A DNA stretch of 64,000 nucleotides. Source: Synechococcus sp. BIOS-E4-1. GTDB lineage: Bacteria; Cyanobacteriota; Cyanobacteriia; PCC-6307; Cyanobiaceae. The notes below the pieces were generated by a model. The model did not search any database, was not told where the DNA came from, and saw only the letters and a program-made list of their open reading frames with translations. Positions 1 through 64,000 of the stretch are shown one piece after another (positions within the stretch are counted from its first letter, which is position 1; each line of letters starts with the position of its first letter). The position numbers and the translations under genes are program-made. The stretch spans positions 1,695,494 to 1,759,493 of the forward strand of contig NZ_CP047935.1 of the NCBI RefSeq assembly GCF_014279995.1. The letters are read 5' to 3'.

Positions 1-2
1 TC

Positions 3-557
3 AGTCCACGAGCCGTCACCAACTATATGGAAACTGAGGCTTTGCAGAGCTTCAAATCTGGCCAGGCAGCATTCATGCGCAACTGGCCTTATGCCTGGGC
101 TGAATTACAAAAGAACGACAGTCTGGTGAGAAATAAAGTAGGAATTACCACCATGGTGGCACAAACAGGTCATCAACCTGCAGCAACATTGGGAAGCTGG
201 GGATTAAGCCTTTTGAAGGGATCAGCAAATCCTGAATCAACCGTTGAAGCTTTTAAATTTCTCACCAGTGAAGAATCCCAATATTATTTATATACCAAAT
301 ACGGATATACACCAACACAAAGAGCCGTCTTCAATGATCAGAACCTGCTGAAAAACAATCCTTCATTGCAATCCATCGGTGAAGCATTGTCGTATGCCCG
401 CTCCAGACCAGAAACTCCCCTCTATGCACAGATCAGCGATGTTTTGCAGAGAAAACTAAGTGGCACGCTCACGGGAATGACAGAGCCTCCAGCAGGAATG
501 CAACAAGCAGAGCGATCCACAAGTCAGGTGCTTGAAGCAGCAGGAGCAGCTCCCTAA
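3..557 (+). CDS. ABC transporter sugar-binding protein, C-terminal part
   Basis: This is the C-terminal ~184 residues of a periplasmic extracellular solute-binding protein; the start lies before the window. Visible family features are the FMRNWPYAW segment, the GSWGLSLLKGSANPE segment and an AxxFLTSEES helix, all typical of the maltose/trehalose/glucosylglycerol binding proteins (family 1). It ends in TAATG, overlapping the next gene by one base, and heads a four-gene importer operon. The substrate cannot be read from the sequence; glucosylglycerol or sucrose/trehalose uptake is an inference from similar cyanobacterial Ggt operons. Confidence 0.85.
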   Translation, partial: SPRAVTNYMETEALQSFKSGQAAFMRNWPYAWAELQKNDSLVRNKVGITTMVAQTGHQPAATLGSWGLSLLKGSANPESTVEAFKFLTSEESQYYLYTKYGYTPTQRAVFNDQNLLKNNPSLQSIGEALSYARSRPETPLYAQISDVLQRKLSGTLTGMTEPPAGMQQAERSTSQVLEAAGAAP

Positions 558-1432
558 TGCCATTGCTGATCCTGCTGATTCCGTCTCTGATCTTTCTGCT
601 TGCGGTGTTTGCGTTACCGCTATTTCGCTATGTCTGGCTCAGCTTCCATGCAGATTCGGTGATGACAGGTCTGGTGGCCCTCCCGAATCAGGGAGCCAAC
701 TGGCAGCGGTTCATTCAGGACGCCCGTTACTGGCAGGACCTGCTGCAGACCCTTCGCTTTTCCTTTGTCTCAGTGACGGCTGAAGTCGTGCTCGGCTTGA
801 TCATTGCCTTGATCCTCAATCAGCCGTTACGAAAGCGAGCACTGATCAGATCATCCTCATTGATTCCATGGGCCCTGCCCACAACAGTGATGGCTCTTGG
901 CTGGAGATGGATCTTCAACACTCCCTACGGACCCATTGACCGACTGATGCAATCAGGATTGGGACGATCCCTCAATGCTCTGGGGGAACCATCCATTGCA
1001 TGGATCACCACCGTCTACGCCGATATCTGGAAAACAACTCCATTCGTGGCGCTGATTCTGCTTGCTGGCCTGCAGACCATTCCTTCAGATCTCTACGAAG
1101 CAGCAAAACTGGAAGGAGCAGGTCCCTGGATTTGCCTGCGGCGCATCACAATCCCTCTTCTGCTTCCTTACCTGGGTCTTGCACTGATGTTCCGTCTTGC
1201 GCAAGCCTTCGGAGTCTTTGATCTCGTGCAGGTGATGACTGGGGGTGGTCCGGCGAGCAGTACGGAGAGCATTGCTCTCTATGCCTATTGGAATGCTTTG
1301 CGGTTTCTCGATTTTGGGTACAGCGCCACCATCATGATTGGCAGCTTCGTGATTCTCAGTTCACTGATTGTCATTGCATGGCTCGTGATCACAGCAGTGA
1401 GGAGCAGATCTGCAGGAGCCTTCGCCAAATGA
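557..1432 (+). CDS. sugar ABC transporter permease, MalF/GgtC type
   Basis: A 291-residue inner-membrane permease with about six hydrophobic segments (first at residues ~1-25). The EAA loop is visible as YEAAKLEGAGPW near residues 180-192, the site that contacts the ATPase. The start ATG overlaps the stop of the binding-protein gene, and the gene ends in an ATGA overlap with the second permease, so the genes are translationally coupled. With the following permease it would form the heterodimeric channel of a carbohydrate importer. A frame-2 ORF inside it (532-783) is a shadow. Confidence 0.9.
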   Translation: MPLLILLIPSLIFLLAVFALPLFRYVWLSFHADSVMTGLVALPNQGANWQRFIQDARYWQDLLQTLRFSFVSVTAEVVLGLIIALILNQPLRKRALIRSSSLIPWALPTTVMALGWRWIFNTPYGPIDRLMQSGLGRSLNALGEPSIAWITTVYADIWKTTPFVALILLAGLQTIPSDLYEAAKLEGAGPWICLRRITIPLLLPYLGLALMFRLAQAFGVFDLVQVMTGGGPASSTESIALYAYWNALRFLDFGYSATIMIGSFVILSSLIVIAWLVITAVRSRSAGAFAK

Positions 1433-2244
1433 AAGCAGCACGTTTCGTGATTATTGCTTTGTTGATCTGGTCACTCGGTCCATTGGCTTGGCAGCTTTAC
1501 ACCTCCTTCTGCACTGATCAAGCACTAGTCACACCATTTGCATCAATGGATCAGCGTTGGACACTCGCTCATTATCAAAGTGTTCTGCAAAGTAATCCGC
1601 CTTTCATTCGCTATCTTCTCAATAGCTTGTTCGCAGGAGGGATCTCCACAGTCCTCACGCTGTTATTGGCAATCCCTGCAGGTTATAGCCTAAGCAAGCT
1701 TGGACAACGAAGTGCACTGATCATCAAATGTCTGTTGATTGGTTGCGCGCTATTCCCCTATGTTTTGCTCTTTCTGGCATTGCTGGAAATCGCCCGATAT
1801 CTTCAACTTGGAAACAGTCTGCTGGCACTTGCTATTCCCTATGCAGCACTATCGCAACCTCTGGCCGTTCTCCTGCTCACAAATGCATTTTCCGATCTTC
1901 CTCCGGAACTCGAAGATGCTGGCAGGGTCGAAGGATTAAGCGTTTTACAACGATTTCGGTGGATCTTACTTCCACTCATTTCTCCAGCGATTGCCAGCAC
2001 AGCGATTCTTGTTTTTCTGTTCTCATGGAATGAATACCCAATTGCACTCACATGGATCAGCGACTCTGAAAAGTTGACACTTCCTGTTGCGATGGCAAGA
2101 ATTGCTGGATCATCGATTCATTCAGTTCCTTACGGTCCTTACGCAGCAGCTACAGTTATTGGATCAATTCCCCTCATCCTGTTGGTCATGGTTTTCCAGA
2201 AACCCATTGTTTCAGGCTTAACCACAGGAGCTGTTAAGGGATGA
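1429..2244 (+). CDS. sugar ABC transporter permease, MalG/GgtD type
   Basis: A 271-residue permease, partner of the preceding one. The frame is open from 1288, but the real start is the ATG at 1429, which overlaps the upstream stop (ATGA) and gives the usual MKAARF.. first membrane helix. The EAA loop is degenerate but present as LEDAGRVEGLS around residues 160-175, followed by the WNEYP segment typical of MalG-like subunits. It ends in another ATGA overlap with the ATPase gene. Confidence 0.9.
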   Translation: MKAARFVIIALLIWSLGPLAWQLYTSFCTDQALVTPFASMDQRWTLAHYQSVLQSNPPFIRYLLNSLFAGGISTVLTLLLAIPAGYSLSKLGQRSALIIKCLLIGCALFPYVLLFLALLEIARYLQLGNSLLALAIPYAALSQPLAVLLLTNAFSDLPPELEDAGRVEGLSVLQRFRWILLPLISPAIASTAILVFLFSWNEYPIALTWISDSEKLTLPVAMARIAGSSIHSVPYGPYAAATVIGSIPLILLVMVFQKPIVSGLTTGAVKG

Positions 2245-3215
2245 CACTTGAACTCCGACAGGTCGGACGAAGCATCAACAACCAGTGGATTGTTAAAAAC
2301 CTGACCATGAATGTCGCAGACAATGAATGTCTCGCTCTCGTTGGTCCCAGTGGTTGCGGCAAAAGCACAACACTACGCTTGATTGCAGGACTTGATCCTG
2401 TTAGCGCCGGATCTATTCACATCAGTGGACGTGAGATCACAAGCCTGTCACCTGCTGAAAGAAATGTTGGAATGGTGTTTCAAAGCTATGCACTACTACC
2501 TCACCTGACTGTATTTGAAAACCTCGAACTCGGTTTGCGAATCCGTGGCATATCAAAGCGAGAGAGAACAACAAAAATCAGACAAATTCTCGAGCTTGTT
2601 CAACTGTGGAACCGAGCCGGAAACCGCCCTGCTGAGCTTTCGGGTGGTCAACGTCAAAGAGTTGCTTTAGCCCGGGCACTGCTCAGAGAACCTGACGTTT
2701 ATCTTCTCGATGAACCGATGAGTAATCTGGATGCACAATTAAGAGAGGATATACGTCCTGAACTTCGAAGGCTTGTGCTGGAGCAACGGAAACCGACCAT
2801 CTATGTCACTCATGACCAACATGAAGCCATGGCGATGGCACAACGGATCGCTGTCATTCATGAAGGGACTATTGAGCAGATTGACACCCCATACAATCTC
2901 TATCACATCCCTCGCAGTCTTTTTGTTGCTCGATTCATCGGCCGACCACAAATCAATTGTCTGAAAGACGATTCAGATCGTGTTTGTGCTGTGAGACCTG
3001 AATCCATTCATTTTTCTGATTCAGGATTATCTGCAAAACTCCAATCGAGAGAATGGCTGGGGAATTCCCAGTTGCTGTTCCTGGAAACGCAACATGGATT
3101 GATTCGAGTGATGACACCTCCAGAGCAACCCATTCCAGAACAAATCAGATTGAGCTGGCGAGCTGAAGACGAAATCCTCTTCAACGCTGAAACAGGTCTT
3201 CGTTTAAGCCGATAA
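2241..3215 (+). CDS. sugar ABC transporter ATP-binding protein, MalK/GgtA type
   Basis: A 324-residue cytoplasmic ATPase that powers the importer. Walker A is GPSGCGKST (residues ~36-44), the Q loop is in VFQSYALLPHLTV, the signature is LSGGQRQRVALARAL, Walker B is VYLLDEPMSNLDA, and the switch histidine lies in VTHDQHEAM. The C-terminal ~80 residues form a short regulatory OB-like (TOBE) domain, shorter than in E. coli MalK (371 residues). It is the last gene of the operon, and its 3' end overlaps the convergent csaB gene by 12 bp. Confidence 0.93.
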   Translation: MTLELRQVGRSINNQWIVKNLTMNVADNECLALVGPSGCGKSTTLRLIAGLDPVSAGSIHISGREITSLSPAERNVGMVFQSYALLPHLTVFENLELGLRIRGISKRERTTKIRQILELVQLWNRAGNRPAELSGGQRQRVALARALLREPDVYLLDEPMSNLDAQLREDIRPELRRLVLEQRKPTIYVTHDQHEAMAMAQRIAVIHEGTIEQIDTPYNLYHIPRSLFVARFIGRPQINCLKDDSDRVCAVRPESIHFSDSGLSAKLQSREWLGNSQLLFLETQHGLIRVMTPPEQPIPEQIRLSWRAEDEILFNAETGLRLSR

Positions 3216-4289
3216 TTTTTCGAGTTCCTCAACAAGCATGATCTGGTGAAGCTGTGCATCACGCTTCAATTGCTGAATTTGCGAGCCATCACGTTGAGCT
3301 GTCACGGCTGACTGCCATTGGTGGTTCAACTGATCGGCATTGAGCGGATTATTCAGATCCACCCAGGGCAAGGCTGCGAGTTGCGCCGCTGCCTTCACTT
3401 TCGGGTCATAACTCAGCGCCGCGGTCGGGCAACCTGCCATTGCAGCAAGAATCAAGGCATGCAGACGCATTGCGATGACCAGTGAAGCTTCACTGAACAT
3501 CGTCTGAACCTGTTCAAGGCTGTCTGCCTGCATCTGAACGGAACGGCGACACAATCCATCAGGAATCAGATCACGACTGCGAAGTTCATTCCACAGCGAT
3601 GCATCCTGGTCTGCGTGGAAGGCCAGCCAGATCACCTCAGAACAACCACTGGAACTCAAACGATCAACCGCCTCAAGAAGAACACTCCAGCCCCTGCTAT
3701 CCAACAGAAGAGTGGGTCTCCAGCAGAGGATCAGCCTGTCGCCACCCTTCCAAACTGGCGAGGGATGACGCCAGACGGGATCGGGTCCCATCACCATCGG
3801 AACGTTGAGTCCCCAGCGCTGCGCAAGCCCCATGGAGCCAGGGTCACGCCAGGACACAGCCCTGACACCAGAGAGAGTGTGCTTCACCAGGACTTGGCTG
3901 AATCGATGATGCAGAGGGCCAAGTCCCTGGCCCCAGAGCAGGATTGGAATGCGCTTGAAGCGGGCACTCCAGAGAAGAACGAGATAGTAAAGAAGGCTTT
4001 TAAAACTGGTTCCGTCCTGAAGCAAACTACCGCCGCCAAGGACCAGAGCATCAACATGGTTCAGGGCCTGAATGGTGTCCGATAGTGAGCGACGATTCAC
4101 GGTCGACACCCCGGCAACCAGATCTTGTACGGCGTCTGGGTCCCTAGCTGTCACCACAAGGTCCCAATCGCAAGGAATCTGCGACACCAGCACTTGAAGC
4201 AGCGCATCGTCACCGAGATTGTGCTCGCCGTAATAACCACAGAGCAGGACGCTCAACTTCCGCCCACTGCGAAGCGCCTTCACCAGCAA
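3204..4289 (-). CDS. csaB: polysaccharide pyruvyl transferase CsaB
   Basis: A 361-residue member of the polysaccharide pyruvyl transferase family. In bacteria with S-layers CsaB adds ketal-linked pyruvate to secondary cell-wall polysaccharide, and picocyanobacteria carry a conserved homologue. Visible are the N-terminal GYYGEHNLGDDALL motif, a GGGSLLQD motif at ~95-102, and a C-terminal RLHALILAAMAGCP segment. The frame opens with TTG at 4289; a GTG two codons later (4283) is an equally possible start. It converges on the sugar ABC operon and overlaps its end. Confidence 0.85.
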   Translation of the reverse strand: MLVKALRSGRKLSVLLCGYYGEHNLGDDALLQVLVSQIPCDWDLVVTARDPDAVQDLVAGVSTVNRRSLSDTIQALNHVDALVLGGGSLLQDGTSFKSLLYYLVLLWSARFKRIPILLWGQGLGPLHHRFSQVLVKHTLSGVRAVSWRDPGSMGLAQRWGLNVPMVMGPDPVWRHPSPVWKGGDRLILCWRPTLLLDSRGWSVLLEAVDRLSSSGCSEVIWLAFHADQDASLWNELRSRDLIPDGLCRRSVQMQADSLEQVQTMFSEASLVIAMRLHALILAAMAGCPTAALSYDPKVKAAAQLAALPWVDLNNPLNADQLNHQWQSAVTAQRDGSQIQQLKRDAQLHQIMLVEELEKLSA

Positions 4290-4355
4290 TCATCAATTGA
4301 TCGGACCATTATCCAAGTCTTCAACCGTTACGGTGAACTACGCCATTGAACTGAC

Positions 4356-4664
4356 ATGCACGCGCTATCGCTGGGGACATGGTGGATTCATTGGGCCTCC
4401 GTGGCTGAATGGCTGATGGCCATCGTGCTGATTCATCAATACAAACCTGATGGACAGGACGCCACGTCGCAGCGAATCGCCTGGGCGATGCTTCCAGCTC
4501 TGGTCAGTGCAATGGCGGCTTGCACATGGCATCTCTACGACAACGCTGAAGAGTTGCGCTGGCTGGTCACGCTACAGGCATCATTCACCCTGATCGGCAA
4601 CATCATGCTGGCCTGGGCCGCATGGTCAATCGAAGCGCCGACAAACGTGGAGGATCAGATCTGA
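4356..4664 (+). CDS. DUF2499 small membrane protein
   Basis: A 102-residue integral membrane protein with three hydrophobic segments and a conserved-looking start MHALSLGTWWIHW. It resembles the DUF2499 family of cyanobacteria and plastid-bearing eukaryotes, whose function is not established. Its TGA overlaps the ATG of the following DUF3593-like gene by one base. These two families are regularly neighbours, suggesting joint action in the thylakoid or plasma membrane (inference). Confidence 0.75.
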   Translation: MHALSLGTWWIHWASVAEWLMAIVLIHQYKPDGQDATSQRIAWAMLPALVSAMAACTWHLYDNAEELRWLVTLQASFTLIGNIMLAWAAWSIEAPTNVEDQI

Positions 4665-4954
4665 TGCCTGACTTCGATCCATCACCGTTGTTCGCGCTCT
4701 CCCTCTTTCCCTATCTGATTTTTCTTTATTACCTGGGTCAACGTCGGTTGCTTCCCACATTGAGCCGTCGTGGCTTTCAACTCACACTGTTGTTTGTCGG
4801 AATCACGATTGGAGCAGCTTTGATCGCTGAGCTGAAATTTGGAGCTGAGCTGGTGGCGGTTGATCCCCTGCATGGCGGCGCCGAGGCTTTCCTGACGCTC
4901 AGCAATGCCGTGATCGTCGCAGGACTGATCGGGTATCAAAAAGCACTCCGATGA
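4664..4954 (+). CDS. DUF3593 small membrane protein
   Basis: A 96-residue protein with three predicted membrane segments (FALSLFPYLIFLYYL, LLFVGITIGAALIA, and a C-terminal one), resembling cyanobacterial DUF3593. The frame is open upstream to 4622, but the ATG at 4664 overlapping the DUF2499 stop gives the expected MPDFDPSPLF start. It is followed by psaK. Function unknown. Confidence 0.75.
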   Translation: MPDFDPSPLFALSLFPYLIFLYYLGQRRLLPTLSRRGFQLTLLFVGITIGAALIAELKFGAELVAVDPLHGGAEAFLTLSNAVIVAGLIGYQKALR

Positions 4955-5021
4955 ACAACTTTTACAAGTGTTGTGCGTGAATGCCTAAAGGCTGGAAGAT
5001 AAGTCGTTGCCTCTGTTCTTC

Positions 5022-5279
5022 ATGCTCGCTCCACTTCTGGCCATTGCTCCCGCCACGCTTACCTGGTCTCCAAAGGTGGGGCTTGTGATGATTGTCTGCA
5101 ACGTCATCGCCATTGTGATCGGCAAAGCTGCGATCAAATTTCCGAATGAAGGAGCCCAATTGCCCAACCCATCATTCTTCGGTGGCATGAGCCACGCTTC
5201 TCTGCTGGCCACGACAAGCCTTGGGCATGTGATTGGAATGGGCGCCATTCTCGGACTGGCGACAAGAGGGGTTCTTTGA
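5022..5279 (+). CDS. psaK: photosystem I subunit PsaK
   Basis: An 85-residue thylakoid protein at the edge of photosystem I. The sequence shows two membrane helices (residues ~10-32 and ~57-80) around a stromal loop with FPNEGAQLPNPSFFGG, characteristic of PsaK. I prefer the ATG at 5022; the open frame extends five codons upstream to a TTG at 5007, and neither start has a strong Shine-Dalgarno sequence. A strong terminator follows at once. In known PSI structures PsaK binds peripheral chlorophylls. Confidence 0.9.
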   Translation: MLAPLLAIAPATLTWSPKVGLVMIVCNVIAIVIGKAAIKFPNEGAQLPNPSFFGGMSHASLLATTSLGHVIGMGAILGLATRGVL

Positions 5280-5310
5280 ATTAACCCTGAACTGAACAAT
5301 CGGAATCTCG

Positions 5311-5333
5311 GGGTGGCATGGCCACCCTTTTTT
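5311..5333 (+). terminator. rho-independent terminator after psaK
   Basis: A perfect 7-bp stem (GGGTGGC / GCCACCC) with a 3-nt loop is followed by six T residues. It lies between the convergent psaK and dxs genes and serves psaK. Confidence 0.9.
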
Positions 5334-5337
5334 GTGG

Positions 5338-7281
5338 TCAGCTGCGCACTGATGGGATTTCAACGCCAGTTTCTGAACTGTTCTGAATCTGAGTGCTGAT
5401 GAAGTTGAAGCGTTCTCGGATTCTCTCGGCCATCTGATCAGGCAGCAGGCCAAGCGTTTCGAAACTCTGCTGTGGCGTGGCATGGTCCACCAGAACATCT
5501 GGAATTCCCAGCCTCATCACAGGCAGATGGAGTTCTGATTCCTGAAGGGACTCAATCACAGCGGAACCAAAGCCGCCTTCCAGTGACCCTTCCTCCATGG
5601 TGACCAGTCGACCGATGCGCTTGGCCAGTGGGTGCAGCAATTCTGTATCGAGAGGTCTGAGGAATCGAGCATTGACGACCGTGGCCTGGATCCCCTGAGC
5701 GGCAAGGAGTTCAGCTGTCGCCATCGCTTTGGCATTCATGGCGCCATAGGCCACGATCACCAGATCATCACCGGTGCGCAGGACTTCGCCACAACCGATC
5801 GGAAGCGGTTCCCAACCCTCCTCCATGAGAGGAACGCCTTCGCCAGGGCCCCTCGGAATCCGGATTGCACAGGGTCCGTCGTGCTTGAGTGAGCTGACCA
5901 GCATGCGTTGGAGTTCAGCCTCATCCCTTGGAGCCATCACCGTGAAGTTGGGGATGGAGCGCATGTAGCTGATGTCGTACTGGCCCTGGTGGGTTGGGCC
6001 ATCGGCACCGACGACGCCTGCACGGTCCAGCACGAATGTGACCGGCAGTTTCTGAATCCCCACATCGTGGATCAACTGGTCGTAGGCCCTTTGCAGGAAG
6101 GTGCTGTAAATGGCCACAACAGGGCGAAGACCATCGGAAGCCATTCCAGCTGACAGGGTCACCGCATGTTGCTCAGCGATGCCGACGTCAATGTATTGAT
6201 CCGGCAAAGCTTTCTGCAGCAAGTCCAGACCCGTGCCGGTGGCCATTGCCGCTGTAATTCCGACAACTCGGGGGTTCTGCTCGCAGATTTTGACCAGGGT
6301 CTGTCCGAAAACCTTGCTGTAGCTGGGAGGTTTTGGAGTTTTGCTCGGTCGGGCCTTGCCGGTGTTCAGGTCAAAAGCCGACTGAGCGTGATAACCCACC
6401 TGATCGGCCTCCGCGTAGGGGTAGCCCTTGCCTTTGGTGGTGAGCACATGCACCAGAACTGGACCACCAACACGGTGAGCTTCCTGGAACGTTCTCATCA
6501 TCTCTGCGATGTCGTGACCATCGACTGGCCCCATATAGGTGAAGCCAAGTTCTTCGAAGACGGCACCGAGCTTGGGCACCGCCAGACGACGCATGCTGCC
6601 CTTGAGTCGGTTGAGTTCAGCCGGGAGATCACCGCCCATGAACGGGAGATGACGCATGCTTTCTTCAACGCTCCCCGACAGAAACTGCATTGGAGGGCTG
6701 AGCCTCATCCGATTCAGATGACTTGAGAGCGCACCGACCGGCGGGGAAATGGACATGTCATTGTCGTTGAGCACCACCAACAATGGGGTGTTGGGCATAT
6801 GACCGGCATGATTGATGGCCTCAAGGGCCATTCCACCGGTGAGTGCTCCGTCCCCGATCACTGCAACGCATTTGTGATCCTGGCCAAGCCTGTCCCGGGC
6901 CATGGCCATTCCCAGTGCAGCTGAGATGGAGGTGCTGGCGTGACCTGCGCCGAAATGGTCGAATGTGCTCTCTGAGCGTTTGAGATATCCCGCCACGCCA
7001 CCCTTTTGTCTGAGCGAATCGAAATCGGCGTAGCGACCTGTGATCAGTTTGTGGGGATAGGCCTGGTGGCCAACGTCCCAGACCACGCGATCACGGTCCA
7101 GATCCAGGGTTTGATACAGGGCGAGAGTGAGTTCAACAACCCCAAGACCGGGACCGAGGTGACCACCGCTATTGGACACAACTTCCAGGTGCCGCTGACG
7201 GATTTGGGCCGCAACATCTTCAAGCTCGGCCACGGATAGACCATGCAGCTGATTGGGATGCGATAGATCGCTCAGGTGCAT
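5338..7281 (-). CDS. dxs: 1-deoxy-D-xylulose-5-phosphate synthase
   Basis: A 647-residue thiamine-diphosphate enzyme that condenses pyruvate and glyceraldehyde 3-phosphate, the first step of the MEP isoprenoid pathway feeding carotenoids, phytol and quinones. Visible are the substrate/cofactor motif [18 protein letters not shown], the ThDP-binding [18 protein letters not shown], and the transketolase pyrimidine-domain segment [15 protein letters not shown]. The frame is open to 7305, but the ATG at 7281 gives the family-typical [12 protein letters not shown]. Convergent with psaK, divergent from ilvA. Confidence 0.97.
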
Positions 7282-7358
7282 GAGCCTCCCGGCAGATTGA
7301 GTCAATCTACGAGGCGTGCCTGCCGCCCGTGAAAGCCTCAGGTTGTCAGACTGATCCG

Positions 7359-8882
7359 ATGGATGATTACCTGCAGAGGATCTTGCGCGCGAGGGTTTAC
7401 GACGTTGCCCGTGAAAGCCCGCTCGAGTCAGCGACCAATCTCAGCCGTCGTCTGAACAATCATGTTTGGCTCAAACGTGAGGATCTGCAACCCGTCTTTT
7501 CCTTCAAGCTGCGCGGTGCCTACAACCGCATGGCTCAACTGTCCGACGACGAACGCTCACGCGGTGTGATCGCCTCAAGCGCAGGCAACCATGCCCAGGG
7601 TGTTGCACTGAGCGCGGCCCATCTGCAGTGCAGAGCCGTGATCGTGATGCCGATCACCACTCCCAGCGTGAAGGTGGAGGCGGTTCGCCAACTCGGCGGC
7701 GAGGTGATCCTTCACGGAGAGACCTACGACGAGGCCTACGCGGAGGCACGAAGACGCAGCGAACTGGATGGTCTCTGTTTCATTCATCCTTTTGACGATC
7801 CCGAGGTGATTGCTGGTCAGGGAACCGTTGGGATGGAGATCCTGCGCCAAAGCCAACAACCTCCAGACGCGATTTATGTGGCCATTGGTGGTGGCGGGCT
7901 GATCGGAGGGGTGGCTGCTTACGTCAAGAGCCTCTGGCCTGATGTTGAAGTGATTGGCGTCGAACCGCATGACGCCGCAGCAATGACTCTTTCTCTGGAG
8001 GCCGGAGAAAGAATTCGGCTTCCACAGGTGGGGTTGTTCGCAGATGGAGTTGCTGTTCGAGAGGTGGGTGAACACACCTTTCGACTGGCTCAGAAGTACG
8101 TGGATTCCATCGTCACAGTGAGCACCGATGAGATCTGCGCATCAATAAAAGATGTTTTTGAAGACACCCGATCCATTCTGGAACCGGCTGGGGCTCTGGC
8201 TGTTGCGGGCCTGAAGGCCGATGTCTCAAGACGGCAACTTCAAAACAAGCAGCTAGTGGCAATTGCTTGCGGCGCCAATATGAATTTCAACCGTCTGCGC
8301 TTTGTTGCGGAACGGGCGGAGCTCGGTGAGGAGCGCGAGGCCATGCTCGCCGTGGAGATACCGGAACAGCCCGGCAGCTTGCGCAAACTCTCCGAGCTCC
8401 TGCAAAAGCGCAGCCTCACCGAATTCAGTTATCGGATGGGCGCCGGTGATCAGGCCCACATCTTCATGGGTGTGCAGGTCAGGGATGTCCAGGACCGACG
8501 AGATCTACTGGCCTCACTGAGCAGCAATGGGTACGAATGCCTGGATCTCAGTGACGACGAACTGGCCAAGGTCCATCTGCGTCACATGGTGGGGGGGCGT
8601 TTGCCCCAGAAATCAGACGAGCCAAGTGAGGAGCTGTTGTACCGATTTGAGTTTCCCGAACGACCCGGCGCGCTGATGCGGTTTGTGAATGCGCTTCACT
8701 CAAACTGGAGCATCAGCATCTTTCACTATCGAAACCACGGTGCCGATGTGGGTCGGATCGTTGTTGGTGTGCTTGTCAGTCCAGACGATCTCGAGTCATG
8801 GCAGGCCGTCCTGAGAGACCTGGGCTATCCGAGCTGGGAAGAGACCTCAAACCCCGCTTACCGGATTTTTCTGGGTCCCTGA
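7359..8882 (+). CDS. ilvA: biosynthetic threonine ammonia-lyase
   Basis: A 507-residue PLP enzyme converting threonine to 2-oxobutanoate, the entry step of isoleucine synthesis. The catalytic lysine lies in [12 protein letters not shown], the phosphate-binding motif is GGGGLIGG, and there is a [10 protein letters not shown] segment. The C-terminal ~170 residues hold two ACT-like regulatory repeats (from about [16 protein letters not shown] and [14 protein letters not shown]), as in isoleucine-feedback-regulated IlvA. The ATG at 7359 is preferred over the GTG at 7329. Confidence 0.96.
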
Positions 8883-8936
8883 TGGCGCTCACTGGGATGA
8901 GCGTTACCTTGGCTTGTCGGATCAAAGGATGCTGAC

Positions 8937-9485
8937 TTGAACCAGGGAAGCGACCAACCAGGCAGTCAAAGCCCTCAGGACGTTGGGTCCCTGGTGTCAC
9001 TCCCCGCTCGTCTCGAGGCGATCTTGTACCTCAAAGGTCGGCCTGTGTCTTTGCAGGAGCTGGCCTCCCTCGTCGGTCTGTCCGAATCGGAGACCGAGCA
9101 AGGAATGCTGATCCTGATCGCTGGCTACGCCCAGCGCGACACCTCTCTGGAGATCAACCAGAGCAACGGTCGTTACAGCCTGCAGTTGCGTCCTGGTCTG
9201 GGTGAACTTGTGCGCGATCTGCTGCCTGTGAATCTCTCAACAGCCACGCTTCGGACTCTGGCCACAGTGGCGCTGAAAAAAAGGATTCTCCAGTCTGATC
9301 TGGTTGATCTCAGAGGGTCGGGTGCCTACGACCACATCAAGGAACTGGTGAACCAGAACTTCATCGAACGCAAGCGTCAGAGCGAGGGGCGCTCATACTG
9401 GATCACACTCTCCGAGAAGTTTCACAGAACGTTTTCGGTCCTTCCTGACCTGGGAGGTGGCTCCGAACCACCCCAGGCTGCATAG
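8937..9485 (+). CDS. scpB: segregation and condensation protein ScpB
   Basis: A 182-residue winged-helix protein matching ScpB, the kleisin-associated subunit of the Smc-ScpA-ScpB condensin. Visible are LPARLEAILYLKGRPVS at the first winged helix and a second one around LRTLATVALKKRILQSDLVDLRG. The start is uncertain: TTG at 8937 has a plausible AAAGGA Shine-Dalgarno 7 nt upstream, while GTG at 8994 would begin just before the conserved domain. scpA is not in the window. A YggT-family gene follows after 24 bp. Confidence 0.85.
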   Translation: MNQGSDQPGSQSPQDVGSLVSLPARLEAILYLKGRPVSLQELASLVGLSESETEQGMLILIAGYAQRDTSLEINQSNGRYSLQLRPGLGELVRDLLPVNLSTATLRTLATVALKKRILQSDLVDLRGSGAYDHIKELVNQNFIERKRQSEGRSYWITLSEKFHRTFSVLPDLGGGSEPPQAA

Positions 9486-9509
9486 AGTTCTATTAATTCC
9501 GCGTTTTCC

Positions 9510-9812
9510 ATGGCCATCGAGCTTGTGTCAACAGTCCTACAGGTGCTCGCCCAGACACTCCAGATTTATTCGTTGGTCTTGATCGTGCGAGTACTACTGA
9601 GCTGGTTCCCCAATCTCGACTGGGGTAATCCAGTGCTCAGCACTGTGAGTTCGATAACCGATCCCTATTTGAATGCCTTTCGTGGTTTGATCCCGCCTTT
9701 GGGTGGCCTGGATCTTTCGGCGATTCTGGCCTTCATTGCCCTGAGCCTGATGCAGCAGTTGCTGATGTCTGCAAGTTTCGCCTTCGCCGGCGGTTTCGGC
9801 ATGTACGGCTGA
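9510..9812 (+). CDS. YggT family membrane protein
   Basis: A 100-residue protein with two hydrophobic segments flanking the YggT signature region (IVRVLLSWFPNLDW, then ITDPYLNAFRGLIPPLGGLDLS). YggT/YlmG proteins are linked to cell division and, in chloroplasts, to nucleoid partitioning. Its position just downstream of scpB is consistent with a chromosome-segregation role (inference). Confidence 0.88.
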   Translation: MAIELVSTVLQVLAQTLQIYSLVLIVRVLLSWFPNLDWGNPVLSTVSSITDPYLNAFRGLIPPLGGLDLSAILAFIALSLMQQLLMSASFAFAGGFGMYG

Positions 9813-9830
9813 CCACAGATCAATGGATGT

Positions 9831-10160
9831 TCAACGGTGATCACCTTCCCCCTGGAGGGTGCCTCGCTGGGACCGGCTTTTGAGTTTGCTGAGATTGGCT
9901 GATGCCACTTGCTCAAGGCTGAGACCGAGTTCTGTGGCCAGTTGCGCCACGTACCAGAGCACATCTCCCAGCTCCAGAGCCACGTCCTCGGTGAAACGCT
10001 CATCCACAACGCCTCCACGATCACGGATCAGTTTCTTGACTTTGTCGGCGACCTCACCTGCTTCGCCTGTCAGACCCAAGGTTGGATAGATCAGATTGTT
10101 GCCGGCATCGGGATAGCGAGCCGTGTTGCGTGATTCAAGTTGGTAGTCGTTGAAGAGCAA
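9831..10160 (-). CDS. MazG-like nucleotide pyrophosphohydrolase
   Basis: A 109-residue single-domain MazG/all-alpha NTP pyrophosphohydrolase. The metal-binding acidic residues are visible in GLTGEAGEVADKVKK (ExxE) and in ELGDVLWYVAQLA (ExxxD). Such enzymes hydrolyse non-canonical or excess NTPs to NMPs. It is convergent with the YggT gene and divergent from pyk, with about 60 bp between. It is shorter than E. coli MazG (263 residues), which has two repeats. Confidence 0.85.
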   Translation of the reverse strand: MLFNDYQLESRNTARYPDAGNNLIYPTLGLTGEAGEVADKVKKLIRDRGGVVDERFTEDVALELGDVLWYVAQLATELGLSLEQVASANLSKLKSRSQRGTLQGEGDHR

Positions 10161-10220
10161 GGAAGGTCAGCGGAGGGTTGAGGGCATGACGGTAGATTCC
10201 GCTGGTTTCCGACGGCAAGG

Positions 10221-12005
10221 ATGGCCGAGCTCGATCTGACCCGAAGAACCAAGATCGTTGCCACGATCGGCCCAGCCACCGAGAGTCCCGAACGCATTCG
10301 GGAACTGGTTCAAGCAGGCGCGACAACATTTCGACTCAACTTCTCGCACGGAGACCACTCCGAGCACGCCACCCGGATCGCCACCATCCGCCAGGTGGCC
10401 CATGAGCTCGGTGTTCACATCGGAATCCTGCAGGATCTTCAGGGACCGAAGATTCGACTGGGTCGCTTCGAGGAAGGGCCGATCACTCTGGGAAAGGGCG
10501 ATCACTTCGCACTCACCTCTAAACAGGTTCGTTGCAATCAGACCGTTGCCACGGTCACCTACGACAGGCTTGCGGAGGAGGTCACAGCAGGGAGTCGCAT
10601 CCTTCTCGACGACGGCAGGGTCGAGATGAAAGTGGACCGCGTGGATGAGGTTGACCAGACCCTTCACTGTGTTGTGAGCGTTGGCGGCGTGCTGTCCAAC
10701 AACAAGGGAGTCAATTTCCCTGATGTTCAGCTGTCGGTGAGAGCACTCACCACCAAGGACCGACAGGATCTGGCATTCGGCCTGCAGCAGGGAGTGGACT
10801 GGGTCGCGTTGAGTTTCGTCCGTAATCCCTCGGACATGCAGGAAATTCGCGAGCTGATCAGGAAGCACGGCTTCTCGACCCCGGTGGTCGCCAAGATCGA
10901 AAAATTTGAAGCGATTGATCAGATCGACGCCATCCTCCCTCTGTGTGACGGCGTGATGGTGGCCCGTGGTGATCTCGGCGTTGAAATGCCTGCTGAAGAG
11001 GTTCCTCTGCTGCAGAAGGATCTGATCCACAAGGCCAACAGCCTCGGAATACCGATCATCACAGCTACCCAGATGCTGGATTCGATGGCCTCAAGTCCCC
11101 GTCCAACACGAGCTGAGGTCAGCGATGTGGCAAACGCCATTCTTGATGGCACCGATGCAGTGATGCTCTCCAATGAGACTGCAGTGGGAGATTTTCCCGT
11201 CGAAGCCGTGGAGACGATGGCCACGATCGCCCGGCGCATTGAACGGGACTACCCGCAACGCCCGATCGACACGCATCTTCCCAGCACCATTCCCAATGCC
11301 ATCAGTGGCGCGGTCAGCAGCATTGCCCGTCAGCTCAATGCTGCTGCAATTCTGCCGCTCACGAAAAGCGGTTCCACCGCACACAACGTCAGTAAATTTC
11401 GACCGTCCACCCCGATCCTCGCCGTCACATCAGAGGTTTCAGTTGCCAGAAAACTACAGCTTGTCTGGGGTGTGACCCCACTGCTGATCGAAACCCAGCA
11501 GAGCACCACAGCAACCTTCACTCTCGCTATGGGAGTAGCGCAGGAACTGGGCGTACTCAAGGACGGTGACCTTTGTGTTCAGACAGCTGGCACCCTTGCT
11601 GGCGTCAGCGGCTCCACTGATCTGATCAAGGTGGGCATCGTGAGCGCTGTGCTTGGCCGTGGAACAGGCTTCGGCAGCGGTTCAATCAGCGGAAAGGTGC
11701 GCATCGCAACATGCGCAAGTGACTGCGCCAAGCTCGAACCAGGTGAGGTTCTCGTGGCAAACGACACCGATGCTGACTATCTCGACGCAATCAGAGACGC
11801 TGCAGCGGTGATCACGGAAACACCCGCTGAGAGCTCCCATGCAGCGGTGATTGCCCAGCGTCTCGGCATCCCTGTGATAGCAGGCGTCGCCAATGCCACG
11901 CGTGATCTTTTGGAGGGCGAGGTGGTGACCCTCCTGGTCAAGGAAGGAGCCGTTCATCGAGGAACGGGCAGCAACATGGCCGTGAAACTCGACACGATGC
12001 TCTGA
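10221..12005 (+). CDS. pyk: pyruvate kinase
   Basis: A 594-residue enzyme making pyruvate and ATP from phosphoenolpyruvate and ADP. Visible are TKIVATIGPATESPE, FRLNFSHGDH, the active-site LQDLQGPKIRLG, the VVAKIEKFEAI lysine motif, MVARGDLGVEMPAEEVP and the ATQMLDSM segment. Beyond the usual ~475 residues it carries an extra C-terminal domain with SSHAAVIAQRLGIPVIAG, resembling the PEP-utiliser phosphohistidine domain found in longer pyruvate kinases. Confidence 0.97.
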   Translation: MAELDLTRRTKIVATIGPATESPERIRELVQAGATTFRLNFSHGDHSEHATRIATIRQVAHELGVHIGILQDLQGPKIRLGRFEEGPITLGKGDHFALTSKQVRCNQTVATVTYDRLAEEVTAGSRILLDDGRVEMKVDRVDEVDQTLHCVVSVGGVLSNNKGVNFPDVQLSVRALTTKDRQDLAFGLQQGVDWVALSFVRNPSDMQEIRELIRKHGFSTPVVAKIEKFEAIDQIDAILPLCDGVMVARGDLGVEMPAEEVPLLQKDLIHKANSLGIPIITATQMLDSMASSPRPTRAEVSDVANAILDGTDAVMLSNETAVGDFPVEAVETMATIARRIERDYPQRPIDTHLPSTIPNAISGAVSSIARQLNAAAILPLTKSGSTAHNVSKFRPSTPILAVTSEVSVARKLQLVWGVTPLLIETQQSTTATFTLAMGVAQELGVLKDGDLCVQTAGTLAGVSGSTDLIKVGIVSAVLGRGTGFGSGSISGKVRIATCASDCAKLEPGEVLVANDTDADYLDAIRDAAAVITETPAESSHAAVIAQRLGIPVIAGVANATRDLLEGEVVTLLVKEGAVHRGTGSNMAVKLDTML

Positions 12006-12021
12006 GCCTGAGCATTCATCC

Positions 12022-13251
12022 ATGGCCAGCAATCTGCCCATCGCCGAAACAGTCGGCATGGCCCTCAACACCCTGAAGGCCAACAGGTTGCGCAGCCTGT
12101 TGACCATGCTCGGCATTGTGATCGGCAATGCATCTGTGATCACGCTGGTTGGGGTCGGACGTGGTGCCCAGAATCTTGCCGAAAGTCAGTTGAGCAACCT
12201 GGGAGCCAATGTGCTGTTCGTCGTGCCAGGCAGTAATGACACAAGGCGCCAGGGGGTGGCTTTTCCGCGCACTCTCGTACTGGAGGACGCTGAGGCGATT
12301 GCTCAACAGGTCCCCAGCGTCAAGCGGGTGGCTCCTCAGATCAACGCCAACGAGGTGGTGCAGTCAGGGGCGAGAAGCAGCACCGCAGCCATCTTTGGGG
12401 TGACACCGGAGTTTCTTCCTGTCAGAAGTTTTGAAGTGGGCCGGGGACGTTTCATCAGCGAACAGGACGTCCAGGCCGCACGAACCGTCGTGGTGATTGG
12501 TCCTGATCTGCGCGACAAACTGTTTCCAGGCGGCGGAGCCATTGGTAGTTCCCTGCGCATCCGTGACCAGAGCTTCAGTGTGATCGGTGTGATGGCCCCT
12601 AAAGGAGCGGTCTTCGGGTCCAATCAAGACGAAAACGCCTACATCCCTCTGAGCACCATGGTCAGCCGCCTAACAGGGCGCGACCCGACCTATGGAGTCA
12701 GCCTCAGTTTCATCAGTGCAGAAGCCAGAGATGAGAACAGCACAAGTGCAGCGAAATTCCAGATCTCCAATCTTCTGCGTCAACGCCATCGCATCCTTCG
12801 TGATGACGACTTCGCTGTTCGCTCCCAGCAGGACGCCCTGACCATCGTTGGCACCATCACCGGTGGGCTGACCTTGATGCTGGGTGCCATTGGAGGTGTT
12901 TCCCTGCTCGTCGGCGGTATCGGCATCATGAACATCATGCTGGTGTCCGTGAGTGAGCGAACCGAGGAAATCGGACTCCGCAAAGCACTGGGCGCACGCA
13001 GTTCAGATGTGCTGCGTCAGTTTCTGGTCGAATCTCTGGTTCTCTCCAGCCTTGGAGGGGTCATTGGAACGGCAGCGGGCTATGGAGCCATCGCGGCGGT
13101 GGCCCTGCTCACACCACTCCCAGCAGCCATCGGGGTGCCAACAGTGCTTCTGACAGTTGGTCTTTCAGGTTCAATCGGACTGTTCTTCGGCGTTGTTCCT
13201 GCAAGGCGTGCTGCACGACTGGATCCGATTACGGCTTTGCGCAGTCTTTAG
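12022..13251 (+). CDS. MacB/FtsX-type ABC transporter permease
   Basis: A 409-residue permease with an N-terminal helix and conserved start ([21 protein letters not shown]), a periplasmic MacB-PCD-like domain (~residues 45-250) and three C-terminal membrane helices forming the FtsX domain ([40 protein letters not shown] is the signature region). The family handles lipoproteins, peptides or macrolides. No ATPase gene is adjacent, so its partner is elsewhere. It lies 16 bp downstream of pyk. Confidence 0.88.
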
Positions 13252-13313
13252 GTAGAACAACTGCACAGTTTGTAACCCAAAGCTCTTACGATCATCGAAT
13301 CTTCATCAATGCC

Positions 13314-15227
13314 ATGAATCAGCGCTGGCGGCAGATCCTTCTCTGGGGACTTCCCATCACTGTTGCTCTGCTGTTGGCATTGCAATTCTTCGGCAGCGGA
13401 GCCCTGAGCAACCTGAAGCCAGGTGGTCCCACAGTTGCTCCACGCAACACGGCTGTAGCGAGGATGAGTTACGGCCGCTTCCTTGACTATGTCGAAGCCG
13501 GCCGAGTGACATCCGTTGACATCTACGACGGCGGCCGTGATGCGGTGGTTGAAGCGGTTGATCCCGACCTCGACAATCGAGTCCAACGCCTGAGGGTTGA
13601 CCTGCCTGGATTGGCACCTGAACTGATCAACACTCTTAAGACTGAAGGCATCAGCTTTGATGTCCATCCGCCCAAGACGGCGCCCCCTGCCCTTGGCATC
13701 CTCGGAAACTTGCTGTTCCCTCTGCTGCTGATTGGTTCTCTGATTTTTCTGGCACGTCGTGGCAACAACATGCCAGGCGGTCCTGGTCAGGCCATGCAGT
13801 TCGGCAAGACCAAGGCCCGCTTTGCGATGGAGGCTGAAACAGGTGTGATGTTCGATGACGTCGCTGGAGTGAACGAAGCCAAGCAAGATCTCGAAGAGGT
13901 TGTGACGTTTCTCAAGCAGCCTGAAAAATTCACCTCTGTCGGAGCTCAGATTCCCAAGGGTGTTCTGCTTGTTGGGCCTCCGGGTACCGGCAAGACTCTT
14001 CTTGCCAAGGCCATTGCTGGAGAAGCTGGAGTTCCCTTCTTTTCACTGTCGGGTTCCGAATTCGTTGAGATGTTTGTTGGTGTTGGTGCCAGCAGAGTCA
14101 GGGACCTGTTCAAACGCGCCAAGGAAAACAGCCCCTGCCTGATCTTCATCGACGAGATTGATGCTGTTGGTCGTCAGCGCGGAGCTGGTATCGGTGGTGG
14201 CAACGATGAACGTGAGCAAACGTTGAATCAACTGCTCACTGAGATGGATGGCTTCGAAGGCAACAGTGGAATCATCATCATTGCGGCGACCAACCGCCCG
14301 GATGTACTCGATTCAGCCTTGATGCGCCCTGGTCGTTTCGACCGCCAGGTGACCGTCGACGCCCCAGATATTAAGGGTCGTTTGTCCATCCTCAAAGTTC
14401 ACTCACGCAATAAAAAGCTCGCCTCCGATCTTTCTCTTGAAAGTATCGCCCGCAGAACACCTGGCTTCACGGGTGCAGATCTGGCCAATCTTCTCAATGA
14501 AGCGGCGATTCTCACAGCCCGTCGCCGTAAAGAAACCATCAGCCTGGCTGAAATTGACGATGCTGTTGACCGCATCATCGCGGGATTGGAGGGTCATCCT
14601 CTGACCGATGGACGCAGTAAACGCTTGATCGCCTACCACGAGGTGGGTCATGCTCTGGTCGGCAGCCTGGTGAAGGATCACGATCCTGTCCAGAAAGTCA
14701 CTCTGATTCCGCGAGGACAAGCACAGGGTCTGACCTGGTTCTCGCCCGATGAAGAACAGATGCTCGTCTCCCGCTCGCAGCTGAAAGCAAGGATCATGGG
14801 GGCCCTTGGTGGACGTGCAGCTGAGGACGTGGTTTTTGGATACGCGGAAGTCACCACCGGAGCTGGGGGAGACATCCAGATGGTTGCTTCAATCGCTCGG
14901 CAGATGGTGACACGCTACGGAATGAGCGGTCTTGGCCAGATGTCAACCGAAGGTGGAAGCCAGGAGGTGTTTATCGGCAGAGATCTGATGACGCGCAGTG
15001 ACACCTCTGAAGGCACTTCCAAGCAAATCGATGAGCAGGTTCGCGGCATCGTGATGCAGTGCTACGAAGAGACCTTGAGCCTTGTCCAGGGCCAACGAGA
15101 AGCTATGGACCGTCTTGTAGAACTATTGATTGAAAAAGAGACAATGGACGGTGATGAATTCCGCAAAGTTCTTTCCAATTACACCACAATTCCTGAAAAA
15201 GATCGATTCTCCCCAGTATTAAACTAA
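13314..15227 (+). CDS. ftsH: FtsH membrane AAA+ zinc protease
   Basis: A 637-residue FtsH with two N-terminal membrane helices (residues ~9-28 and ~125-143), Walker A GPPGTGKT, Walker [16 protein letters not shown], the second region of homology [19 protein letters not shown], and the zinc site HEVGH in the peptidase domain. In cyanobacteria FtsH2/FtsH3-type complexes degrade damaged D1 in PSII repair; this copy resembles those, but the paralogue cannot be fixed from sequence alone. Two terminators follow, and clpP is convergent. Confidence 0.97.
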
Positions 15228-15252
15228 TCTAGATCATTGATCTTCTCATGAT

Positions 15253-15282
15253 CCAGGTTCAATATTGAACCTGGAATTTTTT
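15253..15282 (+). terminator. terminator after ftsH (first of two)
   Basis: An inverted repeat CCAGGTTCAATATTGAACCTGG (arms of 11 bp, effectively a 9-bp stem with a small loop) is followed by a run of six T at 15277-15282. It begins about 25 bp after the ftsH stop. Confidence 0.85.
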
Positions 15283-15323
15283 ATTGATCTGATCCAATGG
15301 TTCAAAAGGCAATGTAAGACATT

Positions 15324-15350
15324 AAAAAACCTCCCACTGGGAGGTTTTTT
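15324..15350. terminator. bidirectional terminator between ftsH and clpP
   Basis: A short stem CCTCCC / GGGAGG is flanked by a 6-A run on the left and a 6-T run on the right, so it can end transcription from both the ftsH side and the convergent clpP side. Confidence 0.88.
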
Positions 15351-15365
15351 ATGAACCAACAATGG

Positions 15366-15956
15366 TCAGACTGAATGGACAGGACGTTTATCAATGACGC
15401 TATCAATCAATCCATAATCCTTGGCTTCAGACGGAGACATGAAGAAATCGCGATCAGTGTCAGCCTGGATTTTGTCTAAAGGCTGACTGGTTCTATCAGC
15501 AAGTTCCCTGTTCAGACGATCCTTCAGAAAAAGAATTTCGTCAGCTTGAATACGAATATCACTGGCCTGTCCCCTTGCACCGCCAAGAGGTTGGTGGATC
15601 ATGATGCGCGAGTGTTGAAGACTGCTACGCTTCCCTTTGGTGCCCGCACACAGAAGAAACGCACCCATGCTGGCTGCCAGGCCCACGCAGACGGTGTGTA
15701 CATCGGGCTTAATGTGCTGCATGGTGTCGAAGATGCCGAGACCGTCGTAGACCGATCCCCCCGGTGAATTGATGTAGAGGTAGATGTCCTTTTCTGGATC
15801 CTCTGCTTCAAGAAACAGCAGCTGAGCAACAATCCTGTTGGCTGACTCACTGGTGACAGCTTCACCAAGAAAGATGATGCGCTCGCGCAGCAAGCGCGAA
15901 TAAATATCAAACGCCCTTTCCCCGCGTCCGGATTCCTCAATGACGATGGGGATCAT
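15366..15956 (-). CDS. clpP: ATP-dependent Clp protease proteolytic subunit
   Basis: A 196-residue serine peptidase of the ClpP family. The nucleophile serine lies in [11 protein letters not shown], the histidine in [11 protein letters not shown], and the INSPGGSV substrate-binding loop is intact. The open frame continues upstream to 16172, but the ATG at 15956 gives the family-typical start [23 protein letters not shown]. It is divergent from thf1; the 80-bp gap must hold both promoters. Cyanobacteria carry several ClpP/ClpR paralogues, and this one has a full triad. Confidence 0.95.
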
Positions 15957-16037
15957 GGTGGACCTGCTGACTGGCTGAATCTTAACGGCGGCAACAGCAG
16001 CGCTATGGTCTTGCCTTAAAGACAGCCTTAGAAAAGC

Positions 16038-16718
16038 TTGACTGGGTCCCAGACGATCGCTGACAGCAAGAAAGCCTTTCACACAGCTTTCCCTTACGTC
16101 ATTCCTTCGCTGTATCGACGCACAGCAGATGAACTGCTGGTGGAACTGCACCTGCTGAGTCATCAAACTCATTTCAGGATCAATGCGTTATTCGCAGTGG
16201 GGCTGTGTCAGGTCTTCCATGCCTTCACGAAGGGGTATCGCCCGGAGCAACAACTTGACCCGTTGTTCTCCGCTCTCTGCAGTTGCAATGGCTTTGACGG
16301 TGATGAAATCAAGGCTCTTGCGCAAGGGAGCACCAAGGCCGTTCAGGGCCACACTGTTGACGACGTCCAGACCTGGTTGAAGTCGAAGGGGAAAGGCGCT
16401 CCAGAGCCACTGGCAACAGGCCTTTCAGCCGTGACAGAGGATGATTTCCACTATTCCCGTCTCGTGGCCGTTGGATTGTTCAGCCTGCTCTCCGAAGCTC
16501 AGGGCAATGAGAGTGATGATCCCGAAGAGCTGAGCAAAACGGTGCATGCCATCGGTGAACAGATCGGATTGTCTCGTCCTCGTCTCGAGAAGGATCTGAG
16601 TCTCTATCGCAGCAACCTCGAAAAAATGGTTCAGGCCGTTGAACTCATGGAGGAAACCCTCGCGGCCGAACGACGCAAACGCGAGCGACAGAAAGCTGAA
16701 AAAGCTTCCAAGGATTAG
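16038..16718 (+). CDS. thf1: Thf1/Psb29 photosystem II assembly factor
   Basis: A 226-residue protein matching Thf1 (Psb29), a thylakoid-associated factor needed for PSII biogenesis and repair that in Synechocystis stabilises FtsH2/FtsH3 complexes. Visible are [23 protein letters not shown] and [13 protein letters not shown] near the N-terminus and a basic coiled coil at the C-terminus ([18 protein letters not shown]). It starts with TTG at 16038. The ftsH-clpP-thf1 neighbourhood fits a shared role in thylakoid protein quality control. Confidence 0.92.
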
Positions 16719-18190
16719 GAGTCAGGAGTCAGCTTCAGGCTGCCGCTGACTCTCCACCATGACTGTCTGGCTGACTGGCTGGCTGCTGCCGGATTGAGAG
16801 GCTTGATCTCAATGTTCAGGGTCGATGCGCTCTGAACGGGCTTTGGCCAGAGCCCTCCAAGCAAACCGAGTTGCTTCAGACGCCTCGGGTCCCCTGTGAT
16901 CCTGAGCGAGTAGGAGCGCTTGTTCACGAGAGGCGCAAAGAACGACTGATCAGCAGGTTTGATGCCCAATCCGATGCTCAGAACGGACGCCTTCTGATCC
17001 TTGACGATCACCCAGCCACCAACAGTGGTCTGATCGGGATCATCACGCCGCAGCCAGAGGCTGGGAGCCTCTGGCTCGGGTGACGCCTGATCCTCCTGCA
17101 GCTTCTGGTACCCCCTGGAATCGAGGCGATCCGATACCGCTTCCAGTATTGATGTCCATTGCTCACGACTCCCGGTCAATGGCAGTTGAATCTGCAAGCC
17201 AGCTTTGTAGGCACCGCTGGGGCGGCTCTGCAGCCGCATGGAAAACGGGAGATCTGCGATCTTGCCTCGCATGGCACCGTTGATTCCGTAATGCTCCTCG
17301 AGTGGAGCCTGAATAATCTGACGAGACAGCAGTGTTCCCAGAATCAGATCCACACGCTGTCCATCAACCTGAAGCAACGTGAGATCGCTGGATGTTGCGT
17401 TGGTGGGTGTTGAGTTGGTGGATTTCAGATCAGTGGCTGTCTGATTCGAACTGGCTTCGAAAGGGCCCGGGGCCAACACGGAGATCCGTTGGGTCAGGGA
17501 ACTCAAGGGTCGAGGCCCGATGACGCCATCCCAGAGAAGTTGACCGGCCTGAAGCCGAAGCTGAACACAACCCTCTCGACCCTGCTGAAGCAAGGGCGCA
17601 AGCGTTCCGCTGAGTGTTGCAAGCGCATCGGCATTCCAGATGACCCCCGGTCTCTCCGACAAGGACTGAAGACACGCTCCAAGCAGACTGTCGGATTGCA
17701 GGGTGGTTGTTGAGACCTGATTGGTTTTCAGCCGTTGAAGCAGCTGCTGGAGGTGCAGCGCATCGGAAGCCAGAACCTCCATTGATCCCACACGCTGACG
17801 TTGCAACCCTTGAATCTCAACAGGAAAGCTTGAGGACGACAGAATCAGATAGGCATCACCGTCCAGTGACCATCCCTGCCACCAGATCGAACGGCCATAG
17901 CGCTTCCAAAGATCGGAGGCGGGCTGAACACCCAAACGATCTGTCCAGAGCGACGGAACAGCCCGGTTCGGATCGCCGCGGAAACTCTGGACAAGAATCA
18001 GCGATCCGGATAATTGAGCCAGAGACGAAGCTGGACTGTCATCAGCCCAGAGCAGCCGACGATTCGTTGATCGCAATCCGATCAAACCGGATGCCACGAG
18101 CAGCGAAATACCGACAATCGTGGCTGTCGAACGCACCAGCTGGTTGCGCAAACGCTGCCAGCTCAGACTCACAAATACAGTTTGGAACAC
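16715..18190 (-). CDS. membrane-anchored protein of unknown function
   Basis: A protein of about 491 residues with one N-terminal membrane helix (STATIVGISLLVASGLIGL) and a large extracytoplasmic part without recognised motifs, including a Ser/Thr/Asn-rich linker near the middle (TATDLKSTNSTPTNATSSD). The frame is open to a TTG at 18226, but that part is encoded by the CGG run ending the upstream small gene; the GTG at 18190, 4 bp after that gene's stop, is more likely. It is third in a petN operon and overlaps the thf1 end by 4 bp. Function unknown. Confidence 0.7.
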   Translation of the reverse strand: MFQTVFVSLSWQRLRNQLVRSTATIVGISLLVASGLIGLRSTNRRLLWADDSPASSLAQLSGSLILVQSFRGDPNRAVPSLWTDRLGVQPASDLWKRYGRSIWWQGWSLDGDAYLILSSSSFPVEIQGLQRQRVGSMEVLASDALHLQQLLQRLKTNQVSTTTLQSDSLLGACLQSLSERPGVIWNADALATLSGTLAPLLQQGREGCVQLRLQAGQLLWDGVIGPRPLSSLTQRISVLAPGPFEASSNQTATDLKSTNSTPTNATSSDLTLLQVDGQRVDLILGTLLSRQIIQAPLEEHYGINGAMRGKIADLPFSMRLQSRPSGAYKAGLQIQLPLTGSREQWTSILEAVSDRLDSRGYQKLQEDQASPEPEAPSLWLRRDDPDQTTVGGWVIVKDQKASVLSIGLGIKPADQSFFAPLVNKRSYSLRITGDPRRLKQLGLLGGLWPKPVQSASTLNIEIKPLNPAAASQSARQSWWRVSGSLKLTPDS

Positions 18191-18194
18191 ACTG

Positions 18195-18329
18195 TCACCG
18201 CCGCCGCCGCCGATCCCTCCACTCAATCGTGGACAGATAAATCACAGCACCACTTACAAACACCAGCAGTGCTACAGCTGTAACAGCGAGTGCCTGATTG
18301 ACCAGAGGAGACTGGAGCGTCTCATACAC
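18195..18329 (-). CDS. 44-residue single-helix membrane protein
   Basis: A gene too short for routine ORF lists. It starts with GTG at 18329, one base after the petN stop, and encodes YETLQSPLVNQ, one hydrophobic helix (ALAVTAVALLVFVSGAVIYL) and a basic tail IEWRD followed by five Arg encoded by CGG repeats. Single-helix size, basic stromal-type tail and tight coupling to petN suggest a thylakoid subunit or assembly factor, but I do not recognise the family. Not PetG, PetL, PetM, PsbM or Psb30 by sequence. Confidence 0.65.
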   Translation of the reverse strand: MYETLQSPLVNQALAVTAVALLVFVSGAVIYLSTIEWRDRRRRR

Positions 18330-18330
18330 G

Positions 18331-18432
18331 TCAGAAATTAATGGAGCCGTCACCATTGCGACCCCACACCACCATGGCGATCGAAAAGCTGAATACAGCT
18401 GCGAGAGAAGCCCAGCCCAGGGTGAAAAGCAT
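18331..18432 (-). CDS. petN: cytochrome b6-f complex subunit PetN
   Basis: A 33-residue protein ([20 protein letters not shown] then [13 protein letters not shown]), nearly identical to the consensus of PetN, the smallest subunit of the cytochrome b6f complex. One membrane helix; found by reading the minus strand because it is below usual ORF cutoffs. It leads an apparent operon with the 44-residue membrane protein and the membrane-anchored unknown, and diverges from clpS. Confidence 0.95.
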
Positions 18433-18504
18433 TGTGGATCTCTTGATTGACGGCAGTGTAACTAAGCTTCCCTGCGGATTCATCCCGTCTGTTCACGAGA
18501 CATC

Positions 18505-18801
18505 ATGACTTCGTCATCACCCGGTGCGGCAACGGTTCTTGAACGCCAGGGGACAACTCAGCGCTATCCGCAAGCCCGTGTGATCGTGCTGGACGATGAC
18601 GTGAACACGTTTGAGCATGTGGTGGAGTGCCTCTGCAAGATCATTCCGGGCATGAATTCAGATCGTGCATGGACTCTGGCCCGGCGCATCGACGGAGAAG
18701 GACGTGCCGAGGTCTGGTGTGGTCCGCTGGAACAGGCTGAGCTCTACCACCAGCAACTGGCTTCGGAAGGATTGACGATGGCTCCTATCGAGCGCTGCTG
18801 A
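18505..18801 (+). CDS. clpS: ATP-dependent Clp protease adaptor ClpS
   Basis: A 98-residue ClpS adaptor that delivers N-degron substrates to ClpAP/ClpCP. The hallmark VIVLDDDVNTFEHVVECL (residues ~27-44) holds the N-end-rule binding pocket (DDDVNTFEHV), and the C-terminal VWCGPLEQAELYHQQL segment is typical. Divergent from petN; a PucC-family gene follows 37 bp downstream. Confidence 0.95.
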   Translation: MTSSSPGAATVLERQGTTQRYPQARVIVLDDDVNTFEHVVECLCKIIPGMNSDRAWTLARRIDGEGRAEVWCGPLEQAELYHQQLASEGLTMAPIERC

Positions 18802-18838
18802 GACCCCACCTAAGGTCAGCGAATCGCTTCTGCAGCCC

Positions 18839-20227
18839 GTGGGATCAGCACGGTTCATCGTCCTTGCATTGCGTCTTGGCCTGTATCAGGCCTGTCTCGG
18901 TGCTCTCTCAGTTCTCACCCTTGGCATCTTCAACAGACTGCTGATCGATGAATTTGAAGTCCCAGCCGCGCTTACCGCACTGGCTCTCGGCAGCCAGCAA
19001 CTGGTTGCCTTCTCCAGAATCTGGTTTGGACAGCAATCGGATCGCTGCCGCTGGAATCAACTGCGGCGGACACCCTTCATTGTTGGCGGCGCAGCGGCGT
19101 TCTGCACATTGACGTGGATTGCAGGGCGCAGCGTTCTCTGGCTGGCGGAAGCATCCCAAACAGGCAGTCAGGCTGATGTGATCTGGAGAGGTCTGATCCT
19201 CGCGCTGGTGTTTGTGTTCTACGGACTGGCCATTGCAGCCAGTTCCACACCATTTGCAGCACTGCTGGTTGATGTGAGCACGGACAAACAGCGACCTGCC
19301 CTGGTCTCCATTGTGTGGTCGATGCTGATGGTTGGAATCGTCGCTGGAGCGATTCTGCTCAGTTCATTTCTTGGCTCCTCTTGCGATACAGCTGAGCTGG
19401 GCAATCTGATCTCAGGAGTGGAAAGGCTGATCACGGTGGCCCCCCTTGTGATCTTCACGCTTGTCGTGGCATCGATCGCAGGGGTGGAACCACGTCTGAA
19501 ACCAGGCAATTCCAACAATCAGTCACGACTCGCAACCAATCAGGAAATTTCTCTCAAAGGCGCATGGACGGTGCTGAAGCAATCGCCTCAGGTGGGGTAT
19601 TTCTTTGGTGTTCTGTCTCTGTTCACCTTCGCGTTATTTCTTCAGGAGGCAGTCCTGGAGCCCTATGGAGGCGCGGTGTTCGCCATGGACCTCTGCACGA
19701 GCACGCGGCTGAATGCCGTGTGGGGAATTGGAACATTGCTGGGTATTGCGGCAACAGGGTTTGTGATCACACCACGCCTTGGCGCCCAACGGACAGCTTT
19801 GACAGGTGGCGTGCTCTCAGCCCTTTTCGTGCTGATGATGGTTTTCGCAGGATCTCTGGCTTCAACATCGCTGTTCCGAACGGCACTGTTTCTTTTTGGC
19901 GTTGGAGCAGGAATCAGCACCAATGCAAGCCTGACACTGATGCTTGGCTTGACATCGCCGCTGATGGCAGGGACGTTCATCGGGGTCTGGGGATTGGCGC
20001 AGGCCTACGCACGAGGGCTCGCCACGATCAGCGGCGGAGCCTTGCTGAGCGTCTTCGGCGAAATCACAGGATCTCAGAACACCTTTGGGGCCTACGCCGG
20101 GGTGTTTGTCGTCCAGGCCTTCGCTCTACTGGCAGCAGGCCTGCTGCTTCTGCGCGTGGACACAAAGCTGTTTCAATCGAAGGTCGAGAAGGCTCTCAGC
20201 TCAGTGCTGGCATGTGAGCTTGACTGA
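18839..20227 (+). CDS. PucC/BCD-family MFS transporter
   Basis: A 462-residue polytopic membrane protein (about 12 helices) of the bacteriochlorophyll-delivery (BCD/PucC) branch of the major facilitator superfamily. Visible are the N-terminal LRLGLYQACLGALSVLTLGIFNR stretch, the GxxSDR-like FGQQSDRCRW loop after helix 2 and RRTPFIVGG. Cyanobacterial members are thought to help insert chlorophyll into antenna or photosystem proteins. Starts with GTG at 18839. Confidence 0.88.
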   Translation: MGSARFIVLALRLGLYQACLGALSVLTLGIFNRLLIDEFEVPAALTALALGSQQLVAFSRIWFGQQSDRCRWNQLRRTPFIVGGAAAFCTLTWIAGRSVLWLAEASQTGSQADVIWRGLILALVFVFYGLAIAASSTPFAALLVDVSTDKQRPALVSIVWSMLMVGIVAGAILLSSFLGSSCDTAELGNLISGVERLITVAPLVIFTLVVASIAGVEPRLKPGNSNNQSRLATNQEISLKGAWTVLKQSPQVGYFFGVLSLFTFALFLQEAVLEPYGGAVFAMDLCTSTRLNAVWGIGTLLGIAATGFVITPRLGAQRTALTGGVLSALFVLMMVFAGSLASTSLFRTALFLFGVGAGISTNASLTLMLGLTSPLMAGTFIGVWGLAQAYARGLATISGGALLSVFGEITGSQNTFGAYAGVFVVQAFALLAAGLLLLRVDTKLFQSKVEKALSSVLACELD

Positions 20228-20252
20228 ACGACATGGCTGTTCCGGAGGTTGA

Positions 20253-20585
20253 TCAAGCAGCAGGCCTGCTGCTGCGAGCCAAGCGAAGCATTTCCGTTGT
20301 CTTGATGCGTCGATTACGGGCTGCCAAGACGTATCGGAGGACCTTGCCAGGACAAAATGCCAGGCCACGGACTTCATCACCGTGAACCTCCGCCGTCAGA
20401 ACCCTGGCCTGGGGGCCGCAACGATCCTGCAAAGGGCCAGTCACCTCACGAAGCAGCCTGTCGACAGATCGGAGCATGGCAGGCAGAACTCTCTCTTCTC
20501 TGTAGCCAAATCCATTAGCTTCGACCAGCTCACGTTTCAGCAGGCAGCAATTCTCTGTGGGGCGCCTGGTCATCACGCACAGCAC
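20253..20585 (-). CDS. hypothetical protein overlapping a DUF2103 gene
   Basis: A 110-residue frame rich in Arg (RRPTENCC, REERVLPAMLRSVDRLLREV, RNRRIKTTEMLRLARSSR). A start at the second Met (20573) also works. It lies head-to-head with the DUF2103 gene and overlaps its start by about 20-30 bp, which is unusual. Composition is protein-like and high-GC like the core, and no competing gene fits the 330-bp gap, but I do not recognise a family. Confidence 0.45.
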   Translation of the reverse strand: MLCVMTRRPTENCCLLKRELVEANGFGYREERVLPAMLRSVDRLLREVTGPLQDRCGPQARVLTAEVHGDEVRGLAFCPGKVLRYVLAARNRRIKTTEMLRLARSSRPAA

Positions 20586-20832
20586 CTATGTGGAGGGGTT
20601 GATCCCCTGGCTGAAGGTGCTTGCCAGGGATCCTGAGATCCAGACGATCACTCCAGGCGTGATCTCCAGGGTTCGTGGCCACAGCTCAGGCCTTCAATTG
20701 CGTGTTTCGATACCGGTAACAGGCGGCTTCAAGATGCTTGCACGCAAAGGCACCAGTGCTCAGGAAGTGTTTGTGGTCACCCAGCTCGCCAAGGACGAAC
20801 TACTGCGGCGAATCAAGACCTGCAGCCCCTAA
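20557..20832 (+). CDS. DUF2103 family protein
   Basis: A 91-residue protein starting with GTG. The sequence GRLVITHSTYVEGLIPWLK, ITPGVISRVRG and FKMLARKGTSAQEVFVVTQ matches DUF2103, a small basic family of cyanobacteria and archaea with no established role. It is the last gene of the core block before the AT-rich island. Confidence 0.8.
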   Translation: MGRLVITHSTYVEGLIPWLKVLARDPEIQTITPGVISRVRGHSSGLQLRVSIPVTGGFKMLARKGTSAQEVFVVTQLAKDELLRRIKTCSP

Positions 20833-20892
20833 GCAAAAAACATACAACAGAAGAACAGACCTGAAAGAGCTGACTCTGATCAATTTGTCTAT

Positions 20893-21201
20893 TCAGCTGG
20901 GTATTCCGATCGAAGCGTAAATGCAAAGAATCAATGTCATTGCAAGAACATAAATAATTCCCTCATACCTTGCCCAGCGCAATTTCCACTCATAGGGAAG
21001 ACCCAAAAGCCAGGACAATAATGTTACAAAAATAAACCCATATTCATTGAGTGTTGGCACCTGTCGGTGCAACGCTTTTTCTATAGCGGTTGAAATCAAG
21101 AAATAAAGTGCAATGTAGTCAAGTACGGATCCAACATTGTACAATAAGGCTTTTTTATTGACGGAAAAGTGTCGATTTTTTTTGAAAAAAATACTCATCA
21201 C
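20893..21201 (-). CDS. small membrane protein, unknown
   Basis: A 102-residue frame with three hydrophobic segments (VGSVLDYIALYFLIS, YGFIFVTLLSWLLGLPYEW, IIYVLAMTLILCIYA) and a basic N-terminus (MMSIFFKKNRHFSVNKK). It marks the start of the AT-rich accessory island. No family recognised. Confidence 0.6.
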   Translation of the reverse strand: MMSIFFKKNRHFSVNKKALLYNVGSVLDYIALYFLISTAIEKALHRQVPTLNEYGFIFVTLLSWLLGLPYEWKLRWARYEGIIYVLAMTLILCIYASIGIPS

Positions 21202-21397
21202 TGCAATGCCTATAACTTCATTACACGTTTCAGCTTAGAAGCACGAAAGACGTGGTCATGACGTCAGGGAACAAAGCCGTCAAACACAGCAAGCGTTCAC
21301 ATGGAACAAGACACCAAGAGCTCGAGCAAAACCAGGGAAGAGAACATCCAGCAATCACTTCTGAACTCAAGGATGTGACGCAAGAGACTCGAGAAGT

Positions 21398-21823
21398 TCA
21401 ATAACGGAAATGCTTGACAACGATCCACTCACCTTTTTTCCCTAATTCATCCTGGTAAGTCCCATTTTTAATAGCGTTATTCTCGTAACCAAGAAACTGG
21501 GATGTTGCCTGTTCTTCCTGACAGGAACGAGGGCTAACAGCAACAGTTTCAGTAATCATCTTAGACGCATAGGCTAATTTTTGCTTTTCCCATTCCATGA
21601 TTTCATGATCCCAGAAAGCAGCATCAGGCCTTGGCTTCTCTTGCTCAAATTTTGTTCTTTTTTCAAAACCAAGCAATTCACGTTGGTAATCAACCTTATC
21701 TTCCTGACTTTCCCATGCGCTGCAGGCACTCTCCGCCTCAGACCTGGATGGGTAACCCATCGAACATGCAGGAACAGAAACGAGCACAACAAATGCTGCC
21801 ATGACTAAGAGATAACGTTCCAC
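21398..21823 (-). CDS. lipoprotein, paralogue of a decayed gene at 30.6-31.1 kb
   Basis: A 141-residue predicted lipoprotein. Started from GTG at 21823 it has a signal peptide ERYLLVMAAFVVLVSVPAC with the lipidated Cys at residue 20, then a charged, coiled-coil-like body (SEAESACSAWESQEDK) and a C-terminus GEWIVVKHFRY. The frame is open to 21859. A second copy with the same plan (lipobox, charged body, a Cys-x-Glu-Glu region and VVKHFRYKKDY) lies interrupted at 30630-31079. Function unknown. Confidence 0.6.
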   Translation of the reverse strand: MERYLLVMAAFVVLVSVPACSMGYPSRSEAESACSAWESQEDKVDYQRELLGFEKRTKFEQEKPRPDAAFWDHEIMEWEKQKLAYASKMITETVAVSPRSCQEEQATSQFLGYENNAIKNGTYQDELGKKGEWIVVKHFRY

Positions 21824-22320
21824 AAGTGCATAACAGATGTTTTGCAAGCATAGCGACAATCAACCAGCTCATAAGCTGTCGGAAATCGTCGTCTGGATGA
21901 AATAAGGCAGATTACATAGAAGGACGTAGCAAAGGTGATAGTAAGCAAACCTGCAGCCATTCACCAGTCTCGATCATAAGCAACAAAGATTGAGACCTGA
22001 ATCCCTTGATTCACAAAGCCAAAAAACTCCAATATCAACAAAAGCGCAGGAATCAACGTTCAATAATGATCGAGTTAAAGCAATGGCTTGCAAATCTTCT
22101 TTTCATTCGTGGTTAAAGCCAAACTTCATCAATTGCTCAAGGCAATGTCACCTGGAAGCCAGAATTACTTATAGCAATGTACACATTCTGATGGCATACG
22201 TAACAATGTTTGAAATGTCACCCATACAGGCAATTCAATAACAGTCAAACCACTGCGGCCAGTCGGCTCAAAATCTCTGAAGTGTCGGAAACAGACCGAA
22301 TCATGGATAACAAGCGAAAC
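21824..22320. other. no supported gene
   Basis: AT-rich DNA. An open frame at 21990-22241 (+) starts with TTG and has no recognisable composition, so it is not called. Confidence 0.5.
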
Positions 22321-22533
22321 TCAGAAAACTGGGTGCAACTCTTCTTCCACAGCGCTTGCATTTTGATGCAGACCTTGGTGATGAAGCCTGCGAGCCTGAA
22401 GGATCAGAGGGTCAATGTCGCATTCCATTGACCAGCAGCGCTCAAGACAACGGCGCCAAACCGGTTCTGGACCGAAGGTAAAGCGGATGATTGCGGCCAT
22501 GGCGTCAGGGGCCCGAAACCCAGCAAAAGACAA
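22321..22533 (-). CDS. hypothetical protein
   Basis: A 70-residue frame, GC-richer than its surroundings, with a Cys- and Arg-containing middle (VWRRCLERCWSMECDIDPLI) and HHQGLHQNASAVEEELHP at the end. It starts with TTG at 22533; an ATG at 22500 (MAAIIRFTFG) is a reasonable alternative. Followed 10 bp upstream by another small frame on the same strand. No family recognised. Confidence 0.4.
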   Translation of the reverse strand: MSFAGFRAPDAMAAIIRFTFGPEPVWRRCLERCWSMECDIDPLILQARRLHHQGLHQNASAVEEELHPVF

Positions 22534-22543
22534 AAGCGACTCC

Positions 22544-22744
22544 TTAAGGTTGGCTTAAGACAACAGATTTTTGCAACAAGAGGTTGGTCGCTGACGCACA
22601 GGGCTGAGTCAGCAACGAATCAGGCCCAGCTGTCATCGACACCTGCACGGGACCATCAACAACCAAAACCAGTGTTGGCCTGATTTCTGAAGGCGGTGAA
22701 TCATCAAACTGCACCCTCGTGGCTTCAGAGCGATAACACATCAT
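22544..22744 (-). CDS. hypothetical protein
   Basis: A 66-residue frame starting at tandem ATGs (22744/22741), MMCYRSEATRVQFDDSPPSE, then a hydrophobic strand-like stretch IRPTLVLVVDGPVQVSM. The frame is open to a TTG at 22777 that would lie inside a perfect 8-bp hairpin (22761-22780), so the downstream ATG is preferred. Same strand as the 22321-22533 frame. Function unknown. Confidence 0.4.
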   Translation of the reverse strand: MMCYRSEATRVQFDDSPPSEIRPTLVLVVDGPVQVSMTAGPDSLLTQPCASATNLLLQKSVVLSQP

Positions 22745-22760
22745 CAAGAGGAAGGCTTGC

Positions 22761-22780
22761 CCCTTGATCTGAATCAAGGG
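22761..22780. repeat. perfect 8-bp inverted repeat
   Basis: CCCTTGAT, a 4-nt loop CTGA, then ATCAAGGG. No T-run follows on either strand, so it is not a standard terminator. It sits just upstream of the ATG of the 22544-22744 gene and could form in its 5' leader. Confidence 0.6.
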
Positions 22781-22899
22781 CTATAGATCACTGAGCCATG
22801 ATCAGACGCTGGCTTAGTATCGAACAGATCATTGTCAATTCATTAAGATCAACAAAAATCAATGCATTGCCATAGTCTGTACCGAAAAGCGGGTCTCCA

Positions 22900-23415
22900 G
22901 TGAATGTGCAGAAACAAGTTGAAGCCTTACTGGTAGATCACCGTTCCGTATTCATTGAATGCGCTAAACGCCTGACGGAGAGGCAAACATGGTCGCCGAT
23001 TGATTGCCCAGTAGTTGTTATTGATGCTCGCAATTTACCAGGCACAGCCCAAGTCTGCACAGTGGGAACTCTCAGCACGTTAGTACCAGCTTCAGCAGCA
23101 ATCGATATACCAGAGATCAAAGAATGGGTTCAGCTGGTACGTAAGAACGGACACGAGGACGCTTTTTCTGAGATGCTGAGTCGTCGAGGAGAAGACGCTG
23201 GGTGTCGCTTCGCCGAGGGATATGGCCTCCTACAGACCGAGCGACGCGAGGGGGTGGAATGTTTGTGGTCTACCAATGACCTGAGTCACTTTGTTGTGAA
23301 AACACGTGAAGCGTTTCCGAAAGCGATCGGGTGCGTGGCTCTGATTTCTGGAGAAGATGAAGTCTGTCGCGGTGTTGTCACCTTCGAGTCAGAAGTACAG
23401 AAACTACTCAACTAA
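22900..23415 (+). CDS. hypothetical protein, 171 residues
   Basis: An intact, protein-like frame starting with GTG at 22900 (MNVQKQVEALLVDHRSVFIE). It is mixed alpha/beta in character, with a VVVIDARNLPGTAQVCTVG strand region and a Cys pair spread over the chain. Codon use and GC are closer to the core genome than to the flanking island. No family recognised. It stands alone, with about 120 bp upstream free of genes. Confidence 0.65.
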   Translation: MNVQKQVEALLVDHRSVFIECAKRLTERQTWSPIDCPVVVIDARNLPGTAQVCTVGTLSTLVPASAAIDIPEIKEWVQLVRKNGHEDAFSEMLSRRGEDAGCRFAEGYGLLQTERREGVECLWSTNDLSHFVVKTREAFPKAIGCVALISGEDEVCRGVVTFESEVQKLLN

Positions 23416-23845
23416 CTGGCACTCATTGAAAGTGAAGAACGGGCGATCGTCGCAAGAGTAGATTTAATCAAATCAAAAAGAAAAAGGACTAGACAATCCC
23501 AAGCAAGCAAAATAAACAACAGCATAACTGTCTAAGATGGGCACTGAACGAATACAAAGATCGAAGAGTTCGCAAGCTCACACGGTGAAACCAAATAAAC
23601 CAGTAAGGGACATAGAGCTTTACATCCTTAAAACAGACAACGACCAACAACAACACTCACCATTCAGACGATGCTTCCCAAACTTGAAAGGTGCAGCTGC
23701 GCAGAGCCGGACAGAAGGCATTGTAGATTCTGCAGTCATAACATAATCAATTAGATTATGTAGGACAAACCATAGACAAACGAATCTATGGCCTCTCAAA
23801 GTAATAAAGCAAATCCCGAACGAGGAAGAACTGCTTTGAGACCAT
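23416..23845. other. no supported gene
   Basis: The frame at 23537-23746 (+) is antisense to the 3' flank of the next minus-strand gene and lacks protein-like character, so it is not called. Confidence 0.5.
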
Positions 23846-24187
23846 TCATTGACAGGCAAAATCAAAGAGTTTTTGAATGAGGATTGAAGAGGGCCTACCC
23901 GATTCAGTGGATATCCATACACCGTCAACAATCTTTTGCTTCTTTCCGGTCTCATCAACCATAACAAGTTCTTTACAATTAACCTGATAATCGCTGTCGG
24001 CTGCAAAAATATGATGACCACTAGCGATCAACCTAGTTTCTATATATAAAAAGTTGTCAGATCTTTTACCATGTCTTACTTGATAGTATGCAGTCTCAGT
24101 TACGTGATCATATGTCGTCCACTCGCCGGCACGAGCCGAGAGAACAGGTGACAATAAAATCATGAAAGCCAATAAGCTTTTCATCAC
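23846..24187 (-). CDS. secreted protein, possibly adhesin-E-like
   Basis: A 113-residue protein with a clear signal peptide (MMKSLLAFMILLSPVLSARA, cleavage after ARA) followed by GEWTTYDHVTETAYY and a later DYQVNCKELVMVDETGK segment with two Cys in the mature chain. The pattern Trp-x-x-[YV] near the mature N-terminus and a mid-chain NCK resembles small periplasmic proteins of the surface-adhesin-E type, but this is a weak resemblance. It overlaps the upstream gene by 4 bp (ATGA), so the two are co-transcribed. Confidence 0.65.
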   Translation of the reverse strand: MMKSLLAFMILLSPVLSARAGEWTTYDHVTETAYYQVRHGKRSDNFLYIETRLIASGHHIFAADSDYQVNCKELVMVDETGKKQKIVDGVWISTESGRPSSILIQKLFDFACQ

Positions 24188-24477
24188 TCCTCCTCACAAA
24201 CGCAAATGGCAGCACAAGCCTGGAGCTTCTTTAAAACTCCAGGATAAAGCTCAGCAAAATACTCCTCTGCATCTAACTGTTTTAGATAACCCTTGAAGTG
24301 GTGGTAACTGATCCCTTGCAGGTACTTCCAATACATCGAATCGATTTCTTGTGGTTTCACGTTAATCCTCAAATCTTCAGTGCTGCTTAAGAATCGCAGT
24401 GCAAAACCAAAATGACATCCCCCATTGGGACTAATTCTGTGAGTGTTGTCTAGCTCATTTAGGGGAATAAAAGACAA
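24184..24477 (-). CDS. hypothetical protein, 97 residues
   Basis: A frame coupled to the secreted-protein gene by an ATGA overlap. The N-terminus has an HRISPNGGCHFGFALRF segment; the C-terminus ends KKLQACAAICVCEEE with three Cys. No signal peptide and no family recognised. The tight overlap makes translation likely. Confidence 0.55.
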   Translation of the reverse strand: MSFIPLNELDNTHRISPNGGCHFGFALRFLSSTEDLRINVKPQEIDSMYWKYLQGISYHHFKGYLKQLDAEEYFAELYPGVLKKLQACAAICVCEEE

Positions 24478-25453
24478 AAAACAGAAAGTTCAGCTCAGAG
24501 TCCTGCTCAAAGCTTGTTAAGGCACTGATGTATCAACTGCTTTGCACATGCCAGTTGCCTTGACTGAATGCGATAGGTCATCAATACGGAATAGAGCATC
24601 CATAACAATTCAGCCAAGTGTATCTATCGACACGAAGGCTCTTCAGAACGAAGTAACTCCATGCTCTGCCACTTCCTTTTTAACAAGAACTTCAGCATTA
24701 ATAATCTTCGGTTCTTCCCATTCCCAACCTCATGCTGGCAAGATTCGTATGTAAGCCATATCAGGTTTACCATATTAAAAGGGATTCTTCATTTCCCTTT
24801 ACAAGATCTGATATGACATGAAATCGTTGATCAAAAGATCACTTTACCCACGTACAAAAAATAAATATATTCACCACCAAAATCTTTAATCACTGAATAC
24901 GCTACGCAACGAGAATCAAAGAATATGTGATATACAACCAGTGGACAACTGAACATTAGCGACAGCGAGCACAAAATTTGACAATCAACAATTACTTCTG
25001 AATGATCAATACTGTGCAAGCTGAGCTGCTACAAAACCAATGAGCAGGAAAGATAACCACTAAAACTCAAAGAATACAAAATAGCTTGGATTCGTTGTAG
25101 CAAACAACGATAGAACTCAGAGCAACAAATGAAGAGAGTTGACTAAAGTAGCGACAAAGAGAATTGCCTATCAAATTAGACCTGCGATATCATCTATGAC
25201 ATTGCGATAGTATAAAACAATCGATGACAAATATAAGTTAGCAAGAGTAAGTGAAGCACATCCTATTGAAACAAACAATATAGGTACATACTGCCCCTAA
25301 AGTCTACTAAAAGGAATGTCAAGTCAAAAATGAACTTAATGCTGTCTACATCTAGATCTAATTCAAGAAGCATTGATGATACACAATCACATTACACATT
25401 AACATCTCACTTTCCGTATAAGGGATATCGTTATAGAGATTGCAAACTTGATT
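24478..25453. other. AT-rich, no supported gene
   Basis: Short frames on both strands (for example 24542-24754 + and 24831-25019 -) are compositionally random. Nothing else recognised except the upstream part of the frame at 25330-25620, a shadow of the next gene. Confidence 0.5.
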
Positions 25454-25675
25454 ATGACATGGTTTGGTGTACCAGCGCATATGTCTCTGTACATACTGCT
25501 TGGGACTTTGCTGTTAATCGGCAGTTATTTTCTAGTAACTTTTATTTTTGCGACCTTAAGCATCACCAATTCACTCATTCAACTTATCATCTGCATATTA
25601 ATTGTAACCGTAGCGGTTAGGTTCTTCATTTTTATAACTAAAAAGACTTGGAAGCAAAGTGACTGGGATAGATAA
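25454..25675 (+). CDS. small two-helix membrane protein, paralogue A
   Basis: A 73-residue protein started at the ATG of MTWFG (a TTG two codons upstream is possible). Two hydrophobic helices (YILLGTLLLIGSYFLVTFIF and IQLIICILIVTVAVRFFIFI) are followed by a basic tail KKTWKQSDWDR. It aligns over its whole length with the gene at 27838-28059 (shared MTxFG start, YILLGT, KTWK.. tail). Function unknown; the shape resembles small membrane peptides such as immunity proteins or transporter regulators (inference only). Confidence 0.65.
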   Translation: MTWFGVPAHMSLYILLGTLLLIGSYFLVTFIFATLSITNSLIQLIICILIVTVAVRFFIFITKKTWKQSDWDR

Positions 25676-26899
25676 GTTAAATTTAACCGTTCATTCTTCA
25701 ACTAGCTGCAAGCATCAAAAAAGTATATGCAAGTGGAAATAATAATCAATAGCACAATTTCAAGAACGGGGCTCCAAATGAAGTAAAGATGTCAAAGCTA
25801 TACCCGGAAAGGAAAAGTTCTTGGCAAAAAAGGGAAGTGTCAGCATCAAACGAAATCGAAGGGAACACAATCTGGTGAGACTAGATAAGGGCAATCACCT
25901 AAGACAAAGTTATGAATTTTATGTTAAGTGGATCAAACAACTCAGTGAAGATTGGCCTGAACGCCAGCATGAGTTCGAGCGCACAGTACTAATTCCTTAG
26001 AACTATACGACCACCTTCTAATAATGCTGGCAACAGAAACTAATGCAACTGGGAACTAGTTAAAGAGTCCACTGATGACAAACCAAGTCTTGAAAAACCT
26101 ATCAGGTATTTGAATAGATGGACTGACTCACTTCAGATCGGAATCAATCATTGAAATTGTGACTTGGATACTGCACCACCGGCAGCCAAAAACCAAGTAC
26201 ATTACTTTTACGAGTCAACATTTTACCCACTAATGATGACGTAAACTTAATTTAATACAACCGCCAGAAACACAATCAATAACATCAAAGCCGAAAAACT
26301 CAATGCACGAATTAACCCACCATTAGTATGCCAATGAACATTAACAGAATATCAGTGGCTGTACTTAAAAAGATTTGACATGTCAGACACTACTGTCTAT
26401 GTGGTTACCTTGCTCTGCCTTTGTCAATTACCTTGTACTCCAGTGATTACAAGGTAATTGGCCACCATTTCCATGACACTATTCACAAAGTAATTCAGCA
26501 GTCCTAATCCTGTTGTCACAATCAGCCAACACGTCTGTAGATCAACAGCTTGAGTTCAATTAGTAAAACATTTTCCCTCGCAAACACAAATAGCAGTTCA
26601 TGCCCTGAGCTATATATTGAGAATCGGATAGATGACTCGAAGGAAGTGCTCAGTATCTGGACCCTACAGAAACTGACTCTGATCCCTGTAGGAGTTATGA
26701 GCCAAAACTCTCTAATAAAGCTATTCTGCTAGCTGTAATTTCAAGGCGACTCCAGTAACTCCATGATCCTGGGCGTTCTAGACCGAAATCAAAACACCAA
26801 TAAGCACCAAAAAAGTGCAGTCTCAATGGCCTGAATGGGGGATTACGAACGATCCCAAATAGCCAATACTCAGGTTTCACCTCTGACAGGGCCAGAACG
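25676..26899. other. AT-rich, no supported gene
   Basis: Frames at 26550-26732 (+) and 26695-26913 (-) are not convincing; the second is antisense to the leader of the small gene at 26900. The one structured element is the 13-bp inverted repeat at 26425-26460. Confidence 0.5.
26425..26460. repeat. perfect 13-bp inverted repeat
   Basis: CAATTACCTTGTA at 26425-26437, a 10-nt spacer, then TACAAGGTAATTG at 26448-26460. There is no T-run after it, so it is not an ordinary terminator; it could be a protein-binding palindrome, a cruciform or a mobile-element end. Confidence 0.75.
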
Positions 26900-27079
26900 A
26901 TGAGACTTACCACAGACCAGCAATGCCTTTATCGGGAACTGATGAACATAGAGACTGATCTTTTTTATGTGTCACCTCGGGATTGTAAACAACTGGCGAA
27001 AGGACTTACTCGAATGGGAAAACAGACACCACTGCAGTTAAGGTATTGGCTCGAAGCTCTTCATACGACTGATGCTTGA
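26900..27079 (+). CDS. 59-residue protein with a frameshifted copy 1.8 kb away
   Basis: A short gene (MRLTTDQQCLYRELMNIETD.., then SPRDCKQLAKGLTRMGKQ, RYWLEALHTTDA) starting at ATG 26900. A homologous stretch at 28736-28910 keeps QQCLYQEL, PRDCKQL and a WxEALLEADD end but needs a frameshift, and the two also share upstream sequence (CACCTCTGACA). Conservation of the protein rather than only the DNA suggests it was once a functional small protein. Helical, soluble; no family known to me. Confidence 0.55.
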   Translation: MRLTTDQQCLYRELMNIETDLFYVSPRDCKQLAKGLTRMGKQTPLQLRYWLEALHTTDA

Positions 27080-27399
27080 GAGACTTGTAACCTTAGCCCA
27101 GCTTTGTGTTCTGACAAGGGGAGCAACGAGCAGCTCGATAAGGGTTCACTTTTACTGAAAGGATTAAAGGACGACAATCGTCAGACATGATGGCCTGACA
27201 AATGGGAAAGAGCAAAATTACTGTATGGGAAAATTGATTCTCGGTGGTGAAGCAGCGGTAGGGCGGTCAACGCACAAACTCGTTCAAATCACTGATATTG
27301 AGTCAGTCATGATCCAGTGGGTCTAAGTAGAAGTTGTGACAAATCTCCTTATGAAGTAGTGGCGTTGCTATCATTAATTAAAAGTCTCAAGACAACTCA

Positions 27400-27585
27400 A
27401 TGACGGAAGAGCAGCCAATGAAGAAAACAACAAACAAGAACGGGTTGATTGAGGAAGAGTTAAAGGAGGTTGCAGGTGGTTACGACGTTGGCGAGGTTCC
27501 TTGTCCCTCTTATTCTTTGACTAAAAAGGAGCTCAGAGAAGTGAATGGGGGTGCTAGGGATTGCGAGGACGTATCAACATTATAA
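27400..27585 (+). CDS. putative double-glycine peptide precursor
   Basis: A 61-residue peptide containing two double-glycine sites, each preceded by an amphipathic motif: LIEEELKEVAGG (residues ~15-26) and LTKKELREVNGG (~40-51). The spacing and the E-E-L-x-x-V-x-G-G signature match leaders of peptides exported by C39-type peptidase transporters, and the first resembles the Nif11 leader end ELEGVAGG. Product segments would be YDVGEVPCPSYS and ARDCEDVSTL, each with one Cys. Precursor status is inferred. Confidence 0.5.
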   Translation: MTEEQPMKKTTNKNGLIEEELKEVAGGYDVGEVPCPSYSLTKKELREVNGGARDCEDVSTL

Positions 27586-27837
27586 GAGTTGAACGATAAA
27601 GATACATTAAGAGGTGTTGATGGAGAACGTCATGGCCAATCAATTAATGATTAGAAAGATAACTGTGCAGGCAAATAAAATATCAACGATAAACCTAGAA
27701 TAATTGAAAATTGAAAGTCAGCCTAGCAAATTCAAATAGAATTCAAATGTTCATGGTAAACTCAAATGAGCAAGCGATGCCACTGAATAAATGCACCATT
27801 GGAATAAAAACCATCTTTGTCATTATCAGGAATTGAT

Positions 27838-28059
27838 ATGACTAAATTTGGAGCAAAAGCTAGATTTGGATATTATATTCTTCTTGGGACTGCATTTTTT
27901 ATCGGCTGCTACCTTCTCATAAACCTTATATTCAATTCTTTAGGCATCTCCAACCCATTCCTTCATTACCTGATTACTATAGCGATTATTGCTTTGGGAA
28001 TTAGGCTATTTGCGCTTGTTTCGGTAAAAACCTGGAAAAAGAATGACCGAGAGAGATAG
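27838..28059 (+). CDS. small two-helix membrane protein, paralogue B
   Basis: A 73-residue protein starting at the ATG of MTKFGAKARF, with AGGA 7-8 nt upstream as Shine-Dalgarno; the frame is open to 27817. Two helices (YYILLGTAFFIGCYLLINLI and LHYLITIAIIALGIRLFAL) end in KTWKKNDRER. It is the paralogue of 25454-25675. The two copies flank the double-glycine peptide and the 59-residue gene, so a 2-kb duplication is likely. Confidence 0.7.
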   Translation: MTKFGAKARFGYYILLGTAFFIGCYLLINLIFNSLGISNPFLHYLITIAIIALGIRLFALVSVKTWKKNDRER

Positions 28060-28138
28060 GCTTTCAATACTGACATAACAAAGTCCCAAGAATAGTTTTT
28101 CGTTTACAAAAAACTCTAATTATCAAAGTATTCATGCT

Positions 28139-28424
28139 TTATTGATTCTGCACCGTAGTCGTAAGCCAAAGCATCAGAACATTGGCATGAACACTGGATA
28201 GAACGATGTCCATATGATTTTTGCAGCCAGCCACTGCTTCTAATTCCGCTGCTGAGAGCTCGGACAAACTGGATCGGATGCCGTTCGCAAACACTCAGTA
28301 CTGATCTGAATACCAGCGTCTACGGAAAGCTACACAGCATCTTCTGGAGTTGTGGCGGTTGTGATGGAATCTCTGACTTCAGGATTCGTCGAGACAAGAT
28401 TGAAAAGATCTTCTGGGCTAACAT
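28139..28424 (-). pseudogene. decayed Nif11-leader peptide gene (minus-strand subfamily)
   Basis: Minus-strand reading from the ATG at 28424 gives a start like the intact copies at 35450 and 57486 (SPEDLFNLVSTNPE, SITTATTPEDAV), but one base is missing after the first codons, an in-frame TAG replaces the Lys of AVKLA, and a second frameshift precedes LSELSAAELEAVAGC. The core region ends in LWLTTTVQNQ. At least three lesions make this a pseudogene. It shows that the subfamily once had three members here. Confidence 0.7.
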
Positions 28425-28735
28425 AAAGAATTAAAATCTAATTAGACTCTACAATGGCATCAAAGAGGATTTAAAAAGCTAGATCTACACTTTATTGCAT
28501 CTAACGGGCAATAGCCTCATGTCGCCAAAAAATGAATGATCTCTAAGTTATTAGAAAGTCATAGATTTTTGTAGAGGGTACTCATAAATAAAATTACACA
28601 CGTCTTGATTTCTTGTTTTTGTAGTTAGCTAAGGGCAGCAAGGTGTACTCTCCATGATGTCTTTAGCTCGTCCAGGGGATGACAGTCTGAACCATTCCGA
28701 CCACACTGAGGTGCACCTCTGACACGGCAAGGTGG
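28425..28735. other. AT-rich, no gene seen
   Basis: No frame or motif supported; the last ~50 bp share sequence with the leader of the 26900 gene. Confidence 0.5.
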
Positions 28736-28910
28736 TTGATACTGACTAAAGAGCAGCAATGCCTGTATCAGGAGCTGACGGACAGCGATGCTATTTTACC
28801 TAACGCCGCGGGACTGCAAACAACTGATAAAAGGGTTGTCTCGCAGGGGAGTTCAGGCACGCCAGCATCTAATGGAATGGTGTGAAGCATTGCTAGAGGC
28901 TGATGACTGA
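28736..28910 (+). pseudogene. frameshifted copy of the 59-residue gene
   Basis: The first part (LTKEQQCLYQELTDSDA) and the second part (LTPRDCKQLIKGLSRRGVQA, then WCEALLEADD) are in different frames, joined near 28791-28796; the ATG is replaced by TTG/CTG context. The second part aligns with the intact gene at 26900-27079. A one-base change in frame explains the loss. Confidence 0.6.
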
Positions 28911-28946
28911 GCAAGTTCTACATTGGGCTTGTTAGGCGCTCATTTG

Positions 28947-29207
28947 ATGTCCAGTAAGCCAAAGCTTTTGACAACAACCCAGACAGTCTCATTCTTGGTG
29001 GCTTTTATTGCGGTTATATCGTTATGGACTCTCGTACTTTTGAGATGGACACGTGATGGTGTTATTGCTCTGCAGCCTATAACTCTAGCTGATTACATAT
29101 TGATACTAGGTCTGTTCGTAGCAGTTCCTCTCCTGATAATTGCTTTGTTTGTAGGGACTGCTGCTTTCGTGGCATTGAAAAGAGCTAAGCCTCAACAGAA
29201 GGCATAA
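28947..29207 (+). CDS. small membrane protein, unknown
   Basis: An 86-residue protein from the ATG at 28947 (MSSKPKLLTTTQTVSFLV); the frame opens earlier with TTG at 28923. Two long hydrophobic helices (FLVAFIAVISLWTLVLL and YILILGLFVAVPLLIIALFV) and a basic tail KRAKPQQKA. No family recognised; likely real from its clean two-helix plan. Confidence 0.6.
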   Translation: MSSKPKLLTTTQTVSFLVAFIAVISLWTLVLLRWTRDGVIALQPITLADYILILGLFVAVPLLIIALFVGTAAFVALKRAKPQQKA

Positions 29208-29254
29208 GACTCTTAGGTTACTCCATTATAGAATTAATATCACTTTCTCCCAAG

Positions 29255-29524
29255 TCAGAAACTAATCCTCAATGGGCAGTTGTAATGATTATTACGAGCC
29301 TCAAAATTAAATCCTTCCACCATTTGGGCCTCCTGTCGATATGGCGTTGGGCTATTTCTAATTTGAGTATCTAAATTATCCAATACATCATATACTTGTC
29401 TCTGGGTATAGCCTGACTGCAGCATTACACACGCAACCGCTGCAGCCCCCTGTCCAAAATCATATCTAGCAGCATGTGCTGGAACCGCAGCAAGTAATGA
29501 AGCGAGAAGAAACAGTTTTTTCAT
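29255..29524 (-). CDS. small secreted protein
   Basis: An 89-residue protein with a textbook signal peptide (MKKLFLLASLLAAVPAHA, cleavage AHA|AR). The mature chain has two Cys (VACVMLQSGYTQRQVYDVLD and NHYNCPLRISF) that could form a disulphide in the periplasm. The same plan (signal peptide, Cys early and late) appears in the interrupted gene at 30325-30594. Function unknown. Confidence 0.65.
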   Translation of the reverse strand: MKKLFLLASLLAAVPAHAARYDFGQGAAAVACVMLQSGYTQRQVYDVLDNLDTQIRNSPTPYRQEAQMVEGFNFEARNNHYNCPLRISF

Positions 29525-29955
29525 CAGGGAATATTTGCTAGTTGAAACATGAACGAGTATTGAAAAATTGTCAAAATGCTTGCCTGTAAATCATATCTTG
29601 GCGACAGAGGGAAAACATTAGGCAATCCGATCAAGTTACCTTTCTAAGTATTGACGACAAGTTAACCGCTGTTGGCATAGGAGAAATCAATAAACCAACA
29701 GCAATAACTAAAAAAGAAATTAAGTTGGCTGAACATCGGATGATTTAGAATCATAGAAAGAAAAAGCCAGATCGCCTTAAATATTGATTATGTGTTGCTG
29801 CTGTTAGGGGGAGGAGAGAATAGTCTTACTCAAAGCTTAGTTTTACATATCATGTTTGACGAATAAGCGCATCAAAGGAGTCTTCAAATCTCTTTTGACA
29901 TATCGGAGTGATTAAGCGAGTTAAACCTGTTGTGGAAGCTTTAAACGTTTGTTGC
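29525..29955. other. no gene seen
   Basis: AT-rich spacer before the peptide array. It contains no recognisable frame or hairpin with a T-run. Confidence 0.45.
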
Positions 29956-29982
29956 TAGAACCATTAAAGACTCGCAAAACCC
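29956..29982 (+). promoter_or_regulatory. array-type upstream module of precursor 1
   Basis: TTGC-TAGAAC, with the hexamer starting exactly 27 nt before the ancestral start position, as in the other array genes; the following TTAAAGACTC..CCC leader sequence is also shared. Confidence 0.5.
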
Positions 29983-30210
29983 ATCTCCGAGGAACAACTC
30001 AAAGCTTTGATCGAAAAGGTCAAAGGCGACACCAGTCTGCAGGAGAAGATCAAAGTAGCAGGTGATGTTGACGCAGCTCTTGCAATTGCGAAAGAGGCTG
30101 GGTTTATGATTTCTGCTGATGACGTTCGGTCGTCAGTTTCAGATGATGAGCTGGAAGGCGGGGCTGGAGGTGGGTATTTGAGTTTTGAAAATCACAGACT
30201 AGTCGGCTGA
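29983..30210 (+). CDS. prochlorosin-type precursor 1, ATC in place of ATG
   Basis: A Nif11-type leader peptide of 75 residues if read from the ATC at 29983 (then SEEQLKALIEKVKGDTSLQE, AIAKEAGFMISADD, DDELEGGAGG). The ATC aligns with the ATG of the other array genes, 27 nt after the conserved -10-like hexamer; the first standard start is a TTG at 30007, which would remove eight leader residues. The core GYLSFENHRLVG has no Cys, so no lanthionine can form. Probably a degenerating member, or a peptide used for something else. Confidence 0.6.
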   Translation: MSEEQLKALIEKVKGDTSLQEKIKVAGDVDAALAIAKEAGFMISADDVRSSVSDDELEGGAGGGYLSFENHRLVG

Positions 30211-30324
30211 GTATTTCGGGCCAATGTGAATAAGTGATGCTCCGTATCTGATGCATATCATGTTCAATTCTTAAACAATTACAGGTAGATAATTGCTTAA
30301 GGTTTTTTGCATCTGCAGTTCTAT

Positions 30325-30594
30325 TCACAATTCACAGTTCAAATCCAAAAGCATAAATACTCTTGTTAAACGTTCTCCTGCTAAGGGTTTATTATTTTCG
30401 TAGTCCCTAGATAGCTTTTTCAGCATATTATTATATAATTCTTTGGCAATACGTTTCTCTGTTACCCCTTCATTTCCGAGTTAACAGATACTGTCTGCTA
30501 CAGCAGCTGTCCTTTGACTTTGTATCTCCACTTCACTGCAAGCAGTTGCTGGGCCCGCAATGAAGAGACTAAGAAGATGGAATAACTTTTTCAT
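30325..30594 (-). pseudogene. secreted protein gene with one in-frame TAA
   Basis: Read from ATG 30594 it gives a signal peptide (MKKLFHLLSLFIAGPATA), then CSEVEIQSQRTAAVADSIC, an in-frame TAA (30481-30483), and continues in the same frame for 52 residues (LGNEGVTEKRIAKELYNNML and later AGERLTRVFMLLDLNCEL) to TGA. The body is otherwise intact and protein-like, so a single nonsense change explains the loss. The plan resembles the secreted protein at 29255-29524. Confidence 0.65.
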
Positions 30595-30629
30595 AAGAGT
30601 ATCTTATCCTGCATTCTTGGTTTCAGCCA

Positions 30630-31079
30630 TTAATAATCTTTTTTGTAGCGAAAGTGTTTGACAACCTTTGGATTAGACTTTACTAACTCTCCATTACCCA
30701 TTATTCCTTTCTGCCTTATCTCCTCTGTGTAACCAATATACTCCTTTTTATCCTCGTCTGGACTGCATTCTGCAAATAGCATTAACTTACCTTTGTCTTC
30801 TTTATCCCTTTTAGCTTCTAGCTCCTTTACTTCTTTTTCAAAGTCTTTTATTTACAAACCATCTCTTAGCTCAGCAGCAACTATAACTTTACCATCTTTT
30901 CTTGCTTTAAAATATTTTTCTTCAAGAGCATAATACTTGTCGTTGATTTCTTTTGCCTGGGGTTTAAACAACCTAGCAGTCTCAGCCCATTTATAATAAG
31001 CTTCATTAGCTTCTTGCTTGGTTTTATATTTGCATCCAACCAAAACAAGTATTAGCAGAAGCGATGCTAAGCGACTCAT
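30630..31079 (-). pseudogene. lipoprotein gene with one in-frame TAA
   Basis: Starting at ATG 31079 the reading gives a lipoprotein signal SRLASLLLILVLVGC, a charged helical body (KWAETARLFKPQAKEINDKY), then a TAA at 30852-30854 after AAELRDGL. The frame continues without further breaks (IKDFEKEVKELEAKRDKEDK, FAECSPDEDKK, VVKHFRYKKDY) to a TAA at 30630. It is homologous to the intact lipoprotein at 21398-21823, which has the same KHFRY end. The open part alone (30852-31094) is likely a truncated product. Confidence 0.7.
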
Positions 31080-31094
31080 AACTATGTCATCCAA

Positions 31095-31416
31095 TAAATC
31101 ATATTTTAGGATAACAGAAAAAGTCGGCGCGGCTATATCTAATTAACACATCAAACTTAAACATTTTAAACGGGTCATATATCTCCCTCAGGGATAAATA
31201 GTGTGACGAGATTGGGCCATTGATGCAAATAACATAAACGAAAAATTACGACATTATTTCCATAGGATATGGAAGCTAATTAGATTAGTCCTAATACCTT
31301 CTGATGAACCTCTAAAGAAGACTCTGAAACGTCTTAAGCATCTATTAGGTATGCATTGAGCTCTAGGCATTTGATGTCTTTTGGATCCGTTAACAGTACA
31401 TTTTAAAGGGTTTCGA
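31095..31416. other. no gene seen
   Basis: Spacer between the two broken minus-strand genes and the tandem array; low-complexity AT-rich sequence only. Confidence 0.45.
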
Positions 31417-31443
31417 TATTATAGAAAATCTAAAACATGCCTA
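31417..31443 (+). promoter_or_regulatory. array-type upstream module of precursor 2
   Basis: TATTAT at 31417-31422 starts 27 nt before the ATA that replaces the start codon. The module is more diverged than the others. Confidence 0.4.
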
Positions 31444-31692
31444 ATATCAGAAGAACAACTCAAGGCGTTTCTAGAAAAGGTCATAGCAGAAACCAGCCTT
31501 CAGGAAAAGCTCAAAGCAGCTGCTGATTCAGACGCAGCTCTTGCGATTGCGAAAGAGGCGAGATTTATGATTTCTGCTGATGGCTTGAAGAACGATCAAT
31601 CAGAACTTTCAGATGAGGAACTGGAAGGAGCGGCTGGGAGCGGATGTTGCGCATGCCGGCCGGGAAGCGACACCAGCCTTCATACAATTTAG
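31444..31692 (+). CDS. prochlorosin-type precursor 2, ATA in place of ATG
   Basis: An 82-residue precursor if read from ATA 31444 (then SEEQLKAFLEKVIAETSLQE, KLKAAADSDAALAIAKEA, LSDEELEGAAGS). No ATG/GTG/TTG lies close in frame; the next upstream one is a TTG at 31381, which would add 21 residues. The cleavage motif is GS instead of GG. The core GCCACRPGSDTSLHTI has three Cys and four Ser/Thr, all Cys before the Ser/Thr, so rings would close in the reverse direction to most prochlorosins. A strong terminator follows. Confidence 0.65.
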   Translation: MSEEQLKAFLEKVIAETSLQEKLKAAADSDAALAIAKEARFMISADGLKNDQSELSDEELEGAAGSGCCACRPGSDTSLHTI

Positions 31693-31728
31693 AAGTGAAA
31701 GCCTCGAGCGATGTGAGCCTACTCATCA

Positions 31729-31755
31729 AAGCCCCTACAACTGCAGGGGCTTTTT
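31729..31755 (+). terminator. terminator of precursor 2
   Basis: AGCCCCT and AGGGGCT arms around a short loop, preceded by AAA and followed by five T. It separates precursor 2 from precursor 3, supporting single-gene transcription. Confidence 0.85.
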
Positions 31756-31855
31756 ATTTCTTCAATCACCCCAAACAGCCCACAAATCAGCCTTCAATAC
31801 CTGGCATGATTGAGCGCAGTAATTGTTCACCAAAGACTTTGCTGCAGAGCGTTGC

Positions 31856-31882
31856 TATAACTACTCAACAGACCTGATACCA
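31856..31882 (+). promoter_or_regulatory. array-type upstream module of precursor 3
   Basis: TTGC-TATAAC, an extended -10-like element 27 nt before the start. About 46 bp further upstream is the shared TTGAGCGCAGTAA block at 31810. Confidence 0.55.
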
Positions 31883-32152
31883 TTGTCAGAAGAACAACTT
31901 AAAGCGTTCCTAGCAAAAGCGAAGGACGACCAGACAATTCAGGAAAAACTAAAAGCAGCTAAGTCACCTGAAGATGTTGTGGGCATCGCTAAAGAGCACG
32001 GACATGAATTTACTGCTGATAAGATCAACCAGCTCAGTGGTGATGAGCTGGAAGGCGTATCTGGGGGCATATTTTCTAACGGGGGGAACACCTGCACTGA
32101 AAGATACTGGGGGCATACTCCTCCGAAAAACTGTCAAGGGGCTCAATTATGA
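31883..32152 (+). CDS. prochlorosin-type precursor 3 (TTG start)
   Basis: An 89-residue precursor from TTG 31883, which aligns with the ATG of sister genes (leader SEEQLKAFLAKAKDDQTIQE). The middle belongs to a second leader subtype (KSPEDVVGIAKEHGHEFTAD, as in precursor 9). It ends DELEGVSGG, then a 27-residue core with Cys at core positions 9 and 22, Thr at 8, 10 and 17 and Ser at 3, enough for two lanthionine rings. Processing would need a LanM enzyme and a C39 transporter, neither in the window. Confidence 0.82.
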   Translation: MSEEQLKAFLAKAKDDQTIQEKLKAAKSPEDVVGIAKEHGHEFTADKINQLSGDELEGVSGGIFSNGGNTCTERYWGHTPPKNCQGAQL

Positions 32153-32242
32153 GCATCAGCTTCAAGTAGGGCTTGCTGTCCATAACTTTTTCCCCTCGGC
32201 TTCAAAACTTACACACTCAAAGCCTCTGCAGCAGACCGTTGC

Positions 32243-32269
32243 TATGACTGCTGAAAAGACCTGCTACTC
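32243..32269 (+). promoter_or_regulatory. array-type upstream module of precursor 4
   Basis: CGTTGC-TATGAC with the hexamer starting 27 nt before the ATG, preceded by the shared CTGCAGCAGACCG sequence. Confidence 0.55.
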
Positions 32270-32524
32270 ATGTCAGAAGAGCAACTCAAAGCCTTTCTCG
32301 AAAAAGTCAAAGCTGACACCAGTCTTCAGGAGAAGCTCAAAGCTGCAGCCGATTCCGATGCAGTCGTAGCAATTGCCAAAGACCAGGGTTATCAATTTAC
32401 TGCTGATAAGGTCAGCCAAGTCAGCGAATGGGAGTTAGAGAGCGCGGCTGGCGGGGAGTCTTCCTTCGTAGGTGCTTGTACTGGCTGTGAATGTATGGAC
32501 TCAAACGTGTGCTTTAGTATCTGA
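32270..32524 (+). CDS. prochlorosin-type precursor 4
   Basis: An 84-residue precursor, ATG start. The leader is MSEEQLKAFLEKVKADTSLQ.., AVVAIAKDQGYQFTADKV, WELESAAGG. The 22-residue core has Cys at positions 8, 11, 13 and 19, Ser at 2, 3, 16 and 21 and Thr at 9, so up to four thioether rings are possible. The leader matches the Nif11-type leaders that ProcM-like lanthipeptide synthetases recognise. Confidence 0.88.
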   Translation: MSEEQLKAFLEKVKADTSLQEKLKAAADSDAVVAIAKDQGYQFTADKVSQVSEWELESAAGGESSFVGACTGCECMDSNVCFSI

Positions 32525-32732
32525 ATCGTGCGAAATAGAATCACGCCCATGAACGATTCTTTATTGGACTAACTAATTAACTTATGGCCGATGCTCCTCA
32601 TCAATAAGATATTGCATCAGTAGATTTTTCTATTGACTCACTCACCCCAAAGAAGCCCACAAATTACCCGCCAATACCTGGCACACTTGAGCGCATTAAT
32701 TGTTAGTTAGAAACACTTCAAGATGTCGTTGC

Positions 32733-32759
32733 TATAACCATTTAAGACTCCTGATAGCC
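32733..32759 (+). promoter_or_regulatory. array-type upstream module of precursor 5
   Basis: CGTTGC-TATAAC, hexamer 27 nt before the ATG, with a TTGAGCGCATTAA block further upstream. Confidence 0.55.
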
Positions 32760-33011
32760 ATGACACAAGAACAACTCAACGCTTTCTTGGCTTGCGCCAA
32801 AAGCAACACCAAGCTTCAGGATATGCTCAAAGCTGCAGCCGATTCCGATGCAGTGGTAGCGATTGCCAAAGAAGCAGGATTTAGCATTTCTGCGGATGAG
32901 CTTAATAAGGCCTCAGAGCTTTCTGAAGAGGAGCTAGAGGGCGTTAGTGGTGGTTACTTTTACGCTTTTACTGACCGACAAGCTGGACCGGACAATCCCA
33001 GCCCCTGCTGA
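32760..33011 (+). CDS. prochlorosin-type precursor 5
   Basis: An 83-residue precursor from ATG 32760 (the frame is open to 32700). The leader MTQEQLNAFLACAKSNTKLQ is diverged at its start and carries an unusual Cys at residue 12; the end is SEEELEGVSGG. The core YFYAFTDRQAGPDNPSPC has one terminal Cys, Thr at 6 and Ser at 16, so only one ring is possible, either a large 6-18 ring or a tiny 16-18 ring. Confidence 0.85.
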   Translation: MTQEQLNAFLACAKSNTKLQDMLKAAADSDAVVAIAKEAGFSISADELNKASELSEEELEGVSGGYFYAFTDRQAGPDNPSPC

Positions 33012-33067
33012 GGAGTTTTTCAATAGCCTGACTATTCCCATAAAGCAGCCTCAAATAATTGGCATGA

Positions 33068-33140
33068 TTGAGCGCAGTAAGCATTAACCAAAGTTGCTGC
33101 AGCAGACCGTTGCTATAGCTACTTAACAGACCTGATACCC
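33068..33140 (+). promoter_or_regulatory. array-type upstream module of precursor 6 (best full example)
   Basis: The full conserved module reads TTGAGCGCAGTAA at 33068, AACCAAAG, GCTGCAGCAGACCG, then TTGC-TATAGC with the hexamer at 33114, 27 nt before the ATG, and CAGACCTGATACCC directly before the start. The same order occurs before precursors 3, 5, 7, 8 and the broken gene at 35278. An extended -10 (TTGCTATAxC) is the likely promoter; no good -35 is seen. Confidence 0.6.
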
Positions 33141-33389
33141 ATGTCAGAAGAGCAACTCAAGTCATTCCTGGAAAAAGTCAAAGGCGAAGCCAGCCTTCAG
33201 GAGAAGCTCAAAGCAGCTACTAATTCTGATACAGTTCGTTTGATTGCAAAAGAGGCTGGTTTTAGTATTTCTGCTGATGACCTAAACCAGGCTCAACTAA
33301 CGCTTTCTGAAGAAGAGCTAGAAGGGGCGGCTGGTGGGAAAAAACCAAAGCTTGAATATTCGAACACATCTCTTGCATGTGGTTGTTGA
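33141..33389 (+). CDS. prochlorosin-type precursor 6
   Basis: An 82-residue precursor. Leader MSEEQLKSFLEKVKGEASLQ.., LIAKEAGFSISADDLNQA, SEEELEGAAGG. The core KKPKLEYSNTSLACGC is basic at its start and has Ser 8, Thr 10, Ser 11 and Cys 14 and 16, so two overlapping or nested rings near the C-terminus are expected. A weak AGCTT..AAGCT hairpin with a seven-T run (33402-33430) follows. Confidence 0.88.
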   Translation: MSEEQLKSFLEKVKGEASLQEKLKAATNSDTVRLIAKEAGFSISADDLNQAQLTLSEEELEGAAGGKKPKLEYSNTSLACGC

Positions 33390-33546
33390 TATTCCTGAAA
33401 GCAGAAGCTTGCGACCTCAAAGCTCTTTTTTTGAAAGAAGCTGTTTATTTCTCAAATCATACCAATAATCCCATAAATCAGCCTCCAACACTAGGCACGA
33501 TTGAGCACAGTATTTGTTAGTCAGAGACAGTGCGGCAGACCATTGC

Positions 33547-33573
33547 TATGACTGCTGCAAAAACCTGCCACTC
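33547..33573 (+). promoter_or_regulatory. array-type upstream module of precursor 7
   Basis: CATTGC-TATGAC, hexamer 27 nt before the ATG; TTGAGCACAGTA block at 33501. Confidence 0.55.
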
Positions 33574-33846
33574 ATGTCAGAAGAGCAACTCAAAGCCTTC
33601 CTCGAAAAGGTCAAAGGCGACACCAGTCTTCAAGAAAAGCTCAAAGCAGCTGCTGATTCTGATGCTGTTCTTACGGTTGCCAAAGAACATGGATTTAGTA
33701 TCTCTGCAGATGACCTCAACAAAACTCAATCAGAGATTTCTGAAGAGGAGCTAGAAGACTCGGCTGGTTGTAGGAGGTGTGACAGCTGCGGGATATGGGG
33801 GTGGATTGGCATGGCTAAAACATGCAGAGGTCCAACACAGGGATGA
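33574..33846 (+). CDS. prochlorosin-type precursor 7, GC cleavage junction
   Basis: A 90-residue precursor from ATG 33574 (frame open to 33514). The leader MSEEQLKAFLEKVKGDTSLQ is near consensus, but the junction is ELEDSAG-C, so the usual second Gly is replaced by Cys. Counting from that Cys, the 25-residue core has Cys at 1, 4, 7 and 19, Ser 6, Thr 18 and 23, and an aromatic GIWGWIG centre. Loss of the GG motif may change or block cleavage by a C39 peptidase. Confidence 0.85.
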   Translation: MSEEQLKAFLEKVKGDTSLQEKLKAAADSDAVLTVAKEHGFSISADDLNKTQSEISEEELEDSAGCRRCDSCGIWGWIGMAKTCRGPTQG

Positions 33847-34026
33847 AGTTGCTATCTAGTAATGAAATGGACAATACTGTTTCCGTGCTCTACTCATCAA
33901 AAGCTCCTGCCACCACAGGCGTTTCTTATTGCTTCAATAGCCTAGCTAATCCCATAAATTAGCCTTCAATACCTGGGCAATTGAGCGCGGTAAGTATTAG
34001 CTAAAGACACCGCAGCAGACCGTTGC

Positions 34027-34053
34027 TATATTTGCTCAAAAGATCTCATACTC
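34027..34053 (+). promoter_or_regulatory. array-type upstream module of precursor 8
   Basis: CGTTGC-TATATT, hexamer 27 nt before the ATG; TTGAGCGCGGTAAG block at 33981. Confidence 0.55.
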
Positions 34054-34326
34054 ATGTCAGAAGATCAACTCAAAGCTTTCCTGGAAAAGGTTAAAAGAGA
34101 CACCAGTCTTCGAAATAAGCTTAAGGCAGCAACTAGTTTTGATGAGGCAATTGCTTTAGCTAAAGATACCGGATTTTCTCTTTCAGTAGAAGACGTTCAG
34201 TCATCGATGACGGACGTTGAATTGGAAGCCATTGCTGGGGGAGGAGCAAGGACCGGTACTGGACTGTCCTACTGCTGTTCGATCGATGAGTGTCCAAAGA
34301 CCGCAGGAGGCAATTGCCCACGCTGA
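34054..34326 (+). CDS. prochlorosin-type precursor 8
   Basis: A 90-residue precursor. The leader (MSEDQLKAFLEKVKRDTSLR, SFDEAIALAKDTGFSLSV, DVELEAIAGG) is the most diverged of the ATG-started members. The 27-residue core has Cys at 11, 12, 17 and 25, Thr at 4, 6 and 20, and Ser at 9 and 13: a Thr-Gly-Thr-Gly start, a Cys-Cys-Ser centre and up to four rings. Confidence 0.87.
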   Translation: MSEDQLKAFLEKVKRDTSLRNKLKAATSFDEAIALAKDTGFSLSVEDVQSSMTDVELEAIAGGGARTGTGLSYCCSIDECPKTAGGNCPR

Positions 34327-34460
34327 AAGGTACCTCACATATCGATATTGATTGTATCTTTGATTGTGAAGCTTCAAAAAGAGCGTATGTTTTGGTCGAA
34401 GAGTGATTGAATCTGCACAATTAAGGCTCGTTGCTGTTTTTTTAAAGACTTCCAATACCC

Positions 34461-34691
34461 ATGCCCCTAGAACAACTCAAAGCCTTCCTTGAAAAAGTCA
34501 AAGGTGATTCCAATCTTCAGGAGAAACTAAAAGCAGCGAAGTCACCTGAAGATGTTGTAGCTATTGCTAAAGAGAATGGCCATGAATTCAATTCAGATCA
34601 CCTCAGCCAGCTCAGTAAAGAGGAGCTAGAGAGTGTGGCTGGTGGCGTGACACTAAAATACAAGAATTGGTGTTACTGTACCGCACTATAA
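34461..34691 (+). CDS. prochlorosin-type precursor 9
   Basis: A 76-residue precursor. The leader MPLEQLKAFLEKVKGDSNLQ has a Pro at position 2; the middle is the KSPEDVVAIAKENGHEF subtype shared with precursor 3; the end is EELESVAGG. The short core VTLKYKNWCYCTAL has Thr 2 and 12 and Cys 9 and 11. Its upstream module is degenerate (TTGC-TGTTTT, 26 nt from the ATG), so expression may be lower. Confidence 0.87.
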   Translation: MPLEQLKAFLEKVKGDSNLQEKLKAAKSPEDVVAIAKENGHEFNSDHLSQLSKEELESVAGGVTLKYKNWCYCTAL

Positions 34692-34905
34692 ACTGGGTAG
34701 TTGAATACGTCGTTGCTTATTGTTCTGTGGATTAATATAGAACAGCCTCCACACTGAAGTCTAGGCATTGACAAAGGGTTCATTGCTTCAATTACACCCA
34801 AAAGCCGATTGATCTCCCTGCAATACTTAGCACGAATCAGCGCAGTAAGTATTATTCAAAGACTTTTGAGCAGAAAGTTGCTATGAATGCTTTGTCTCGA
34901 TACCT

Positions 34906-35175
34906 ATCTCCCTAGAACATCTCAAGGCAATCCTGGAGAAGGTCAAGACAGACATCAGCCTTCAGGAGAAGCTCAAGTCTGAGCGTGTTGATGTTGTAGC
35001 TATTACTAAGGCTGCCGGGTTTTCTATCAAACCTGACGACATAATTGCACTTCGAGAAAACACTTCTGAAAAAGAGCTAGAGGCTATCCTTGGTGGTGCC
35101 GGATCTTGCAATCCTCAGGGCGGTGCGGATCCATTCTGCACTTGGGATTTCCCCAATTTCATAAATCACAAATGA
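34906..35175 (+). CDS. prochlorosin-type precursor 10, ATC in place of ATG
   Basis: An 89-residue precursor if read from ATC 34906 (then SLEHLKAILEKVKTDISLQE, VVAITKAAGFSIKPDD, EKELEAILGG). No ATG, GTG or TTG occurs in this frame close by, which is why automatic ORF finding misses it. The frame is intact through a 25-residue core with Cys 4 and 14, Ser 3 and Thr 15. A TTGC-TATGAA module lies 24 nt upstream. Either silent or started at a near-cognate codon. Confidence 0.6.
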   Translation: MSLEHLKAILEKVKTDISLQEKLKSERVDVVAITKAAGFSIKPDDIIALRENTSEKELEAILGGAGSCNPQGGADPFCTWDFPNFINHK

Positions 35176-35250
35176 CACAAAGCAAACTTGAATGCACGGC
35201 AAGATTGAGCAAAGTAAGTATTCGCCAAAGACACTGCAGCACATCTTTGC

Positions 35251-35277
35251 TAAAAATACTGAACAGACTTCATACAC
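35251..35277 (+). promoter_or_regulatory. array-type upstream module of the broken precursor 11
   Basis: TTTGC-TAAAAA, hexamer 27 nt before the ATG; TTGAGCAAAGTAAG block upstream at 35205. Confidence 0.45.
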
Positions 35278-35408
35278 ATGTCAGCAGAGCAAATCAAAGC
35301 GTTCCTGAAGAAGATCAAAGGCGACACCAAACTTCAAGAGAAGCTGAAAGCTGCTCAAATAAGGGCAATTACGCCGCTGACACGTGCTGTAGCTGGAATT
35401 GTGGCTGA
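35278..35408 (+). pseudogene. prochlorosin-type precursor 11, leader deletion and frameshift
   Basis: The first 26 residues (MSAEQIKAFLKKIKGDTKLQ.., KLKAAQ) are a normal leader start. The rest of the leader, including the GG site, is missing, and a Cys-rich core-like sequence NYAADTCCSWNCG followed by TGA (35406-35408) appears in another frame. A deletion of about 100 bp that also shifted the frame explains this. The open frame continuing to 35577 is out-of-frame and antisense to the next gene. Confidence 0.65.
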
Positions 35409-35449
35409 ACTGAAACGGTCGGTGGATTTAGCACTAGCTGTCAGCGCCC

Positions 35450-35725
35450 TCACAAGAGTTCGAGCCAATTGTACTGAGTTCCTGCAGCCGCAGGCGTCCC
35501 TTTACCACAACCGTCATTCTTGCCACCGGCAACAGCTTCCAATTCCTCCTCGGAAAGTTCTGACATTCTTGATTTGAATGCCGTAGTTAGATCCTCTACA
35601 CTGATTTGAATACCATGATCTGCGGCAAGCTTTACAGCCTCTTCAGCGGTAGTGGCGGAGGTAATAGACTGTTTAAATTCAGAATTCGTCGCGATAAGAT
35701 TCAAAAGATCTTCCTGAACTGACAT
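35450..35725 (-). CDS. Nif11-leader peptide, minus-strand subfamily, copy 1
   Basis: A 91-residue precursor of a second Nif11 subfamily: MSVQEDLLNLIATNSEFKQS, ATTAEEAVKLAADHGIQI, LSEEELEAVAGG, then a 23-residue core starting KNDGC and ending WLELL with a single Cys at core position 5. The paralogue at 57486 has the same core length and Cys position, so here, unlike the tandem array, the core is conserved. Placed convergently at the end of the array. Function unknown; could be a non-lanthionine RiPP. Confidence 0.8.
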   Translation of the reverse strand: MSVQEDLLNLIATNSEFKQSITSATTAEEAVKLAADHGIQISVEDLTTAFKSRMSELSEEELEAVAGGKNDGCGKGTPAAAGTQYNWLELL

Positions 35726-36055
35726 GACTACATTAAAAACATATCTAACTTATAGCATTAAAATTGAAGCGGAGCTTCAAATTGCTACATCTTTTAATCA
35801 TTAGCCTGCCGTCCAAATCAACCGAACGACGACATAAAAGCTGATTGACTCTAAGAGCAATTTTTTAGATTCTAGCAATAGTGGGTTTCTTGAATAATCA
35901 GAGCCGATCGCTTGTTTGTAAGCCTTCTCTTGATTTTTTAGTTACCAATGGGCAGCAGGGTTTGGTCATCCTGCTGTCTCTACCACATAGACCACACATA
36001 CATAATCAGAAGATTACTGTTCTGATTGATTTGAACGAACATTTATTTATTGAAT
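35726..36055. other. no supported gene
   Basis: Spacer between the peptide array and the phage-like block. The GTG-started frame at 35881-36063 (+) is unconvincing. Confidence 0.45.
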
Positions 36056-36745
36056 ATGACTGATAGTTTTAACAGGGGTGCAACAGTTACTCCTGATATT
36101 GGATATGACCCAGCAACTGGTGAAGAGTACATCGATTATGACAATGCTGATATTGCCTGGGCTGGTCACAGAGATGCTGTCCTTACTGAATTTGACCGCC
36201 ACCAAGACGAGTTGCTAAGTATCAACGAATTTAACGGAGAGCTAGAACATGAGTTCGAAAACACGCACAGTGAGGACTTTCTTAGAGGAAGCGAGTTACC
36301 TCCCCAAGACATTGATCAGCTCAAATCTATTGTCGGTGATTCTGAGCAATACGGAGCTCTTACACAATGGGCAGCTAACAATGTCCATCCAGAGTTCGTC
36401 GAACAGTTTAACAACATTATGCTGTCAAACGACTATCCACAGATGGAGGAGGCTATCCAAGTCCTGTACAACCTCTACTTAGAGAACTGGACAGCAGAAG
36501 ATGCATATGACAGTGAAGAGTACCAGGAACAGGACTTTGACCAGGAACAAGCTGATATTGAGTACAACACTTCAGTCATGGAACATTTCTCTGAAGAGGG
36601 TTATCAAGAGATGGTGTCTTGGGCTAGTGAGAATTTATCTCCTGCTGATATTGCTGCTTACGATCGCGCAATGGATTCACCAGATCATGACTATAAAACT
36701 CAAATGATCCAATGGCTTGAAGAAACCTATAACAACGCTAACTGA
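36056..36745 (+). CDS. acidic protein, phage-like, unknown
   Basis: A 229-residue, very acidic protein from ATG 36056 (MTDSFNRGATVTPDIGYDPA). Repeated Glu/Asp/Tyr-rich helices (EDAYDSEEYQEQDFDQEQAD) and a duplicated motif, LTQWAANNVHPEFVEQFNNI and MVSWASENLSPADIAAYDRA, show an internal repeat. The acidic, helical composition recalls phage scaffolding or capsid-assembly proteins, but no homology is claimed. First gene of a run with 0-14 bp gaps or overlaps. Confidence 0.65.
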   Translation: MTDSFNRGATVTPDIGYDPATGEEYIDYDNADIAWAGHRDAVLTEFDRHQDELLSINEFNGELEHEFENTHSEDFLRGSELPPQDIDQLKSIVGDSEQYGALTQWAANNVHPEFVEQFNNIMLSNDYPQMEEAIQVLYNLYLENWTAEDAYDSEEYQEQDFDQEQADIEYNTSVMEHFSEEGYQEMVSWASENLSPADIAAYDRAMDSPDHDYKTQMIQWLEETYNNAN

Positions 36746-36750
36746 AACTA

Positions 36751-37116
36751 ATGATTAAAAACACGAAAATGGAACTTGATTTGAACAATCCTGCTGTTGT
36801 TGAGAAGCTACTTAATGCTGATGTTGTCGGCGGCTTTCCAAAAAAGGAGGCACAACAGATAGAAGAGAAAATTAAAGCAAAACAAAAGCTTGCTTCATTC
36901 ACGATGAAACTTGCTCAAAGTAATATTGAAGCACTTAAACGACAAGCTGCTTCAAAAGGTCTGGAATGGAAGATCTACCTGCAAAAGGAAATTGAATCAA
37001 AGATCCTTAAAGGCAAGATCGGAGCACCCACTATCCAGACACCCTCTATTGGTGCTGAACCCTTGGACAAAATTAAAGGCCCCAGTCCTACTTCACGCAT
37101 CCGAAGGATTGGCTAA
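36751..37116 (+). CDS. basic helical protein, unknown
   Basis: A 121-residue Lys-rich protein with long helices (EAQQIEEKIKAKQKLASFTM, RQAASKGLEWKIYLQKEIES) and a Pro/Ile-rich basic tail. Starts 6 bp after the previous stop, and its TAA overlaps the next ATG by one base. Likely co-translated with the acidic protein; the opposite charges could allow a complex (inference). Confidence 0.6.
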   Translation: MIKNTKMELDLNNPAVVEKLLNADVVGGFPKKEAQQIEEKIKAKQKLASFTMKLAQSNIEALKRQAASKGLEWKIYLQKEIESKILKGKIGAPTIQTPSIGAEPLDKIKGPSPTSRIRRIG

Positions 37117-37460
37117 TGGAAGAGGAAGAACTTATCTTATGTTGTCCTCACTGCAACAGTGAGCTTGGTATTGATGAAGCAGGAGACCTGTTTATTATTG
37201 AGTTACCTGAATTAGAAGCTAATGAATCAAGAGGTATTAGTGGTCTTAAGGTCCAGCATTCTGGCGCTACTCCACGTGACCTAGCACTCTTCAACCAACA
37301 GCAAAACAAGATTAGAGAATCACTAACAGATGTACCTTTCCTCGGTAATGATCCAAGGATGCTGTCAAAAGAAGCTGCTGCTGCTGATCAAGCAATTACA
37401 GATGCCAACAACAAAGACATAAAGAAACGAGCTATCACACCAACTAAGAAAGCAAAATGA
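37116..37460 (+). CDS. small zinc-ribbon-like protein
   Basis: A 114-residue protein starting MEEEELILCCPHCNSELGID, with a single CCPHC knuckle as in half of a zinc ribbon, followed by an acidic strand region and a helical Gln/Asn-rich middle (LALFNQQQNKIRESL). TAATG overlap upstream, ATGA overlap downstream. Such small ribbon proteins are frequent in phage-derived operons; function unknown. Confidence 0.6.
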   Translation: MEEEELILCCPHCNSELGIDEAGDLFIIELPELEANESRGISGLKVQHSGATPRDLALFNQQQNKIRESLTDVPFLGNDPRMLSKEAAAADQAITDANNKDIKKRAITPTKKAK

Positions 37461-37843
37461 TTAAACCAATGAATTTCACCAAAGAAAAACCTAAGGGTAA
37501 ATTAGATATCCTTTGCTCAGCCCGTGTAAGACTTCGGGATGATCAGCGTAAGCTCCTGAAGGATGCTTATAACACGATTAGGAACACCAATACACCTGAA
37601 CCTCTAGCTGCCATTGGTGGTTCAACAGTCAAGACAAGTACTGCTTATCAAATTAATTCGCATCTAGCTCTTTCTGATATCACTATTCGTGATTTGATTA
37701 ATACTAGGGAGAGCATTCAAATCGTTACTGTCCTTTCTCTTCAAGCTGCACTAGGAGTTGAGGCACTTACCAAGGAAGAGGTGATGAAAGCTTTTCAAGG
37801 GTACTGTGATTACATTTTTTTGATTGGCAATGACGGGCAATGA
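37457..37843 (+). CDS. hypothetical protein in phage-like block
   Basis: A 128-residue mixed helical protein (KLDILCSARVRLRDDQRKLL, ALGVEALTKEEVMKAFQGYC). It overlaps both neighbours. The repeated use of overlapping starts and stops argues that every frame of this run is translated. No family recognised. Confidence 0.6.
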   Translation: MIKPMNFTKEKPKGKLDILCSARVRLRDDQRKLLKDAYNTIRNTNTPEPLAAIGGSTVKTSTAYQINSHLALSDITIRDLINTRESIQIVTVLSLQAALGVEALTKEEVMKAFQGYCDYIFLIGNDGQ

Positions 37844-38171
37844 TTACGGCGGGTTTGTTGAACGGACACCACTTTCTGAAAGGCTGTCTGTTGAACCTGG
37901 AACAAAGAAAGCTAAAACTGCCATTCAACGTCCAAGACGGGAAGGTATTAAAGGTGGTCTGACTGCGCTCCAGGTGAATTATCAGAAGCCTGTTAAGCGC
38001 AAACGTAAGGGACAACCTGACAACCTGACTGAGGGTTATGAGGAAGGATCTGAAGGTTATGAAACTTGGCTTGAAGAACACGAGCAGCCAGGTATTGAAG
38101 GTCTAACAGGTGAAGAGAAACACTTCCTTTCCATGCTCAATAACGACGAACTAACAGACAATTTCTTTTAG
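37830..38171 (+). CDS. hypothetical protein in phage-like block
   Basis: A 113-residue protein from ATG 37830 (a TTG at 37824 is possible), overlapping the previous gene by 14 bp. Basic N-terminal half (KKAKTAIQRPRREGIKGG, KRKRKGQPDN), acidic C-terminal half (ETWLEEHEQPGIEG, EEKHFLSMLNNDE). Such two-charge plans occur in nucleic-acid-binding or assembly factors; function unknown. Confidence 0.55.
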   Translation: MTGNDYGGFVERTPLSERLSVEPGTKKAKTAIQRPRREGIKGGLTALQVNYQKPVKRKRKGQPDNLTEGYEEGSEGYETWLEEHEQPGIEGLTGEEKHFLSMLNNDELTDNFF

Positions 38172-38184
38172 AACCTAACTACCC

Positions 38185-38355
38185 ATGACTAACATCCAAG
38201 AAAAACTTGATGACGCAGTGGCTGCATTTAAAAAGAATGCCGAAACTTACGAAAAGCTCGGTCAACAACTCCTAGTACAACAGGGTGCTATCCAAACTCT
38301 GGAACAGTTGTTGAAGGATGAGCAGTCAGAACGTTCTGCACCCGCTTCTGATTGA
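38185..38355 (+). CDS. 56-residue coiled-coil protein
   Basis: A short gene missed by length cutoffs: MTNIQEKLDDAVAAFKKNAE, then YEKLGQQLLVQQGAIQTLEQ and an acidic end. Heptad-like Leu/Ile spacing predicts one coiled coil. It follows the previous stop by 13 bp with the same orientation. Confidence 0.55.
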   Translation: MTNIQEKLDDAVAAFKKNAETYEKLGQQLLVQQGAIQTLEQLLKDEQSERSAPASD

Positions 38356-38609
38356 TTCAAGCGCAGCGCCTCATGCGTGGTCTTCTGGTGGGAGACAAAA
38401 TTAGATCAAGGCAAGTTTGTTTATAGTGAACAGTCGAGCTGATTTCTATCTAGAGACAGCACGTAAAACAACTTTGAGACAGTACCTAACGATGCTGTCT
38501 CACTTAAAGGCTGACTAGAAGTTAGAAACACAATGGAACCGAAGGGTGGACGGGACCTGAGTGTTTGATGGAGCATTACCGTCTCAGCCTATTTTTTATA
38601 TTGAAATGA
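38356..38609. other. short spacer, no gene
   Basis: Break in the otherwise gapless run; it probably carries a promoter for the 38610 operon. Confidence 0.4.
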
Positions 38610-38897
38610 ATGAACGTAGATCGATCCTTTATTACATCACAAGCGGATGCGTACCACGATAAATTCGTCAATGCACTTCAGGGACTAAGAAGCGAAACTG
38701 GTATTGCTAAAGAGTTTCTATTTCTAGACCTCTCTGAATCGATCAAGATGGCCAATCTACTCAAGGATAATTACGGTGAGTATTTAACTGGCCAAGCAGA
38801 AGTTAAAGTCAAACACATCACTGCTAGGTCAATTCAACAGTGGATGGCATTCCTCAAGATCGATAACTCTAAGAATAACCTAATCAAAGCTTATTAA
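38610..38897 (+). CDS. hypothetical protein, 95 residues
   Basis: A helical protein (MNVDRSFITSQADAYHDKFV, IAKEFLFLDLSESIKMANLL) ending in ITARSIQQWMAFLKIDNSKN. Its TAA overlaps the next ATG by one base. No family recognised. Confidence 0.55.
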   Translation: MNVDRSFITSQADAYHDKFVNALQGLRSETGIAKEFLFLDLSESIKMANLLKDNYGEYLTGQAEVKVKHITARSIQQWMAFLKIDNSKNNLIKAY

Positions 38898-39153
38898 TGT
38901 CTAATTACAACCAAATTGTAGACGGTATTCAGGATCAAATCAATGACCTAGAAGCTGCTAAAGCAAACTATGAAAGCCAGATGCTCCTAATCCAGGCTGA
39001 AGTACAGAAGATCCCGCAGCAGATGCTGATCTAGAAGCGTTGCGTGACAGGACCCAGAGCCTCTCCGGTAACGCTGTGGACCTCAACATCAATCTGAACG
39101 TCACAGTCAACGGTGCATCGATTCGTAGCCACTCCACACCTGTTGGCCAATGA
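38897..39153 (+). pseudogene. coiled-coil gene with a frameshift
   Basis: From ATG 38897 the frame gives MSNYNQIVDGIQDQINDLEA and ANYESQMLLIQAEVQKIP, then stops at 39032-39034. A second frame from about 39016 continues the same style (AADADLEALRDRTQSLSGNA, then DLNINLNVTVNGASIRSH) and ends at TGA 39151-39153 in an ATGA overlap with the next gene. This fits one ~85-residue gene broken, or read through, by a frameshift near 39010-39020. Confidence 0.55.
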
Positions 39154-39290
39154 GCGGCTCTCAGTACCTCAAACGCCTAGAGCTGGCTCAAGTGGATGAG
39201 GAGAACTATCAGACCCAGTACCTCAAGCGTGTCGATGTGGTGGAGGTGCTGGATCAAGACGGGAACCTATTCCCCTTTGAGTCCGAATGA
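39150..39290 (+). CDS. 46-residue acidic protein
   Basis: A short gene, ATGA-coupled to the preceding frame: MSGSQYLKRLELAQVDEENY, then a near-repeat QYLKRVDVVEVLDQDGNLFP. The duplicated QYLKRxxxxxVxD unit suggests an internal duplication. Function unknown. Higher GC than the array. Confidence 0.5.
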   Translation: MSGSQYLKRLELAQVDEENYQTQYLKRVDVVEVLDQDGNLFPFESE

Positions 39291-39367
39291 CCCCGCACCT
39301 GTCCTCTATTTTCTTGTATCAGAGTGAACCTTTTACACATTCCTCAACCAATCTCTGAAAGAAGGTT

Positions 39368-39622
39368 GTGGGTGGTTTTGTGGGTGGTTTGCTGTTTTGG
39401 ACTTCGCTGAAAACCCTTGCTGTAATTGGGGTGGACCGCCCGACCGTGCAAGCCTCCGGCTTCGACCTGGAGTTACCAGAAGGGGCGACAAAGCGAGGAT
39501 TCGTTTCCGGCTACAAGGCCGGTCTACGGCACCTTCACGACAGTCACCCCAAGTCGAAAGAGAGTCAGATCAGAGCACTAGAGAAAGGCTGTCACCAACC
39601 AGGCAGTCCAACATCAATTTAA
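39368..39622 (+). CDS. hypothetical frame at the island edge
   Basis: An 84-residue frame starting with GTG (VGGFVGGLLFWTSLK.., then GFDLELPEGATKRGFVSGYK). It runs into the 3' end of purK on the other strand (9-bp overlap). Composition is protein-like but no family is recognised; it could be the stump of a longer gene that lay at the island boundary. Confidence 0.35.
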   Translation: MGGFVGGLLFWTSLKTLAVIGVDRPTVQASGFDLELPEGATKRGFVSGYKAGLRHLHDSHPKSKESQIRALEKGCHQPGSPTSI

Positions 39623-40786
39623 GGGATTCGGCCAGACCGCACGTATTTGCTTCAGAAGGCTTTGAGCTTCCTCGCCCCGAGCCTCGGAATCGGCTTGTTC
39701 AAGCAGCACTGTCACATGACCAACCTTCCTTCCAGGCATTTCCTCCTTCCCATACCAATGCAGGTGGCACCTGGGGATGGCCTCCAGAGCAGAAAGCCTT
39801 GACTTCAGCGGTTCGCTGCCCTCAGAAGACAGACCAAGAAGATTCACCATGAGAGCGCCTGGCACCACAAGATCCGATGCCGGCACTGGCAACTCTCCTG
39901 TAATGCAGAGCTGCTGATCGAACTGACTGCTGCTGCACGCCTCAATGGAGAAATGACCGGAGTTGTGTGTGCGTGGGGCGATCTCATTCACCATCAGACC
40001 TGCTGGACCATAAAAGAACTCAAGCGCCATCACTCCCACGTAGTTGAGGCTTGTGAGCAGTGAAGCAGCAATGTTGTATGCGGTGGCTTCCAACAATTGC
40101 TCCGACTCTGCAGGAGCGAGAACCCAGTCACAAACCTGATTCTTCTGATGGGTTTCCACCAGTGGCAGGCTACGGATTCGTCCCTGCTGGTCACGACTGA
40201 CCACCAGCGCCAGTTCACGTTCATAAGTGACCCAGGCTTCCAGCAACCAATCCTCAACTGAAACTCTGCTCAACAGTTCCTGAAGAGACTTGAGATCTGC
40301 GAGCACGCAGGTTCCCTTGCCGTCGTAACCGCCATGGGCTGCTTTCGCCATGACCGGAAACGTCCAGCCAGAGGGCAGAGTCGGTGAGTCGGTGTTGATC
40401 TCATCCAGTGCTATCCAAGCCGGACTTGGAATCGCCAGATCATCCAGCATTCGGCGTTGAGACAGCTTGTTCACCAACGGCAGCAGACTGTCAAGAGAAG
40501 GGGAAAACAGCACTCCATCTCGGTCCAGTACCCGCAGGGCTTCAACGGGTATCCACTCATTTTCAAACGTGATGTGTTGGCAGCGCTTCAGCAATTCAGC
40601 AGTTGCAGCAGCATCTGTCGCTGCACCCAGGACTTGCCCCTGAGCGACAGACATCGCCGGATCCTGGCCGGATGCGCTTTGCACGATCACATCAATATTG
40701 CGCGACTGTGCTGCTTGACACAGCATCAGTGCGAGCTGCCCACCCCCAACAACGCCAATTGTTCCGGCAGCGCTAGCCATGGCCAC
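39614..40786 (-). CDS. purK: 5-(carboxyamino)imidazole ribonucleotide synthase
   Basis: A 390-residue ATP-grasp enzyme of purine synthesis that makes N5-CAIR from AIR, bicarbonate and ATP. Visible are the nucleotide-binding GVVGGGQLALMLCQAA near the N-terminus, AKAAHGGYDGKG in the ATP-grasp domain, and NEIAPRTHNSGHFSIEAC at the metal/ATP site. Its 3' end borders the accessory island, so purK marks the return to core genome. Confidence 0.96.
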   Translation of the reverse strand: MAMASAAGTIGVVGGGQLALMLCQAAQSRNIDVIVQSASGQDPAMSVAQGQVLGAATDAAATAELLKRCQHITFENEWIPVEALRVLDRDGVLFSPSLDSLLPLVNKLSQRRMLDDLAIPSPAWIALDEINTDSPTLPSGWTFPVMAKAAHGGYDGKGTCVLADLKSLQELLSRVSVEDWLLEAWVTYERELALVVSRDQQGRIRSLPLVETHQKNQVCDWVLAPAESEQLLEATAYNIAASLLTSLNYVGVMALEFFYGPAGLMVNEIAPRTHNSGHFSIEACSSSQFDQQLCITGELPVPASDLVVPGALMVNLLGLSSEGSEPLKSRLSALEAIPRCHLHWYGKEEMPGRKVGHVTVLLEQADSEARGEEAQSLLKQIRAVWPNPLN

Positions 40787-40832
40787 TGATCTCCTCCTCT
40801 GAAGCTTGCCATCCGACCCTCTGAGCAGTCGT

Positions 40833-41744
40833 CTAAATCAGTGACCGTTCCTCAGTGAAGGCAAACCTGATGGCCGTCAGCAGCAAGACAATCAGGAACA
40901 GGGCAAGACCAACAGTGCAGGCATAGCTGATCTCAAGCTCTGCAAAAGCCTGGTCATACACGTAATAAACAAGGGTTCTGGTTGAGTCGGCAGGTCCACC
41001 CTGCGTCATCAGAAACACCTCCTCAAAAACCTTGGTGGCAGCAATGGCTGACATCACTGCCACCAGAGTCACGTACGGACGCAGCAATGGAAGAGTGATG
41101 TCGAGATGTTTCCTCCACCCTTCACTGCCATCCAATTCCGCGGCCTCGTAGAGCTCCTTGGAAATTCCCTGAAGACCTCCAAGAAAGATCACCATGTAAT
41201 ACCCCAGACCCTTCCAGAGGGTCACGAGCATCACCGATGGGAGTGCCAGCAGAGGGTTGGTCAGAAACTCAATGGGAATGAAGCCTGAGCCGATCAGTGC
41301 TTCGAGCCAGCCATTGATCAGGCCGTTCTCTGCGTACAGCCAACGGAAGGCGATGGCTGCGACAACGATCGACACCAGCACGGGTGTGTAGAACGCAGCT
41401 CTGAGCCAATGAATGCCAGGCAGAACCCGATTCACCAGTACAGCCAAGGCCAGGGCACCGACAACGATTGGCGGCACCACCCCCACGAGGTAGATGATGG
41501 TGGTGCCCAGCACCCGATAAAACATCGGATCACCAGCAAGTCTGCGCAGGTTGGCCAGGCCGATGAATCGCAGCGGCTCTGACACATCAAGCCCTGTCTG
41601 CGTGAAGCTGATCAACAGAGCCATGGCTGCCGGAATCAACACCGAAAGACTCAGCAGTGTGAGCGCAGGCGCAAGAAAGGCCCAGGCTGTCAGTGTTGTC
41701 CGGCGATCTGGCCTGGAGACAGAATTCATCCAACTCAAAGGCAT
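40833..41744 (-). CDS. sugar ABC transporter permease, UgpA/MalF type
   Basis: A permease of about 303 residues with six membrane segments (first: [20 protein letters not shown]) and the EAA motif [21 protein letters not shown]. The frame is open to 41876 inside aroB; ATG 41744 (MPLSWMNSV) or 41729 are the likely starts. It stands alone between purK and aroB, so its partner permease, binding protein and ATPase are elsewhere. It is related to, but distinct from, the first permease at 557-1432. Confidence 0.87.
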
Positions 41745-41805
41745 CGGGCTGAGGATAGGGTCAGTCGATCGAATCGCCTGCGGATTGCCACCGCAGCATC
41801 GGCCC

Positions 41806-42939
41806 ATGAGCACGCGCACAGCGCAGGCAGCTGAGTTGCAGGAACGCACCAGGATCACGGTTGCCCTCGAGATCAACCCCTATGACGTGATCATCGGCAG
41901 CTCGATGGTGGGAGCGATCGGAAGCGCTCTCAACGACCTATCGATTCGATCCGGCACCAAGATTCTTGTGGTCAGCAATCCTGATGTCGCCGGTCCCTAC
42001 GGCGACAGCTGCCTGAACGGACTCAGAGCTGCAGGCTTCAACCCTGTGCTGCTGGAAATCGAAGCGGGCGAAGAACAAAAAACACTGCAAACACTGAGCT
42101 TGATCCTCGACAAGGCACAGCAGGAGGGTCTTGAGCGCACCTCCCTGATGCTGGCATTAGGAGGTGGCGTTGTCGGTGACATGACTGGCTTCGCAGCCGC
42201 ATGCTGGCTGCGCGGCATCGGCATCGTTCAGGTTCCGACCACTCTCCTGTCGATGGTGGATGCCTCCATCGGTGGCAAGACCGGTGTGAACCATCCAAAG
42301 GGAAAGAATCTGATCGGAGCCTTCCACCAGCCACGCCTGGTGGTGATTGATCCTCTGACACTGAACACGCTTCCTGTCAGGGAATTCCGGGCTGGAATGG
42401 CGGAAGTGATCAAATACGGAGTGATCGGAGACCCCGACCTGTTCAGGCGTCTGGAAGAAGCCTCTGACCTCTCCGATCCTGCAGCCATGGATCCGACATT
42501 GCTCCACGACATCCTTGTGCTCTCAGCGGAAGCCAAGGCATTGGTGGTCGCCGACGATGAAAGGGAAGGTGGCCGCCGCGCAATCCTTAACTACGGCCAT
42601 ACCTTCGGACATGTGGTTGAGACCCTGACCGGATACGGAACGTGGCTGCATGGCGAAGCCGTGGCGATCGGCATGGCAGCAGTTGGGCGCCTCGCCGTCC
42701 AGAAAGGTCTCTGGTGTGAAGCTGATCAACAGCGCCAGCTGAAACTCATCGAGAAGGCCGGTTTACCCGTGGCCTGGCCGCCCCTTGATCAGGAAGCCGC
42801 ACTGCGGACCTTGCAAGGCGATAAGAAGGTTCGGCACGGGCGACTGCGTTTCGTCCTGCCGACCCGGATCGGCAACGTGATCATCAGTGACGAAATCAGC
42901 ACCGAGGATGTCAGTCGCTGCCTTGCATCCCTGAACTGA
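41806..42939 (+). CDS. aroB: 3-dehydroquinate synthase
   Basis: A 377-residue NAD- and metal-dependent enzyme converting DAHP to 3-dehydroquinate in the shikimate pathway. Motifs: [18 protein letters not shown] (NAD binding), [42 protein letters not shown] and HGEAVAIGM with the metal ligands. The frame is open to 41551; ATG 41806 gives the expected N-terminus and avoids overlap with the divergent permease gene. Confidence 0.96.
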
Positions 42940-44148
42940 TCAGCTCGGTTCCCGCAGGAAACGACTGTCGAGGAGTCCATTGTCCGCTGCAGTTGGTGCG
43001 TTGCGCAGAAAGGCGAACCAACGCAGCTCACCAAGACAACTGGGGTCGACAAGTCTCAGCAGGGCTTCTCTTCGACGCAGTGCTTCAGCCAGCTGATCAG
43101 CAGGCAGCTGCTGCAGTGCTGTCAGCCGCTCCGCCAGGCCCAACGCAAGCAGGGCTTCACCCTGACGGCACTGGCCGGCAAAAATCCAGCCAGCCTCTGA
43201 GGCAGCTCCAACAAGGGATTCCAGGCACAGGTGAGCAGTGATGTCCTGACAACCCGCATCACGCAGAACATCAGATGATGCCTGTTGGCATTTGTAGGCC
43301 ACAAGCGTTCCATCAGCACGCCGAGGGTTGTAGTAGCGGCTTGACTCCAGGGCATAGTCCACCACCAGCAACAGGCCATCGTTCATGGCTGCAAAGGCCT
43401 GCTTCATCCAGGGCTGAACGGAATGATGCCATTCCGTCGTCCATCCCTCCATGGCTCCCCTTGGCGGCAGGTTGAGAGCATCACGATCCGCATACTCCCT
43501 GATCTGCTCCTGCAGTGGCGGTGGCAATGGATCGTCATCCCACCTCAGAAGGGGGACCGATGCTTCTGATGTCTCGAGAGTGACCATCTGACGCCGGAGC
43601 GATCCACCTCTCAGGATGAGGCGTTCAACCGGCAGAGCATCAAGCAGCTCATGGGCCAGCATGATGCCGTTGACCGGTTCAGCCACAAGTTCCTGCATGG
43701 AAGACCAGCGGCAGGGAATATTGCCCACTGACTGGAGACGCTCCCTTTGGCGGAGCTGCATCCCGGGGTTGATTTCAATGAGCACACACTCCAGGCGCGA
43801 CAGCCATTCAGCTTCTGAAGCCTGGAGAAGGGGGATCAACTGAGCGATCAGATCACCTTCACCTGGCCCCACATCCACGATTGACAGCAGGGAATCTGGA
43901 TGGCGAGCCGCCAGATCCTCAAGCCAATCGGTCAGCTGATGAATCAGAAGGCCGGCGAAATCGTCACCGAGAGATGGAGACGTGACGAAATCTCCAGCCG
44001 TGCCCACATGCAGTTGACCACTTCCGTAGGCGCCGTGATCCGGGTCATGCATTGCCCATTCCATGAAGGTGGAGAAGGGCACCCGCAGGCCATGTTGTTG
44101 CAGTCGTTCCCGCAGCCATTCGGGGCAGGGCACATCAAAGGCCTTCAT
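42940..44148 (-). CDS. MidA-like SAM-dependent methyltransferase
   Basis: A 402-residue protein of the MidA/NDUFAF7 family (DUF185). Visible are TFMEWAMHDPDHGAYGSG, DFVTSPSLGDDFAGLLIHQL and the SAM-binding IVDVGPGEGDLIAQLI. The mitochondrial homologue methylates an arginine of complex I during assembly; the cyanobacterial role (possibly NDH-1 assembly) is inferred. It converges on aroB, the two stops being adjacent. Confidence 0.88.
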   Translation of the reverse strand: MKAFDVPCPEWLRERLQQHGLRVPFSTFMEWAMHDPDHGAYGSGQLHVGTAGDFVTSPSLGDDFAGLLIHQLTDWLEDLAARHPDSLLSIVDVGPGEGDLIAQLIPLLQASEAEWLSRLECVLIEINPGMQLRQRERLQSVGNIPCRWSSMQELVAEPVNGIMLAHELLDALPVERLILRGGSLRRQMVTLETSEASVPLLRWDDDPLPPPLQEQIREYADRDALNLPPRGAMEGWTTEWHHSVQPWMKQAFAAMNDGLLLVVDYALESSRYYNPRRADGTLVAYKCQQASSDVLRDAGCQDITAHLCLESLVGAASEAGWIFAGQCRQGEALLALGLAERLTALQQLPADQLAEALRRREALLRLVDPSCLGELRWFAFLRNAPTAADNGLLDSRFLREPS

Positions 44149-44180
44149 GTGGTGAGAATGGCGTGCATTCGCTCTGAATC

Positions 44181-44993
44181 ATGGGTGTCCAAGCAATGAT
44201 GCGTGGCTTAAAGGCCCTGTTGAGCCTGTCGGTCCTGCTGGTGATGTTCGCCGCGCCTGCCGCTGCAATCGACAATCCAGAACTGCTGCCGGACCATCCG
44301 ACGCCGGTGATTGACCTTGCCAAGGCTTTGAGCCAGACGCAGCGCCAGTCACTGGAAACCTCTCTCGACGCCTTTGAGCAACGCAGCGGCTGGAAGCTGA
44401 GAGTGCTGACGCAATACGAGCGAACTCCGGGACTAGCCGTGAAGGACTTCTGGGGGCTTGATGAACGCAGCCTGCTGCTGGTGGCGGATCCGCGTGGGGG
44501 CAATCTGCTCAACTTCAATGTGGGCGATGCCCTGTTTGCGCTGATGCCACGCACGTGGTGGGTTGAACTACAGACCCGCTACGGCAATCAGTTTTATGTG
44601 AAGGATCACGGAGAGGACGGCGCCATCCTGGCGGCACTGGATGCGGTGGAACTCTGCTTGGATCGTGGCGGATGCCAGGTTGTACCGGGCCTGCCGACGG
44701 AACAGTGGCTCTGGACGCTCAGCACTTCAATCCTGGGTGGTCTGATTGCTGGCTTCGCGGCCTATCCACGCAAAGAAGGTGAGCGAATTGCCTGGGGCTG
44801 GCTCCTGTTGCTCTCGCCGCTGTGGGTGATGCTTTTCGGAGTGTTCGGCGTTGGCCCCGTCGTGACGCGCACCAGTGAGTTGTTACCGCTGATTCGCAAC
44901 GGCATGGGATTCATGGCTGGAGGAATCGGTGCCTATCTGATCGCCGGAGCGACGGTTGGACGCAAACTGAACGAATCCAACCAGGATGGCTGA
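44181..44993 (+). CDS. TPM-domain (Psb32-like) membrane protein
   Basis: A 270-residue protein with a signal-anchor (LKALLSLSVLLVMFAAPAAA), a TPM domain (VIDLAKALSQTQRQSLETSL, GWKLRVLTQYERTPG, DERSLLLVADPRGGNLLNF) and two to three C-terminal membrane helices. Homologues such as Psb32/TLP18.3 protect or help repair photosystem II. The start may be ATG 44181 or the MM pair at 44196/44199. Divergent from the MidA-like gene. Confidence 0.85.
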   Translation: MGVQAMMRGLKALLSLSVLLVMFAAPAAAIDNPELLPDHPTPVIDLAKALSQTQRQSLETSLDAFEQRSGWKLRVLTQYERTPGLAVKDFWGLDERSLLLVADPRGGNLLNFNVGDALFALMPRTWWVELQTRYGNQFYVKDHGEDGAILAALDAVELCLDRGGCQVVPGLPTEQWLWTLSTSILGGLIAGFAAYPRKEGERIAWGWLLLLSPLWVMLFGVFGVGPVVTRTSELLPLIRNGMGFMAGGIGAYLIAGATVGRKLNESNQDG

Positions 44994-45014
44994 GTCAGGC
45001 GGGAAGCCTCAGGG

Positions 45015-45764
45015 CTACTTGCACGAAAAGGCTGGACCTAGGCAATCTGAAACAGCATCTAGGTTGGCTCGACCGGATTTCTGTGCCGAAAGAGCTGAGC
45101 GACGCTCATCACGAATCTTGCGCAACTGGGCAAGATTCACGTTGAAAAATCCTTGCAGATTGGCAAATCGCTTCACAGGTTGTCCGTAATAACTTCTTCC
45201 ACGCAATGTGGGAAAGGAAGCCCACTCGGGAGCCAACTTCGCTGCAAGGTGCGGACTCATCACACCGCTGTCAGTCAGCTTCAGAGCTTTACGTCGTTGA
45301 ATCAGAAAAAGTGCACCCTGGTCCTGAACTTCGGGACCAAACCCTCTGACGCCTAGACGGCGTTTGACCATATCCCAAGTGAATGGCATGAACTGGTATG
45401 CACCAGCAGCAGCACTTGCGTAACGGGAGGAATAGATCACACGGTTGGGGTGGCGATCCATGGATGGCATCAGACCACCGCCGAACATGACGCGATAGCC
45501 AAGATCATGACCACCCTTCCAGGTGCCTTCCGCGAAGCGGATCGTATTGAGCATTGCGCGACGCTCAGGAGTAATGACGTAAGGAAGAGCCGAGGTCTTG
45601 GCATCTTCCTCAAGCATCACCAGCCTGGAACGGGAGCTTTCCAATGCAGGAAGAGCTGCACGTGACTCTGGAGCAGGGAGAATGGTGAGCAGTGGAACAA
45701 CACTTGCAACAGCGCCTGGAATACAACGACAGGCGGTGAGAGCAAGGGAAGTCATACGGAGCAA
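45015..45764 (-). CDS. secreted lysozyme-like muramidase (GH104 type)
   Basis: A 249-residue protein with a hydrophobic signal region (CIPGAVASVVPLLTILPAPE) and a lysozyme-like domain. The catalytic Glu lies in NTIRFAEGTWKG, followed by GYRVMFGGG and the typical SRYASAAAGAYQFMPFTWD, as in phage lambda R-type endolysins and GH104 enzymes. It probably cleaves peptidoglycan in cell-wall remodelling. Start at ATG 45764 or 45755. Confidence 0.82.
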   Translation of the reverse strand: MLRMTSLALTACRCIPGAVASVVPLLTILPAPESRAALPALESSRSRLVMLEEDAKTSALPYVITPERRAMLNTIRFAEGTWKGGHDLGYRVMFGGGLMPSMDRHPNRVIYSSRYASAAAGAYQFMPFTWDMVKRRLGVRGFGPEVQDQGALFLIQRRKALKLTDSGVMSPHLAAKLAPEWASFPTLRGRSYYGQPVKRFANLQGFFNVNLAQLRKIRDERRSALSAQKSGRANLDAVSDCLGPAFSCK

Positions 45765-46004
45765 TCAAGGAACAAAACCGAACATCGAAATCACAAGGGA
45801 AGTGAGCTCAATGCCTGATTCGTTGGATTCAATGAATCCAGTGCTGCAAAACACGGGCAAACTGTGTCGAACCGATCCCATCGATCACAGGGGCCCTGTG
45901 ACAGGCGGACGATCGTCATGGGGGTCTGTGCGTGGCAAACCAGGCGCAAAAGTCCAGGGACAGAAATGCTTTGAAGCGCAGATAAGCTGACTTAATTGAA
46001 AAAA

Positions 46005-47099
46005 TCAGCCTTGCTTAACAGTGTTGGCTGCGACCAAGTGAATCGCCTCGGCAGCTTGGACGGCCCCGGCGGCTTTCAGAGGCTCACCAGCAGCAGGTTC
46101 CAGAGGCTGATCCAGCTTCCAATCACCTTGTTCCAGGGATTGCCGAGTGAGGATCCTGTGGGCCGCATGCCTTCGCAAACCGTTCATCAGTGCTGACGCT
46201 TCAGCAAATCCCTGACGTTCCACCACGTGAAGTCCGAGACCACAGGCCATCGCCTCACAAAAACTGCTGAATCCTGGCTTGCCGAGAAGTCGATCACAGA
46301 ACGGCATCACATCCAGAAATCGGAGCGTCTCAGGCAAGAGCAGAACATTCGAGATCTGAGCAAGCTGCTCGAACAACCTGGAATCCTGGGGTGCAGGCAA
46401 CAGGAACAGACGTTCAGGCCAGCGCGTGAAAAGGTCAGGTCGAAGGGAAAAGCCGAGACCACCAAAACCCACCAGCACTTTCTTTCGAACATCAGCGCGA
46501 AGACGCCGCTCCAGATCCAATGGCAACGACCTTGGATCTGCTGACACAAGACCCAGCGCCTGTTCAGGCAGCGACCAATTCATGGCTAACGACAAGGGAC
46601 AGCGCAGCAGAAGCGATCCGCACTGGTATGCCGACGTGGCTCTGTCGGCCCAGGCAAGAAAGGCACCACCAAGGGGTGCATAAATCTCATCCCAGCCAAA
46701 GTTGCCCATCCAGACCAGGGGGACACTCAGCTGGCGGGCAAGCTCAGCTGCAGCAGGGGGAACATCAGCGACAACAACACACTGGCTGTCCTGTGAGCGA
46801 ATCCAGTCAACCTCGCGTTGCACCCGCTTGGGGAGGTCGTTCTCGAGTTGCTGAAGAGCTTGCAGTGTGGCCTGCTGATCGATACCCAGGGCATCGGCCT
46901 GCAGCATGCCCACATCCCAGCGAACCGATCGTCTGCTGACTGGAACATCGCGCAGTACAAGAGCGAGAAAGGCTTCGTCCACGCTCGAACTGATCACCAG
47001 ATGCCAGTCGGGCTGGAGTCGGTGCAACTGAATGAGAACAGCAGCCTGACGGGCGGCATGGCCGTAGCCATGGGTACTGACGCAGACATAAATCAACAT
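46005..47099 (-). CDS. glycosyltransferase-like protein (GT-B fold)
   Basis: A 364-residue protein starting MLIYVCVSTHGYGHAARQAA, the GHxxR motif of UDP-sugar-type GT-B glycosyltransferases. The second half has VLVGFGGLGFSLRPDLFTR and CDRLLGKPGFSSFCEAMACG, the KPG-x(n)-E nucleotide-sugar site seen in MurG-like enzymes and L-arabinokinase N-domains. The substrate is unknown. It overlaps the 3' end of the metallophosphoesterase gene by 7 bp, so the two form an operon. Confidence 0.75.
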   Translation of the reverse strand: MLIYVCVSTHGYGHAARQAAVLIQLHRLQPDWHLVISSSVDEAFLALVLRDVPVSRRSVRWDVGMLQADALGIDQQATLQALQQLENDLPKRVQREVDWIRSQDSQCVVVADVPPAAAELARQLSVPLVWMGNFGWDEIYAPLGGAFLAWADRATSAYQCGSLLLRCPLSLAMNWSLPEQALGLVSADPRSLPLDLERRLRADVRKKVLVGFGGLGFSLRPDLFTRWPERLFLLPAPQDSRLFEQLAQISNVLLLPETLRFLDVMPFCDRLLGKPGFSSFCEAMACGLGLHVVERQGFAEASALMNGLRRHAAHRILTRQSLEQGDWKLDQPLEPAAGEPLKAAGAVQAAEAIHLVAANTVKQG

Positions 47100-47959
47100 G
47101 GCGCCTGCCCTGTCATGGCAGCATGAAGCAGCGTCTGTTCATAGATCAGTTCACCACTGGGTCGGTACCAACGGTGACTGATCAACGCTGGTTCAGTCCC
47201 TGCGAACTCGACCCAGGTGAGGTGATGCAGCGGCTGCCCGGATTGATCCAAACCAACTCTTGGCACGCATGCAGCATTCACGAAGCAAGTGCCTCTGCGG
47301 TCCCGGTGAAAAGTAATCCTTTCTCCGCGTCGTCCCTTGAGCTGATGGTGCATGTGGCCAAACACCACAAGGTCTGCTGGACGGGTTTGCTGCATGCGAT
47401 CCAGAGCCAAGGCCAGATCCCGATCACCCCAGTCGATATGAGGCTGCTTCCAGTCGCGACCACAGAGGCTGTTCGCCTCTGATCCCAGCCCCGTGGGACC
47501 CGAATGCGCCAGCACCACCAGTGGCCAGTCCGCGGGGGCCTTGCCGGCAGCATCAACGATCCAATCGGCCGATTGTGTTTCTGTGATTGGCCCGAACACC
47601 GCTTTCACGGCCTGCGAGAGGTGAAATCCACCCCCTGCGCTGCAAGGTCGGGCACCAACCACAGCCAGTCTGGGCTGGCTCCATTTCCTTAATGTCCATG
47701 GACAGTGCCGAGCACCCAGCATCGTGATCTGCTGTTGCAGCAGACCACCGCTTCTGTCGCGTCCACGGTCATGATTTCCAAGCAGGACGGCCACAGGCAG
47801 CGACAGTTGGGTGATGCTCTTGACCAGGCGCAGATCTCCATCACTGAGATCTCCAACAAAAAGGAGTGCATCCGGTTGCAGTCGCTCAATCAGATCCACA
47901 TCTCCCTTCCCCCAGTCACCATGGAGGTCTCCGGCAATGGCAACACGGAGTGATGTCAG
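47093..47959 (-). CDS. metallophosphoesterase (TIGR04168-like)
   Basis: A calcineurin-like phosphoesterase of about 290 residues. Metal-binding motifs: VAIAGDLHGDW, LFVGDLSDGD, VLLGNHDRG, VLAHSGPTGLG and VFGHMHHQL. It resembles the cyanobacterial TIGR04168 family. The start is unclear: the frame runs open into nadA antisense to 48190, but no ATG/GTG/TTG lies near the domain start; CTG at 47959 is offered as a position only. Head-to-head with nadA, about 40 bp apart. Confidence 0.78.
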   Translation of the reverse strand: MTSLRVAIAGDLHGDWGKGDVDLIERLQPDALLFVGDLSDGDLRLVKSITQLSLPVAVLLGNHDRGRDRSGGLLQQQITMLGARHCPWTLRKWSQPRLAVVGARPCSAGGGFHLSQAVKAVFGPITETQSADWIVDAAGKAPADWPLVVLAHSGPTGLGSEANSLCGRDWKQPHIDWGDRDLALALDRMQQTRPADLVVFGHMHHQLKGRRGERITFHRDRRGTCFVNAACVPRVGLDQSGQPLHHLTWVEFAGTEPALISHRWYRPSGELIYEQTLLHAAMTGQAPC

Positions 47960-48001
47960 AACGACTTCTAGGCTGGTGCCATCCTGCCCCAGAAGGCCCC
48001 G

Positions 48002-48934
48002 ATGAGCTCTGACACCGCACTCGTCGCGGCGATCAACCAGCTCCGCCAGGAACGCAATGCCGTGATCCTGGCGCACTATTACCAGGAGCCCGAAATTCAG
48101 GACATCGCCGATTTCATCGGTGACTCGCTTGAGCTGTCGAGGAAAGCTGCCAATACTGATGCTGACGTGATCGTGTTCTGCGGCGTCCACTTCATGGCGG
48201 AAACCGCCAAGATCCTCAGCCCTGAAAAAACAGTGGTGCTCCCCGATATCGATGCGGGCTGCTCACTGGCTGACGACTGTCCAGCCGATGAATTCGCCAG
48301 CTTTCGCGAGCGCCATCCGGATCATCTGGTGGTGAGCTACATCAACTGCACCGCGGCCGTGAAGGCCCAGAGCGATCTGATCTGCACCAGCAGCAACGCC
48401 GTGGATCTGGTGAAGCAGCTGCCCGAACAACAACCGGTGCTCTTTGCCCCTGACCGCAATCTCGGACGTTGGGTGGAGCGCCAGAGCGGACGCGAACTCA
48501 CGCTCTGGCCCGGACGCTGTTTCGTGCATGAAACCTTCAGTGAGGAAGCCCTGCTCAAACTCAAACTGGAACATCCGGATGCAGAGGTGATCGCCCATCC
48601 GGAATGTCAGGAAAACCTCCTGGATCTTGCCGATTTCATCGGATCCACAAGCAAACTTCTGGTTCACTCTGAAACCAGTGACTCCAACACATTTATTGTT
48701 CTCACAGAACCCGGGATCCTGCATCAGATGAAGCAGCGGGTCCCAGAGAAGACGTTATTGGATGTCCCCGGCCTCGATGGCTGCAGCTGCAATGCCTGTC
48801 CCTACATGCGCATGAACAGCCTCGAAAAACTGCGCGACTGTCTTGAGAAACTCTCGCCGCAGATCACCATGGAGGAATCGATTCGTTCCAAAGCGGAAGC
48901 ACCGATCAGACGCATGCTCGCAATGAGCAAGTGA
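48002..48934 (+). CDS. nadA: quinolinate synthase
   Basis: A 310-residue 4Fe-4S enzyme that condenses iminoaspartate with dihydroxyacetone phosphate in NAD synthesis. Visible are [13 protein letters not shown] and [14 protein letters not shown] in the first domain, and the cluster cysteines in [19 protein letters not shown].. and [22 protein letters not shown] and HSETSDS are also present. This copy is complete. Its bases from 48156 to beyond the stop are repeated exactly 2600 bp downstream. Confidence 0.96.
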
Positions 48935-48947
48935 CGCTCTCAGGCGC
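48156..48947 (+). repeat. 792-bp direct repeat, copy 1 (3' part of nadA)
   Basis: Identical, as far as I can compare by eye, to 50756-51547 at a constant offset of 2600 bp. It starts inside nadA codon 52 and ends 13 bp after the nadA stop. The bases on either side differ at once. Confidence 0.93.
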
Positions 48948-50755
48948 TCGGAGGGGAGGGCACTACTTAGCTGCACATTGATCTAGCCAGGCATGAGGTA
49001 ATTAAGAATCTTCGCACCGAGCTCTATTCCTACATGAATCAGGTCAGTTCACTGAGACAGGATAAAGCGAGCACGCATCTATCAAGATGATGGCCTTGTT
49101 CGTAATGGGTGCTGATGCGATGAAGATATTGAATGCGAGTCCAATATCCAAGCGGGCATCGAAGAACTGATTCATTAATCAGTGATTGCCAAAAGAAGGC
49201 CAAAACAATCATAAAGCACAATCACGCCTCATTTAATATTGCTAAATTAACACAATATGTTTTGTTCATGAATGCTAAGCAATGAGCCCTCAATGCACCT
49301 GCTTCAACTAAGTGGGCTGATGATTTTGTTTTTAAAATCATTAGACGGATACAGAAGCAGAAAGCTATTTGCGTTTCATTCCACGAAGCTTGTCGAGCGT
49401 TTATACATCATTCATCCAATTGCCCTAGCTTTTAGTGCTCTTTTATGTTTGATGTCACTAATTACGGGCGCATTCGAATATTATGACCAATCCCTTTTAC
49501 TGCTGATTACTTGCAGCTGCATTGCAGGTTTTATCAAAAGATTTTATTACTATTTCCCCAACAATCTAGAATCTGAGCTGGAAGGACTTTCAATGTTATG
49601 CATACTTGCGTTGGCATTTGAAAACCTTGCAGTCGCAGAATTATTTTCTACAGCATTCTTTGTCATCTCGATAAGCGCTGGCTTAGCAAAGATTAAAAGC
49701 ACTTCATGGAAACCGAATGGGATAGCTCTTATAAGCTTTTTAACGGTGCCCTGGCAACTCAGGAATAGACTACGACATTACATTAGCGTCAACATTTCCA
49801 AGCTGTATAGCAAAACATCTCTCTTTAGATTTTTTATTGTAAGCCTTCAAGTGATCACACCTTGGGCACAACTCCTGTCTGGCATTTTTATTGTGACTTC
49901 ACTCTTCAGCAGCCAATCATCAAATATATTAGCGATCAGTCTTTTGTTTCAGGCATTATTTGCTCTAACATTATTTATCTCAGCAGATCTGGGCTGGATT
50001 CCGCATTTTCAACTTTGGCTAACAATTCTCTTCTTTTACTGTTACGAGATCAACAACGTGTTGCCGGCAGAAAGCAATTTCTCGACCGAAGGGGCTGGCG
50101 TGGGACTATTTTACCTGACAGGGTATTGTATTTTTACAGTATATTCTGAATTTATAAATATTCGGCAAAAACTGCCAGTGTTTGCAAAGAAAATATTGTC
50201 AACAATTGCCATACCCCTTGAGCCTTTTTCAATGTTTACGGAAATTGAAAGCAAACTCCTTATTACTAATCGCATCATACCTGCAGAGGACAAAACACCC
50301 GGAGACTTCTATTTCCTCAAGCAAACAACAAAACTCTCTCGATATCTCATGTATCATCTTTATGATTCCAATGATTTTGTCATTTTTAATCACAGACTTA
50401 CTGCGCCACCACCATCAAACAAGCAACCAGATTATGTGAGCCAATTTTATTCAATAATCAATTCATTGAGCTCGGGACAAATCGTGATGTACATATATAC
50501 ATGGGACAAAAAAAATTATAGCTTTGCGAGCAAGCTGCATTTAACATTGACAATCAGTCAACAGAGCTGGGGAATACAGAGAATTTCACTTCGGAGAAAC
50601 CATGACAATTCTCAGTAGGGAATGAAAGCATTAGCGATGCCAGAAGCATATTCGCGTTCAATCACCTCGGCAATCAAAGGGTGTACTCGATACGTCTGAA
50701 ATTCAATCGAACTTTTTCGGAAGCTAAATTGTCATCCCTCAATTTATTTCATTGG
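48948..50755 (+). mobile_element. 1.8-kb AT-rich insert between the two nadA repeats
   Basis: With one repeat copy it makes a 2600-bp unit. It is much more AT-rich than nadA and the exonuclease gene, carries one membrane-protein gene, and has no transposase, integrase, tRNA or terminal inverted repeat that I can see. The layout equals a single-crossover (Campbell) integration of a circle carrying a nadA 3' fragment. Sequence 48948-49271 upstream of the gene holds only short random frames. Confidence 0.6.
49272..50618 (+). CDS. polytopic membrane protein in the nadA insert
   Basis: A 448-residue protein with roughly nine or ten hydrophobic segments in its first 310 residues (for example SLLLLITCSCIAGFIKRFYY and LLSGIFIVTSLFSS) and a soluble C-terminal ~140 residues (EDKTPGDFYFLKQTTKLSRY, NDFVIFNHRLTAPPPSNKQP). 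The overall plan recalls HTTM/gamma-carboxylase-like membrane proteins, but I cannot confirm this. Codon use is AT-rich, unlike its neighbours, suggesting transfer. Start ATG 49272; ATG 49293 possible. Confidence 0.7.
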   Translation: MLSNEPSMHLLQLSGLMILFLKSLDGYRSRKLFAFHSTKLVERLYIIHPIALAFSALLCLMSLITGAFEYYDQSLLLLITCSCIAGFIKRFYYYFPNNLESELEGLSMLCILALAFENLAVAELFSTAFFVISISAGLAKIKSTSWKPNGIALISFLTVPWQLRNRLRHYISVNISKLYSKTSLFRFFIVSLQVITPWAQLLSGIFIVTSLFSSQSSNILAISLLFQALFALTLFISADLGWIPHFQLWLTILFFYCYEINNVLPAESNFSTEGAGVGLFYLTGYCIFTVYSEFINIRQKLPVFAKKILSTIAIPLEPFSMFTEIESKLLITNRIIPAEDKTPGDFYFLKQTTKLSRYLMYHLYDSNDFVIFNHRLTAPPPSNKQPDYVSQFYSIINSLSSGQIVMYIYTWDKKNYSFASKLHLTLTISQQSWGIQRISLRRNHDNSQ

Positions 50756-51534
50756 CTGATGCTGACGTGATCGTGTTCTGCGGCGTCCACTTCATGGCGG
50801 AAACCGCCAAGATCCTCAGCCCTGAAAAAACAGTGGTGCTCCCCGATATCGATGCGGGCTGCTCACTGGCTGACGACTGTCCAGCCGATGAATTCGCCAG
50901 CTTTCGCGAGCGCCATCCGGATCATCTGGTGGTGAGCTACATCAACTGCACCGCGGCCGTGAAGGCCCAGAGCGATCTGATCTGCACCAGCAGCAACGCC
51001 GTGGATCTGGTGAAGCAGCTGCCCGAACAACAACCGGTGCTCTTTGCCCCTGACCGCAATCTCGGACGTTGGGTGGAGCGCCAGAGCGGACGCGAACTCA
51101 CGCTCTGGCCCGGACGCTGTTTCGTGCATGAAACCTTCAGTGAGGAAGCCCTGCTCAAACTCAAACTGGAACATCCGGATGCAGAGGTGATCGCCCATCC
51201 GGAATGTCAGGAAAACCTCCTGGATCTTGCCGATTTCATCGGATCCACAAGCAAACTTCTGGTTCACTCTGAAACCAGTGACTCCAACACATTTATTGTT
51301 CTCACAGAACCCGGGATCCTGCATCAGATGAAGCAGCGGGTCCCAGAGAAGACGTTATTGGATGTCCCCGGCCTCGATGGCTGCAGCTGCAATGCCTGTC
51401 CCTACATGCGCATGAACAGCCTCGAAAAACTGCGCGACTGTCTTGAGAAACTCTCGCCGCAGATCACCATGGAGGAATCGATTCGTTCCAAAGCGGAAGC
51501 ACCGATCAGACGCATGCTCGCAATGAGCAAGTGA
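50752..51534 (+). pseudogene. nadA: truncated nadA copy lacking the first 51 codons
   Basis: Codons 52-310 of nadA followed by its stop, fused upstream to the AT-rich insert; a chance TTG at 50752 gives MADADVIVF. It lacks the HYYQEPEIQ and GDSLELSRK segments of the first domain and so should be inactive as quinolinate synthase, though the frame is open. Perfect identity to the full gene indicates a recent event or ongoing gene conversion. Confidence 0.85.
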
Positions 51535-51547
51535 CGCTCTCAGGCGC
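50756..51547 (+). repeat. 792-bp direct repeat, copy 2
   Basis: Second copy of 48156-48947, same orientation. The following base pairs lead directly into the exonuclease gene, so this copy probably keeps the original downstream context of nadA. Confidence 0.93.
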
Positions 51548-51584
51548 CTGGGACACATCTGCAGATCAGGCTTGCCAGAGTTGA

Positions 51585-52565
51585 TTGATGAACGTTCTTG
51601 AGCGAACCGACAGCGGTCTGTATTGCAGAGCAGCGGATGCCTGGATCGATCCCTCAAGGCCCGTATCGAGAGCCTTGATCACACACGCCCATGCCGATCA
51701 CGCCAGATCTGGTTGCGGCGAATACTGGGCTGTGGATGTCAGCGAAGGAGTGCTTCGACAGCGCCTGGGCCAAGACATCAATCTCCACTGCATGCCTTAT
51801 CGCCAGGAGTTCTGGCTCAATCAGGCGTGTTTGTCATTCCACAGCGCTGGTCATGTGCTGGGGTCCGCTCAGATTCGTGTGATGGTCGAAGATCAGGTCT
51901 GGGTGGTGACCGGCGATTACAAACGTTGCCCCGACCCCAGCTGCGAACCCTTTGAAGTCGTTCCCTGCGACGTGCTGATCACCGAAGCCACATTCGGATT
52001 GCCGATCTATGCCTGGGAGTCGGGCAAGCAGGTGGCAACACAGATCCGAGACTGGTGGCATGGAGACCGCGAACGCCCCTCGCTGTTGTTTTGTTATTCG
52101 TTCGGCAAGGCTCAGCGTCTGTTGGCAGAGCTCAACGCCATCGGTGTTGACGAGGAAGTGCTGCTGCACGGAGCCGTTGAAACTGTCACGCGCCATTACC
52201 GCGAGGCAGGAGTGGCCATGACGGCGAGCAGACCCGTGAGCGAACTGCCGCGCAAGGATTCTCTGGCGGGTCGACTGGTCCTGGCACCACCCTCGGCCCA
52301 TCGTTCTGCCTGGATGCGGCGGTTCAGGTCACCGCAGACAGCCTTTGCCTCGGGATGGATGGCAGTGCGGGGTGCGCGACGGCGGCGGGGCTATGAGCGA
52401 GGTTTCGTCCTCAGCGACCATGCGGACTGGCAGGGATTGGTGCAAACGGTGCTGCACAGCGGTGCCCAGACCGTGTACGTCACCCATGGGCAGAGCGATG
52501 TGCTGGCGCGCTTTCTACGCGAACGATATGGACTCGACGCCAAACCACTCGATCAGCTCAACTGA
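51585..52565 (+). CDS. ligase-associated DNA exonuclease (metallo-beta-lactamase fold)
   Basis: A 326-residue protein of the MBL-fold exonuclease family found with ATP-dependent ligases. Motif ITHAHADHARSGCGE holds the HxHxDH metal site; others are SAGHVLGSAQIRV, VVTGDYKRCPDPSCEPFE, LSDHADWQG and VYVTHGQSD. It starts a cassette with a secreted small protein, a ligase and a helicase. Start MMN at 51585 or ATG 51588. It lies 37 bp after the second nadA repeat. Confidence 0.9.
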   Translation: MMNVLERTDSGLYCRAADAWIDPSRPVSRALITHAHADHARSGCGEYWAVDVSEGVLRQRLGQDINLHCMPYRQEFWLNQACLSFHSAGHVLGSAQIRVMVEDQVWVVTGDYKRCPDPSCEPFEVVPCDVLITEATFGLPIYAWESGKQVATQIRDWWHGDRERPSLLFCYSFGKAQRLLAELNAIGVDEEVLLHGAVETVTRHYREAGVAMTASRPVSELPRKDSLAGRLVLAPPSAHRSAWMRRFRSPQTAFASGWMAVRGARRRRGYERGFVLSDHADWQGLVQTVLHSGAQTVYVTHGQSDVLARFLRERYGLDAKPLDQLN

Positions 52566-52606
52566 ACTAACCTCGAACTCCATTCCTGAAGCACCGTCCC
52601 GTCACC

Positions 52607-52957
52607 ATGACGACCCGCAACTCTGCCTTGACCGGCCTCATGGTTTTGATCACCACGACCGCAGCACCCGTGCTCGCCCAGCAAACCACGATCACGATCG
52701 AGCAGATCAACACCGTGGTGTTCCCCGCTGATGGTGCTGTAGCGGCGAAAGCAATCTGCACAGGTCTGGCCGACGGAGCACTCACGCGCGATCAGGTCGG
52801 AAGCGCTCTCGCCCGTCTGCAGGGTGCTCTGGGTGAAAGTGGCGAATCCGAATCAGCAACGCGTTACGTGAAGGCTTTCAACGCCGCTTCAGCCGGGATC
52901 AACGGCTGCAACGTCCAGGTGACGGGTCCCAGTGAGGACAATCTCTGGAATTACTGA
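52607..52957 (+). CDS. small secreted protein within the repair cassette
   Basis: A 116-residue protein with a signal peptide (SALTGLMVLITTTAAPVLAQ) and a mature domain with two Cys (VAAKAICTGLADGALTRDQV, SAGINGCNVQVTG). It ends 26 bp before the preferred ligase start. A periplasmic protein between two DNA-repair genes is odd; it may be unrelated and only carried along. No family recognised. Confidence 0.65.
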   Translation: MTTRNSALTGLMVLITTTAAPVLAQQTTITIEQINTVVFPADGAVAAKAICTGLADGALTRDQVGSALARLQGALGESGESESATRYVKAFNAASAGINGCNVQVTGPSEDNLWNY

Positions 52958-52982
52958 GCAGGAGCCTGAGAGCCCTTTCGGC

Positions 52983-54692
52983 ATGGATGCTTTCGCGGCT
53001 CTGATCGAGGAGCTGGATCAGATCACTGGAACGAAACGCAAGATTGATCTGATCGCTGGACATCTGCAGCGATCAGATGCTCATGACGCAGCCTGGTCGG
53101 TGTTGCTGCTGATGGGTGAGCGGCGCAAACGTTTGATCACCGGTCGACGGCTGCGCGACATTCTTCAGCAGGCGAGCGCAATGCCTGACTGGTTGTTCGA
53201 TGACTGTCAGAGCCATGTCGGCGATTCTGCGGAAACCCTTTCGCTGCTCTGGCCACAACTGAGCAACGACATCCCGGCTCGTATTCACAACCCTGCCGTG
53301 ACGACCTGGGTTGATCAGCTCAGCAGCTCACCACCGCTGTACTGGTGGATGGAGGAACTGCTGCCTGCCGTCGCAGCGATGGAACCTGATCAACAAAGCA
53401 ACATCGTGCTGGCGATCTGGGAGTCACTGCCTTGTGATCGTCTGTTTCTGTTCAACAAGCTGCTGACAGGCGGCTTCCGCATCGGCGTCGCCCGAGGATT
53501 GGTCGTGAAAGCGATCGCCACTGGATTTCAGCTCGAGGAAGCTCTGGTTCTGGAGCGACTGATGACACCGGGAGTGGCGTCAGAGCAATGGTTTCGCTCT
53601 CTGACTGCGATCGCCGACGGAGAACGCTCCAACAGAGGACCGGTGCCCTATCCGTTTTTTCTGGCCAGTCCGCTGAAACAGGACACGCTCGAGGCCACCT
53701 CGGCATCGGAGTGGTGGGTGGAGCACAAGTGGGATGGCATCCGCGGACAGCTGATTCAGCGCGAAAACGGAACCTACCTCTGGAGTCGTGGCGAAGAACT
53801 GATCAACGAGCAGTTCCCGGAACTGATTGACATGGCGGAAGCGATTCCCGCCGACACGGTGCTTGATGGCGAAGTCATCTGCTGGGCAGAGCTTGAGAAG
53901 CAACCCAGACCCTTCAGTGATCTGCAGCGGCGGCTCGGCCGCAAAAACGTCGGCCGCAAACTGAGGCTGGAGTGTCCTGTGAGTTTCGTGGCCTATGACC
54001 TGCTGGAAAGCAATGGAGACGATCTGCGCTCGACATCTCTGCAGGAGCGGCTGGAACAACTCGGCGATCTTCAACAACGCATGGACACCAGCTCGGAGGG
54101 GTGGCGTTGCCGACTCAGCAGTGGACAACGACTGCAACGTTGGAATCAGCTCGATCGACTGCGCCAAGAGGCCGTGGAGCAGGGTGCCGAAGGAGTGATG
54201 CTCAAACACTTGCAATCGCCCTATCTGAGTGGGCGCAAACGCGGACACTGGTGGAAACACAAACGCGATCCAATGACCCTGGATGCGGTGCTGATCTACG
54301 CACAGGCAGGGCGCGGACGTCGCGCCAACCTGTTCACGGATTACACCTTCGCACTCTGGGACCAACAGTCGGAGCTAACCAGCAACCGTCAGTTGGTGAC
54401 GTTCGCCAAGGCCTATTCCGGATTGAACGACGCCGAGATCCTCGAACTGGATCGATGGATCCGCCGTCACACGCGCGAACGCTTCGGTCCAACCCGCTCG
54501 GTGGACCCTGAACTGGTGTTCGAAATCGGATTTGAAGGCATTCAGGCCTCAAAGCGCCACAAGTGTGGCCTGGCAGTTCGTTTTCCCAGGATCCTGCGAT
54601 GGCGGAGTGACCGCACGGCCGACAGCGCCAACACCATCGAAGATGCTCAAACACTCTGCGATCAATTAGTTCAGCGAACGCGATCAACGTGA
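52983..54692 (+). CDS. ligase-associated ATP-dependent DNA ligase
   Basis: A 569-residue ligase. The adenylated lysine lies in WWVEHKWDGIRGQ (KxDGxR), motif III is DTVLDGEVICW, and motif V-like EGVMLKHLQSPYLSGRKRG and the WWKHKRDP segment are present; the N-terminal ~220 residues form the DNA-binding domain (RIGVARGLVVKAIA). Start ATG 52983; the frame is open to 52932. Cyanobacteria also have NAD-dependent LigA for replication, so this one likely serves repair. GTGA overlap with the helicase. Confidence 0.93.
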   Translation: MDAFAALIEELDQITGTKRKIDLIAGHLQRSDAHDAAWSVLLLMGERRKRLITGRRLRDILQQASAMPDWLFDDCQSHVGDSAETLSLLWPQLSNDIPARIHNPAVTTWVDQLSSSPPLYWWMEELLPAVAAMEPDQQSNIVLAIWESLPCDRLFLFNKLLTGGFRIGVARGLVVKAIATGFQLEEALVLERLMTPGVASEQWFRSLTAIADGERSNRGPVPYPFFLASPLKQDTLEATSASEWWVEHKWDGIRGQLIQRENGTYLWSRGEELINEQFPELIDMAEAIPADTVLDGEVICWAELEKQPRPFSDLQRRLGRKNVGRKLRLECPVSFVAYDLLESNGDDLRSTSLQERLEQLGDLQQRMDTSSEGWRCRLSSGQRLQRWNQLDRLRQEAVEQGAEGVMLKHLQSPYLSGRKRGHWWKHKRDPMTLDAVLIYAQAGRGRRANLFTDYTFALWDQQSELTSNRQLVTFAKAYSGLNDAEILELDRWIRRHTRERFGPTRSVDPELVFEIGFEGIQASKRHKCGLAVRFPRILRWRSDRTADSANTIEDAQTLCDQLVQRTRST

Positions 54693-57184
54693 ATCAGACG
54701 TCTCCAGAACAGTGCGATCGCAAGCAGCGCGACCCTGATCAACAGCGGATGCTCGCGCCGATCCTGGACTGGTTTGAACATCAGGGGTGGGAACCACTTC
54801 CCTTCCAGACCCGCACATGGGAAGCACACCTGCTGGGGTTCAGCGGGCTGATCCAGGTGCCAACAGGTTCAGGGAAAACGTATGCCGCCGTGATGGGCCA
54901 AATCGCGCACATGCTCGAGACACCGGCTGAACAATCGGGTGTCCGATTGCTCTACCTCACGCCACTGAGAGCACTGAGCCGTGACCTTGCGGTGGCACTG
55001 AAGCAACCGATCGAGACCATGGGCTGGCCCTTGCGAGTGGGGATCAGAAATGGAGATACCGCTACCGCTGAAAGGAACCGCCAAACCAGAACCCCACCTG
55101 AAATCCTGATCACCACCCCGGAATCACTTTGCGTACTGCTGGCGGGTCGCCATTGCGAGGCGTTGTTCAGCACGCTTGAGACCGTGATCCTTGACGAATG
55201 GCATGAGCTGATTGGAAGCAAGCGTGGCGTGCAAACGGAACTGGCTCTCAGCTGGTTGCGACAACAACGCCCTCGGCTGCAGACCTGGGCCATCAGCGCA
55301 ACGATCGGAAATCTCGAGGAATCAGCCCGGCATGCCCTGGGCGTGAATGGCGAGCCATGCCTGATCACTGGAGCCCCCAAGCGTGGGCTGGATGTCACAA
55401 GCATCCTTCCCGACAGCATCGATGGATTTCCCTGGGGCGGTCACCTCGGACTGAGGCGATACGAAGATCTGATCGGGCAAATGGAACCCTGCACCAGCAC
55501 TCTGCTGTTCACCAACACCCGCAACCAGGCTGAGCGCTGGTTCCAGTGTCTGCGCTATGCCTGTCCTGAAATGGAAGGACTGCTGGCCCTCCATCACAGC
55601 GCCCTGGATCGCAGTGAAAGAGAGGCCATTGAAGCTGCTGTCAAAGCGGGTTCGATGCTCTGGGTGGTCTGCACCAGCTCCCTCGATCTGGGAGTGGACT
55701 TTCAACCCGTGGAGCGAGTTGTTCAGATCGGATCACCAAAAAATCTGGCACGCCTGCTGCAGCGTGCAGGACGCTCAGCGCACTTGCCGGGTGGAACCTC
55801 AAAGGTGTTGTTCATGCCGACCAACGCCCTGGAACTTCTGGAGCTGAGTGCCGTTCGCCGCGGGCTTGACAACGGCATGGTGGAAGAGCGACGCCCACCC
55901 AACCAACCGCTGGATGTTCTGCTGCAACATCTGACGACGCTGGCATGTGGACCTGGTTTCAGGCCTGACGAAACGCTTACTGCCATTCGCAGCACAAGCT
56001 CCTACAAAAAACTGGAGCAGAGTGACTGGGAGTGGTGTCTGCGCTTTCTTGAACACGGAGGTGATTGCCTCGGTGCCTACCCCCGTTACCAAAAACTGCA
56101 CAGCACGGATGACGGCCGTTTCGTCATTCGCGATAACGCCATCGCAAGACTGCATCGCTTCAACATCGGCACAATCACATCGGCACCCGCAATCCGGGTT
56201 CGGTTCGTGCGAGGATCAGTATTGGGACATGTTGAGGAAACATTCATAAGCCAGCTGAAGCCGAGGGATGTGTTCTTTTTCGCAGGACGTCAGCTGGAAT
56301 TCGTGAGACTTCGCGACATGACGGCCTACGTGAAGACCACATCGAAAAAAAGCACAGCTGTTCCAGCCTGGGCCGGCGGGCAGATGTCGCTCTCAGATCT
56401 GCTGACCCACCATCTGCGAGAAGAGGTTGCAAGAGCCGGGCGTGGCGAACTGGATACACCGGAGCTCAATGCGCTTGAACCACTGTTTGAACGCCAGATG
56501 GATCTGTCAGCCCTGCCATCGAGTGAACAGTTGCTGATTGAAACCTGCCGCACACGCGAAGGCATGCATCTTTACGCCTATCCGTTTGAAGGCCGATTTG
56601 TGCACGAGGGCCTTGGTTTTTTATGGGCCACACGACTGACAAGACGCCATCGCGGCACGATCACGGTGTCAGTGAATGACTACGGTTTCGAACTGCTGGC
56701 GCCCAGGGGATATCCCATGGATGACCTGCTGGACGAGCATCTGGAGGAGCTGCTCGACGACAATGATCTGGAAACAGATCTGGAACAGGCACTGAATCTT
56801 TCGGAGCTGTGTCGACGCCGGTTCCGTGGTATCGCCCAGGTGGCAGGTTTACTTGTTCAGGGCTTCCCTGGAAAGAGCAAAAGCGCTGGACAGTTGCAGA
56901 TCAGCGGCTCACTGCTGTGGGAGGTGTTCAACAAACATGAACCCAACAATCTTCTTGTTCGCCAAGCGCGACACGAAGTGCTGCAAGAGCAGCTTGAACT
57001 ACCGCGGCTACGCAGTGCACTGAAAAGAATGCAACGCGGAGAAACACTGCACTGCCCTACGCCACGCCCAACGCCACTGGCTTTTCCATTACTGGTGGAA
57101 AGGCTCAACAACCGTATGAGCAACGAGTCCGTCCTGGAACGCATCAAACGCATGCAATATGAAGCACTGCGAAATGAACAATAA
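54689..57184 (+). CDS. ligase-associated DEXH-box helicase (Lhr-like)
   Basis: An 831-residue superfamily 2 helicase. Walker A is VPTGSGKTYAAVMGQIA, motif II is ILDEWHELIGSKRG, motif III is AISATIGN, and motifs V-VI include SSLDLGVDFQPVERVVQIGS and LQRAGRSAH. The C-terminal half matches Lhr-like helicases. Exonuclease, ligase and helicase in this order are a known bacterial DNA damage response cassette. Starts with GTG overlapping the ligase stop by 4 bp. Confidence 0.93.
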   Translation: MNQTSPEQCDRKQRDPDQQRMLAPILDWFEHQGWEPLPFQTRTWEAHLLGFSGLIQVPTGSGKTYAAVMGQIAHMLETPAEQSGVRLLYLTPLRALSRDLAVALKQPIETMGWPLRVGIRNGDTATAERNRQTRTPPEILITTPESLCVLLAGRHCEALFSTLETVILDEWHELIGSKRGVQTELALSWLRQQRPRLQTWAISATIGNLEESARHALGVNGEPCLITGAPKRGLDVTSILPDSIDGFPWGGHLGLRRYEDLIGQMEPCTSTLLFTNTRNQAERWFQCLRYACPEMEGLLALHHSALDRSEREAIEAAVKAGSMLWVVCTSSLDLGVDFQPVERVVQIGSPKNLARLLQRAGRSAHLPGGTSKVLFMPTNALELLELSAVRRGLDNGMVEERRPPNQPLDVLLQHLTTLACGPGFRPDETLTAIRSTSSYKKLEQSDWEWCLRFLEHGGDCLGAYPRYQKLHSTDDGRFVIRDNAIARLHRFNIGTITSAPAIRVRFVRGSVLGHVEETFISQLKPRDVFFFAGRQLEFVRLRDMTAYVKTTSKKSTAVPAWAGGQMSLSDLLTHHLREEVARAGRGELDTPELNALEPLFERQMDLSALPSSEQLLIETCRTREGMHLYAYPFEGRFVHEGLGFLWATRLTRRHRGTITVSVNDYGFELLAPRGYPMDDLLDEHLEELLDDNDLETDLEQALNLSELCRRRFRGIAQVAGLLVQGFPGKSKSAGQLQISGSLLWEVFNKHEPNNLLVRQARHEVLQEQLELPRLRSALKRMQRGETLHCPTPRPTPLAFPLLVERLNNRMSNESVLERIKRMQYEALRNEQ

Positions 57185-57485
57185 GCAAAGCCAATTAACT
57201 GTTACAACGATTACAGCCAAGAGTCAAATCGCTTGTCGCAAACTGCGTATCAGCGATTAACGCGATTCAAAATACAAAACAGACGGCAAAGGAAGGTTTA
57301 AACTAAATCAGAGGAGCGCAACAGGCTAATATAAATATATTAAACAGGATCAATTATAACAAAACAAAAAAATTAGAAGAGGTTTATCGTTGAAAGAGTG
57401 CTCATCTTAAGAACTAAAAATAAATCCACTACTTATAGAATGTACATTCGAAATAGTCTCAAAAGAGCAGCACGAAAAGTGAATC
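57185..57485. other. AT-rich, no gene seen
   Basis: Sharp drop in GC after the helicase stop marks the second accessory region. Confidence 0.5.
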
Positions 57486-57761
57486 TTACAATGCATCAAG
57501 AACCGTCATTACTATAGTGCCTGTATTTCCTGGACCCTGTTTACAGCCGTCTCCCTTGCCACCGGCAACAGCCTCCATTTCCTCCTCTGAAAGCTCTGAC
57601 ATTTTTGATTTGAATGCCGTTCGTAGATCCTCAGCACTGATTTCAATACCATAATCTGCAGCAAGCTTAACGGCTTCTTCAGCGGTAGTGGCGGCGGTAA
57701 TTGACTGCCTAAATTCGGAATTCGTCGAAAGCAAATTCAAAAGATCTTCTTGGGCTGACAT
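57486..57761 (-). CDS. Nif11-leader peptide, minus-strand subfamily, copy 2
   Basis: A 91-residue precursor from ATG 57761 (the frame is open to 57863). Leader MSAQEDLLNLLSTNSEFRQS, ATTAEEAVKLAADYGIEI, LSEEEMEAVAGG; the 23-residue core begins KGDGC and ends TVLDAL, with its single Cys at core position 5. It aligns with 35450-35725 over the leader, core length and Cys position, though the two are 22 kb apart. The conserved core separates it from the tandem-array family. Confidence 0.82.
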   Translation of the reverse strand: MSAQEDLLNLLSTNSEFRQSITAATTAEEAVKLAADYGIEISAEDLRTAFKSKMSELSEEEMEAVAGGKGDGCKQGPGNTGTIVMTVLDAL

Positions 57762-58102
57762 GTTAAAAAACAATACTTTTTTTAGTTTACGTGAAAAGTA
57801 CAAAATGGCGATCAAACAAAAGAATTGTTTTATAATTGATGGAAACAATATAATGGGCATCACTTGCTACTCAGAAGGACTGGAATTAAGAGTTCAAATT
57901 TGCGTAATCAACGCTAAGGCCGAATAAAATTGACCGAAGAAGTACATGAAAGGTAAGAGCGTATGCACCTGTAGAAGTAAGGACGTGCAAATCCTTTATC
58001 CAAGGATGATGAAGGATGCAAAAAACTGTATAATGAGTTCGCAAGCAAAAGTTAGACAGTAAACCATTCACCCATAACAAGGCGGAGGAGAAGAAGGATT
58101 AA
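57762..58102. other. no supported gene
   Basis: A 40-residue ATG frame at 57805-57927 (+) (MAIKQKNCFIIDGNNIMGIT..) is possible but unsupported. Confidence 0.4.
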
Positions 58103-58279
58103 CGCCAAAAAAGATCCCACGAAAAACGCTGGGTAGACGGGATGCTATTCGATACAGCAATCTAAGAGATAAACAAGCAGTGGCGGCCGTTCATGCTCGG
58201 AGCCGACTTAACGAAATACGGCGTTAATCAGGCTGCTGAAGCAATGAAGCAGCCACTGCAGATCACAATGACATTCTAA
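58103..58279 (+). pseudogene. gene remnant with an in-frame TAA
   Basis: The frame reads RQKRSHEKRWVDGMLFDTAI, a TAA at 58163-58165, then EINKQWRPFMLGADLTKYGV and AAEAMKQPLQITMTF, stopping 2 bp before the next gene. Both halves are protein-like and contiguous in one frame; no usable start codon is seen. Looks like a nonsense-broken gene in an old two-gene operon. Confidence 0.45.
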
Positions 58280-58281
58280 CG

Positions 58282-58551
58282 ATTTCAAGAGCCAAGCATA
58301 AAGCGCCTGCACGCCATAACCAATATGTCCTCGGTGTTGATCCTGATGGTGCTCTGGCAGCCAACGAGCAACGCCGCAAACGCAAGGCTACGATTCTCAA
58401 GGACTTCAAAGATGAAGTGATGGATTTCATCAAAGAAGCGGCCTACCTCTTCGACAGAAATCAGCACTCGAATCAAAAACTTAATCAAGCCTTGACCATT
58501 GCCCGTGAGGCAATGGATCAAGCCCACGAAGACCTGCAATGGGGTGACTAA
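58282..58551 (+). CDS. helical protein with ATT in place of ATG
   Basis: A frame of 89 residues if read from ATT 58282: SRAKHKAPARHNQYVLGVDP, EQRRKRKATILKDFKDEVMD, then AAYLFDRNQHSNQKLNQAL and a QAHEDLQWGD end. No ATG/GTG/TTG precedes the conserved-looking N-terminus; the first in-frame ones are deep inside (GTG-ATG near 58412). The opposite-strand frame 58285-58539 is its shadow. Basic N-terminal half and helical C-terminal half; function unknown. Probably silent, or started at ATT. Confidence 0.45.
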   Translation: MSRAKHKAPARHNQYVLGVDPDGALAANEQRRKRKATILKDFKDEVMDFIKEAAYLFDRNQHSNQKLNQALTIAREAMDQAHEDLQWGD

Positions 58552-58638
58552 CGACAGTTAACTGCTGCACTAATACACTCCAGCAGCTGTTTACAGCAGC
58601 GATAGGGAAACTCCAGCTCAAGCCGCACTGACCAATCG

Positions 58639-58926
58639 CTAGAGCGACCCGAAACTCTCTCTCGAAACTGCATGCAAAACCTTCAACGCCTGAAGGTTCT
58701 CAAGACGTTTCTGCGCCTGGGTCAGCATCGCTCTCACATGTGGGGCACAAGCATCAACCAAGGCAGCACCTTCAGAGGCTTCAGCCTTTGTGATTTCAAT
58801 ACAAGGGTCAATTTGGTGCTCAACGGGAAGTTCCTCGTCGAGCGACACCAAGGCAGGGCCTGCAGTAACTAACAGCAGTTGAGGAAATGACCGTCGTGTG
58901 TCCTCTGAGAAGGGCTGCATCAACAA
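58639..58926 (-). CDS. hypothetical protein, 95 residues
   Basis: A soluble frame with an amphipathic C-terminal helix: MLMQPFSEDTRRSFPQLLLV, TAGPALVSLDEELPVEHQID, and HVRAMLTQAQKRLENLQALK. Two Cys. Composition is protein-like; the overlapping plus-strand frame is not. No family recognised. Confidence 0.5.
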   Translation of the reverse strand: MLMQPFSEDTRRSFPQLLLVTAGPALVSLDEELPVEHQIDPCIEITKAEASEGAALVDACAPHVRAMLTQAQKRLENLQALKVLHAVSRESFGSL

Positions 58927-59084
58927 GTTATTTAGGGCTTTTCAAGTCTGGCGACTGCAGAAATATGCACCAAACGGGGGAGCTAGGCGCATGGAAGATC
59001 ACCCTTCCGGGTGATGTGAGTCCGATTGATTCAAGAGATGGTGAAGAGGTCCAGGAGGGATGACCTCCTTTCACTCCCAAAACA

Positions 59085-59405
59085 ATGAGACTCTTTCCTG
59101 CAATCGCTGCCATTACTGTTGTCGGAGCAACATTGAATGTAAGTCCGGCAAGGGCATTTGGCTTAGGAAAATTAATTAATGCGGCTGTCGGAGCCTCAGT
59201 CGCACAGCCAGTAGCGGCCCCGCAACAATCCAGCACTAATGGATCACGCGCTAACGGTCTCAGCGGTGCATCTGGAGGAAACGGAACTACCGTCAGCGGT
59301 CAAGACAACACAGTGAATACTCAACAAGTGACGCATATTCACCACCACCATTACACAACAAACACTACAGAAAACAACATTAGTTTTACTACTAACGCTC
59401 ATTAA
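59085..59405 (+). CDS. small secreted Asn/Ser/Thr/His-rich protein
   Basis: A 106-residue protein with a signal peptide (MRLFPAIAAITVVGATLNVS, cleavage at ARA), a short hydrophobic GLGKLINAAVGASVAQPVAA stretch and a low-complexity C-terminus (NGSRANGLSGASGGNGTT, then a HIHHHHY cluster near residue 87 and a Thr/Asn-rich end). The His cluster could bind metal. Function unknown. Confidence 0.65.
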   Translation: MRLFPAIAAITVVGATLNVSPARAFGLGKLINAAVGASVAQPVAAPQQSSTNGSRANGLSGASGGNGTTVSGQDNTVNTQQVTHIHHHHYTTNTTENNISFTTNAH

Positions 59406-59545
59406 AATTTGATGTTTTGAGTCGGGAAGCCTGAAGCCATGGAAGCAAGGCTGAGAGCTATACAAGACCTAAAAGGGAAAAGCAGGGGGCGTTGAGTGAC
59501 GCTATCGATCTCCCGACTGAACATTCTCAAGCAAACAGCATCTTT

Positions 59546-59914
59546 CTATTGCTTTAATACGCCAGCAACCGTTAGCGCTGCTTCTGTTAATAGACACCCC
59601 TTATTTAAAAAAGACCTAAGGCACGCTATTCTACTTTGATCATCGCGAAAATTAGCCGAAAAAGTAATTGAAGTGTGCTCAAAGTATAAGACAACTGATT
59701 GAGTGAAGAGCATCGAAAAGATGTCAATCATTTTTATGTCCTCATAGTTACAGCTACTCAAACCAAAAGCACCACGATACTCGATATGATTTTCGTATAG
59801 CCTCAGAGCTGGGGCTATAGAATTATTACCCAAAGCAAAGAGCTTTGGCATAAAGCTCAAGCCATTAAAGCTAGCGCGTAAATTGGCGTCAAAAATAGGT
59901 TTTGTCTCATTCAA
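59546..59914 (-). CDS. hypothetical protein, 122 residues
   Basis: An intact frame with alternating hydrophobic strands (LRLYENHIEYRGAFGLSSCN, YEDIKMIDIFSMLFTQSVVL, YFEHTSITFSANFRDDQ) and a terminal helix, a plan reminiscent of small PH-like domains that read membrane-proximal signals. This is a fold-level impression only. No family recognised. Confidence 0.6.
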   Translation of the reverse strand: MNETKPIFDANLRASFNGLSFMPKLFALGNNSIAPALRLYENHIEYRGAFGLSSCNYEDIKMIDIFSMLFTQSVVLYFEHTSITFSANFRDDQSRIACLRSFLNKGCLLTEAALTVAGVLKQ

Positions 59915-60187
59915 GTTCAGCCAACCTCCATACAGTAAAAGTAACAGTAAAATATGAGACTGTCATTGGCAATATGGCAAGGAAGTAGTGTCTCTATCGA
60001 TCTCCCGACAAAACAAGGTCACACCAATTACACCACGCCAAATGCAGGCCTTTTTTATGGCCGGCCATCACCTGTGACAGATATCACTAAGGGATGTGAC
60101 ACGCATCATCAAATGATCTGGAGATCAGAGAGATCATAAGTTCATTAGCTGAACAGCTTCGGTTCTGCTCCTCGGATACTCAAGTCA

Positions 60188-60361
60188 ATGATGAGCCTTC
60201 TTCTCCTAATAACTATCACATACCTACTGTATTTACTGTTAAAACAAATAGAGAGTAAATTAGAGCAGTTAGAGGAATGGAAACAACATACGCTAATGAT
60301 ACTGGCATTCGCTTTAATGATTGAGGTGAGTCGACATGGGTACATACCTAGGACTTCCTGA
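60188..60361 (+). CDS. 57-residue membrane/coiled-coil protein
   Basis: A short gene below normal cutoffs: tandem ATGs, a hydrophobic helix (SLLLLITITYLLYLLL), a charged coiled coil (KQIESKLEQLEEWKQH) and a second hydrophobic stretch (LMILAFALMIEVS). The opposite-strand frame 60145-60426 is its shadow. Membrane helix plus coiled coil is plausible for a small membrane-bound adaptor; function unknown. Confidence 0.45.
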   Translation: MMSLLLLITITYLLYLLLKQIESKLEQLEEWKQHTLMILAFALMIEVSRHGYIPRTS

Positions 60362-60539
60362 ATCGGCGTGATCGATAGATACCATTGTGCATGCTCAAGC
60401 GATGACGACATGTGAATCAAGGTCAAACAATGAACAACATGACGGACGCGAAATCAGGTTATTTAATGGAAGGCTCTACGGATACGGAGAACAACGATGA
60501 CCGTCGCAATGACTTCTGCGCAGTAAGGATACTCGTATC

Positions 60540-60787
60540 ATGAAAACAACTCAAAGACATAGGAGAAGGTCTGAGCTGACGCCTGTCCTCAGGTGAGGCA
60601 GAAAGCCCCAGCTAATCCTAGTGAAGTTGTTGAGATGACAGAAAACTGGATTTGGGTTTCTACTGAGGATTTGAAGAAAGCCAATCCAAACCCTTCGGAG
60701 GAAGAGCTGGAAAACGCATAATGTTGTGGTAATAACTCGGTACCAATTGGTAAGTGCTGGGCGTACGAATATGTAGTTTGGATATAG
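60540..60787 (+). pseudogene. prochlorosin-type precursor relic with stop at the leader/core junction
   Basis: Degenerate leader sequence after ATG 60540 (frame broken before about 60591), then a readable stretch RQKAPANPSEVVEMTENW and STEDLKKANPNPSEEELENA followed by TAA (60719-60721) where AGG should be. The same frame continues CCGNNSVPIGKCWAYEYVVW to TAG 60785. Leader and core are thus both recognisable but separated by a stop exactly at the processing site. Confidence 0.6.
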
Positions 60788-60907
60788 GAAGTTGGCTTCA
60801 GAGAGTGCTGACATACTGAGATAATCTAATTAAGCCGCCCCCACAAAAACCTCGAATGGAGAGGAGCTGTTAATTGTCGGTAAGCCCGTAAAGTCTGAAT
60901 TCTGCTT

Positions 60908-61000
60908 CCGTACAAACCGCCTGGAAAGGTCCAGAAACCGTACCTTTGAGGTCGGCTGTCCCTCTATTTCCTGCCGTACGAACCGCCTAGAACAAAAAGG
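60908..61000 (+). repeat. imperfect direct repeats upstream of precursor 12
   Basis: CCGTACAAACCGCCTGGAA at 60908 and CCGTACGAACCGCCTAGAA at 60974 (2 mismatches in 19), 66 bp apart, each followed by an A/G-rich AAGG; a shorter AACCGTACC lies between. They end 20 bp before the ATG at 61020. Could be an operator, an sRNA or a duplicated leader. Confidence 0.6.
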
Positions 61001-61019
61001 TCATCCTTCGGAGACACCG

Positions 61020-61322
61020 ATGACTCAAGGACAACTCGAAACCTTCCTAAAAAAGGTCAAAGCTGACACCAGCCTTCAGGAGAAGCTCAAGAAAGCTGCT
61101 GATGCTGATGCAGTAGTAGCAATAGCTAAAAACGTGGGTTTAACTATTTTTGCTGATGACTTGAAGAAAGGCCAGTCAGAACTTGCAAATGAAGAACTAG
61201 AAAAGGTGGCTGGTGGAGAACAGTGCCCCCTGAATACTGGGTGCCCGCTACATACTGGCTGGTGGTGCACTGGAGTACTGGTTGATCAACGACCACATCG
61301 TTCTGGCGCTAGTGATGCATAA
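61020..61322 (+). CDS. prochlorosin-type precursor 12
   Basis: A 100-residue precursor, 26 kb from the array. Leader MTQGQLETFLKKVKADTSLQ, VVAIAKNVGLTIFADDLK, NEELEKVAGG. The 34-residue core starts EQCPLNTGCPLHTGWWCTG, a repeat-like Cys-Pro-Leu-x-Thr-Gly pattern with Cys at 3, 9 and 17 and Thr at 7, 13 and 18, then a basic tail ending SGASDA. It lacks the array's TTGCTATAAC module, so its regulation differs. Confidence 0.85.
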   Translation: MTQGQLETFLKKVKADTSLQEKLKKAADADAVVAIAKNVGLTIFADDLKKGQSELANEELEKVAGGEQCPLNTGCPLHTGWWCTGVLVDQRPHRSGASDA

Positions 61323-62336
61323 CTACATAAAAAAGCGATTAGGAGTATGGTTGAATAAAGCCGAAGATTGAAGGCCAAAACCCGGACAATTTCCGTCAAC
61401 AATACACTTAAGCCCAAAAATCAGATGCCTAAAACAGGATCAGTTACCAAAAACGAGAAATTTGATGCAATTTATTCTAGCTTACAAGGTGCAAAAAAAT
61501 TAAGCAGCAAGAATTAAAAGACATGGCAAAAGCAAAAGGCACTATGCAGACTAATAACTATGACACCTAAAATCACTCCAAGAATGGTAAGTGAGCTAAT
61601 TAGCTAGATAAGAACTGATAGCCTTAATAGACATCAAATAAATTACTCAACGAAGCATAGCCAAGCAAAAGATAGTATAAGAAAATCAACAAACAATAAA
61701 AAGGGTTTGGTGAGGTATGCATTGACGAGCTGAAAGATACAGCGCTATAAGCATCCGTATAAGCCAAACTAGATAAGCGGTTTTATACCAATCACCAGAA
61801 ACAAACCAGAACTTCTCAACGTTAGCGCCGAGGCTATGCAGTGGGTTTAACCAAAAGTGCTGCAATCCTGAAAGAACAAGGGGGTATTACCCAGAAATAA
61901 CAATGCTCAACTATGCCTTTTAGGTCAATCTTAATCATCGCCCTCTCCATCACTATTGGCGTTGGAGCAATCACCAGCACATAAAATCAGGCCAATGAGC
62001 TATCAACTCAGAAACAACGACACACAAGAAACAGCAGTCAGGGTTAGAGGTTGCTGATGATGCTGACTCGTAAGACAAACAAAAAATACATCAAAAATAA
62101 AACAATAACAGATCTATTGCTAAAGCTGATTCATTAGTACCTCTGCTATATCAGAAAGCGGCTCATGACCTTTCTAATAATAATCAAATAAATACTATTA
62201 CTTGGGTGTAGCAAAAAACAGATTTAAGAGGTATGGCATTCACCCAATCAAACTGAGCAATGAAAAAAGACTGTCACAAAGCGAGTTGATCAAGCGAGGT
62301 CAGATGTAAGAATATAAAGAGGCATCAATTCAAGCC
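61323..62336. other. AT-rich, only remnants
   Basis: A 30-codon frame from ATG 61426 and a signal-peptide-like stub at 61913-61984 (PFRSILIIALSITIGVGAIT then TAA, with more frame after it) look like decayed small genes. Nothing intact. Confidence 0.4.
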
Positions 62337-62609
62337 ATGGAAACCACTGTCTGGACTTTCAACTTAAGCGTTCCATTCACAGAATGGGTCAAAATATATG
62401 ACAGCGAAGATGTCTCCAAGATGCACTCTTCAGTGGGGATCAAAACGCTGTTTCGTGGAGTCAGCAAAAACGATGAATCTAAAGTCTGTGCCGTTCAACA
62501 AGCCCCAGTTGGTGTAGCACAAAAACTGTTCGAAGATAACAAAGAGATGATTAGAGGAGCTGGTCATATCATTGAAAGTACAGTGATAACTGCCTATTCA
62601 GAGAATTAA
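62337..62609 (+). CDS. DUF3764-like protein
   Basis: A 90-residue protein, METTVWTFNLSVPFTEWVKI, DSEDVSKMHSSVGIKTLFRG, APVGVAQKLFEDNKEMIRGA, resembling DUF3764, a picocyanobacterial family with a ferredoxin-like or dimeric alpha/beta-barrel appearance. Function is not established. Single gene. Confidence 0.7.
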   Translation: METTVWTFNLSVPFTEWVKIYDSEDVSKMHSSVGIKTLFRGVSKNDESKVCAVQQAPVGVAQKLFEDNKEMIRGAGHIIESTVITAYSEN

Positions 62610-62977
62610 TATCAACATCAGAGCGTGTTATAAGACTGAATCTCAACCATAGCCAAAGAAAGTTTAACAGAATAATAAACAACTTTATTGTTGAATTAAA
62701 TCAAGGATAGCTTCACTCATTCAGCAAGATTCGCAACAACTAGTGTGCGAGTCATAACTTAAAAGCATATATGTTAGTAGAAGAAAGCGGCATTTAAGTA
62801 CATGCTAAACAGAAATCAGTTGGATTAATTAAATAAATCCTAGACATCAAAAATAGAAGAATCATAATAATACAATAAATCAGCAAGGAATGTAAACCAA
62901 TATAATTTTATAATTCGCACGAATTGTGAATAAAACCACCATGAGTCGTATAATGGACTAAGACCCCACTAGAAACA
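62610..62977. other. no gene seen
   Basis: AT-rich spacer; no frame or hairpin with a T-run supported. Confidence 0.45.
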
Positions 62978-63244
62978 ATGAATTTTGATATTGTAATTCT
63001 TGATGAGTTCATCAAAAGCTATCCAGAAATAAAATGGAAAAATTGGAAAGACTATGTGAGAGAGCAAATGATCAGCCAGGGAGATCACTGGTCAACAGCA
63101 TCATTATCGGGAAAAGATATTTGGGATTGCCTAGACAAGCATCAAATTAATCCTCTTCACCTCGTGCAGTGGAAACCAACTGTGGACACTCTTTATCAGG
63201 TGAGCTTACCGGACCATCCACACCCGTTCGATCATCCGTTGTAA
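62978..63244 (+). CDS. hypothetical protein, 88 residues
   Basis: A Trp-rich soluble frame (YPEIKWKNWKDYVREQMISQ, HWSTASLSGKDIWDCLDKHQ) ending in a Pro/His tail (LPDHPHPFDHPL). Protein-like composition, ATG start; no family recognised. Confidence 0.5.
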   Translation: MNFDIVILDEFIKSYPEIKWKNWKDYVREQMISQGDHWSTASLSGKDIWDCLDKHQINPLHLVQWKPTVDTLYQVSLPDHPHPFDHPL

Positions 63245-63727
63245 ATTATTTATATGGATTGTTTGTACAATGCGATTCAAAAATAGATTTGCTTTTAATA
63301 GCCTAGGACTAGGAGCCTTACCTAGCAATAAAAAATTGTCTTGACGTGAATTTAACCATCAATAAAAACACTTAAGACACGGTAAGCCTAAGAGGCCAAT
63401 AAAAATTGAGCAACTTGTCACAAATGAGAATCATCAATAGCGCAGTTTAGACAGACCAAAGCACACATCTCAAGCCTATTGTTCGTAGCCTGAAGCATCT
63501 TGTGAAACCAGTATGAGTCAACGCAAAGCACCTTATTTTCCTCTAAGCAACCAATATTTCTACCTGGTCTTTTCTGTAATTCTATCTTTTTTGTTTGGGT
63601 GGTCACTGGAGGTCCATCTATTAACATCTAGCGGCTTGTTAGATTAATAAACGGTTAGATACTGACCAGAGCATATAAAGAGAATAGATATAAGTAAAAT
63701 ACAAACTCTACAGTAGACAAAGATCCC
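63245..63727. other. no firmly supported gene
   Basis: A 69-codon minus-strand frame at 63418-63627 has four Cys but no context or Shine-Dalgarno sequence, so it is not called. Confidence 0.4.
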
Positions 63728-63928
63728 ATGGTTATAATGAAAAATATATACCGGATCGAAGAGTTAAACCCCTTCCACGAATGGCATTTTCATGGATCAA
63801 CAGTAGACCAACAGGAAGCAATTAACTGGGCACAAGACCTATGCACTCAGATCAAACGATCAGTGCGCGTTCTGGATCAAACAGACAACATAGTAAAACA
63901 ATTTGATGCTGAAAAGTTAACAAAGTAG
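63728..63928 (+). CDS. hypothetical protein, 66 residues
   Basis: A small soluble protein (MKNIYRIEELNPFHEWHFHG from ATG 63737, or MVI.. from 63728), then TVDQQEAINWAQDLCTQIKR and a short strand-rich end. The His/Trp cluster near the N-terminus is notable. Single gene near the window end; no family recognised. Confidence 0.5.
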   Translation: MVIMKNIYRIEELNPFHEWHFHGSTVDQQEAINWAQDLCTQIKRSVRVLDQTDNIVKQFDAEKLTK

Positions 63929-64000
63929 GGACTATGGAGGACTGATGGGAGAAGTATTCATAAGCATAAAATAACCTACATGGGAAATGTTCGATAAAAC

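What the first reader, a model, noticed from the sequence alone, without database searches (positions are those of the whole stretch)
29983..35408. Tandem array of prochlorosin-type precursors with unrelated cores
Ten precursor genes plus one broken copy lie on the plus strand. From precursor 2 on, the ancestral start positions (31444, 31883, 32270, 32760, 33141, 33574, 34054, 34461, 34906, 35278) are spaced 372-490 bp. Leaders are near-identical (SEEQLKAFLEKVK.., ELEGxAGG) while cores differ completely in length and Cys number (0 to 4). This is the signature of ProcM-type combinatorial lanthipeptide biosynthesis in picocyanobacteria (established). These particular cores may be undescribed. 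No synthetase or transporter is in the window, so modification must occur in trans.
Basis: partly seen in the sequence, partly recalled or inferred. Interest (0 to 1): 0.88.

Follow-up and report, generated by a model that had tools for sequence, protein, structure and literature searches.

The report
Partly decayed prochlorosin gene array, Synechococcus
This is a row of genes for ring-shaped peptides called prochlorosins, a known kind and partly decayed, but the genome around it carries about 168 such leader frames, roughly twice the highest gene count I found in print.

Summary
Ten full-length Nif11/ProcA-type leader frames plus one truncated copy lie on the plus strand at the stated positions, spaced 372-490 bp, with 0-4 Cys per core. 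Two corrections: the leaders are 41-73% identical, not near-identical, and only six of ten units keep a usable start codon and a GG end.

The genome has two LanM synthetases, both far from the array. One stands in an operon with two ABC proteins (one with a C39 peptidase domain) and an outer-membrane efflux protein; relatives share it.

Beyond the finding: the 3.31 Mb genome holds 168 full-length leader frames in the 15% I examined. The highest published counts I read are 83 and 79. Between strains, similar cores (85-100% DNA identity) are often joined to unrelated upstream DNA: 10 of 12 tested pairs show a sharp change of identity, 4 of them inside the leader. I infer recombination in the shared promoter-leader block that re-pairs cores with front ends. 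The array is a new member of a known kind; scale and shuffling are the interesting parts.

The parts
29983..30210 (+). Unit 1: leader + core GYLSFENHRLVG (0 Cys); start position reads ATC; probably a pseudogene
31444..31692 (+). Unit 2: start position ATA (TTG upstream in frame at 31381), leader ends AGS, core GCCACRPGSDTSLHTI (3 Cys); probably decayed
31883..32152 (+). Unit 3: TTG start, GG, core IFSNGGNTCTERYWGHTPPKNCQGAQL (2 Cys); intact by sequence
32270..32524 (+). Unit 4: ATG, GG, core ESSFVGACTGCECMDSNVCFSI (4 Cys); intact by sequence
32760..33011 (+). Unit 5: ATG, GG, core YFYAFTDRQAGPDNPSPC (1 Cys); intact by sequence
33141..33389 (+). Unit 6: ATG, GG, core KKPKLEYSNTSLACGC (2 Cys); intact by sequence
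33574..33846 (+). Unit 7: ATG but leader ends AGC, core RRCDSCGIWGWIGMAKTCRGPTQG (3 Cys); cleavage site doubtful
34054..34326 (+). Unit 8: ATG, GG, core GARTGTGLSYCCSIDECPKTAGGNCPR (4 Cys); intact by sequence
34461..34691 (+). Unit 9: ATG, GG, core VTLKYKNWCYCTAL (2 Cys); intact by sequence, but neither conserved arm was found upstream of it
34906..35175 (+). Unit 10: start position ATC with a stop upstream in frame, GG, core AGSCNPQGGADPFCTWDFPNFINHK (2 Cys); core paralogue at C1:1346257
35278..35408 (+). Unit 11: truncated copy; first ~26 leader residues in frame from ATG, then leader similarity ends
31724..31797 (+). Conserved arm after unit 2 (terminator-like hairpin 31728-31753 plus spacer); matches to this arm also begin at 32997, 33416, 33900 and 34753
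   Evidence: of three places folded only this hairpin beat its shuffles
31798..31882 (+). Conserved -85..-1 arm before unit 3 (read as promoter/5' region); matches also begin at 32216, 32675, 33057, 33491, 33977, 34824 and 35198 (units 4, 5, 6, 7, 8, 10, 11)
61020..61322 (+). One more complete prochlorosin-type precursor of the window, outside the array; core EQCPLNTGCPLHTGWWCTGVLVDQRPHRSGASDA (3 Cys)
35450..35725 (-). Nif11 precursor of a different type (MSVQEDLL..., ELEAVAGG, core KNDGCGKGTPAAAGTQYNWLELL), just past the array on the other strand

Best explanation
The array is a lineage-specific run of prochlorosin (ProcA/SyncA) precursor genes in a marine Synechococcus-type cyanobacterium. 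A typical unit has a conserved 85-bp block before the start, a Nif11-type leader of about 62-66 residues ending in GG, a core of its own, and a terminator-like block after the stop. Mechanism, step by step. (a) Intact units are transcribed and translated one by one (inferred from the block anatomy). (b) The leader is bound by a LanM encoded elsewhere, most likely the one at C1:2203084, whose orthologues accompany these precursors in relatives (inferred from synteny and motif). (c) That enzyme dehydrates Ser/Thr and closes thioether rings with Cys (established for ProcM and SyncM; not shown here). (d) The C39/ABC export system in the same operon cleaves at GG and exports the peptide (inferred). 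(e) The repertoire changes by duplication, by recombination in the promoter-leader block that re-pairs cores with other front ends, and by decay; this array is visibly decaying (decay: seen in the sequence; recombination: inferred). The confidence below is for (a)-(d) and the assignment; I give the recombination in (e) about 0.6.
For: Leader family match for all ten units. Two LanM proteins and an export operon in the genome, outside the window. LanM at C1:2203084 is 87.6% and 88.9% identical to those of G011 and G016 and 68% to that of G004 over 938 residues, with the same neighbours (a Maf-like gene and psbD/psbC, read by eye). LanM in 5 of 14 relatives tested, those with >=16 precursors. 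The array lies in a 19.4 kb interval of GC 0.429 (flanks 0.549 and 0.557) between a PucC/MFS-family gene and purK (Pfam); the interval is about 0.8 kb in G006, G009 and G010, and no precursor was found in the intervals of the four relatives read for it, G001, G004, G006 and G011. Decay: 3 of 10 units here lack a start codon against 5 of 153 in the rest of the set, Fisher p = 0.008, a test chosen after seeing the data. Recombination.
Against: No peptide, transcript or enzyme activity was observed. Four of ten units look impaired. A second, divergent LanM exists (42-48% identical to the others), so which enzyme serves the array is not proven. The conserved upstream arm was found for 118 of 163 units and the downstream arm for 114, so the unit anatomy is common, not universal. 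Sigma-70-like sites in the array are no more frequent than in shuffled sequence (8 found, 8.8 expected) and terminator-like sites only slightly (8 found, 5.0 expected, sd 2.3), so the promoter reading rests on conservation. For recombination: some pairs share both front block and leader (e.g. 1344965/1794193, upstream 0.94, leader 0.96), as plain duplication would give; the two halves of the upstream block correlate only at r = 0.24, so short segments are noisy; and 18 of the near-identical leaders form one group, so those pairs are not independent.
Confidence: 0.9

Rival explanations
1. The array is a graveyard: pseudogenes left from earlier duplications, no longer contributing peptides.
For: Three units without a start codon at its place, two without GG, one truncated copy; low-GC interval; start-codon loss is enriched here (chosen after seeing the data).
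Against: Six units keep start, GG, Cys and Ser/Thr with cores of 14-27 residues.
Confidence: 0.15
2. The second LanM (C1:496472-499792, beside psaA/psaB) rather than the exporter-linked one modifies these peptides.
For: It is a 1106-aa LanM with both domains and the same motif.
Against: It has its own, different Nif11-type precursor directly upstream (L033 11677-11408) and I saw no exporter genes in the 17 kb around it (ORFs read by eye; an RND-type pump gene lies near). The five LanM-bearing relatives have one LanM each, of the other kind, and still have 16-37 ProcA-type precursors.
Confidence: 0.07
3. The precursors are substrates of another RiPP enzyme, e.g. the YcaO proteins of the genome, and not lanthipeptides.
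For: Two YcaO genes exist and four ProcA-type units lie 2-5 kb from one of them. Nif11 leaders serve several RiPP classes (recalled).
Against: Neither YcaO lies in the window; precursors of this type co-occur with LanM across the relatives tested.
Confidence: 0.04
4. The mosaic of upstream blocks, leaders and cores reflects selection and convergence in conserved promoter and leader sequence, not recombination.
For: Both blocks are conserved family-wide; short segments give noisy identities; my permutation test ignores that coding DNA is naturally better conserved than non-coding DNA.
Against: Eight of the ten closest leader pairs (DNA 0.95-0.97, four-fold sites 0.86-0.96) have unrelated cores. 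Three pairs with upstream blocks 96-98% identical have leaders of 60-77%. In four cross-strain pairs identity jumps inside the leader from 0.55-0.68 to 0.95-1.00, reached by none of 500 permutations.
Confidence: 0.3

Closest known systems
Prochlorosins of Prochlorococcus MIT9313 (ProcA/ProcM)
   Same: Nif11-type leader ending in D/EELExxxGG, unrelated cores, scattered precursors, a LanM with the Cys-Cys-Gly motif (features as described in PMC10783134)
   Different: 29 ProcA substrates are given for MIT9313 in PMC10783134 (passage); here 168 full-length leader frames, and a second LanM with its own precursor
Synechococsins of Synechococcus MIT9509 and UW179A (SyncA/SyncM)
   Same: Tandem arrays plus singletons, same leader type; 83 and 79 putative precursors are the highest counts in PMC10783134
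   Different: About twice as many leader frames here. Whether that survey counted this genome is unknown to me; its main text names BIOS-E4-1 once, for a YcaO cluster, and its tables could not be read
Synechococcus sp. UW105 (G012; contig length 378,165 equals NZ_UCNN01000030.1)
   Same: The interval between purK and the PucC/MFS gene, which holds the array here, holds prochlorosin genes there too
   Different: There: a LanM, an export operon and two precursors; here: the precursor array and no enzyme

Membership tests
Prochlorosin/synechococsin precursors (ProcA/SyncA) | Nif11-type leader (TIGR03798 / PF07862) | tested here: met
   10 of 10 full-length units over the NCBIfam cut-off; PF07862 in both units scanned with Pfam
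Prochlorosin/synechococsin precursors (ProcA/SyncA) | Leader ends in D/EELExxxGG | tested here: met
   8 of 10 units end GG; 31444 ends GS, 33574 GC; the letter before ELE varies (e.g. WELE in 32270, VELE in 34054, KELE in 34906)
Prochlorosin/synechococsin precursors (ProcA/SyncA) | Core with Cys and Ser/Thr, unrelated between paralogues | tested here: met
   9 of 10 cores have Cys, 10 of 10 have Ser/Thr; core protein identity 0.04-0.26 within the array
Prochlorosin/synechococsin precursors (ProcA/SyncA) | ProcM-like class II LanM in the genome | tested here: met
   Two LanM with DUF4135 + LANC_like and CCG
Prochlorosin/synechococsin precursors (ProcA/SyncA) | Modified by that LanM to lanthionine rings | not testable with these tools
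   Needs expression and mass spectrometry
Prochlorosin/synechococsin precursors (ProcA/SyncA) | Cleaved at GG and exported by a C39-ABC system | not testable with these tools
   Genes present beside LanM; activity not tested
ProcM-type promiscuous LanM (second copy at C1:496472-499792) | Serves many scattered ProcA precursors | tested here: inconclusive
   Own precursor upstream; 42-48% identical to the six others compared; substrate range unknown

The most novel reading that the evidence does not exclude
The conserved promoter-leader block is the working seam of a genome-wide shuffling system. Homologous recombination between more than 160 scattered copies keeps joining existing cores to other front ends, so that the cell carries and re-wires a library of cyclic peptides. 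That would add a recombination route to the indel-based core change that I recall from the 2017 PNAS study (not held, not read here).
Probability: 0.5. Interest if true: 0.65.

Novelty: new member of a known kind. Interest (0 to 1): 0.5.

Why it matters
How prochlorosin cores become so different while the leader stays alike is an open question, and so is the use of the peptides. A genome with about 168 leader frames, two LanM enzymes and many near-identical leaders with unrelated cores gives enough paralogue pairs to test recombination against substitution and indels. The cores of the six intact units had no DNA relative among the other units of this genome examined or the 97 units of three relatives.

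Tried and rejected
Frameshifted reuse of one core as another: of 12 core-DNA pairs among 13,203 in the genome (0-1 pairs in each of 20 codon-shuffled controls), one had a frame offset of 1, and its two members share the same C-terminal peptide, so an indel explains it. Not a general route.

Tandem unequal crossing-over as the main source of shared tracts: of 71 pairs within this genome that share a high-scoring tract from the upstream block into the leader, 60 are more than 100 kb apart, 6 less than 10 kb, and 28 lie on opposite strands. So exchange between distant loci fits better than tandem exchange alone. The segment scan has no shuffled control of its own, and its many shared downstream tracts are inflated because in arrays the downstream stretch runs into the next unit's upstream block.

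Phage carriage: no relative confirmed for A1 in viral contigs (227 stretches matched a pattern, none by tblastn) and none for unit 6 in the phages collection.

Naming the strain: the first genome-contig scan gave no relative; the second gave 23 loci but may leave out the window's own genome. A 3.31 Mb genome fits Synechococcus BIOS-E4-1 (size recalled): of 54 Parasynechococcus-like genomes the largest has 3.31 Mb and BIOS-E4-1 has the most microsatellites, a number that tracks size (PMC9024877, passages); BIOS-E4-1 has 4,426 genes, 31.2% unique (PMC7522525, passages). Suggestive, not proof. PMC9124967 passages gave no size.

Literature: searches 'prochlorosin'+'Synechococcus' (22 papers), prochlorosin/recombination/leader/core peptide (116 papers, 25 listed), lanthipeptide+picocyanobacteria+Synechococcus since 2023 (6 papers), prochlorosin/evolution/indel (swamped by unrelated papers). 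No listed title or abstract start described recombination located in the leader. PMC10783134, of which I saw the outline, Results part 1 of 3, section 8, the Discussion and passages, does suggest recombination-related proteins and horizontal transfer as a source of diversity. PMC11251773, PMC9872173 and PMC11559063 were seen as passages. The 2017 PNAS paper is not held and is cited from recall. Supplementary tables could not be read.

Rows dropped: 20 of 183 hits of >=50 bits that do not reach from model position 1-3 to >=60. Of the 25 cross-genome core pairs, 12 went into the test; 13 did not: two whose upstream stretch is cut by a contig end (G016 L140:2695), four that match over only part of a core, and seven with core identity of about 76-85%. 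One tested pair (1263822/L116:6256) also has only 85% because of a repeat indel. Some units occur in two tested pairs. An earlier count gave 158 canonical starts; the right number is 155.


Full report
What was checked. Ten units run through to a core and all ten pass the NCBIfam cut-off for Nif11-like leader RiPP precursors. The eleventh (35278) keeps about 26 leader residues, then similarity to the leader ends. Spacing and Cys counts are as stated. Leaders are 41-73% identical to each other (median 55%), cores 4-26%. Three units have ATC/ATA at the start position, one starts with TTG, two do not end in GG. Six of ten are intact by sequence.

Enzymes. Neither LanM nor C39 hits lie in the window. 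The genome (one contig, 3,314,220 bp; window = C1:1695494-1759493) has two LanM proteins. The one at C1:2203084 is 1127 aa. On the same strand stand an ABC protein, an ABC protein with a Peptidase_C39 domain, a 465-aa ORF that looks like HlyD by eye (no Pfam match at 1e-5) and an OEP-family protein, in that order counting away from LanM, so upstream of it in transcription. psbD/psbC (named by eye) are close by. Orthologues 87.6% and 88.9% identical have the same neighbours in G011 and G016, and one of 68% in G004. The other LanM, C1:496472-499792, 1106 aa, stands near psaA/psaB (named by eye) with no exporter genes that I recognised. It has its own, different Nif11-type precursor directly upstream, L033 11677-11408, and is 42-48% identical to the six others compared. 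The named loci were not compared with it.

Scale. A profile of the ten units found 150 matches in the genome, the scoring limit of that search, out of 302 candidates. A leader profile over the fetched stretches gives 163 full-length frames in 38 clusters: 155 start with ATG, GTG or TTG, 145 end in GG, 150 have such a start and end GG/AG/GA/GS, and 142 of those also have Cys and Ser/Thr. Six further stretches added five full-length frames, all five with Met and GG in the printed translation: 168 in about 15% of the genome. The rest of the genome was searched only by the capped profile and by patterns. As whole-genome counts, a degenerate EQLKAF pattern with one mismatch has 184 matches (reversed control 3) and an EELExx[A/S]GG pattern 162 (control 0). 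In 29 relatives searched the highest counts were 37, 34, 28, 20 and 16, five more had 1-2, and 19 had none. The highest published counts I read are 83 and 79 (PMC10783134). Mine are leader frames, theirs curated precursors, so the ratio is approximate.

Place. The array lies between a PucC/MFS-family gene (18839-20227) and purK (39614-40786) (Pfam). From the interval is 19.4 kb here, 7.9 kb in G011, 5.4 in G001, 5.6 in G004, about 0.8 in G006, G009 and G010, and 16.5 kb in G012. In four more relatives (G007, G013, G014, G017) the gene nearest purK is only 38-39% identical to the PucC gene, and G018 has no match. The intervals read in G001, G004, G006 and G011 gave no leader match of 15 bits or more. 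So this is a variable site that holds prochlorosin genes in at least two lineages.

Anatomy of a unit. Aligning 163 upstream regions shows a conserved block of about 160 bp before the ATG. Profiles of its two halves suggest that the half next to the ATG belongs to the following gene, while the other half, with a terminator-like hairpin, belongs to the preceding gene. Counting as neighbour a full-length unit on the same strand within 700 bp, of 56 units with no neighbour after them 33 have the second half downstream, whereas of 56 with no neighbour before them 12 have it upstream. Overall 118 of 163 units have the front arm and 114 of 163 the downstream arm; in the array, units 1, 2 and 9 lack the front arm. 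The hairpin at 31728-31753 folds at -13.7 kcal/mol, z -2.84; two other places I folded were no better than their shuffles.

How cores and front ends combine, within the genome. Of the ten closest leader pairs two are plain duplicates with related cores; eight have leader DNA 0.95-0.97 identical, four-fold sites 0.86-0.96, and unrelated cores. These eight come from one group of 18 similar leaders, so they are not independent. In 30 pairs with leader identity 0.90-0.98 core DNA identity is 0.47 (shuffled 0.46) and the front arm 0.64 (23 pairs with both arms), no more than for distant pairs (0.63-0.67); the downstream arm is a little higher, 0.77 in 13 pairs against about 0.70. Along 64 pairs with leader 0.88-0.985 the 90 bp before the start are 0.67-0.75 identical, slightly above distant pairs (0.63-0.69), and then jump to 0.97 at the start codon. 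The reverse also occurs: three pairs with front blocks 96-98% identical have leaders of 60-77%. Some pairs share both (1344965/1794193). Pairwise identities of 118 units correlate within the leader (r 0.38-0.71) and weakly across the start codon (0.03-0.18); but the two halves of the front block also correlate only at 0.24, so part of the drop is noise.

Between genomes. 25 core pairs were found between 163 units here and 97 in G004, G011 and G016, or among those three. Twelve of them, core identity 85-100%, were tested for a change of identity along upstream, leader and core. Ten show one that none of 500 permutations reaches: four inside the leader (nt 37, 64, 82, 103), one at the start codon, five upstream. 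Two show none and look like plain orthologues. I read this as homologous recombination in the shared front end; gene conversion would look the same. The permutations keep overall identity but not the natural rise of conservation from non-coding to coding DNA, so the change at the start codon and those upstream are weaker evidence than the four in the leader, where identity goes from 0.55-0.68 to 0.95-1.00.

Other modes. The pair 1526433/2492233 looks like a true segmental duplicate, with leader 0.96 and cores at 80%, so cores also change fast by substitution. 1263822 and its G011 counterpart differ by a Pro-Gly repeat indel in the core.

Verdict. The array is a prochlorosin array of the known kind, partly decayed, modified in trans if at all. 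The number of precursors in this genome and the evidence for re-pairing of cores and front ends are what a specialist would look at.

Noticed in passing
window 48156-48947 and 50756-51547: 792 bp of nadA (PF02445) is present twice at 100% identity, with a 448-aa ORF of no Pfam, PADLOC or PHROG match between; a very recent duplication with insertion or an assembly artefact.
   Followed up: partly
window 36050-38171 +: Five small ORFs in a row right after the array; the first matches PHROG head assembly/scaffolding families (E 2.6e-16), yet it had no match in the phage records or viral contigs.
   Followed up: partly
L033 7473-11677 (C1:496472-500676): A second, divergent LanM near psaA/psaB with its own Nif11-type precursor directly upstream and what looks like a degenerate second one between them.
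   Followed up: partly
L175 (C1:1312956-1315719), near YcaO at C1:1317729: Four ProcA-type units stand 2-5 kb from a YcaO gene; a second YcaO is at C1:1547638.
   Followed up: no
window 35450-35725 - and 57486-57863 -: Two precursors of another Nif11 type with similar leaders (MS.QEDLL...); more of this type occur near other arrays, e.g. C1:1264905 and C1:1347848.
   Followed up: no
L074 (G012, Synechococcus sp. UW105): A LanM and export operon lie in the interval between purK and the PucC/MFS gene, the site that holds this array in the present genome.
   Followed up: partly
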